The translations under genes were made by a program, and so were the position numbers. The notes below the pieces were generated by a model, which saw only the letters and a program-made list of their open reading frames with translations, was not told where the DNA came from and did not search any database. Shown piece by piece: positions 1 to 32,869 of a DNA stretch of 32,869 nt (positions are counted from its first letter, which is position 1; every line of letters begins with the position of its first letter). Location: positions 1 through 32,869 of the forward strand of contig JACZJL010000039.1 in assembly GCA_014860585.1 (NCBI GenBank), written 5' to 3'. This DNA is from Bacteroidales bacterium (GTDB lineage Bacteria > Bacteroidota > Bacteroidia > Bacteroidales > 4484-276).

Positions 1-47
1 CCAAACGTCCAATGCCAAAAAACAAGGAATCTTTGATTCCGTAGCTT

Positions 48-77
48 TTTCGAGCATCCCGCACCAAAGGTCGGGAC
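48..77. repeat. Dispersed palindromic repeat, copy 1
   Basis: This 30-bp segment recurs at 32589-32618 with one visible mismatch (A for G in the loop). Its core folds as a hairpin: TCCCG pairs with CGGGA and ACC with GGT, with a bulged C and a short loop. It sits just upstream of the split regulator gene. The rest of 1-117 is low-complexity pyrimidine-rich sequence, with CCCTTCAA-type units at about 89-112. Confidence 0.75.
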
Positions 78-117
78 GCCAAACGCCCAACCCTTCAACC
101 CTTCAACCCTTTCAGCA

Positions 118-1604
118 ATGATACCCAATAAAGAATCACAAAATGTTGAGTTCAAGCAGGGATGGCATGACGACTATCTGAAACACCTGTGTGCGTTTGC
201 AAATGGCCGGGGTGGCAAACTTTACCTGGGCATCAGCGATGACGGTACCGTTGTGGGAGTAAATAATGCCAAAAAGCTATTGGAAGACATTCCCAACAAA
301 GTCATTCAACGATTAGGAATCACAGTTGATGTGGAGCTAAAGGATTACAACCGTAAAGACTTGATCGAAATTATTGTAAACCCTGTTTCCGTTCCAATTT
401 CATACCATGGCAAATACTATATTCGCAGTGGAAGCACAGTGCAGGAGCTCAGCGGTCACGAACTCAGAAGGTTCATCCTACAAAAAGACAACATCTCCTG
501 GGATGAAATAACGATTCCGGACGCAAAAATTGATGATCTGGACGAACCATTGATAATGCGTTTTCTGTCAAAGGCTGTTGACACCAAAAGATTATCAGGT
601 GCTGCGATCAAAGAAGACATAAGTTTACTGTTAAATAGAGCCTGCCAGAAAACTCTCTATAATAGATTTTCAACGATTTATTTGCCCCGCCCTAAAGGGA
701 GTAAATCGTTGAAAATCATTGCTCCCTTTAGGGATGGGGTCAACAATGATTTTCAACATTAATAGTTTTCTGGCAGAGACTAAACAAGCTCGACCTGTTA
801 AACGATAAAGGCGAACTTACACGTGCAGCGATATTGCTTTTTGGAAAACGACCACGCAAATACATCCGCTCTGCCACGGTAAAGCTGGGACGATTTGGAG
901 ACTCTGACACTGATTTGATCAGCCATGACATTATTGAAGGAAGTATTCTCGACATGCCAGAACGTATCCTTGATCTGCTCAGGACAAAGTATTTGAGCTC
1001 ACCAATTTATTATGAAGGAATTGAGCGCAAGGAAAAATTAGAGTATCCCGAAAAAGCACTCCGGGAGGCATTACTTAATGCAATCGTGCACAGGGATTAT
1101 GGTGTGCAAACCGATGTAACAATTCGGGTGTACAGCAATAAGATCGTATTTTGGAACAGTGGTCCGTTGATTGCACCTTTAAACCTTGAATTGCTAAAAC
1201 AAGAACACCCTTCAAAAAGAAGAAACCCACTTATTGCAAATGTATTTTTTAGGTATGGATATATTGAGGCCTGGGGTAGAGGTATTCTTTTGATGATGGA
1301 AGAAGCTGCCAAAGCAGGCTTGCCTGAGCCTGTGCTTGAAGAATATGCCGGTGGTATACAGGTAACATTCTTGAAAAACAGCACAGAAACTGAAGGGAAA
1401 AGTGTGGAGAAAAGTGTGGAGAAAATAGTTGCTTTGATTTTAAACAATCCTTCTATTACCCAAAAAGAAATGGCAAAACAAACAGGATTATCAAGACGTG
1501 GGGTAGAAAAAAACATTGGCATTTTGAAAAAGAAGGGTGTAATCACACGCATCGGCCCTGCTAAAGGAGGCCACTGGCAAATAATTGACAGGCAAAAGGA
1601 ATAA
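118..1604 (+). pseudogene. AlbA_2/Schlafen-type ATP-binding transcriptional regulator, interrupted
   Basis: The reading frame is split in two. The first part (118-635) encodes an N-terminal AlbA_2 (divergent AAA-4/Schlafen) domain, seen in NVEFKQGW and FANGRGGKLYLGISDDG. The second part (785-1604) carries the HATPase_c_4/RecG-like C-terminal region (ALREALLNAIVHRDY, WGRGI) and a winged-helix domain near the end (ITQKEMAKQTGLSRRGVEKNI). Between them lies a palindromic insertion that ends the first frame at 762. The downstream frame is open again from just after 747, and the only start offered there is TTG at 834. Removing 636-784 joins the halves in frame as LLLNKLDLLND, predicting 445 residues, a normal family length. 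This family is usually regulatory; the target is unknown. Loss of full-length function is inferred. Confidence 0.88.
636..784. mobile_element. MITE-like nested palindromic insertion inside the regulator gene
   Basis: Terminal inverted repeats lie at 636-654 and 764-782, matching at 16 of 19 positions and including a perfect 13-bp core (CTGCCAGAAAACT). Inside are two overlapping perfect inverted repeats: GATTTTCAACGATTTA (665-680) with its complement at 702-717, and GTTGAAAATCATTG (708-721) with its complement at 744-757. Their loops are also complementary to each other over 12 bp (690-701 and 722-733). TAAA occurs at both junctions (632-635 and 781-784) and may be a target duplication, although it overlaps the right inverted repeat. 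No transposase is encoded, so any movement would need a transposase in trans. Confidence 0.82.
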
Positions 1605-1679
1605 CACGCATCCCGCGGATTCCCCGCCCTCGCCGGATGCAACGAAACCAACGTCAAACACCAAACATTTACACTGAGC

Positions 1680-1718
1680 CTTCGGCGTGAGACTTCGGCG
1701 TGAGACTTCGGCGTGAGC
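1680..1718. repeat. Tandem array, 3 x 13 bp (CTTCGGCGTGAGA)
   Basis: Three consecutive units at 1680-1692, 1693-1705 and 1706-1718 differ only in the last base of the third unit (C for A). The array directly abuts a second array with a different unit. Confidence 0.9.
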
Positions 1719-1754
1719 GCTCAGTCGAACGCTCAGTCGAACGCTCAGTCGAAC
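1719..1754. repeat. Tandem array, 3 x 12 bp (GCTCAGTCGAAC)
   Basis: Three identical 12-bp units lie at 1719-1730, 1731-1742 and 1743-1754, immediately after the 13-bp array. They are followed by GATTGCCGAAG, which partly complements the CTTCGGC of the first array. The two arrays look like independently expanded halves of one REP-like element. Units are too short, and without spacers, for CRISPR. Confidence 0.9.
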
Positions 1755-1808
1755 GATTGCCGAAGTGCCAAACAACAAACAACGAACAACAAATTGAGCG
1801 AAGCGAAA

Positions 1809-1832
1809 TCCCGAGAGTGAAGCGATTCGGGA
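1809..1832. repeat. Short REP-like hairpin
   Basis: TCCCGA at 1809-1814 is the exact complement of TCGGGA at 1827-1832 around a 12-base loop. It is embedded in GAGCGAAGCGAAATCCC-type sequence and resembles, but is not identical to, the CCCG...CGGG palindromes at 48-77 and 32562-32618. No U-tract follows, so it is not called a terminator. Confidence 0.6.
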
Positions 1833-2019
1833 CACTGAACACCAAACATAAAACCTGAAAAAATACAAACCCGGACTTTACAACTTGTAAATGTTCCTTT
1901 ATGCCTTTAAATTACTAAACCTCGAAACACTAAACTTCTCAACTTCCAAAACCTTCAACTCTTCAAACAAAAAATACAAAAACCGAAATTTACAATTCTA
2001 ATAATAAATATTCAAAGCA

Positions 2020-2793
2020 ATGAAAGTCTTAATACTTGCAGGAGGAATGGGAACTCGATTATCTGAAGAAACCATTCTAAAACCAAAACCTATGGTTGAA
2101 ATTGGTGGGAAACCCATTCTATGGCATATTATGAAATCATACTCATTTTATGGATTCAATGAATTTATTATACTCTGTGGTTACAAAGGCTATATGATTA
2201 AAGAATACTTTGCAAATTATTTTCTGCATATGGCTGATTTTACGATTGATATGGCTAATAACAGCATTACAAATCATAATTGCTATGCTGAGCCATGGAA
2301 GGTTACGCTGATTGATACTGGGCTTGAAACCATGACAGGCAGTAGAATCAAAAAGGTGAGGGCTTACATAGGGAATGAACCTTTCTTGCTTACTTACGGA
2401 GATGGGGTGTCTGATGTGAATATCAATGTGTTGATAAAATACCACAAAGAGCATGGGAAAGCGATAACCATAACCTCTGTACAACCTGAAGGGCGATATG
2501 GATCATTAGTAGTAAATCAGGAAAATAGAGTTTTGTCGTTTCAAGAAAAGCCAAAAGGAGATGGCGCTTGGGTTAATGCCGGTTTTTTCGTTTGTCAACC
2601 TGAAGTGTTTGATTACATACCTGATGGTGAAACGATAATTTTTGAAAGAGAACCCTTGGAAGGACTTGCAAAAGACGGAGAACTTTTTACCTACAAACAT
2701 GAAGGCTTTTGGAAACCAATGGATACCCAACGTGATAAAGGTCAGTTAGAGATATTAATTGAAAAAAATAAAGCGCCATGGATAAAATGGTAA
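2020..2793 (+). CDS. rfbF: Glucose-1-phosphate cytidylyltransferase
   Basis: Cytosolic enzyme that makes CDP-D-glucose from CTP and glucose 1-phosphate, the first committed step to CDP-3,6-dideoxyhexoses. The 257 residues match the length of the classical Salmonella RfbF. Visible motifs are the nucleotidyltransferase signature GGMGTRLSEET (residues 8-18), the activation-loop segment KPKPMVEIGGKPILWH (21-36), the metal-binding TYGDGVSD, and the conserved tail around EGFWKPMDTQRDK. The start is the first ATG after the repeat-rich leader, with no Shine-Dalgarno, as is normal for Bacteroidota. It overlaps rfbG by 16 nt, which suggests coupled translation. It is the first gene of the apparent operon. 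Confidence 0.96.
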   Translation: MKVLILAGGMGTRLSEETILKPKPMVEIGGKPILWHIMKSYSFYGFNEFIILCGYKGYMIKEYFANYFLHMADFTIDMANNSITNHNCYAEPWKVTLIDTGLETMTGSRIKKVRAYIGNEPFLLTYGDGVSDVNINVLIKYHKEHGKAITITSVQPEGRYGSLVVNQENRVLSFQEKPKGDGAWVNAGFFVCQPEVFDYIPDGETIIFEREPLEGLAKDGELFTYKHEGFWKPMDTQRDKGQLEILIEKNKAPWIKW

Positions 2794-3872
2794 AGGAAAA
2801 CATTTTCAGCGAAAGTTTTCTTGGACGCAAGGTTCTGATAACAGGACATACTGGTTTTAAAGGTTCTTGGCTTGCACTTCTATTGGATAAATTTGGTGCA
2901 AAGGTTTATGGATATGCGCTTGAGCCTCCAACAAATCCAAATTTATTTGAAGCAGCACGAATTAATGAGTTAATAACTTCTTACATTGCTGATATTCGCG
3001 ATTTTAAAAAATTGAACGATGTAATTAAGGAGGTCAACCCCGATCTAATTTTCCACATGGCTGCACAGGCTATTGTCAGGGAGTCTTATAAGAATCCTGT
3101 GGACACCTATTCTACTAATGTAATGGGTACAGTAAACCTCTTTGAAGCAATAAGGCAGAATCCAGGAAAAAGAGTTGTTATTAATGTGACTACTGATAAA
3201 TGTTATGAAAACCGCGAATGGTACTGGGGTTATCGCGAAAATGAACCATTGGGTGGGTATGATCCATACTCTAACAGTAAAGGATGTTCCGAATTAGTAA
3301 CATCATCTTTTAGAAACTCTTTTTTTAATCAGCATGATTTTGATAAACATGGTGTGGCACTGGCTTCAGCACGTGCAGGAAATGTTATTGGAGGCGGTGA
3401 CTGGGCGCCGGATCGGCTTATTCCTGATTTTATCAAAGCAATAAGCAGTGGCGAAAAATTGCTCATCAGAAGCCCTTACGCAATAAGACCATGGCAACAT
3501 GTGCTGGAACCTCTTACAGGGTACATGACATTAGCAGTAAAATTACTAGCTGATGGTCCAGCCTTTTCACAGGCATACAATTTTGGACCTGAGGATGCTG
3601 AGGCCAGAAATGTGGAATGGATCAGTAAAACTTTATGTGAATTATGGGGTGAAGGAGCGGAATATTCTATTGATTCCAATCCACAACCGCATGAAGCTAA
3701 ATACCTGAGGTTAGACTGTTCAAAAGCAAAAGCAGAGCTGGGCTGGGCACCTAAATGGAATGTCTATCAGGCGCTCCAAAGTATCGTTGAATGGAATAAA
3801 GCCTGGTTGCATAAAAAAGATGTGAGAAATGTTTGTTATCAACAAATTGAAAACTATTTAAAATTGCTGTAA
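2778..3872 (+). CDS. rfbG: CDP-glucose 4,6-dehydratase
   Basis: NAD-dependent short-chain dehydrogenase/reductase that turns CDP-glucose into CDP-4-keto-6-deoxyglucose. The Rossmann motif GHTGFKGS sits at residues 23-30 (G23-x2-G26-x2-G29). The catalytic region is clear: VTTDKCYENREWYWGYRE followed by the YSNSK (Y-x3-K) motif. RAGNVIGGGDW and the later RPWQHVLEPL are typical of this subfamily rather than of dTDP-glucose dehydratases. Length (364) is normal. The start at 2778 overlaps rfbF by 16 nt; a second ATG three codons on (2787) is also possible. rfbH follows after 3 nt. Confidence 0.96.
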   Translation: MDKMVKENIFSESFLGRKVLITGHTGFKGSWLALLLDKFGAKVYGYALEPPTNPNLFEAARINELITSYIADIRDFKKLNDVIKEVNPDLIFHMAAQAIVRESYKNPVDTYSTNVMGTVNLFEAIRQNPGKRVVINVTTDKCYENREWYWGYRENEPLGGYDPYSNSKGCSELVTSSFRNSFFNQHDFDKHGVALASARAGNVIGGGDWAPDRLIPDFIKAISSGEKLLIRSPYAIRPWQHVLEPLTGYMTLAVKLLADGPAFSQAYNFGPEDAEARNVEWISKTLCELWGEGAEYSIDSNPQPHEAKYLRLDCSKAKAELGWAPKWNVYQALQSIVEWNKAWLHKKDVRNVCYQQIENYLKLL

Positions 3873-3875
3873 ATC

Positions 3876-5189
3876 ATGAATGGACATCTTTTACTCCGTA
3901 ATGAAATCATTCAAAAAACAAAAGAATATTACAAAGCGCGTTTTGCAACTCAGGAATACACTCCGGGAAAAACACGCGTAAATTACGCCGGTCGTGTATT
4001 TAATGAAGATGAACTAGTAAATGCTATAGAAGCATCGCTGGACTTCTGGCTTACTGAAGGCCGTTTCTCTGAAGAATTTGCAGAAAAAATTTCCGACTTT
4101 TTAGGCATAGAACATGTGCTGTTGACCAATTCAGGTTCTTCAGCCAATTTACTTGCTTTTGCAGCATTAACATCCGAAAAACTTGGTGAGAAACGCCTAA
4201 AGCCCGGAGATGAAGTGATTTCAGTTGCTGCAGGTTTTCCCGCTACAGTAACTCCAATAATCCAATATGGACTTGTACCGGTTTTTGTTGATATCACAAT
4301 ACCTACGTACAATATTGATGTGGAAATGATGCGCAAAGCCATTACTCCGAAAACAAGATGTATTTTTATCGCTCACACGCTTGGCAATCCCTTTGATCTT
4401 GACGAAGTGATGCAATTGGCAAAAGAACACGACCTATGGGTTATAGAGGATAATTGTGATGCCTTTGGCAGCAAATACAAGGAAAAGAAAACCGGAACAT
4501 TCGGCCATTTATCAACTATTTCATTTTATCCGGCACACCACATTACTACAGGCGAAGGTGGTGCAATATGCACCAACAACCCTCATTTGGCAAACTTAGT
4601 TCGTGCTTTCCGCGACTGGGGTCGTGATTGCTATTGTGCAGGAGGGGAGAATAATACATGTGGAAAACGATTCAGTCAGCAATTTGGAAATTTGCCTTTT
4701 GGATATGATCATAAATATGTTTATTCTGAAGTTGGATACAATCTGAAAATGACAGACATTCAGGCTGCAATTGGCTCTGCTCAAATGGAAAAACTGGACT
4801 TTTTTGTAGAAGCCAGAAAGAAAAACTATCGTTCATGGCTTGAGATATTCTCTAAATATCCAAAATACTTCACATTGCCTGAAGCTACCCAAAATGCTGA
4901 TCCATCATGGTTTGCATTCATTGTAACGCTGAAGGATAATGTAACTTTTAAAAGAGATGAAATAACTTTTTTCCTAAACAACAATTTGATTGAAACCCGC
5001 AATCTTTTCGCGGGTAATATGATAAAACAACCTGGTTTCGTTGGCCGTAATTGGCGAGTTGCTGATCATCTCAATAATACCGACTACATTATGAATAATA
5101 CCTTTTTTCTGGGTACATATCCGGGTATAACTGAACCAATGTTCAGTTATGCCGAAGAGAAAATAGCCGAATTTATTAAAGCGTACTAG
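3876..5189 (+). CDS. rfbH: CDP-4-keto-6-deoxyglucose 3-dehydratase (E1)
   Basis: PMP-dependent, [2Fe-2S] enzyme that starts removal of the C3 hydroxyl to give the 3,6-dideoxy sugar. It has the aminotransferase fold, but the PLP-binding lysine is replaced by histidine in FYPAHHITTGEGG (H221 aligns with the Lys of aminotransferases), the hallmark of E1. The iron-sulfur cysteines match the known C-x57-C-x1-C-x7-C pattern exactly: C194, C252, C254 and C262. The length of 437 is typical of RfbH. These features together suggest a fully active enzyme. It needs electrons from an E3 reductase, and the next gene encodes a candidate. Confidence 0.96.
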   Translation: MNGHLLLRNEIIQKTKEYYKARFATQEYTPGKTRVNYAGRVFNEDELVNAIEASLDFWLTEGRFSEEFAEKISDFLGIEHVLLTNSGSSANLLAFAALTSEKLGEKRLKPGDEVISVAAGFPATVTPIIQYGLVPVFVDITIPTYNIDVEMMRKAITPKTRCIFIAHTLGNPFDLDEVMQLAKEHDLWVIEDNCDAFGSKYKEKKTGTFGHLSTISFYPAHHITTGEGGAICTNNPHLANLVRAFRDWGRDCYCAGGENNTCGKRFSQQFGNLPFGYDHKYVYSEVGYNLKMTDIQAAIGSAQMEKLDFFVEARKKNYRSWLEIFSKYPKYFTLPEATQNADPSWFAFIVTLKDNVTFKRDEITFFLNNNLIETRNLFAGNMIKQPGFVGRNWRVADHLNNTDYIMNNTFFLGTYPGITEPMFSYAEEKIAEFIKAY

Positions 5190-5194
5190 TCAAA

Positions 5195-5872
5195 ATGGCT
5201 GTCATTAAAAAGTATACTGCTGAGGTAGTGTCTGTTAAATCGGAAATAGCCGATGTATATACTGTGGAATTTTGTTCCAAAGGGAAACCCTTTAAATACG
5301 CACCGGGGCAATTTCTTCATCTTGCCCTTGATCAATACGATCCAAGTATGCAATGGCCTGAATCTCGCTGTTTTAGTATGCAATCGGCACCCGATGAAGA
5401 ATTCATAAGAATTACTTATGCAGTAAAAGGAAGCTTTACTCATAGGATGAAAGAAGAATTATCAGACGGGAAAATTGTCACACTCAAACTGCCTTACGGC
5501 GATTTGTTTACCCAACCTCATAGAAAAGAAAAAGTTGTTTTCATTGCCGGAGGCACGGGCATTACCCCATTCTTATCACTTTTTAATCATTTCTCGTTCA
5601 AGGAATATGTAAATCCTAGTATTTACATGGGCTTCCGCCGAAAGGCCTTTGACATATACGCTACTGAATTAAAACATGTTGAGCAGTTCATTCAATCAGT
5701 TTCCTATGAGGATTACAATGGTATGTTGGATATTAAATCTATTTTTCAAGCAAATGGGGTTGATAGTACATATTTTTTATCAGGCCCTCCTCAAATGATT
5801 AAACACTTTCGACAATACTTGATTATTAATAACGTGATGGAAAATCATGTCCTTACGGATGAATGGGAGTAG
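5195..5872 (+). CDS. FAD/NAD(P)H oxidoreductase, E3-like, lacking a ferredoxin domain
   Basis: Member of the ferredoxin-NADP+ reductase superfamily, placed directly after rfbH. It probably passes electrons from NAD(P)H to E1 for C3 deoxygenation. The FAD-binding motif RCFSMQSAP (58-66, the RxYS type) and the NAD-binding GGTGITPF (119-126) are clear, and the C-terminus has FLSGPPQM. Classical E3 (AscD/RfbI type) is about 330 residues with an N-terminal plant-type [2Fe-2S] domain. This protein is 225 residues, has no CxxxxCxxC cluster and starts directly with the flavin domain. Electrons may therefore reach the E1 cluster directly or through a separate ferredoxin. The start follows the rfbH stop by 5 nt. 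Confidence 0.85.
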   Translation: MAVIKKYTAEVVSVKSEIADVYTVEFCSKGKPFKYAPGQFLHLALDQYDPSMQWPESRCFSMQSAPDEEFIRITYAVKGSFTHRMKEELSDGKIVTLKLPYGDLFTQPHRKEKVVFIAGGTGITPFLSLFNHFSFKEYVNPSIYMGFRRKAFDIYATELKHVEQFIQSVSYEDYNGMLDIKSIFQANGVDSTYFLSGPPQMIKHFRQYLIINNVMENHVLTDEWE

Positions 5873-5917
5873 GTAAACGGGATTAAAAAAGGAACTTTAA
5901 ACTTAAAATAATTCAAA

Positions 5918-6706
5918 ATGATTTTATTTAGACACAACGATTTAGTTTTTGAACTGAGTACGCCTGAGTATGAACTTCCTGTTTTTGGTTTTAAGATAGG
6001 CGAGTTAAGATTGATTAATGCGTCAATTCCAAACACTACGAATTTTGATATCATACCCTTGTCAGGAATTATAAACTACTTTACCGAACATAATATTAGA
6101 ATTTGTACTTTTCGCGGCAAAGAAGATATCACAGTAGTAAGGGAACTCGAAAAGAGCGGATTCTTATTTGTAAGTTCTTATAATGTAGTGGAGTGTGCTA
6201 AAAATGACTTTAGACCTATAAACATAGTTTCTAAGTTTAATGTCGAGGTGGCAAAGGAAAGCGATTTTGATGAGATCCTGGCGATTGAAAAATTGGTGAA
6301 AGACTATTCAACTTTTTCTATCGATCCATTGATCAGTGACAATGCTTCATCAACAAGAAATGTAATAAGGGTTCGATCACATTTTTCGAAGAAGAATCAC
6401 CGAATTTATATTGTGAAAGTGGATTCAATTATTGCTGGGTTTATTCAATTTGTTATTGATTACGAAAACCGTATAGCACACACATTAAATGCAGCTATTA
6501 GACCAGAATATCAGGGGAATAATATTGGAAAAGTACTTTTTTCCGACTCTTTTGAAGCTGTTTTTAATGATAATTGTGATTTGATAACAAGCGATTATAG
6601 TACTCAAAATATTGGATCTGCAAGGCTGCATGAAAAGTGCAACTTTAAAATAATACGTCATGATATACATTTAAGACTTTTTTTAGAAAATATAAATTGT
6701 AAATAA
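5918..6706 (+). CDS. WecD-like GNAT N-acyltransferase
   Basis: Probable acyl-CoA-dependent N-acyltransferase acting on a nucleotide-linked amino sugar. The N-terminal half has the WecD-type opening (PVFGFKIGELR, about 21-31). The C-terminal half is a GNAT domain with the acyl-CoA-binding segment IRPEYQGNNIGKVLF and a later NIGSARLHEKCNFK. At 262 residues it is near the size of WecD relatives. It precedes an aminotransferase gene by one base, so the pair probably aminates and then acylates one sugar. The acyl group cannot be read from the sequence; acetyl is the default. Confidence 0.82.
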   Translation: MILFRHNDLVFELSTPEYELPVFGFKIGELRLINASIPNTTNFDIIPLSGIINYFTEHNIRICTFRGKEDITVVRELEKSGFLFVSSYNVVECAKNDFRPINIVSKFNVEVAKESDFDEILAIEKLVKDYSTFSIDPLISDNASSTRNVIRVRSHFSKKNHRIYIVKVDSIIAGFIQFVIDYENRIAHTLNAAIRPEYQGNNIGKVLFSDSFEAVFNDNCDLITSDYSTQNIGSARLHEKCNFKIIRHDIHLRLFLENINCK

Positions 6707-6707
6707 T

Positions 6708-7808
6708 ATGAACAATAAAATGATTTTAACTGCCGGCCCATCAATCACTCAAAAAGAGATTGACTATGTAAACGATGCCGTAAGAAACGGATGGAATGAA
6801 AATTGGGGCGATTACATTAAGAAATTTGAAAAATCATTCGCTGATTATATCGGCGTAAAACATGCACTCACCACTTCATCTTGTACCGGCGCGCTGCATC
6901 TTGCATTAGTTGCCCTGGGTGTCGGAAAGGGTGATGAGGTGATTGTCCCTGATATTTCCTGGGTGGCAACCGCAAGTGCGGTCCGATACGTAGATGCAAT
7001 CCCGGTATTTGCTGATGTATTGCCCGATTCGTGGTGTATAGATCCCAAAAGTATTGAACAGCGAATTACATCAAAAACCAAAGCTGTTATTCCGGTACAT
7101 CTTTATGGCCAGCCAGCCAACATGGCTGGGGTGATGAGAATTGCAAAAAAACACAATCTCAAGGTTGTCGAGGATGCTGCCCCTGCCATTGGTGCAGAAT
7201 TTGACCGCAAGCGAACCGGCAACTTTGGCGATATTGCCTGCTTTAGCTTCCAGGGTGCAAAACTCATGTCAACCGGCGAAGGTGGTATGATTGTGACAAA
7301 CAACTCTGAATTATTTGAAATACTAAAACACTATGCGGAACATGGAAGATCGTCAACCGGTTTCGACATCAGCGACATTGGTTTCAAATACAAGATGTCT
7401 AATATTCAGGCTGCTTTAGGTTTAGCACAATTAGAGCGTATCGGTGAATTGATTGATCGCAAAGAGCAATTATTCACCTGGTACTATAACGAGCTGAAAG
7501 ATATAGATGGATTGCTATTCAACAAAGTAAATACTGAAACCGAAAAATCGATCTATTGGATGAGTTCAATTGTGTTAAATAAGGATTTTGGAATCTCCCG
7601 GGATAAGTTAATTGAACAACTCAGAGACAATATGATAGACTCTCGCCCCTTCTTCCCCAAAATCAGTTCGTTTAGAATGTTTGAAGAGTGCAACAATCCA
7701 GTAGCTGAGCATATTTCAAAGAATGGTATTAACCTGCCAAGCGGACACGACAGAACTTATGAGGAAGTTAAATATATTTGCGATACAATCAAAAAAATAC
7801 TCTGTTGA
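6708..7808 (+). CDS. DegT/DnrJ/EryC1-family sugar aminotransferase
   Basis: PLP-dependent nucleotide-sugar aminotransferase of the perosamine-synthase-like group. The PLP lysine is K185 in FSFQGAKLMSTGEGGM, and the pyridine-binding Asp is in VVEDAAPAIGA (D156). TTSSCTGALHLAL (55-67) is the phosphate-binding region. The 366 residues are normal. Unlike RfbH it keeps the lysine, so it is a true aminotransferase. It lies between a GNAT and a YerE-like enzyme in a CDP-sugar operon. Its substrate could be CDP-4-keto-3,6-dideoxyglucose or the ketone of a YerE-type branch. An 85-bp gap with a T-rich run follows, but the stem there is too weak to call a terminator. Confidence 0.88.
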   Translation: MNNKMILTAGPSITQKEIDYVNDAVRNGWNENWGDYIKKFEKSFADYIGVKHALTTSSCTGALHLALVALGVGKGDEVIVPDISWVATASAVRYVDAIPVFADVLPDSWCIDPKSIEQRITSKTKAVIPVHLYGQPANMAGVMRIAKKHNLKVVEDAAPAIGAEFDRKRTGNFGDIACFSFQGAKLMSTGEGGMIVTNNSELFEILKHYAEHGRSSTGFDISDIGFKYKMSNIQAALGLAQLERIGELIDRKEQLFTWYYNELKDIDGLLFNKVNTETEKSIYWMSSIVLNKDFGISRDKLIEQLRDNMIDSRPFFPKISSFRMFEECNNPVAEHISKNGINLPSGHDRTYEEVKYICDTIKKILC

Positions 7809-7893
7809 TAATTAGTATGCCTGCTCTGCTAAATCATCAGCCTTTTTTTTACAATTAGACCATCGTGTTATTATACTGTTTTAAATTAAAACC

Positions 7894-9597
7894 ATGAAAG
7901 TAACAACTTTTATTGCTAATTTCTTTGCGGAAAAAAAAATAGACATTGTATTTGAATTGCAGGGCGGAATGATCACAAGGATTATTGATGAGATACACAA
8001 GCTAGGGTCAATTAAAATAGTTAGTATGCATCACGAACAGGCTGCCTCTTTTGCTGCCGATGCGTTTGCGAGAATTACAAATAAGCCTGCAGTTGCTATG
8101 GCAACAAGCGGTCCTGGCGCAACAAATTTGATTACAGGTATAGGTAGTTGCTATTTCGATTCTGTGCCTGCAATATTCATAACCGGGCAAGTAAATATCA
8201 GTGAACAAAAAGGCAACAAACCTACACGGCAAATAGGTTTTCAGGAGACAGACATAATTTCAATCGTAAAACCTATAACCAAAGCAGCCTATAAAATTGA
8301 ATCTTCCTCAGAAATTCCGGCTGTTTTTGCAGATGCTTATGATTTGTGTTTGGAAGGCAGGCCAGGCCCAGTATTGATTGATATTCCGATGGATGTTCAA
8401 AACCAAAATATAGCAGAGATGTTTTTAAATGTTCCTGTTAAGGCAGAGAAACTGCAAAACCATGAGGACATTAATATCTTTATCAAACAATTCAAACAAG
8501 CTTTGTTAAACAGCAAAAAGCCATTGTGTTTGGTTGGACGCGGTATCAGGGTTTCAGGAGCAAATGAAAAGTTATTGAAGTTTGTCGAAAGGTACAATAT
8601 ACCTTTAGTCTCTTCATTATTGGCGGTAGATGCAATACCTTACGATCATCCTTTACGAGTTGGATTTATTGGTACCTATGGCAACAGATGGGCAAATTGG
8701 GCTTTAGGCTCATGTGATCTGCTCTTGGTAATGGGTAGCAGGCTTGATTTGCGGCAGACTGGTATTGATGCTGAATCATTTAAGGCAAATAAAACGATTT
8801 TTCATATAGATATTGATAGCGCTGAGTTGAATAACAGGATTACTGATTGTGTTGTCCTGAATGAAGATCTAAAATGTTTTCTTGATGAAATGAACAGGTC
8901 AGATTTAATCAGTAATGCTCAGAATGAATGGTTAGCTGAGATAAAAGAAAGGTATGCTATGCTTCCGGATACAAATGAGTTGAAATCCATAAGGGGTATC
9001 AATCCTAATGAGTTTTTACATTTACTTTCTCAATCGTCTGGATTAGCAGGAGCATATACAACAGATGTTGGAAATAATCAGATGTGGGCTGCACAATCAA
9101 TTGAAATACAAGAAGGCCAGCACTTTTTATCCTGTGGTGGGATGGGAGCAATGGGTTACTCTCTGCCGGCTGCAATTGGAGCAGCTTTTGCGTTGCCTGC
9201 AACACCTATAGTTTCAATATCGGGTGATGGGGGGTTTCAAATTAATATTCAGGAACTACAGACAATTGTTAGAAATAACCTTCCTGTCAAAATTATCATC
9301 TTAAATAATCACTGTCTCGGCATGATCCGGCAATTTCAAGACGCCTATTTTGATAGCGTTTATCAATCAACAGTTTGGGGGTATACGGCTCCTGATTTCG
9401 TAAAAGTTGCTTCGGCTTACGGTATTGATGCTATTAGCATTAGCCAAAGTGAAGATATTGATAATGCACTTCAGTTAATGTGGAAGGAACCACTAAAGCC
9501 ATTTTTGCTGAATGTTGAAATAGACATTCACACCAATGTTTATCCCAAAATGATGTACGGCAGCCCAATTACGAAAATGGAACCTCCGGTTGAATAA
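7894..9597 (+). CDS. Thiamine-diphosphate enzyme, acetolactate-synthase-like (YerE-type candidate)
   Basis: ThDP-dependent enzyme with the three-domain layout of acetolactate synthase. The catalytic glutamate is E48 in MHHEQAASFAADAFAR. The ThDP/Mg motif is GDGGFQINIQEL (from about residue 444) with the downstream ILNNHCLGM. Length (567) fits. Catabolic or anabolic AHAS is unlikely because no small regulatory subunit or ilv gene is present. In yersiniose biosynthesis, YerE uses pyruvate to add a two-carbon acetyl group to C4 of CDP-4-keto-3,6-dideoxyglucose, exactly the product expected from the upstream genes. A YerE role is inference from family plus context. No YerF-like reductase is visible nearby. 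Confidence 0.8.
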   Translation: MKVTTFIANFFAEKKIDIVFELQGGMITRIIDEIHKLGSIKIVSMHHEQAASFAADAFARITNKPAVAMATSGPGATNLITGIGSCYFDSVPAIFITGQVNISEQKGNKPTRQIGFQETDIISIVKPITKAAYKIESSSEIPAVFADAYDLCLEGRPGPVLIDIPMDVQNQNIAEMFLNVPVKAEKLQNHEDINIFIKQFKQALLNSKKPLCLVGRGIRVSGANEKLLKFVERYNIPLVSSLLAVDAIPYDHPLRVGFIGTYGNRWANWALGSCDLLLVMGSRLDLRQTGIDAESFKANKTIFHIDIDSAELNNRITDCVVLNEDLKCFLDEMNRSDLISNAQNEWLAEIKERYAMLPDTNELKSIRGINPNEFLHLLSQSSGLAGAYTTDVGNNQMWAAQSIEIQEGQHFLSCGGMGAMGYSLPAAIGAAFALPATPIVSISGDGGFQINIQELQTIVRNNLPVKIIILNNHCLGMIRQFQDAYFDSVYQSTVWGYTAPDFVKVASAYGIDAISISQSEDIDNALQLMWKEPLKPFLLNVEIDIHTNVYPKMMYGSPITKMEPPVE

Positions 9598-9627
9598 TTC
9601 ATCTAATAAACTATCACACATTACTTC

Positions 9628-10584
9628 ATGAAACTAATATCTATAATCACCCCCGTATTCAACGAAGAGGATAACATAAAGGATTGTTACTTTGCTGTGA
9701 AAAATGTCTTTGAAACCCACTTAAAGGATTATAATTATGAGCATATCTTCGCTGATAATGCGTCAACAGATAATAGTTTGAGGGTTATAAAGGAAATTGC
9801 AGCAACTGATAAAAGGGTTAAAATAATTGTTAACTCACGCAACTTCGGTGCTTCAAAATCCTCTTTTAACAGTTTAATGTACGCTAAAGGTGATGCTGCT
9901 ATTTATACAATCGCTGCAGATTTGCAAGATCCCCCCGATATGATTCCTGACTTCATCAAAAAGTGGGAAAGTGGATATCAGATAGTTTATGGAGTAAGAG
10001 AAACAAGGGAAGAAAATAGTTTGCTCACGTTTATCAGGAAAAGATATTATCGGATGGTACGATCGCTGTCCGAATTTGATATTCCTAATGACGTAGGTGA
10101 TTTTCAATTACTTGACAAAATTGTTGTTGATAACCTAAGGAAATATGATGATTACTTCCCTTACGTAAGAGGTTTAATAGCTCAAACAGGTTTTGACGCC
10201 GCAGGCATAAAGTATAAACATAAAAAACGCATAAAAGGCAAAGCCAAGGGGACGCTGTATCCAATTATAGATTTGGGCATCAATGGATTGGTTTCTTTTA
10301 CCAACATCCCATTGAGAATTGCTACAATTAGTGGATTTTTCATATCCATATTAAGTGTAGTATTCGCTTTAGTTCAGCTTGTACTCTGGATTATTAATAC
10401 TTTTGTTTACGGAAAAGAGCTTGCTGCCCCAGGACTGACTACACTTATTTTAGGTATGTTTTTGTTTTTTGGGATAACATTGTTTTTTATTGGGATTTTG
10501 GGCGAATACATTGGCGCCATTCACGCACAGGTAAGAAAGGGGCCAACTGTAATTGTCAGAGAAAAAGTAAACTTTGATGACTGA
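9628..10584 (+). CDS. GtrB/DPM1-like polyprenyl-phosphate glycosyltransferase (GT2)
   Basis: Membrane-anchored GT2 enzyme, likely moving a sugar from a nucleotide donor to undecaprenyl phosphate on the cytoplasmic face. The GT-A core is clear: ITPVFNEEDNI (7-17), the ADNASTDNS donor region (42-50) and AADLQDPPDM (96-105). Two C-terminal membrane segments follow, around 235-260 and 268-290, ending in GEYIGAIHAQVR as in the GtrB/ArnC/DPM1 family. Its stop overlaps the start of the GtrA-like gene by 8 nt. Together with that gene and the GT-C gene it forms the classic GtrA-GtrB-GtrC-type trio. Confidence 0.92.
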   Translation: MKLISIITPVFNEEDNIKDCYFAVKNVFETHLKDYNYEHIFADNASTDNSLRVIKEIAATDKRVKIIVNSRNFGASKSSFNSLMYAKGDAAIYTIAADLQDPPDMIPDFIKKWESGYQIVYGVRETREENSLLTFIRKRYYRMVRSLSEFDIPNDVGDFQLLDKIVVDNLRKYDDYFPYVRGLIAQTGFDAAGIKYKHKKRIKGKAKGTLYPIIDLGINGLVSFTNIPLRIATISGFFISILSVVFALVQLVLWIINTFVYGKELAAPGLTTLILGMFLFFGITLFFIGILGEYIGAIHAQVRKGPTVIVREKVNFDD

Positions 10585-10999
10585 AAACCTTAAGTCCAAA
10601 ATCCTTAATTTGCTTAATATTAAACTTGTTCGCTTTTTTCTTGTAAGCGGATTGAATACTATTTTTGGTTATGGCCTTTTCGCTTTGCTGTTGTTTGTCG
10701 GATTACAATATCCTTATGCATTGCTGGCAACTACGATTGCCGGTATAATTTTTAACTTCAAGACTATAGGCGCTCTCGTTTTTGATAACCGGAATAATTT
10801 TTTGTTTTTTAAGTTCATCGGCGTTTATCTTGTCACTTACTTGTGTAGTCTTAGCATTCTCACTCTCTTCGATCAATTTAAAGTAAGCCTCTATTTAGGA
10901 GGAGCAATATTGATTATTCCAATGGGGCTGTTTGCATTTTTCCTGAACAAGAAATTTGTTTTTAATCATAAAAGTCATTCCTTAGTAAGCAAATTATAA
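10577..10999 (+). CDS. GtrA-like small membrane protein (lipid-linked sugar flippase family)
   Basis: A 140-residue protein with about four hydrophobic segments and the GtrA signature: RFFLVSGLNTIFGYGLFALLL near the start (conserved F-x-x-x-x-G-x-x-x-T-x-x-x-Y) and FAFFLNKKFVFNHK at the end. GtrA proteins are thought to flip undecaprenyl-phosphate sugars made by GtrB. I chose the ATG at 10577, which overlaps the gtrB-like stop in the ATGACTGA arrangement, over a TTG one codon upstream. Confidence 0.88.
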   Translation: MTENLKSKILNLLNIKLVRFFLVSGLNTIFGYGLFALLLFVGLQYPYALLATTIAGIIFNFKTIGALVFDNRNNFLFFKFIGVYLVTYLCSLSILTLFDQFKVSLYLGGAILIIPMGLFAFFLNKKFVFNHKSHSLVSKL

Positions 11000-11005
11000 A
11001 TAATT

Positions 11006-12373
11006 ATGGCATTCAGTCTACATACTATCTCAAATAAAAAGATCATAAAATACAGTTTTATCATTTTTATTGTTGCCATGGTTTTTCGTGTTGTAATAAT
11101 AAATTTTGTAAATACTGATAAAATAGCACCGGATGGAACAGGGTATTATCACCTCGCATACAATTTATCCAAAGGAAATGGTTACTTGATGCATGGTGAG
11201 CCGTATTTTTTCAGGGAGCCGGGTTATCCGCTCTTCTTGTCTCTGGCATTTGTGATTACCGATTGGGTTGGCTACGAAACAGGTACTTTAGAGTTTGATG
11301 ATGATTTCAGAATTGTAAATAAAGTTCCGGAGATTATCGCAGCTAAGTACCTTCAGGCAATCATTGATTCGCTTGCGTGTGTGATACTGTTTCTGATACT
11401 AACAAGATTTATAAAAATTCGATATGCGTTTCTGATAGGGATTTTGTTCGCCATTTTCTTTCATTATGCATACAATATCACTTCAATACTGAGAGAAACA
11501 CTTCAATCGTTTGTCTCCCTTTCCATGTGTTTAGCGCTTGTACAATACTTTAAATCTAATTCAGATAAATATTTGATCTTCACAGGTATTTTATGGGGCT
11601 TCCTCAATTTAATTTTTTATCCGAATTTAATTTTTGCAGTTACAATTCCGATCTTTATCTGGATTTACAAGAAAAGCTTTTTCAAGGCAATAAGGCCAAG
11701 TATTATTATCGGAATTGTAATGTTCATCACTGTTTCACCCTGGCTCTACAGGTCTTATAGTTATTTTCCGGACATACGGATTTTCAAATCCTTTGGCACC
11801 AGCATTACTCCGGAATATCTTAATTATTATTCTGCACTACAAACTGCAGCATACTATAATTACATTACGATAGATGATGCCAATGCAATTTTTAGAAATG
11901 AACTCGTTGATGGAATCAGCGAAACTGATCGCTTTAAAATTTATTGGGATGGTACTATAGCAGCAAAAGCAGATTCTTTGCTTAAAATGGTAAATGAACC
12001 CATCGTTTCATATCGTAAGATTATTAATCTTATTTCATATTCCAAGAATATTTTACCCCCGACTTTCTCCAAGTATTTCATTGAAAAATCAATGTTTGTC
12101 TATGGAATCCTCATTTCAGTGGTTATTGGTTATGGTTTATTTGCGCTGTTTGGGTTCTTCTTTTACTTTAAAAAGTTACTTTTTCTCAATATCATTTTAA
12201 TTACATATATATCTGCATTCTACGTATTGGCTTCAGAAGGCCGCCGAATGTTGCCCATCCATCCATTTCTTTTCACTTATTTTGTTCTTGGGATTAACTA
12301 CATATTTTTGCGATTCTATTGTAAGCTCAGCGAAACTGAAGTTTATAAACAGGTTATGAAAAGCCAGGTATAA
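11006..12373 (+). CDS. Membrane GT-C glycosyltransferase (GT39/PMT-like)
   Basis: Polytopic protein of 455 residues with about ten hydrophobic stretches, the first at about residues 14-33. The first periplasmic loop carries an acidic catalytic-type motif, APDGTGYYHLA (D43), and then FREPGYPLFLSLA (69-81), typical of PMT/ArnT-type GT-C enzymes that use polyprenyl-phosphate sugars. It directly follows the GtrB- and GtrA-like genes, as GtrC does. It probably adds a side-branch sugar to the polysaccharide outside the inner membrane. GtrC proteins diverge strongly, so the sugar cannot be predicted. Confidence 0.82.
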   Translation: MAFSLHTISNKKIIKYSFIIFIVAMVFRVVIINFVNTDKIAPDGTGYYHLAYNLSKGNGYLMHGEPYFFREPGYPLFLSLAFVITDWVGYETGTLEFDDDFRIVNKVPEIIAAKYLQAIIDSLACVILFLILTRFIKIRYAFLIGILFAIFFHYAYNITSILRETLQSFVSLSMCLALVQYFKSNSDKYLIFTGILWGFLNLIFYPNLIFAVTIPIFIWIYKKSFFKAIRPSIIIGIVMFITVSPWLYRSYSYFPDIRIFKSFGTSITPEYLNYYSALQTAAYYNYITIDDANAIFRNELVDGISETDRFKIYWDGTIAAKADSLLKMVNEPIVSYRKIINLISYSKNILPPTFSKYFIEKSMFVYGILISVVIGYGLFALFGFFFYFKKLLFLNIILITYISAFYVLASEGRRMLPIHPFLFTYFVLGINYIFLRFYCKLSETEVYKQVMKSQV

Positions 12374-12424
12374 CACACATGGAAATTCAGTACATTTTCC
12401 ATCTCGCAATTTTATCCTTCATTA

Positions 12425-13792
12425 ATGACTAATAAATTCAAAAACGGAATCGGCAGTTTCTTTACACATGGCCATCAGCGTACCGTCCTTGCCAAAAAGA
12501 ACATTGCCGGTTCGTTTCTGATCAAAGGTGCAAACATTGCAATTGGTCTTTTGCTAGTACCAATAACCATTGATTACCTCGAACCAACAAAATATGGTAT
12601 CTGGATCACGCTCAGTTCAATAGTACATTGGTTTGGTTTTTTTGATATAGGCCTGGGTAATGGTCTTCGTAATCGTTTAGCGGTGGCATTGGCAACAGGC
12701 AACAAAGAATTGGCAAAAACCTTCATTAGCACAACCTATGCAATTCTTTCGATAATTATTGGGGCTGTTTTATTGATTTTTTTTCTGATTAATCCGTTTC
12801 TTAATTGGAGTGCTATACTAAATGCAGGCGAAGACGTCGTATTGCGGGCTGAACTGAGTAATTTGGCATTAATTGTTTTTACTTTTTTTTGCTTGCAGTT
12901 CATTTTAAAATTAATAACCACAATACTTACCGCAGATCAAAGACCGGCAAAAGCCTCCCTGTTTGATTTTATGGGTAAGTTGACTTCACTAATAATCATA
13001 TATTTTATTACCAGATCCAACCAGGGGTCACTTCTTTATATAGGACTGGCTTTAAGTGGAATGCCAGTGGTTGTTCTGTTGACTTCAAGTATATGGTTCT
13101 TTAACGGTAAATACAAAGATTTCAAACCGTCGTATAAAGCTGTTGATTTCACAAAAGCAAAAGATTTGCTAAATCTTGGCATTAAGTTCTTTGTTCTTCA
13201 AATTGCCGTTGTTCTATTGTATCAAACCAATAATATCATCATTTCACAGTTGTATGGCCCAGAGCAAGTAACACCCTATAATGTCGCACACAAATACTTT
13301 AGCATTTTGATGATGGGTTTTACAATTGTGATGACACCGTTCTGGAGCGCTTTTACTGAAGCATGGGTTAAAAAGGAAATTCAATGGATTAAAAACATTA
13401 TTCGTAAGCTTATCTATTTGTGGTTAATCTTGTTTTTAGTCGCGATCATCATGCTTTTTAGCGCTCAATGGGTTTTTCGGATATGGGTTGGTACTGCGGT
13501 TACTGTACCATTCACTTTATCAATTTTGGTTTGCCTATGGATTTTACTCAATACCTGGAGTGGCATTTTCAGCCAGTTCTTGAATGGTGTAGGGAAAATA
13601 CGGTTACAGATGTACTTGGGATTGTCTGCTGCATTGCTCAATGTGCCACTTGCGATATTTCTTGGAAGAAAATTTGGTATTGAGGGAGTTCTATTAGCAA
13701 ATCTGATCGTTCTGTCAGTGGGAATTTGGATCTATCCATTGCAATATTACCGCATAATTAATCATAAAGCTAAGGGTATTTTTAACCAATAA
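12425..13792 (+). CDS. wzx: Wzx-like polysaccharide repeat-unit flippase
   Basis: A 455-residue protein of the MOP/polysaccharide transporter family with about 12 to 14 hydrophobic segments. The N-terminal region matches flippases of this group (GSFLIKGANIAIGLLLVPITIDYLEPTKYGIWITL, split here only for reading, then FFDIGLGNGLRNRL). It would move undecaprenyl-pyrophosphate-linked repeat units across the inner membrane for Wzy polymerisation. The start at 12425 is the first ATG after the GT-C gene. The next gene begins 3 nt after the stop. Confidence 0.9.
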   Translation: MTNKFKNGIGSFFTHGHQRTVLAKKNIAGSFLIKGANIAIGLLLVPITIDYLEPTKYGIWITLSSIVHWFGFFDIGLGNGLRNRLAVALATGNKELAKTFISTTYAILSIIIGAVLLIFFLINPFLNWSAILNAGEDVVLRAELSNLALIVFTFFCLQFILKLITTILTADQRPAKASLFDFMGKLTSLIIIYFITRSNQGSLLYIGLALSGMPVVVLLTSSIWFFNGKYKDFKPSYKAVDFTKAKDLLNLGIKFFVLQIAVVLLYQTNNIIISQLYGPEQVTPYNVAHKYFSILMMGFTIVMTPFWSAFTEAWVKKEIQWIKNIIRKLIYLWLILFLVAIIMLFSAQWVFRIWVGTAVTVPFTLSILVCLWILLNTWSGIFSQFLNGVGKIRLQMYLGLSAALLNVPLAIFLGRKFGIEGVLLANLIVLSVGIWIYPLQYYRIINHKAKGIFNQ

Positions 13793-13795
13793 TCA

Positions 13796-15079
13796 ATGAA
13801 AATTATCCTACTCACTACATCCAACCCTTACAAAACAGCCGGAATAGTAGCAATGGACCTTTACAAAGGGCTCTCATCAGTGGAGGGCAATGAAGTGAAA
13901 GTGCTGGTGAAACTTTGGGATCGTTATCCTGATCAAAACATAATCCCTTTCCAAACACAAGTTGAACACTATTGGCAGAAAGCCATTTCAAAGGCAAAAC
14001 GATTAATGGGTTTATTCGGTTTGAAAAGTAAATCAATACAGACAGATCCTGATTATTCAGTGCAGGATTATGACCAAACGATTACCAACTATTCAACCAA
14101 AAGGATACTCAAAAACGCGCCTTTTACCCCCGATGCAATCATCGTGCTTTTTATGCAGAATTTTTTATCGTATAAAAATTTGCATGAGTTGAATCAATTA
14201 ACAAAGGCTCCTGTTTTTCTTTACATGATGGACATGGCTCCGATGACAGGTGGTTGTCATTATGCATGGGATTGTAAGGGATATACAGGTATGTGTGGCA
14301 AGTGCCCTGCATTGTATTCCAAGGTTGAAAATGACCAATCAAGAAAAAATTGGGAGTTTAAAAAGTATTACGTTGATAAAACTGATTTGACAATAATTGC
14401 CGGTACAGAATACCAGTTCAGACAATTAGAAAAAAGCAGTTTATTTGCTCAAAAAAGAAAAGCAAAGATATTGCTGGGTATTAATCCTGAACTTTTCAAG
14501 CCAGGCAGCCAATCAGAAGCACGCAAATTATTTGATCTTCCTTTAAAAACGAAAATCATATTCTTTGGCGCTGTAAGCGCTGGTAATAAACGCAAGGGAT
14601 TTAATGAACTTGTTAAAGCGCTGAACCTGCTAAAAACAAACAATCCTGATCTTGAACTGCATCTGGCAATTGCCGGTAACGCCAATGAGCAATTGACAAA
14701 TAATTTGCCCTATAGTTACACTTTGATTGGCTATTTGAACCATGAAAAACTCGCAAAAGCGTTTCAGGCTGCTGACCTCTTTCTTTGCCCATCAATCGAA
14801 GATTCAGGGCCTATGATGATCAACCAATCTATTATGACTGGAACTCCGGTCGTTGCATTTGAAATGGGTGTGGCGCTTGACCTGGTTATTACAGTTGAAA
14901 CCGGCTATAGAGCCAAACTAAAAGACACAGATGATATGGTAGAAGGAATACGTCAAATATTAGAATTAAATGAAAATGAATACATTACGATGAAAAGTAA
15001 ATGCAGGAATCTGGGGCTTAGGTTGTGTAGCCCAAATGCCCAATCTGTGAATTTTAATAACATAATAATGAGTATTTGA
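13796..15079 (+). CDS. Glycosyltransferase family 4 with a cysteine-rich insert
   Basis: GT-B fold glycosyltransferase of 427 residues. The N-terminal domain begins MKIILLTTSNPYKTAGIVAMD. Midway is a cysteine-rich stretch, GGCHYAWDCKGYTGMCGKCP, characteristic of a WcaC-like subset of polysaccharide GT4 enzymes. The C-terminal donor-binding domain shows FGAVSAGNKRKGFNEL and the E-x7-type segment LCPSIEDSGPMMINQSIMTGTPVVAF. It probably adds one residue of the repeat unit at the cytosolic membrane face. The gene-poor remnant region follows directly. Confidence 0.88.
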   Translation: MKIILLTTSNPYKTAGIVAMDLYKGLSSVEGNEVKVLVKLWDRYPDQNIIPFQTQVEHYWQKAISKAKRLMGLFGLKSKSIQTDPDYSVQDYDQTITNYSTKRILKNAPFTPDAIIVLFMQNFLSYKNLHELNQLTKAPVFLYMMDMAPMTGGCHYAWDCKGYTGMCGKCPALYSKVENDQSRKNWEFKKYYVDKTDLTIIAGTEYQFRQLEKSSLFAQKRKAKILLGINPELFKPGSQSEARKLFDLPLKTKIIFFGAVSAGNKRKGFNELVKALNLLKTNNPDLELHLAIAGNANEQLTNNLPYSYTLIGYLNHEKLAKAFQAADLFLCPSIEDSGPMMINQSIMTGTPVVAFEMGVALDLVITVETGYRAKLKDTDDMVEGIRQILELNENEYITMKSKCRNLGLRLCSPNAQSVNFNNIIMSI

Positions 15080-15425
15080 CACCATGCAAATTCAATTTCT
15101 TAATTGGGACACAGCCTTTATTGGCATAACAAGGAAAAAGTTGAGATAAATGAAGAATCTACTTTAAAACCTTTTCTGTTCAATAAAAGGGCTTTTGATT
15201 TCAGCTATCACTTTCATGTTTACTATTATTGTTTGAAAATAATATTTACTTGGTCAGATTACCGTAAGTGGCTATGAGAGCCTGATTGAATCTATATGGT
15301 TTCTATTCGGATTGATCATTTTTACACTTGGGGTCATTGACCTATAATTAGCAAAATTTTTGATGAAGTCAAAAATAGGCCTCCAAAATTCTTGCAAATG
15401 AGTTAAACAATTAAATAAGAAAAAT
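15080..15425 (+). pseudogene. Decayed gene remnant(s), including a WecD-like GNAT N-terminus
   Basis: No intact gene is present in these 346 bases. A 21-codon frame at 15084-15149 begins MQIQFLNWDTAFIGITRKK and then stops. Its LNWDTAFIG closely resembles the usual opening of WecD-type GNAT proteins (LxWDSxFFG). Further on, a frame ending just before 15408 reads ISKIFDEVKNRPPKFLQMS, which looks once-coding but which I cannot assign. The next gene also encodes a WecD-like GNAT with its own similar opening, so this may be the debris of a replaced or duplicated acyltransferase. Confidence 0.5.
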
Positions 15426-16541
15426 ATGCAGAAATCCTTACTTGATTCAAAACGTTTCGGATTAGATATCCACAGGGCAACTCCAAAGGAGTTCAATTTA
15501 AATGAATTGAAGAAATATATCTACAAAGAAAAGGTTGATATATTGTTTCTGAGACTAGAATCTTCAATTAAAGACAGGCATTCCGCATTAAATGCACTCG
15601 GTTTTCCATTTATTCATTGCGATACTTTGGTTTATTATGAATGTAATTTGGATAATTATCACCCAAAACAGCTAAAAAATGTACTAAAATTTGAAGAAGT
15701 AAGCTCGAGAAACATTGAACTGATAAGTAATATTGTTCAAAAAATCTTTGTTGATTACAAAAACCACTATACAACGAACTACCTCTTAGACAAGAAAAGT
15801 ATTATTGATGGATATGTGGAATGGGCAAAAAATTACGTCAGTGACAAGGGAGCAGGGAGAATTTCTTGGTTGGTCAGGAATGATAGAGGCGAATTATTAG
15901 GTTTTGCTACCTGTAGTTTTGATACAGAAAATGGGCAATGTGAAGGAATTCTTTATGGAGTCTTGCCGGAAAAAAGTGGGGGAGGCATTTATGGTGATTT
16001 GATCCGGTTTACCCAGACTTATTTCAAATCCATGGGACTTAAAAAAATGTTAGTATCTACGCAGGTTCAGAACTTTGCAGTACAGAAAGTATGGACTCGT
16101 GAAAGTTTTTATATGTCAAAAAGTTATGATACCTATCATATCAACTCATTTCTTGGGAAGAAAAAAAGTAATTATGAAACTACCATTAGAATTGAAACAT
16201 CTGAAATTGATAGATTTGGGGAATTTACAGGTGATAAAAACCCATTACATTTTGATGATATGTTCGCCAAACAAAAAGGATTCAAATCTCGAATTGTTCA
16301 TGGAATCAAATTTGAGCTTGAGCTTACGAGGATACTTGGAACTGAATGGCCAGGGGATGGTACAATAATATTAAGTAATAAAGTAGTGTTTAACAGTCCT
16401 ATTTATCCATCTTATGATTATAAGTTTTCGATTAACGCAATACATCAGAAAAGTAGTGGATTGATGGAACTCGTTACTATACTCGCTGATAATAATGATG
16501 AAATTGCTATTGTTGCTTACACAAATATTTTAAAAAGGTGA
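15426..16541 (+). CDS. GNAT acyltransferase-MaoC hydratase fusion
   Basis: A two-domain protein of 371 residues. Residues 1-240 form a WecD-like GNAT: the opening LLDSKRFGLDIHRA, and the acyl-CoA motif VLPEKSGGGIYGDLIRF (179-195). Residues 250-371 form a MaoC hotdog domain: FGEFTGDKNPLHFDDMF (264-280) with the D-x4-H hydratase pair D270 and H275, then RIVHGIKFE and the closing VVFNSPIYPSYDYKF. MaoC domains of this type hydrate enoyl-CoA to (R)-3-hydroxyacyl-CoA. The simplest reading is that one domain makes the hydroxyacyl-CoA and the other transfers it to an amino sugar. Its TGA overlaps the GTG of the WecE-like gene, tying it to that amine. The acyl identity is inference. Confidence 0.85.
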   Translation: MQKSLLDSKRFGLDIHRATPKEFNLNELKKYIYKEKVDILFLRLESSIKDRHSALNALGFPFIHCDTLVYYECNLDNYHPKQLKNVLKFEEVSSRNIELISNIVQKIFVDYKNHYTTNYLLDKKSIIDGYVEWAKNYVSDKGAGRISWLVRNDRGELLGFATCSFDTENGQCEGILYGVLPEKSGGGIYGDLIRFTQTYFKSMGLKKMLVSTQVQNFAVQKVWTRESFYMSKSYDTYHINSFLGKKKSNYETTIRIETSEIDRFGEFTGDKNPLHFDDMFAKQKGFKSRIVHGIKFELELTRILGTEWPGDGTIILSNKVVFNSPIYPSYDYKFSINAIHQKSSGLMELVTILADNNDEIAIVAYTNILKR

Positions 16542-17689
16542 TTCCCTTCAACAAACCCTATCTCACAGGCAAAGAGATGCATTACATGTATCAGGCGGTC
16601 TATTCCGGCAAAATCTCCGGAAATGGCATGTTTACGCAAAAGTGCCATCAATTTTTTGAAGAGCGTTATGGATTTAAAAAGGCACTATTAACAACTTCAT
16701 GTACCGATGCACTGGAAATGTGTGCTATACTTGCGGATATCCAACCTGGGCATGAGGTTATTGTACCTTCTTACACATTTGTTTCGACTGCGCTTGCTTT
16801 TGTCAGGCAGGGAGCAAATATTGTTTTTGCCGATAGCCGTTCAGACCATCCGGGGATTGATGAAGATAAAATTGAAGGTTTAATCACTCCAAAAACTAAG
16901 GCAATTGTTCCGGTTCATTACGCCGGTGTTGCCTGTGACATGGACAAGATTATGGAAATAGCCGGAAAGTATAACTTGTTGGTTATAGAAGATGCTGCAC
17001 AAGCTATTGAGTCATTTTACACCGGTGCTGATGGCATCAAAAGACCGCTGGGAAGCATTGGTCACATGGCAGCATTTTCGTTTCACGAAACCAAGAACAT
17101 CAATTCGGGTGAGGGCGGTTTACTGGCTATTAATGATGATAGATTTATCAAACGCTCTGAAATTATCTGGGAAAAAGGAACCAACCGCGCTGAGTTTTTC
17201 AGAGGTGAAATCAATAAGTATGGTTGGGTTGATATTGGCTCCTCTTTCTTACCTTCAGAAATTATTGCCGCATACCTTTGGGCTCAACTGGAGCATATAG
17301 ATGAAATTCAAAGAAAACGGATTGAATTGTGGGAGGGGTATTTTAACTCACTGAAAGACTGGACGGTTTCATTGGGTATTAAAGCTCCAGTAATTACGGA
17401 ATATGCAACGAATAATGCGCACATGTTTTATTTAATTTGTCGTGATGCCTTTCAAAGAGATCTCATCCTGAATTTTCTTAAAAGTAAAGGTATTTTGGCC
17501 GTATTCCATTATTTGAGTCTGCACAAATCAAAATTTTATGTTGAGAGGTACGCTGGTGATGAATTATGCAATGCTGATTCCTATTCGGAAAGATTAATCA
17601 GACTGCCTTTATACCATGGCCTGACCTTGGAAGAGCACAATTTTATTTTATCTGAGTTAAAACATTTTTCTAAAACAAACATTTACTGA
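16538..17689 (+). CDS. wecE: dTDP-4-amino-4,6-dideoxygalactose transaminase (WecE-like)
   Basis: PLP-dependent aminotransferase expected to convert dTDP-4-keto-6-deoxyglucose to dTDP-Fuc4N. The FSFHETKNINSGEGG motif (K186 binds PLP) is the specific WecE/RffA version, as are SGKISGNGMFTQKC near the start and VHYAGVACDMDKI (126-138). Length 383 is close to E. coli WecE. Translation most likely starts at GTG 16538, which overlaps the previous stop by 4 nt (GTGA); MIPFNKP at the N-terminus fits the family exactly. In E. coli, WecD acetylates the WecE product; here the partner is a GNAT-MaoC fusion. No rmlA or rmlB is in the window, so the dTDP substrate must be made elsewhere. Confidence 0.92.
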   Translation: MIPFNKPYLTGKEMHYMYQAVYSGKISGNGMFTQKCHQFFEERYGFKKALLTTSCTDALEMCAILADIQPGHEVIVPSYTFVSTALAFVRQGANIVFADSRSDHPGIDEDKIEGLITPKTKAIVPVHYAGVACDMDKIMEIAGKYNLLVIEDAAQAIESFYTGADGIKRPLGSIGHMAAFSFHETKNINSGEGGLLAINDDRFIKRSEIIWEKGTNRAEFFRGEINKYGWVDIGSSFLPSEIIAAYLWAQLEHIDEIQRKRIELWEGYFNSLKDWTVSLGIKAPVITEYATNNAHMFYLICRDAFQRDLILNFLKSKGILAVFHYLSLHKSKFYVERYAGDELCNADSYSERLIRLPLYHGLTLEEHNFILSELKHFSKTNIY

Positions 17690-17690
17690 A

Positions 17691-18932
17691 ATGTTGCAAT
17701 TAAGTAAGCTTACAAAAATATTTATCATCACACTGCTGCTTTCACCAGTAATGTATTATCTGTTTTTCCTGTGGACCGGTTTGACTTTTAGCGTTGTTTT
17801 AAGGATACTGGTGATATTTCTTGGAATTTTGTATTTATTCAAATTTGAATCACGTATCAAAGTGCCCGGCTACGCGGTTTTTTTATTGTTTTTCGTTTTG
17901 TACGGCCTGATACATCCAATGATCACAGGGCTGGATAGGGAGGGTAGTATTATCAGGTTTTTTTACGGCAATAATCATCTAGCCATGTTTTTTATGCTGA
18001 TTATTATCAATAATACCAATTTCTCTGCAAAATTTATCAGGAATGCAGGTATGTTTTTAACCGTTACTGTTATTGTTGCCTCCATTGTCAGTATATTGCA
18101 GGTATTTGATCATGGTATATTAAATCCAAATCAGTTTACTGTTTTACAGCAGGATGGTGGTGGTATTTTTGAATTGTACAAGATCAGGCGCGTATCCATT
18201 TTTGGATTTGTCGGTTCAAACGCCCTTGGGCTTTCATTTATACCCCTTTTATCTGTCCTGGTAGGTATTGTTCTTTTTCAAAGGAAGAAAACAATCTGGC
18301 CTATAGTTATTTTGGGTGGAATTGTTGCATTTCTTACTAATACTCGTTATGTTATGGTTGGATACCTGATAGTGCTGTTTCAGACACTATTTTATTCTCA
18401 GGTCCGGGTATTGGGAGTAGTCAAATATGTTGTCATCACTCTGTTTTCCGTCTTAGTCATTTACTTTGCAGTATTAAATTTTGGATACAATATAAACGAA
18501 TGGATAGACAATAGACTATTCCCTGAAGGTAGCCTAACTGAAACAACACGATACAAGGCCATTGGAACTTTTCATTCGTTTTTTCCTGAAGCACCATATT
18601 TCGGAACCGGAGAAATGACCACCTCAATACTGATTGAATCTCGTTCAGCCGGTAGTTCCCATATTCATGTTGGGTATTTGTCACACCTGGTTATATATGG
18701 TATTGTCGGTTGTTTTTTCCTTTTTGGTGCATGGCTTTTAATGGCAAGGCAATTATTCAAAAATGCGCGTATCACCGGTTATTGGGGTTCATTTTTTGCG
18801 ATGCTTACATTTTTATGGTCATTCTTAACAATGAGTGAGTCGTCACTTTTTTTCGCTGGAATTGTCATTGCTTTTGTCTATGACAAATTTTTTATGGATG
18901 CCATCAATAAACAACAGATTGCCCAGCTTTAA
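17691..18932 (+). CDS. wzy: Wzy-like O-antigen polymerase
   Basis: A 413-residue membrane protein with about 10 to 12 hydrophobic segments and no conserved soluble domain. It has a long extracytoplasmic loop in the second half (around 270-335, including NEWIDNRLFPEGSLTETTRY and later HIHVGYLSHLVIYG), with an H-x-x-x-G-x-L-x-x-L-type pattern common to the Wzy/WaaL family. Its position beside wecE and glycosyltransferases favours a repeat-unit polymerase over a ligase. Wzy proteins are poorly conserved, so the assignment rests on topology and context. It starts one base after the wecE stop. Confidence 0.8.
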   Translation: MLQLSKLTKIFIITLLLSPVMYYLFFLWTGLTFSVVLRILVIFLGILYLFKFESRIKVPGYAVFLLFFVLYGLIHPMITGLDREGSIIRFFYGNNHLAMFFMLIIINNTNFSAKFIRNAGMFLTVTVIVASIVSILQVFDHGILNPNQFTVLQQDGGGIFELYKIRRVSIFGFVGSNALGLSFIPLLSVLVGIVLFQRKKTIWPIVILGGIVAFLTNTRYVMVGYLIVLFQTLFYSQVRVLGVVKYVVITLFSVLVIYFAVLNFGYNINEWIDNRLFPEGSLTETTRYKAIGTFHSFFPEAPYFGTGEMTTSILIESRSAGSSHIHVGYLSHLVIYGIVGCFFLFGAWLLMARQLFKNARITGYWGSFFAMLTFLWSFLTMSESSLFFAGIVIAFVYDKFFMDAINKQQIAQL

Positions 18933-18985
18933 CTGGCAATGATAATTTTAAATTTCAGGTTGATGAACTTTGAAGTTTTTGCGAA

Positions 18986-20239
18986 ATGATAGAAAGTTGT
19001 CAAATAGTTGTTTTTATCACTAATTTCGATTTTAGCAGGCAAATAAGCCCCGGCTTTAGTAGGTTAATTAATTATTCAAAAGCAATTGGATCTGATCATC
19101 TCATGGTTATATGGTTATCAACAAAGTTTGATTATCGGGGCAAAATCTCCATTGTCATTAAAGAAGAACATATGGAACTGATATCTGATAAGGTATTCAA
19201 TTACAAGTCAACGTTCGAAGATTTTCATTTTATAATAAACTACCTCTCATTAAATAATTCATTTAAGTATTTATTTAGAAAGTATAAAATTGAAAATGTT
19301 TCAAGCGTATTGCTATACCCATCAACATTATCGCTGGTAATTGTTTCTTTGCTATTTTTCAAGTTAAAGTATTCAATCCGTTTACTTATAGAAAAAAACG
19401 AATTAAAATCGGCGATCTCTCTTAACCGAGGTGTTACTCGAAAAACATTTTTAAAACCGATAAATAATGTTTTGATAAAACCATTATTATATTTAACAGG
19501 TTTAATTACCGATGCTCTTGCCGTTTTTTTTGATGGAATTATTGTTATTTCAACAAGATTCGAATTGTTGTATAAACGTTTTAACAAGAATATTATCAGG
19601 ATACCTATTTTGGCCTCTGATGATTTAATCAGTAACGAATCTCAAGATTCATCTCAACATAATGCTAATGATTTGTTCAAAATTGGATACTTTGGATGGA
19701 TAAGCGAAAAAAAAGATGGAGTTATCTCATTAATAAACTCAATCATAAATTTAAATGGCATCAAGTATAATAATTTCTGTTTAGATTTATATGGGCCTTC
19801 AACGATTGAAACAATTAGTCTTATTGAACGATTATGTAGGTCCCACCCTTTTATTAGATACCATGGGTCAATTCCTGGTTATGAGATTGCTCCAATACTT
19901 AAGAGATTTGATCTGCTTGCCTTTCCAAGACCTTTGAACCTGCAGACTAAATTTGGATTTTCAACAAAGCTGGCAGAGTTTATGCTCAGTGGTGTGCCTG
20001 TTTTGACCTCATCAGTAAGTGATACTAAGTTATTTATTCATGATGGGATTAGTGGTTTTTTGGTTGAATCATCCAATGTTGTTGATGTTAATATGCTTTC
20101 TGAAAAGTTGGTTGAGATACGCTCCTTAGATAAAAATAAGCTTTCTAGGATTGGAAAAAACGCTAGAGAGATTGCACTCTTGCATTTTAATCCTTACCAG
20201 CATGCTGATGCACTGATAAGATTTTTTAAGAGCAAATAA
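18986..20239 (+). CDS. Glycosyltransferase family 4
   Basis: GT-B glycosyltransferase of 417 residues, encoded by very AT-rich DNA. The N-terminal domain opens with VVFITNFDFSRQISPGFSRLINY. The C-terminal Glycos_transf_1 domain shows KIGYFGWISEKKDGV, then FDLLAFPRPLNLQTKFGFSTKLAEFMLSGVPVLTS (read in pieces), with the donor-binding Glu in KLAEFMLSG. Acceptor and donor are unknown. It probably builds the repeat unit in the cytosol. A 54-bp spacer separates it from wzy; a 97-bp AT-rich spacer with no clear signal follows. Confidence 0.86.
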   Translation: MIESCQIVVFITNFDFSRQISPGFSRLINYSKAIGSDHLMVIWLSTKFDYRGKISIVIKEEHMELISDKVFNYKSTFEDFHFIINYLSLNNSFKYLFRKYKIENVSSVLLYPSTLSLVIVSLLFFKLKYSIRLLIEKNELKSAISLNRGVTRKTFLKPINNVLIKPLLYLTGLITDALAVFFDGIIVISTRFELLYKRFNKNIIRIPILASDDLISNESQDSSQHNANDLFKIGYFGWISEKKDGVISLINSIINLNGIKYNNFCLDLYGPSTIETISLIERLCRSHPFIRYHGSIPGYEIAPILKRFDLLAFPRPLNLQTKFGFSTKLAEFMLSGVPVLTSSVSDTKLFIHDGISGFLVESSNVVDVNMLSEKLVEIRSLDKNKLSRIGKNAREIALLHFNPYQHADALIRFFKSK

Positions 20240-20336
20240 TGTTATTTGAAATACAATCGGTTAAATGAAATTTTTCAGTCAAATTAGTTTCAGTCATCTT
20301 TTGAATGATAGATTCTTTTTTTGACTCAAATACTTT

Positions 20337-21401
20337 ATGATACTCCACATCATCTCATCCCTTACTCGCGGTGGCCGTGAGCGGCAACTGGCCGGCATCC
20401 TCAAACATACGGATGCTAAAGCGATTGTCTTTAACAAATCGGCTATCAGCTACGAGGAAGAGTATGACCTGACCGGGAAGATTTTTTATCTCACATCCCG
20501 AAACCCGGTTATCAGGTTTTTCCAGATGCACCGTATTATCAGATATGAAAAACCCGCCATTATCTGGTCGTGGGGAGGTTTCGAAGCAACATTCGCCATG
20601 CTGGTGTCACTTATCACCCCTGCCCGCCACATCAACGGCAGCATCCGGCACGGGATCGTATTGTTCAATCGTAAACAATTGTGGCGAAAGATTATCCTGC
20701 ACCTGAGCCGCCAAATCGTGGCCAACAGCCATGCCGGGCTGAAAGCCAATGGTCTGAAGCGAGGAAATGTGCTTTACAACGGCCTGGATGAAAAATTCTT
20801 CCACCCTGTTGACACAAAGCAATACCTGGCACAAAACCCGGAGATCGGTGATAAGCTTGCCGGCAATGCAATGGTTTTGATTTCTGTGGCCAATCTGATT
20901 CCCTACAAAGACTATTTTACTGTGCTGAAAGCAATGGAAATGGTCAGGAACGAGGGGTATGACTTTATTTACCTTGTGGTGGGCGAAGGGCCAAACAGGG
21001 CTGTGTTGGAGGAAGAGATCGGCAAGCGGAACCTTGAAAACCATGTTTTCCTGTTAGGCCGCCGTCAGGATGTACGGGAACTGCTTGCTTTAAGCGATAT
21101 CTTTATCCACTCCTCATTAGGTGAAGGGTGCTCCAATGCCATCATTGAAGCCATGGCTGCAGGGTTGTCTGTTATTGCATCACATACCGGAGGGACGCCT
21201 GAGATTTTAGATGATAGTTACGGCCGCTTATTTGAGTTTAAAAACCGGGATCAGTTGAAAGCACATATCACCCGGGCTTTAGAAAATCCACGAGAGGCAG
21301 AGGCAATGGGACGCACTGCAATGGCAGTTGCCCGTGAAAGGTTTTCTTTCGCGCGGATGGTCAGCGATTATGAAAATATCATTACCGAAATAACTAAATA
21401 G
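20337..21401 (+). CDS. Glycosyltransferase family 4
   Basis: GT4 enzyme of 354 residues with the classic opening ILHIISSLTRGGRERQLAGI (2-21). The C-terminal domain carries VANLIPYKDYFTVLKAM, VVGEGPNRAVLEEEIGKRN and the E-x7-E donor motif EGCSNAIIEAMAAGLSVIAS. All expected elements are present. Base usage is visibly less AT-rich than the preceding GT gene, and the change continues through the next two genes. That suggests the 20337-23621 block came from a different source. The sugar is unknown. Confidence 0.9.
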   Translation: MILHIISSLTRGGRERQLAGILKHTDAKAIVFNKSAISYEEEYDLTGKIFYLTSRNPVIRFFQMHRIIRYEKPAIIWSWGGFEATFAMLVSLITPARHINGSIRHGIVLFNRKQLWRKIILHLSRQIVANSHAGLKANGLKRGNVLYNGLDEKFFHPVDTKQYLAQNPEIGDKLAGNAMVLISVANLIPYKDYFTVLKAMEMVRNEGYDFIYLVVGEGPNRAVLEEEIGKRNLENHVFLLGRRQDVRELLALSDIFIHSSLGEGCSNAIIEAMAAGLSVIASHTGGTPEILDDSYGRLFEFKNRDQLKAHITRALENPREAEAMGRTAMAVARERFSFARMVSDYENIITEITK

Positions 21402-21407
21402 TAGAAA

Positions 21408-22544
21408 ATGTATGTTGTAATGCTGCATAGTGTGGGTAATGACAAAAGTCCATGGTCCCGGCGATGGCTTTCGGTGTCATTGGATCACTTTGAAACGCTT
21501 TGCCGGTATCTGGCTGAGAAGAAGTACACCACTCACTTTTTGAATGAGTGGTACGGGTATTTTTCTGCGCCGCGCAGCAAAGACCCCGGGAAATTGGTAC
21601 TTACCTTTGATGACGGCTACCTGGATAACTGGGTTTTTGCCTTTCCGCTGTTAAAAAAATACGGACTAAAAGCAACAGTATTTGTTAACCCCGAATTTGT
21701 TGATCCGGGCCAGCAACTACGCCCAAACCTTGAAGACGTTTGGGCTGGAAGAATCGCTGAAGATGAAATGCAGACACTGGGATTCCTGAACTGGCCGGAG
21801 ATATGTGCAATGCAGCAAAGCGGGATCATAGATATCCAGTCGCACAGTATGAGTCATAATTTATACTTCCGCACCAATACTGTGATTGATGCCTATAATG
21901 GTCAGCCAAGGTATGACTGGTTACCTTGGATAACACATCCGGAGCGAAAATCTTTTTACATTGCAGAAGACCAGAAAGACCTGGTACCGGCATGCTATCC
22001 TGTTTTTGAATATGGCAGGGCACTGGGGCTCAGGCGGTATTTGCCTGATGAGCAGTTGATAAAAGGAAGTATTGAACTTGCCGGAAAGGGGATAAGTGAC
22101 AAGAACGAAATGATCAACAGGCTGCAAAAACTCACGGACCAGTTTCCCGGCAGGTACGAAACCGATGATGAGATAGTGACCCGCTACAGGTACGAGCTTT
22201 TTGAGAGCAAACGGATACTGCAGGAAAAACTGAACAAAAAAGTTGATTTTCTCTGCTGGCCCGGCGGGGGATTCAATGAATTAAGTTTACATCTCTCCAA
22301 GGAAGCCGGATACAAAGCCTCCACCCTGGGTTCGTCTGTGGATGGAAATACTATTGATAATACACATACATACAAAAGGATTCCCCGAATTGGGCTTTCT
22401 TCTTTTGTTGTTTGCCATAAAGGGCAACATTATATCAATGACAAAGCACATCTGGTTAAACTACTCAAATCCCGCACAGGTAATCTGTTTTTAAAACTTG
22501 CGCTTAAAATCAAAAAGGAAGTAATAAAGAAAGCAGTTCTATAA
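21408..22544 (+). CDS. NodB-type polysaccharide deacetylase
   Basis: A carbohydrate esterase family 4-like protein of 378 residues. Motif 1 is VLTFDDGYLDN (D68, D69), and motif 2 is DIQSHSMSHNLYF with H146 and H150 as metal ligands. A later LCWPGGGFNE fits the R/W-P-x-G motif 3. There is an insertion of about 100 residues between motifs 2 and 3. No signal peptide is evident (MYVVMLHSVG), so it may act in the cytosol on a lipid-linked or nucleotide-linked acetamido sugar. A freed amine would be a natural substrate for the ATP-grasp or AsnB-like genes that follow. Confidence 0.88.
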   Translation: MYVVMLHSVGNDKSPWSRRWLSVSLDHFETLCRYLAEKKYTTHFLNEWYGYFSAPRSKDPGKLVLTFDDGYLDNWVFAFPLLKKYGLKATVFVNPEFVDPGQQLRPNLEDVWAGRIAEDEMQTLGFLNWPEICAMQQSGIIDIQSHSMSHNLYFRTNTVIDAYNGQPRYDWLPWITHPERKSFYIAEDQKDLVPACYPVFEYGRALGLRRYLPDEQLIKGSIELAGKGISDKNEMINRLQKLTDQFPGRYETDDEIVTRYRYELFESKRILQEKLNKKVDFLCWPGGGFNELSLHLSKEAGYKASTLGSSVDGNTIDNTHTYKRIPRIGLSSFVVCHKGQHYINDKAHLVKLLKSRTGNLFLKLALKIKKEVIKKAVL

Positions 22545-22553
22545 TTATCTGTT

Positions 22554-23621
22554 ATGAGCAAAAAGCATCATTTTATCATTCTGAAGAATGAACTTCCCGA
22601 GGACCATTTGCTATGGGTTAAAGCTCTCAACAATTATTCTGATACCCTGACTTACAGTATTGTGGATTTGACCAGAAATGACTGGTTGACATGCATCCGG
22701 GAAAAACCTGCTGATATGTTGTTGGCGAAACCCGGAGGTGTTAATGGTCAGCTGAAACAACTGTATGACGAACGCATTTACATTCTGGAGCGTGTGTTGG
22801 GGTATAAAGTCTTCCCTTCGGCTGAAGAGATTTTTATTTATGAAAACAAACGCTTCCTCTCCTTCTGGTTGATGGCCAATAACATTCCTCACCCTGAAAC
22901 ATTTGTGTGTTATAATAAGGACGAGGCAATGGCCTTTCTTGATTCCCGGTCATTTCCCGTGGTGGCAAAAACAAACATTGGCGCTTCAGGCAGTGGCGTT
23001 GTAATTCTCAAGCAACTTCAACAGGGAAAAACGTATGTCCAGGATGCCTTTTCCGGCAAAGGGGCTTCGCAACGTACAGGTCCTAACCTGGAAAAAGGAG
23101 GGCTTTTAAAAAGAGGACTTTTTTATTTTTTGAACCCGGAAAAGATCAGGAATAAATTGTTGCTTTATCAATCCAGGAGATCAGCGATTCAAAAAGGATT
23201 TGTGATTTTCCAGGAGTTTGTTCCCCATAACTTCGAGTGGAGAGTGGTTCGTATCGGTGATTCATTTTTTGCACATAAAAAATTACTGATGGGCGAAAAA
23301 GCCAGTGGATCACTTTTGAAAGGTTATGAAAATCCACCGCCCGATCTGTTTGATTTTGTCAGGGATATTACCGATAAGCACCACCTTTACAGCCAGGCAG
23401 TAGATATTTTCGAAACCGGCGAGGGTTATCTTGTAAATGAAATGCAATGTATTTTTGGCCAGAGCGACCCTTATCAGATGCTGTTCAACAATGAGCCGGG
23501 AAGATACGTTTTTAGAAGTAGTGAATGGGTTTTTGAAGCCGGCGATTTTGCTAGGAATGCCTGTTATGACCTCAGACTTGAATTCCTTATCGAACAATTT
23601 GCAATAAAAAGCGACAAATAA
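22554..23621 (+). CDS. ATP-grasp family protein
   Basis: A 355-residue protein with an ATP-grasp fold. VVAKTNIGASGSGVVIL (136-152) holds the nucleotide-binding lysine (K139) and the glycine-rich loop. FQEFVPHNFEWRVVRIG (about 218-234) and EMQCIFGQSDPYQM near the C-terminus supply the ATP and metal sites of RimK-like ligases. Such enzymes join a carboxylate to an amine or thiol through an acyl phosphate. A C-terminal metal Glu is visible (VNEMQ) in place of the usual E-x-N. It lies between a deacetylase and an AsnB-like gene. The substrate is unknown; amino-acid decoration of a sugar is plausible. Confidence 0.82.
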   Translation: MSKKHHFIILKNELPEDHLLWVKALNNYSDTLTYSIVDLTRNDWLTCIREKPADMLLAKPGGVNGQLKQLYDERIYILERVLGYKVFPSAEEIFIYENKRFLSFWLMANNIPHPETFVCYNKDEAMAFLDSRSFPVVAKTNIGASGSGVVILKQLQQGKTYVQDAFSGKGASQRTGPNLEKGGLLKRGLFYFLNPEKIRNKLLLYQSRRSAIQKGFVIFQEFVPHNFEWRVVRIGDSFFAHKKLLMGEKASGSLLKGYENPPPDLFDFVRDITDKHHLYSQAVDIFETGEGYLVNEMQCIFGQSDPYQMLFNNEPGRYVFRSSEWVFEAGDFARNACYDLRLEFLIEQFAIKSDK

Positions 23622-23629
23622 ATATTACT

Positions 23630-25411
23630 ATGTCTGGGATAGCTGGTATAATATCATTGCGAAAAGATAAACAGGTTCAAATGAATGATTTTGAACGTTT
23701 CTTGTCACCTCTGTTGGTCAACCGGTGCAATCAAAAAATGATTGTCAAACTGAATGAAAATGCCATTCTTGGTTTAGGTGAACTTGAAGGTTTAATCCCC
23801 AAATATTTCGAATCAACAGATAACAATGTTAAGCTTTTCGTCTGGGGCGACCTGTTTATCAAAGACAAAGATTATGCAGATAACAACTCAAAATATTCTG
23901 CATTCATTTTGCTTTGGGATCGAAAAAGGGAAACTGTATTTGATGAAATTACAGGGTCTTATGTTGTTTTCATAGCCGATAACAACCTAACTAGTTATTA
24001 TCTTTTTAACAGCAGTTTTGGAATGATGCCATTGTATTACTCAATTTCTGGAGATCAACTTCTGTTTTCATCTCGTCTGAAATCCTTCATTGACATACAA
24101 TCGCACCATGTTGAGATAGATAAAACAGGGCTTCTTCACTACATGATGCTTGGGTATCCGCTTGGTGAACGGTCATTTTTAGAAAATGTAAAATTGTTAC
24201 CGGCAGCAACATTGATAAGTAGTACCGTAAATCAATGGAAAGTTGACCGGTACGACAACCATTCATGGCTACTTACTCCTCCTTCCGTTTCCTTTAAACA
24301 GGGTACAGCGTTTATTGATGAACTATTTGAAAAAGCCATTAGAAGGATTTCCTCTTTGTGCAACAATTTTGGCATAGCTATAACAGGTGGCTGGGATGGT
24401 AGATTAATTTTATCCTATATGACAAACAGAGAACCTGTGGAATTTTTCCTATATACTTATGGTAAGAATAACCATATTGATATGAAGGTTGCACAGCGCC
24501 TTGCTGCTCATTTTAACTTTAAGCATATTCCGGTTTTTTTAGACGACAATTTTGTCAGACAATACGAAGCCCTGGCTAAAGATTCTTTATTGCTTTCTGA
24601 TGGCATCCGGCCGGCTAATCGCAGCCACTATTTGATGATGGCAAAAATTCTTGCTGAAGAAACAAATTTTGTATTGTCTGGTAACTGTGGCAGCAACATC
24701 ATGAAAATTGTCCAGGCACCGGGTGTGGTTTATAATAAATACCTGTTCCGGCTATTTGCCAATTCACTTGAACAGGGAGCATCTGATGCATACAATAGTT
24801 TTGCAGCGGATCACCAATGGATAAAACCATTGATATCAAAAGATGATTTTATAGGTTCTGTTATGGAATCCGGGATCATAAAAGACTTGAAAATCAATAA
24901 CGGGAGTAGATTTTACCACTATTTGCTTACAAATGTGGAGCGCAAATACTTTGGTTATGAAACGGCAGCTTATGCCTCTCATATTTACAACTACACACCA
25001 TTCATGGATGCTGAATTCCTGAAAGGTATCCTGACAACGCCTTTCTATGGTGGCCATTATAATTTTCTTGAGAAGAACCCAAATGTACGGTACCATCTTT
25101 CCAGATTGTATGCCGACCTGATGGTTAGGCGGCATAATGAGCTTGCAAAATTCACATCAGACAGGGGATTTCCGATAACCTGGTTCAGGCACCCCGCAGG
25201 CAGGATTGCAGGGTTTTTTAAGAAAAAATATTTCATGAAGTTTTTGTATGAAAAGGATGATGACCCTTTTAGTCACCTTGCAGGAATGAAAGAAATAAAG
25301 TCAAAATGGTCCCTTTTGCCTGATTATTTCAATCCTTGCCCTGCATCTTCCTCTAACGAAACATATATTCGTGCCATTTCGTGGTCGAAATGGTATAGCG
25401 AAATTGGCTAA
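23630..25411 (+). CDS. Asparagine-synthase-like protein with degenerate amidotransferase site
   Basis: A 593-residue protein with the AsnB two-domain layout. The N-terminal class II glutamine amidotransferase domain begins MSGIAGIISL: the catalytic Cys2 of this family is Ser here, so glutamine hydrolysis is unlikely. The C-terminal synthase domain has the PP-loop variant ITGGWDGRLILSY (251-263), in place of SGGxDSS. It retains the Asp but swaps the following Ser for Gly. Glutaminase-dead relatives may use free ammonia or another amine. It follows the ATP-grasp gene by 8 nt and probably works on the polysaccharide or an activated precursor. The reaction is not predictable. Confidence 0.85.
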   Translation: MSGIAGIISLRKDKQVQMNDFERFLSPLLVNRCNQKMIVKLNENAILGLGELEGLIPKYFESTDNNVKLFVWGDLFIKDKDYADNNSKYSAFILLWDRKRETVFDEITGSYVVFIADNNLTSYYLFNSSFGMMPLYYSISGDQLLFSSRLKSFIDIQSHHVEIDKTGLLHYMMLGYPLGERSFLENVKLLPAATLISSTVNQWKVDRYDNHSWLLTPPSVSFKQGTAFIDELFEKAIRRISSLCNNFGIAITGGWDGRLILSYMTNREPVEFFLYTYGKNNHIDMKVAQRLAAHFNFKHIPVFLDDNFVRQYEALAKDSLLLSDGIRPANRSHYLMMAKILAEETNFVLSGNCGSNIMKIVQAPGVVYNKYLFRLFANSLEQGASDAYNSFAADHQWIKPLISKDDFIGSVMESGIIKDLKINNGSRFYHYLLTNVERKYFGYETAAYASHIYNYTPFMDAEFLKGILTTPFYGGHYNFLEKNPNVRYHLSRLYADLMVRRHNELAKFTSDRGFPITWFRHPAGRIAGFFKKKYFMKFLYEKDDDPFSHLAGMKEIKSKWSLLPDYFNPCPASSSNETYIRAISWSKWYSEIG

Positions 25412-25537
25412 ATTGCGCCTCACAGAAATCACTCTAATTTTGAAAATCGGTCTTAAACCCTATCCGTCTGTTCGGGTAAGGATGACAGTATATCGGCAGG
25501 AATAAAAATAAATGATAAACAGTTAAAATCAACATTT

Positions 25538-26488
25538 TTGACAAAAAAAAATATTTTGATTACAGGGGGAGCAGGTTTCATCGGCTCGCACCTTACCGAT
25601 AAACTGTTAAGTTTTGGACATGAAGTTGTCTGCATGGATAATTTCGACAATTTTTATTGCAAAACAATCAAGGTGCATAACATGGATAAAGCAATAACTA
25701 ATAAAAAATTTCACTTACTTGAAAGAGATATTTGCGATAAGAAGCAACTTGATCATTGCTTCAGATCTTTTCCCATAGATATCGTAATTCATTTGGCTGC
25801 TAAAGCAGGTGTACGTCCATCCATTGCTGATCCTCACGGATATTACCTCACAAATGTATTGGGTACACTTAACCTGCTGGAAGCGATGAAAATACATGGA
25901 GTTACAAAGATGATATTTGCATCCTCATCATCGGTGTATGGCAACAACCCTAATGTTCCTTTCTCCGAAACCGATTTCGTGGATAATCCCATTTCTCCAT
26001 ATGCATCATCGAAGAAAGCTGCTGAATTGCTTTGTCATACTTATCACCATCTGTATGCTTTCGATATCTTTTGTCTGCGTTTTTTTACTGTGTATGGCCC
26101 AAGGCAAAGACCTGACCTTGCAATCCATAAATTCACGGAAATGATCCTGAGCGATCAGCCAATTCCGGTGTTTGGCGACGGCTCATCATCGCGCGACTAT
26201 ACTTACATTGATGATATTGTGGATGGTCTGGTTAAAGCTGCTGACAGGGTAAAGGGTTATGAAATCATCAATTTGGGCGAATCTCGTACGGTCTCACTCA
26301 ATCGTATGATTGAAACCATTGAAAATGAAATAGGCAAAAAAGCTAAAAAAGTTGAGTACCCAATGCAGCCCGGTGATGTAGTGACTACCTTTGCGGATAT
26401 TTCAAAAGCAAAACTGCTCTTAGACTACAGTCCCTATTGGAATTTTGAAGATGGTATTAAAAAGTTTATCGAATGGAAAACCAGCTAA
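25538..26488 (+). CDS. NAD-dependent sugar epimerase, UDP-glucuronate 4-epimerase-like
   Basis: Extended SDR protein of 316 residues. The Rossmann motif GGAGFIGSHL (10-19) is at the N-terminus, followed by DNFDNFYC, the serine stretch FASSSSVYG and the catalytic SPYASSKKAAE (Y-x3-K). FFTVYGPRQRPDLAI and GDGSSSRDYTYIDDIV are the UDP-hexuronate epimerase versions of the family motifs. The likely product is UDP-GalA from UDP-GlcA, though neutral UDP-sugars are possible. The annotated start is TTG at 25538; no in-frame ATG lies upstream close enough, and the sequence MTKKNILITGG fits family N-termini. The gene overlaps the next by 16 nt. Confidence 0.88.
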   Translation: MTKKNILITGGAGFIGSHLTDKLLSFGHEVVCMDNFDNFYCKTIKVHNMDKAITNKKFHLLERDICDKKQLDHCFRSFPIDIVIHLAAKAGVRPSIADPHGYYLTNVLGTLNLLEAMKIHGVTKMIFASSSSVYGNNPNVPFSETDFVDNPISPYASSKKAAELLCHTYHHLYAFDIFCLRFFTVYGPRQRPDLAIHKFTEMILSDQPIPVFGDGSSSRDYTYIDDIVDGLVKAADRVKGYEIINLGESRTVSLNRMIETIENEIGKKAKKVEYPMQPGDVVTTFADISKAKLLLDYSPYWNFEDGIKKFIEWKTS

Positions 26489-27471
26489 AAGTCCTCTTTG
26501 TTTCGAGTGGCACTTCTGAAAATTTCGAAATAGCACCTTTCATAAAAGCCCAGGGCGATTCTCTGGTTAAGGCGGGCGTTTCTGTTTCATATTTTCCTAT
26601 CAAAGACAAAGGCTTCCTAGGCTATCTCAAAGGAGCAGTTAAAATTCGTAAGTTTCTGAAGGAAAATAATTTCGATATCATCCATGCACATTACACCTTG
26701 TCAGGATGGTCAGCAGTGCTGGCGCTTCCTAAGCAACCAATAATTCTTTCGCTAATGGGCACTGATACCTACGGCGACTATATAGGTGAGGACAAAATCA
26801 GGTTTTCAAGCAACTACCTCATCTTACTTACCAGATTGATTCAGCCTTTTGTGGCAAAACTCATTTGTAAGTCAAAACACATTGAGAGCTTTGTTTACTT
26901 AAAGAAAAAATCTGTAGTGATCCCAAATGGCATTTTGCTGTCCATGTTTTTGATAAATGGCAATGGCTTTAGGAAAGAACTTGGATTGGAAAAAAACCGC
27001 AGGTATGTACTTTTTCTTGGGGATAAGAATAGCATCAGAAAAAATTTTCAGCTTGCAACAGATGCCTTAAAAAAGGTAAATATGGAAATGGTGAGTCTAA
27101 TTGCCCCTTTTCCTGTTTCTCATTCCGAGGTCGTAAAATATCTTAATTCAGTGGATTGCCTGGTTGTCCCATCACTCATGGAAGGGTCTCCAAATGTGGT
27201 CAAAGAGGCAATGGCCTGTAATTGTCCGGTAGTAGCCTCCAATGTGGGTGATGTTGCATGGCTTTTTGGCGATGAACCGGGGTATTACACTACTACCTTT
27301 GATCCTGAAGATGTTGCATCAAAAATAAAACTTGCGTTGGATTTTTCAGAGAAATTAGGCAGGACCAATGGAAGGGAGAGAATTATCAGTTTGGACCTGG
27401 ATTCGCGTAAGGTGGCACAGAGAATAATTGAAGTTTATAAATCTGCTTTGAACGATAAAGGAAATGGTTAA
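26473..27471 (+). CDS. Glycosyltransferase family 4
   Basis: GT-B enzyme of 332 residues. The N-terminal domain opens KVLFVSSGTSENFEIAPFIK and includes FDIIHAHYTLSGWSA. The C-terminal domain has VLFLGDKNSIRKNFQLA and the donor motif PSLMEGSPNVVKEAMACNCPVVAS. Many relatives sit next to NAD-dependent epimerases in polysaccharide loci, so the acidic sugar made by the overlapping upstream gene is a reasonable donor guess. It overlaps both neighbours (16 nt upstream, 8 nt downstream), so expression is probably tightly coupled. Confidence 0.9.
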   Translation: MENQLKVLFVSSGTSENFEIAPFIKAQGDSLVKAGVSVSYFPIKDKGFLGYLKGAVKIRKFLKENNFDIIHAHYTLSGWSAVLALPKQPIILSLMGTDTYGDYIGEDKIRFSSNYLILLTRLIQPFVAKLICKSKHIESFVYLKKKSVVIPNGILLSMFLINGNGFRKELGLEKNRRYVLFLGDKNSIRKNFQLATDALKKVNMEMVSLIAPFPVSHSEVVKYLNSVDCLVVPSLMEGSPNVVKEAMACNCPVVASNVGDVAWLFGDEPGYYTTTFDPEDVASKIKLALDFSEKLGRTNGRERIISLDLDSRKVAQRIIEVYKSALNDKGNG

Positions 27472-28609
27472 ACCCGGGGTTATTGTTTTAGGCGGTCACG
27501 TACAGGCTCTGGGCATCCTTCGTATCCTCGGTAAACTGGGTTTACCCGGTATTGTCGTTGATTCAACGGCCAAGAATATTGCACGGCATTCAAGGTATTG
27601 TAACTATTTCCGGGTCGTAAAAGATGATGATTTACTTGATTTTCTGATTATGCTTGGCAAAGATGCCAACTACAGCGGCTGGCTGATCTTTCCCACCAAT
27701 GATTTCCATGTCCATTTGCTGAGCAACAATAAATCCAGGCTGGAAGAATATTTTGTTATAGCTGCGGATAGCTGGGAATCGGTCAGCCTGTTTTACAATA
27801 AGAGACTAACCTACAAACTTGCTGAAGAACTGAATATCCCGATAGCAAACACTTTTTTTCCTGACTCCATAGATGAACTGAAACTGCCCGGTATTTCTTT
27901 TCCCTGCATCATCAAACCTGCTGTGATGTTTTCGTTCTATAAACAGGTGAAACGCAAGGTGTTTTTATGCAGAACTTATGATGAACTTGTGTCCAATTAT
28001 CGGCGTGCGCTAAAGGTTATACCTGCAAGTGAGATTATTGTTCAAGAGATTATCGAAGGACCGGGGATAAACCAGTTTTCTGCCTGCTTTTTATTTCTTG
28101 ATGGTCAGAACATCCTAAGCCTTACTGTGTGCAGAATGAGACAACACCCGCTGGATTTTGGAAATGCAACCACTTATGCTGAAACTGTTGATCTGCCGGA
28201 ATTAATTGAAATGGGGGAGAAAATCCTTAAAGCTGCCGGTTATAATGGTCTTTGTGAGGTTGAGTTTAAGAAAGATGAAAGGGACGGCTTATATAAATTC
28301 CTGGAAGTGAATACAAGAACATGGAAGTGGCATACTATCGCTGAAAAGGCAGGAATTCCATTTTTGCAGCAGTATTATGAATACCTTACGCTTGGTGTAA
28401 TTCCGTCAGGTAAACGATATTTTCCATTACAGGCTTCATTCAGGCACAGTCTGACAGATTTGTATGTCCAGTTCAGAATGCTAACAGCCGGACAAAGAAA
28501 CTGGAATAGACTTAAAAAACCTGTGCAACATGCTGTTTGGGATAAAAGGGATATATTACCATGGATATATGAAAAAATATACTTTTTAAATTTGCTGAGA
28601 ACCAGATAA
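27464..28609 (+). CDS. ATP-grasp carboxylate-amine ligase-like protein
   Basis: A 381-residue ATP-grasp protein of the CarB/PylC-like type. The N-terminus is a Rossmann-like PreATP-grasp domain (GVIVLGGHVQALGILRILG, 5-23). PCIIKPAVMFSFYKQ (147-161) holds the ATP-binding lysine, IIVQEIIEGPG the hinge, and LCEVEFKKDE then FLEVNTRTWKW the metal-binding E and E-x-N. These residues are all present, so it should be active. Such proteins in polysaccharide loci are thought to attach amino acids or similar groups to sugars. It is the second ATP-grasp gene in this locus and is unrelated in its N-terminus to the first. It ends in TAATG, shared with the next start. Confidence 0.82.
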   Translation: MVKPGVIVLGGHVQALGILRILGKLGLPGIVVDSTAKNIARHSRYCNYFRVVKDDDLLDFLIMLGKDANYSGWLIFPTNDFHVHLLSNNKSRLEEYFVIAADSWESVSLFYNKRLTYKLAEELNIPIANTFFPDSIDELKLPGISFPCIIKPAVMFSFYKQVKRKVFLCRTYDELVSNYRRALKVIPASEIIVQEIIEGPGINQFSACFLFLDGQNILSLTVCRMRQHPLDFGNATTYAETVDLPELIEMGEKILKAAGYNGLCEVEFKKDERDGLYKFLEVNTRTWKWHTIAEKAGIPFLQQYYEYLTLGVIPSGKRYFPLQASFRHSLTDLYVQFRMLTAGQRNWNRLKKPVQHAVWDKRDILPWIYEKIYFLNLLRTR

Positions 28610-29682
28610 TGAAACGAATCATTTTTGATATTGGTCATCCGGCTCAGGTTCATAATTTTAAGCACCTTTACAGAGTATTGGTTAACAAAGGGTGGAAAGG
28701 TTTATTCACAACAAAAGATAAGGATGTAACTATTGCTTTATTGGAAAAGTACAACCTTCCTTACATTGTTATTGGTAAATCCGGTCAGGGTATCATAAAC
28801 AAGGTACTTGGTCTGCTGAGAGACCTGTCCAATTTTATCAAAATACTTGGTCAGTTTAAACCGGATATTATTGTTTGCAGATTCTCTATTCATTCGGTAT
28901 GGGGAGCAAAAATAAAAGGAATACCGGTTATTGGACTTGCTGATACTGAACATACAAAACTTGTTGACTGGATTACAATTCCGTTTTCCTCAGCAAAGCT
29001 GACTTCAACTTCGTATTGGAAAAATTTGGGCACCAATCATTTTAGATTCAGGGGTAACATTGAACTTTTTTATTTACACCCCAACAGATATACTCCACCT
29101 CCGGCAGCAATTCCGGAACTATCTTTAAAGCAAGGCCAGAAATATGTGTTGATAAGATTTGTATCCTGGGGTGCTCATCACGACATCGGTCAAAAAGGAT
29201 TTACGTTAGCCACAAAAATTAAAATAGTTGAATTACTTGCCCCTGACTTTAAAATATTCATTTCCTCTGAAGGGGAGTTGCCGGTCGGTATCTCACAATA
29301 TCAGGTGAAATTCTCTCCCGATAAAATTCATGATGTCCTGGCTCATGCAGCTTTGTATATTGGCGAAGGTGCATCAATGGCTTCTGAAGCTGCTGTTCTC
29401 GGTATTCCATCTGTTTACGTCAATACTTTAGATGTGGGTTATGTTTTAGATGAAGCAAAGGCAGGTCTGGTATTTAATTTCAGAGATGAGAAGGGTGTTA
29501 TAGTACAGATAAAAGAATTAATGCAGCAGAATGATCTTCAAAAGAGTTTCCGGGAGAAAAGAGCTGAATTTCTAAAGGACAAAATTGATGTAACTGCATT
29601 TCTAACTTGGTTTATAGAGGATTATCCCCACAGCAAAAGAATCCTTTTAGAAAGTCCTGATTTTTCGCAAACATTCATATAA
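28609..29682 (+). CDS. DUF354 family protein, copy 1 (GT-B-like)
   Basis: A 357-residue DUF354 protein, a family with a GT-B-like fold and no settled reaction. Typical features are the opening FDIGHPAQVHNFKHL (6-20), TTKDKDVT, FLHPNRY-type FYLHPNRYTPPP, FVSWGAHHDIGQKG and GEGASMASEAAVLGIPSVYV near the C-terminus. The ATG shares its A with the upstream stop. DNA is AT-rich like most of the locus. A related gene lies 12 nt downstream. The pair may act as successive transferases or as a heteromer; I cannot tell. Confidence 0.85.
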   Translation: MKRIIFDIGHPAQVHNFKHLYRVLVNKGWKGLFTTKDKDVTIALLEKYNLPYIVIGKSGQGIINKVLGLLRDLSNFIKILGQFKPDIIVCRFSIHSVWGAKIKGIPVIGLADTEHTKLVDWITIPFSSAKLTSTSYWKNLGTNHFRFRGNIELFYLHPNRYTPPPAAIPELSLKQGQKYVLIRFVSWGAHHDIGQKGFTLATKIKIVELLAPDFKIFISSEGELPVGISQYQVKFSPDKIHDVLAHAALYIGEGASMASEAAVLGIPSVYVNTLDVGYVLDEAKAGLVFNFRDEKGVIVQIKELMQQNDLQKSFREKRAEFLKDKIDVTAFLTWFIEDYPHSKRILLESPDFSQTFI

Positions 29683-29694
29683 CCAAATTTACTA

Positions 29695-30933
29695 ATGCGG
29701 TACCTGATCGACATCGGCCATCCCGCCCATGTGCATCTTTTCAAGCATTTTGCCCATGAGATGAGCAGCCGCGGCCACAGGGTTTTCTTTACCTGCCGCA
29801 GCAGGGAGTTTGTAACGGAGTTGCTGGAGCATGAGGGGTTTGCTTACACCTGCTTAGGCCGCAATTACACCACAACAGCAGGGAAGCTGTGGGGGCTGTT
29901 CCGGTTCACCTCGCTGCTCTTCAGGGTCAGCCGCCAGTTCAAACCCGATCTCCTCCTCAGCCACAGTTCGATGTATGCTGCCTTTACGGCTTTTTTGCTG
30001 CGCCGGCCCCACATCTCCTTCGAGGACACGTTCAACTTCGAGCAGATCAGGCTTTACCAGCCCTTCACCAAAGCCATCCTCACCGCCACCTACGACCACC
30101 CCCTAAAATCCAATAAGGTCGTCCGCTACCCCGGCTACCACGAACTCGCCTACCTCCACCCCAACCGCTTCACCCCTGATCCCTCAGTCCTCAGCGAATT
30201 ATTTTTGCAGAGCACATCGCCTAAAAATTCCCAATCGAAGCTTGAATCTGCGTCCCCCTCCGAAGAATGGGTCTGCGAGGGAGGCACGACCGAAGCAGCC
30301 TCACGCAAACTAACATTTGTCGCCCCTCCGGGGAATGACTATTGCAGCTCAATCAACGATTGTGTCTGCGATCCCGCGCAAGCGGGAGAAGCAGCCTCAA
30401 CCCCAAACAAATTCATCATCCTCCGTTTCGTCTCCTGGTCCGCCTCACATGATATCGGCCACAACGGCATGACCCTTGGAAACAAGATTGCCGCAGTAAA
30501 CTCATTCTCTGCCCACGCAAAGGTTTTTATCAGCGCTGAATCTCCCCTTCCCCCACTCCTTGAGCCTTACCGTTTCCCCCTACCACCCCACCGCATGCAC
30601 CACGCCATCGCCTTTGCATCACTCGTTTTTGGCGAAAGTGCCACCATGGCCTCCGAAGCCGCCATGCTTGGCGTCCCCGCCATCTACCTCGACAACACCG
30701 GCAGGCTTTACACCCGGGAGCAGGAAGAAAAGTACGGCCTCGTCTTCAACTACACCGAGAGCGAACAAGACCAGCAACGCGCCATCGCCAAAGGAGTGGA
30801 ACTACTTACCACCCCCGGTATCAAAGAAAAGTGGCACCAAAAAAGAGCCCGGATGCTCGGGGAGAAGATAGATGTTACTGAGTGGCTGGTGGACTTTGTG
30901 GAAGAGTTTTACAATAAAGGCCGCCCGGGATAA
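29695..30933 (+). CDS. DUF354 family protein, copy 2, with repeat-derived in-frame insert
   Basis: Paralogue of the preceding gene (YLIDIGHPAHVHLFKHF, YLHPNRFTPDP, FVSWSASHDIGHNG, GESATMASEAAMLGVPAIYL). It is 412 residues, about 55 longer than copy 1. The excess falls at about residues 172-237, between LHPNRFTPDP and LRFVSWS, and contains WVCEGGTTEAAS and CVCDPAQAGEAAS. Both peptides come from copies of a dispersed palindromic DNA repeat read in the same frame (30269-30303 and 30362-30399). The catalytic-family motifs on both sides are intact, so it may still fold with a loop insert. Codon third positions are rich in G and C, unlike copy 1, which suggests a different origin. The stop codon lies inside a direct repeat (30927). 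Confidence 0.83.
   Translation: MRYLIDIGHPAHVHLFKHFAHEMSSRGHRVFFTCRSREFVTELLEHEGFAYTCLGRNYTTTAGKLWGLFRFTSLLFRVSRQFKPDLLLSHSSMYAAFTAFLLRRPHISFEDTFNFEQIRLYQPFTKAILTATYDHPLKSNKVVRYPGYHELAYLHPNRFTPDPSVLSELFLQSTSPKNSQSKLESASPSEEWVCEGGTTEAASRKLTFVAPPGNDYCSSINDCVCDPAQAGEAASTPNKFIILRFVSWSASHDIGHNGMTLGNKIAAVNSFSAHAKVFISAESPLPPLLEPYRFPLPPHRMHHAIAFASLVFGESATMASEAAMLGVPAIYLDNTGRLYTREQEEKYGLVFNYTESEQDQQRAIAKGVELLTTPGIKEKWHQKRARMLGEKIDVTEWLVDFVEEFYNKGRPG
30269..30303. repeat. REP-like palindrome, unit 1 (within a coding sequence)
   Basis: It begins GGGTCTGCGAG and ends GAAGCAGCCTCA. The ends pair imperfectly (GG-CTGC with GCAG-CC, one bulged T). It is translated in frame as VCEGGTTEAAS. Confidence 0.85.
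30362..30399. repeat. REP-like palindrome, unit 2 (within a coding sequence)
   Basis: Same ends as unit 1 (GTGTCTGCGA and GAAGCAGCCTCA), with a distinct apical hairpin, CCCGC-GCAA-GCGGG. It is translated in the same phase, giving VCDPAQAGEAAS. Confidence 0.85.
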
Positions 30934-31270
30934 AAGAGACCATTAAGCACCCTGGTCAATCTTTGGTAGGAAGTACAATTGCGGTGCGATAGGTTGCGTC
31001 GGTGCCATTTGCCATGTTTGAAATGGTTCTGCGGTGCAAGTGTTTACGTTGCCTCTACATATCCTGCGCACCTCGCAAGCCCTTGCTCCGAAAAGACTTC
31101 AATATACTTTCTTCGATTAAGCGCCCTCTTACGCCATGCATTTTTTAGCGAAGCTATAATAGTACTCTTCGCCACAACGCCACACTCCTTAAAGCCCAAT
31201 CGAAGCTTGGGTCTGCGAGCGCAGCGACGCAGCCTCATCCCAACTAACACAGCATTTTTTCCAACGCCAC
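30927..31270. repeat. Long imperfect direct repeat, copy A
   Basis: This segment, from GGGATAAAAGAG to about TTCCAACGCCAC, matches 32192-32514 along almost its whole length. Shared stretches include AAGTACAATTGCGGTGCG, GAAATGGTTCTGCGGTGCAA, CTCTACATATCCTGCGCACC and CTTCAATATACT. Copy A has extra bases (about 25) before the REP unit. It overlaps the 3' end of the DUF354 copy 2 gene and fills the gap before the next gene. A long frame runs through it into the deacetylase gene but shows no protein-like sequence before 31327. Confidence 0.88.
31209..31237. repeat. REP-like palindrome, unit 3
   Basis: GGGTCTGCGAG...GCAGCCTCA with a short apex (CGCAGCGAC). It lies inside direct repeat copy A, in non-coding DNA, at the position equivalent to unit 4 in copy B. 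Confidence 0.82.
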
Positions 31271-31326
31271 ACTCATTAAAGCCCCTCCAACGCCGGGTGT
31301 CTCATAAAAAACCTAACCCCAAAAAA

Positions 31327-32106
31327 ATGGACTTTACCATAAAACAATACCAACAACTCCTTAAAAGCTTGCAGCACGCTGGCTTTTTTTTTCAAACCTT
31401 TAAGGAGTATTTACAGGACCCGATGCAAGATAAGGCCATTATTCTTAGGCATGATGTGGACTTATTACCTCAAAACTCATTGCAATTTGCACAGATACAA
31501 CATGACTTTGGTGTAAAAGGTAGTTATTACTTTCGTGCTGTCCCGGAAAGTTGGGACGAAAAAGTTATAAAGGAAATTCATGCTTTAGGCCACGAGGTGG
31601 GATACCACTATGAAAATCTCACAACTTGCAAAGGCAACTTAGAACAGGCTTTAGAAGATTTCAAATCAAACCTCGGACAATTAAGAAATCTTGTGCCGGT
31701 CAACACAATATGCATGCATGGAAGCCCGCGCTCGCCTTACGATAGCAAAGACCTATGGAAATCCTACGACTATCGGTCGTTCGGCATTATCGGCGAACCC
31801 TACTTTGATATCAACTTTAATAAGTTTTTCTACCTCACCGACACTGGCAGGCAGTGGGATGGATGGCGTGTAAGCGTTCGGGACAAAATGTCACAGCAGG
31901 ATAATTGGGTGAAACAAGGGTTGGTTTTCCATTCAACAAATGATATCATCAATGCCGCCAACAAAGGTAATTTGCCCGATAAAATAATGATGACCTTTCA
32001 CCCGCAGCGCTGGTCAGACAAGCCACTACCGTGGATAAAGGAATTGCTGTGGCAGGGAGTGAAGAATGTGGGGAAGAGGGTTTTAATCCAAATAAAAAAA
32101 GGATAA
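31327..32106 (+). CDS. Polysaccharide-deacetylase-like protein (WbmS-type)
   Basis: A 259-residue protein resembling the NodB-like fold. It contains ILRHDVDLLPQNS (39-51, with paired Asp around a His), KGSYYFRAVPESW, then GHEVGYHYENL (88-98) and a final MTFHPQRWSD. CMHGSPRSPYD probably adds another metal or substrate residue. The order of these motifs fits the WbmS-like group found in O-antigen loci. I set the start at ATG 31327 because the upstream in-frame sequence (from 30979) is direct-repeat DNA with no domain. It lies between two copies of that repeat. The substrate is unknown; deacetylation of an N-acetyl sugar is the likely reaction. Confidence 0.8.
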   Translation: MDFTIKQYQQLLKSLQHAGFFFQTFKEYLQDPMQDKAIILRHDVDLLPQNSLQFAQIQHDFGVKGSYYFRAVPESWDEKVIKEIHALGHEVGYHYENLTTCKGNLEQALEDFKSNLGQLRNLVPVNTICMHGSPRSPYDSKDLWKSYDYRSFGIIGEPYFDINFNKFFYLTDTGRQWDGWRVSVRDKMSQQDNWVKQGLVFHSTNDIINAANKGNLPDKIMMTFHPQRWSDKPLPWIKELLWQGVKNVGKRVLIQIKKG

Positions 32107-32114
32107 ATGAATGC

Positions 32115-32185
32115 GGAGCAACACCCTGGTCAATCTCCGTCAGAAAGTACAATTGCGGTGCAAAAGGTTGCTTCGGAACAGCGCG
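32115..32185. repeat. Partial third copy of the direct repeat
   Basis: It matches the first part of copies A and B: CACCCTGGTCAATC (from 32122), then AAAGTACAATTGCGGTGC and GGTTGCTTCGG. It then breaks off just before copy B begins at 32192. Confidence 0.75.
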
Positions 32186-32191
32186 CAGGTG

Positions 32192-32514
32192 GGGATAAAA
32201 GAGCCAAATTAACACCCTGATCAATCTTCGACAGGAAGTACAATTGCGGTGCGTTAGGTTGCTTCGGCGCCATTTGCTATGGTTGAAATGGTTCTGCGGT
32301 GCAAGTGTTGGCGCTGCCTCTACATATCCTGCGCACCTCGCAAACTCTCGCTCCGCAAAGACTTCAATATACTCTCTTCGTATCAGCGCCCTCTTACACC
32401 ATGCTCTTTAATCCGAAGCCACAATAATACTCTTCGCCACAGCGATTGGGTCTGCGAGGCACGAAGTGCCGAAGCAGCCTGACTCAAATTAACAAAGCGT
32501 TTTCTCCAACGCCA
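32192..32514. repeat. Long imperfect direct repeat, copy B
   Basis: Second full copy of the 30927-31270 repeat, beginning GGGATAAAAGAG and ending near CTCCAACGCCATG. The region 32107-32547 between the deacetylase-like gene and the GIY-YIG remnant holds only this copy, the partial third copy and short linkers; I see no gene in it. Confidence 0.88.
32448..32482. repeat. REP-like palindrome, unit 4
   Basis: GGGTCTGCGAG...GAAGCAGCCTGA with the perfect apical hairpin GGCA-CGAAG-TGCC. It is non-coding here, inside direct repeat copy B. Confidence 0.85.
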
Positions 32515-32561
32515 TGCCCAAAAAAGGATAAACATATATAACCACTAATGCCGAAAAACAA

Positions 32562-32581
32562 TCCCGTACCGAAGGTCGGGA
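32562..32581. repeat. Dispersed palindromic repeat, copy 2
   Basis: TCCCGTACCGAAGGTCGGGA: a hairpin of the same family as 48-77, inserted near the start of the GIY-YIG gene. Confidence 0.8.
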
Positions 32582-32588
32582 GTAGCTA

Positions 32589-32618
32589 TTTCGAGCATCC
32601 CGCACCGAAGGTCGGGAC
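32589..32618. repeat. Dispersed palindromic repeat, copy 3
   Basis: Thirty bases identical to 48-77 except one loop base. It directly follows copy 2 with a 7-base spacer and precedes the surviving part of the GIY-YIG frame. Confidence 0.85.
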
Positions 32619-32869
32619 AAAAACCACAAGGTCCTCTACACCGGCGCCACCAGCACCCTCAAAGACCGCATTGACAGGCATCGTACCAAAAAGTACAAGC
32701 ACTCCTTCACAGCACATTACAATGTGGATAAGCTCGTCTGGTTCCAAAAATTCGACTGGATTGGCGATGCGCTGGCCAGGGAAAAACAACTTAAGGCAGG
32801 TTCCCGCAAAAAGAAGCTCGACCTCATCAACGCCATGAACCCCGATTGGCGAGATTTATATGACGATCT

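Follow-up and report, generated by a model that had tools for sequence, protein, structure and literature searches.

A WecD-like GNAT fused to a MaoC hydratase domain and coupled to wecE in a Bacteroidales bacterium

Can a sugar acyltransferase supply its own acyl donor? The source of unusual acyl-CoAs in glycan pathways has so far mostly been guessed. The question is raised by a single gene in the window, a 32,869-nucleotide stretch of DNA (contig JACZJL010000039.1) from an environmental bacterium of the order Bacteroidales.

The fusion gene and its cassette

The gene lies on the forward strand at 15426-16541 and encodes a protein of 371 aa. Its first half (15426..16160, aa 1-245) consists of a WecD-like N-terminal subdomain and a GNAT core. 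Its second half (16161..16541, aa 246-371 and the stop) is a MaoC, or (R)-enoyl-CoA hydratase, domain. The reading frame is open across both halves, with no stop. Next, on the same strand, is a gene for a WecE-family sugar 4-aminotransferase (16538..17689, GTG start, 383 aa), and four nucleotides, GTGA, are common to the end of the fusion and the start of wecE. An earlier note on this DNA had described one open reading frame with a WecD-like GNAT and a MaoC domain, overlapping the aminotransferase start by 4 nt. The first claim is borne out by Pfam and by the fold matches of a predicted model, the second by the shared GTGA. The fusion, coupled to wecE, is confirmed as real. The model of the whole protein has a pLDDT of 84.3 and a pTM of 0.58; at this pTM the relative placement of the two halves is uncertain.

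In the whole ORF, the Pfam family Acetyltransf_1 matches aa 146-225 (22.9 bits, cut-off 20.7). The curated WecD model NF008212 gives 29.7 bits, below its cut-off of 219, and the label “WecD orthologue” was rejected for this reason. Unfused relatives from the same GNAT subfamily also fall below that cut-off (28.9, 49.6, and 63.4 bits). The best fold match of the first half of the model is WecD (2fs5; Z 18.9, rmsd 3.1, 217 of 222 residues aligned). The likeness to WecD is therefore weak by sequence and clear by predicted fold. Legionella VipF scores nearly as high (Z 17.9) and was ranked first by Foldseek, so the substrate cannot be read off from the fold by itself.

WecD (RffC) is the dTDP-Fuc4N acetyltransferase (2fs5/2ft0). 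Like the fusion, it has a two-part fold, is a partner of WecE, and is encoded next to wecE. The fusion differs in its low score against the family model, in its extra MaoC domain, and in Trp223, which replaces the GNAT-motif Tyr of WecD that we take to be the general acid. The same Trp is found in the GNATs of three other loci (L043, L042, and L051).

The aminotransferase exceeds both curated WecE models (NF008687, 548 bits, cut-off 375; TIGR02379, 501.8 bits, cut-off 434.85). By family membership, its product would be a dTDP-4-amino-4,6-dideoxyhexose, probably dTDP-Fuc4N. A dTDP-glucose 4,6-dehydratase (rmlB) is encoded on another contig of the genome (TIGR01181, 482 bits, cut-off 365.1).

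The gene order GT2 – WecD-like GNAT – wecE recurs in 12 of the 13 sampled GNATs adjacent to wecE, counted only at a phmmer E of 1e-5 to the seeds. The nearest GNAT (L043, 47% identity) has no MaoC domain and adjoins a wecE of 62% identity. In Methylotenera a GNAT of this subfamily lies directly upstream of wecE; the two overlap by 4 nt if wecE starts at a TTG, and otherwise wecE begins a few bases downstream. Gene starts were assigned mechanically, and overlaps at loci other than that of the fusion are approximate. The fusion thus occupies a slot where a WecD-like GNAT often sits, which strengthens the earlier reading of the locus.

The DNA upstream has been rearranged, as its decayed pieces indicate. 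A glycosyltransferase gene is found at 13796..15079 on the forward strand, with one similar by eye at the same place in L043. The spacer between it and the fusion contains a decayed C-terminal GT2 glycosyltransferase piece of 34 aa (15243..15344, forward strand), which scores 40.8 bits, whereas the highest score among 500 dinucleotide shuffles was 6.6. Two weaker stretches that may continue it, one at 15341-15403 in another frame and one at 15189-15233, score 6.6 and 2.0 bits, and neither beats the shuffles alone. A stretch at 15084..15146 of the same strand (10.3 bits, with 8.6 the highest score among 500 shuffles) is suggestive only; it may be the decayed start of an ordinary WecD-like GNAT gene, of the Tyr type with the motif WDxxFFG.

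The MaoC half

In the whole ORF, the Pfam family MaoC_dehydratas matches aa 247-335 (43.5 bits, cut-off 27), and the fusion is the only match to this family (PF01575) in the genome. The best fold match of the second half of the model is PhaJ of A. caviae (1iq6), a C4-C6 hydratase (Z 18.0, rmsd 1.6, 126 residues). According to excerpts of two papers, the catalytic dyad of PhaJ is Asp31/His36 (PMC4823750, PMC2698920). D270 and H275 of the fusion, within TGDKNPLH, align to the same place, and the catalytic pair is indeed intact, as the earlier note had stated. Excerpts of one of these papers also name Leu65 and Val130 as chain-length residues (PMC4823750). By spacing, Leu65 corresponds to L304 of the fusion; Val130 probably corresponds to about I368, judging from the aligned end points of the fold match. 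The MaoC half thus resembles PhaJ in its fold, its dyad, and the Leu at a chain-length position, but it differs in being joined to a GNAT, in lying in a glycan cluster, and in having charged residues after the HG motif.

The dyad is found in all 48 MaoC domains used for comparison, 12 of which came from a pattern that required it. The charged residues, K295, E297, and E299, lie on the helix after the HG motif and occur in none of the 48. At position 297, 45 of them have Ala, Gly, or Ser, and nearly all have a small or hydrophobic residue at each of the three positions, the exceptions being one His at 295 and one Asn at 297. The fusion departs from this pattern, which is unpublished and was drawn from the same 48 domains. 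The structure prediction proposed in the earlier note shows both folds, and the dyad is kept, but the pocket is uncertain, given these atypical residues.

Related systems and other loci

A second GNAT-MaoC fusion was looked for in sequence searches, including beside other sugar aminotransferases as the earlier note had proposed, and none was found. A pattern scan of a genome collection with the GNAT alignment gave 75 stretches with three relatives, none of them fused; its sensitivity was low, since only two short patterns were used. Among the matches listed from the open-access literature, no paper title concerned such a fusion. The MaoC half had no match in phage records, and no relative of the GNAT half was confirmed in the viral contigs searched.

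A related case is the E. coli O103 gene set for Fuc3N(R3Hb), reportedly described by Liu et al. in 2010. Its GNAT is taken to place 3-hydroxybutanoyl on a dTDP-amino sugar, and FdhC of Acinetobacter is a 3-hydroxybutanoyl GNAT comparable to it. Unlike the predicted sugar of the fusion, that of O103 is a 3-amino sugar. Kinship between the two GNATs was rejected, as no similarity was detectable (best BLASTP E 0.42; subfamily profile 0.2 bits). No MaoC was detectable in the O103 cluster either, so a local hydratase is not generally needed in 3-hydroxybutanoyl-sugar pathways. Another example is the anthrose operon of Bacillus anthracis, in which separate genes for an enoyl-CoA hydratase, an aminotransferase, and an acyltransferase lead to a 3-hydroxyacyl-4-amino sugar. 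Unlike in the fusion, the hydratase is unfused and is of the crotonase type, not MaoC.

In other Bacteroidota and in viral contigs, separate MaoC genes adjoin acyltransferases. At seven loci (L198, L200, L201, L212, L241, L242, and L250) MaoC lies directly beside a sugar-type acyltransferase, as in the fusion, but the genes are separate and the acyltransferase is of the hexapeptide (LbH) type, not a GNAT. Such unfused neighbours support the earlier idea that MaoC enzymes may work in the service of sugar acyltransferases. A link to an acyltransferase or a DegT gene was seen in 6 of 40 MaoC neighbourhoods, which came from sequence-search match lists and are non-random; this is no clean rate, since L241, L242, L243, L249, and L250 showed such neighbours before or at selection. 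In three of the 40 (L269, L271, and L275) the MaoC ORF was not displayed by the ORF filter, and the MaoC gene of L249 is interrupted by an internal stop.

MaoC was rejected as a usual companion of wecE. Among 123 wecE loci, with ORFs of at least 80 aa, one other (L172) has a MaoC gene, about 5.5 kb from wecE in a cluster that also contains ACP, LbH acyltransferase, and DegT genes. At four further loci (L279, L281, L282, and L283), beside FkbH-like and ACP genes, MaoC is, as in the present gene, joined to another enzyme, here from a set for acyl supply; the partner is an SDR and not an acyltransferase. Annotated plasmid relatives of the viral-type MaoC (Ilyobacter, Cetobacterium, and Vibrio) are found in butyrate-type or PHA operons, not in glycan loci; two others come from stretches that carry no annotation, and the neighbours of an archaeal virus relative are mostly unnamed.

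A proposed self-supplying acyltransferase

The explanation favoured here has about an even chance of being right. It predicts that the fusion belongs to a surface-polysaccharide cluster and has two activities, those of a hydratase and of a nucleotide-sugar N-(3-hydroxyacyl)transferase. WecE would provide the dTDP-4-amino-4,6-dideoxyhexose. The MaoC half would then produce the (R)-3-hydroxyacyl-CoA by hydrating a short trans-2-enoyl-CoA, crotonyl-CoA being the simplest candidate. From this donor, the GNAT half would move the 3-hydroxyacyl group onto the 4-amino group of the sugar, which would only afterwards be incorporated into the glycan. The fusion would replace the plain WecD-like gene of the cluster. 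This explanation starts from direct observations of the gene order, both domains with their predicted folds, the Asp/His dyad, the WecE family, the decayed GT2 piece, and the sole Pfam MaoC match; from these we infer both activities, their direction, CoA rather than ACP as the carrier, the sugar, and the acid. The proposal of the earlier note, in which the fusion makes (R)-3-hydroxybutyryl-CoA or a similar donor from crotonyl-CoA and places the acyl group on Fuc4N, is supported in part.

Several observations count against it. These are the three charged residues, the very long MaoC branch, Trp223, the O103 cluster without MaoC and with a dissimilar GNAT, the lack of a second fusion, the uncertain placement of the halves, and the high score of VipF. 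In addition, many polysaccharides bear the (S)-acid, according to excerpts of two papers (PMC8074265, PMC3210612), and this is not what a hydratase with (R) specificity would produce.

It is also conceivable, if rather unlikely, that the MaoC half acts on a different enoyl thioester, one that is branched, polar, or bound to ACP, and that the sugar bears a different 3-hydroxyacyl group. The charged helix residues would then reflect a changed pocket, as E297 is on the face taken to line it while the dyad is unchanged. In other Bacteroidota loci, ACP and FkbH-like genes do accompany MaoC, which is in some cases joined to an SDR, and this suggests that such settings give rise to other acids. However, short-chain PhaJ is the nearest fold, and the six frames of the window gave no match to an ACP, an FkbH-like protein, or a ketoreductase-type SDR.

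Alternatively, the MaoC half may be non-catalytic, serving in dimerisation or in holding acyl-CoA, with the GNAT using acetyl-CoA or a ready-made acyl-CoA. The charged residues at otherwise small or hydrophobic positions would fit such a loss, as would the branch of 6.04 changes per column in the tree. The retention of D270, N272, P273, H275, and G293 would be unexpected once catalysis is lost, though, and mean pLDDT per ten residues is 82 to 94 from residue 251 onward; this reading is likewise rather unlikely. A chance recent fusion without a glycan role, joined in frame in one lineage or by assembly error, is very improbable: it would suit the single case, the rearranged locus, and the GC3 of the MaoC half (0.219, the lowest of the coding stretches compared, the others being 0.321 to 0.372), but not the open frame, the wecE overlap, the kept catalytic residues, or an assembly with no other MaoC match as the source of a misjoin.

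What is new is a fusion in the recurrent GT2 – WecD-like GNAT – wecE slot that holds the sole Pfam MaoC match of its genome, together with unfused MaoC and acyltransferase neighbours elsewhere. More tentatively, with somewhat less than an even chance, this may be the first self-supplying sugar N-acyltransferase, passing (R)-3-hydroxyacyl-CoA from its MaoC half to a dTDP-4-amino sugar via its GNAT half. It would be the extreme of a wider rule, by which acyltransferases in glycan loci of Bacteroidota and viruses have a private MaoC hydratase. It would have originated in the cassette where an ordinary WecD-like gene used to lie, and its pocket would have changed to suit a new acid. If this is true, the sequence of the fusion would by itself reveal an (R)-3-hydroxyacyl group, made on site, as the acid, and MaoC beside a sugar acyltransferase would be a genomic marker for predicting such groups.

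The fusion protein and its partner

The open reading frame at 15426-16541 (+ strand) encodes a single protein of 371 residues in which, as the earlier note had proposed, a GNAT domain is joined to a MaoC domain: the Pfam models for the two match residues 146-225 and 247-335, both above their cut-offs. Four bases, GTGA, are shared with the GTG-initiated gene that follows (16538-17689, + strand), so the claimed 4-nt overlap is also correct. The product of this second gene is WecE-like as described, exceeding the cut-offs of two curated WecE models, and the PDB entries that it matches best (408 and 405 bits) carry the name dTDP-4-amino-4,6-dideoxygalactose transaminase.

An AlphaFold2 model of the fusion, built from a 13-row alignment, has a pTM of 0.58 and a mean pLDDT of 84.3, which falls below 50 at residues 112-118 and at the junction, 244-247. 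Both domains are recovered in this predicted structure. In VIA-align, the top match for residues 1-239 is WecD, the dTDP-Fuc4N acetyltransferase (Z 18.9, rmsd 3.1, 217 residues, 13% identity), and that for residues 246-371 is PhaJ, the (R)-specific enoyl-CoA hydratase of A. caviae (Z 18.0, rmsd 1.6, 126 residues, 22% identity). The runner-up for the GNAT half is the Legionella acetyltransferase VipF (Z 17.9), and Foldseek places VipF first, PhaJ second, and WecD fourth. With VipF so close behind WecD, the GNAT half is predicted to have the whole WecD architecture, including the N-terminal subdomain, as an architecture that other proteins share.

Sequence models barely detect the GNAT half, which scores 29.7 bits on a WecD model requiring 219. 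Related GNATs adjoining wecE at loci L043, L042, and L051 score 28.9, 49.6, and 63.4 bits on the same model. In a profile comparison, the fusion's GNAT subfamily aligns along 226 columns with the GNATs of Tyr type at other wecE loci (99.4% probability). At the motif position where WecD has Tyr, the fusion has Trp223. Because this Trp is common to the L043, L042, and L051 proteins, all three without MaoC, it is a mark of the subfamily and not of the fusion.

The GT2-GNAT-wecE cassette

A close WecE occurs in 126 of the 395 genomes of the class, including the window's own (129 places). Neighbourhoods were taken for 121 of the 128 places elsewhere (120 plus L043; seven were left out). In 13 of the 120, wecE has a WecD-like GNAT of 221-248 residues no more than 300 nt away; the majority (107) have none at that distance. 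Counting L043, L042, and the window as well, 16 of 123 wecE loci have such a GNAT, of which the window's alone exceeds 251 residues. Immediately upstream of the GNAT stands a same-strand GT2 glycosyltransferase in 12 of the 13 cases; it is missing in the thirteenth, L081, and also in L043 and L042.

The spacer before the fusion (15080-15425) appears empty. Its 346 bases hold no + strand frame of 60 residues, only part of a 74-residue minus-strand frame, yet they contain a decayed GT2 piece and a possible WecD-like GNAT start. The first, 34 residues at 15243-15344 (+ strand), shares 73.5% identity with the C-terminal portion of the L085 GT2 (E 3.7e-10 against the ORFs of wecE loci) and scores 40.8 bits on a GT2 profile, against 6.6 for the best of 500 dinucleotide shuffles. 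It likely continues in another frame at 15341-15403 (6.6 bits, alone not significant). The second, at 15084-15146 (+ strand; 10.3 bits, the highest of 500 shuffles reaching 8.6), is suggestive only of the start of a decayed Tyr-type WecD-like GNAT.

Given the GT2-GNAT order in 12 of 13 loci and the GT2 remnant in the spacer, the fusion occupies the GNAT position of a cassette whose GT2 has decayed; perhaps an earlier GNAT decayed too. Of all the evidence, this position, read from sequence, speaks most strongly for a GNAT half that carries out the WecD step. The slot and the decayed spacer genes are new relative to the earlier note's account.

The remaining window is a surface-polysaccharide cluster, with glycosyltransferases, sugar-nucleotide enzymes, a polysaccharide deacetylase-like protein, and a weakly matching flippase-like protein. 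At 2020-9597, the CDP-glucose genes rfbF, rfbG, and rfbH, each above the cut-off of its own curated model, stand with a flavin-type reductase ahead of a GNAT, an aminotransferase resembling LegC, and a TPP enzyme resembling acetolactate synthase; the last two score below cut-off. The set resembles the pathway to a branched 3,6-dideoxy sugar of yersiniose type, in which YerE acts, except that an aminotransferase and a GNAT take the place expected of a reductase; its product is perhaps a branched N-acylated amino sugar. Two ORFs at 118-1604, of 214 and 256 residues, appear by eye to be the two parts of one broken gene; the latter matches a Pfam domain of the recG C-terminal type. Two adjoining DUF354 paralogues lie at 28609-30933, with an insert in the second by eye; in L250, a similar gene adjoins a MaoC and a hexapeptide acyltransferase.

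Occurrence of the fusion and of linked MaoC genes

The fusion has one copy in its own genome. The earlier note suggested looking for it elsewhere, and no second case emerged from the genome and plasmid sets searched: with the own genome included in the counts, there is no other full-length fusion in 148 relatives, in 395 genomes of the class or 344 of the order (overlapping sets), or, by GNAT profile, in 296 genomes of the phylum, and none of 72,556 plasmid records contains one at 80% coverage. Remaining matches in the relatives, class, and order sets are to the GNAT or MaoC part alone. No published GNAT-MaoC fusion was seen among the titles listed from the open-access literature searched.

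The closest GNAT, L043 in genome G328 (listed in the window's class), is 47% identical, has 251 residues, and stops where the MaoC half would start. It is transcribed divergently from a wecE 62% identical to the window's, with a glycosyltransferase similar by eye to the window's on the far side. A GNAT of the same subfamily directly precedes a wecE-like gene in L051 (Methylotenera MAG), where no MaoC was seen in the stretch, and follows wecE (rffA) in L042 (Pseudorhodobacter plasmid). L051:870-12369 brings together large repeat proteins, GNAT, and wecE and ends by eye with a flagellin gene, perhaps a sign that flagellin is glycosylated there, an N-acylated 4-amino sugar being attached.

Four MaoC matches in frames of about 400 residues (L279, L281, L282, L283) are all MaoC-SDR fusions; an FkbH-like gene adjoins three and an ACP two. 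MaoC fusions per se are thus known in these bacteria, with SDR as partner, whereas the window's partner is a GNAT.

Outside the window, MaoC occurs in one of 123 wecE neighbourhoods (L172). The window's genome has no other MaoC domain by PF01575 and two crotonase-family matches; hydratases of that family would yield the (S)-acid. Scanned viral contigs contain 30 MaoC loci, which the final 60 residues sort into 14 distinct ones. Among nine viral neighbourhoods read, a hexapeptide acyltransferase overlaps the MaoC start by 14-25 bases in four (L198, L200, L201, and L212, the last judged by eye), a GNAT lies immediately downstream in L221, and no acyltransferase was recognised beside MaoC in the other four. 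Three of the four with a hexapeptide acyltransferase also have a short DegT-type gene upstream, immediately so in L198 and L212 and with one gene intervening in L201; this assignment was tested in L198 (Pfam) and L201 (NCBIfam) only. DegT-type protein (209-217 residues), acyltransferase, and MaoC cluster at L198:818-2351, L212:791-2351, and L201:116-2351; the last 60 residues of the L201 MaoC recur identically in 11 further contigs.

In six (L241, L242, L243, L249, L250, L278) of a non-random set of 40 Bacteroidota neighbourhoods, MaoC is no more than about three genes away from a DegT gene or a hexapeptide acyltransferase. ACP is also present in L243, L249, and L278, and an SDR and FkbH-like gene in the latter two. 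From the viral and Bacteroidota loci together, a MaoC gene adjoining an acyltransferase is seen repeatedly, though in a minority of loci; the window has it fused, and with a GNAT. MaoC, ACP, and a large FkbH-like protein occur at L278:3275-7048 (ACP fused to the hexapeptide acyltransferase), L249:936-5282, and the four MaoC-SDR loci, which suggests an acyl group assembled carrier-bound, perhaps for a sugar.

Predicted activity of the MaoC half and the candidate acyl group

The D-x4-H pair is intact, as claimed: D270 and H275, with N272, P273, and G293, are identical in all 48 other MaoC domains collected. Twelve of these are viral and were found by a pattern requiring D, N, P, and H, so the remaining 36 are the fair test of conservation. 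Against this background, a non-catalytic MaoC half is unlikely. In PhaJ, the dyad is Asp31/His36, the substrate range C4-C6, and the chain-length residues Leu65/Val130, according to PMC4823750. L304 of the fusion corresponds to Leu65 by spacing, and I368 would correspond to Val130 from the end points of the structural alignment.

The helix after the HG motif (GIKFELELTRILG) is unusual. Position 295, Lys in the fusion, is Leu in 40 of the 48 other domains and Lys in none; position 297, Glu in the fusion, is Ala, Gly, or Ser in 45 and acidic in none; position 299, also Glu, is hydrophobic in all. By spacing, 297 would be PhaJ Ala58, on the face taken to line the acyl pocket. In the tree, where its placement is unsure, the domain has a branch length of 6.04 changes per column. 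These three residues are the main reason to doubt the substrate. An active hydratase for another kind of acid is as unlikely as a non-catalytic MaoC half, and a fusion that is functionless or an artefact is very improbable.

A gene set for Fuc3N(R3Hb) comes from E. coli O103 in the account of PMC3726653, where the 3-hydroxybutanoyltransferase gene is credited to a paper it cites. The cluster holds rfbB, rfbA, ketoisomerase, GNAT, and DegT aminotransferase genes. No MaoC or enoyl-CoA hydratase is named among 58 listed features of the 49.9-kb stretch, and three MaoC queries found no match in its six frames; 3-hydroxybutanoyl sugars can therefore be made without a local hydratase. The fusion's GNAT has no detected similarity to that of O103. 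The (S)-acid is also reported on 4-amino sugars of polysaccharides in PMC8074265 and PMC3210612. MaoC hydratases are (R)-specific by family according to PMC2698920, and a MaoC hydratase would therefore imply the (R)-acid.

A six-frame search of the window using ACP queries that do find each other was negative; together with the GNAT partner, this points to CoA as the carrier. The chance that the fusion is a bifunctional hydratase/acyltransferase acting on a short acyl chain is about even. Enoyl-CoA hydration is favourable in the hydratase direction, and acyl transfer would pull it forward. The earlier note's interpretation, (R)-3-hydroxybutyryl-CoA or a similar compound made from crotonyl-CoA and its acyl group placed on Fuc4N, is plausible and strengthened in part. 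By the most likely route, the MaoC half would add water at C3 of an enoyl-CoA, giving (R)-3-hydroxyacyl-CoA, and the GNAT half would move the 3-hydroxyacyl group to N4 of the sugar newly made by WecE.
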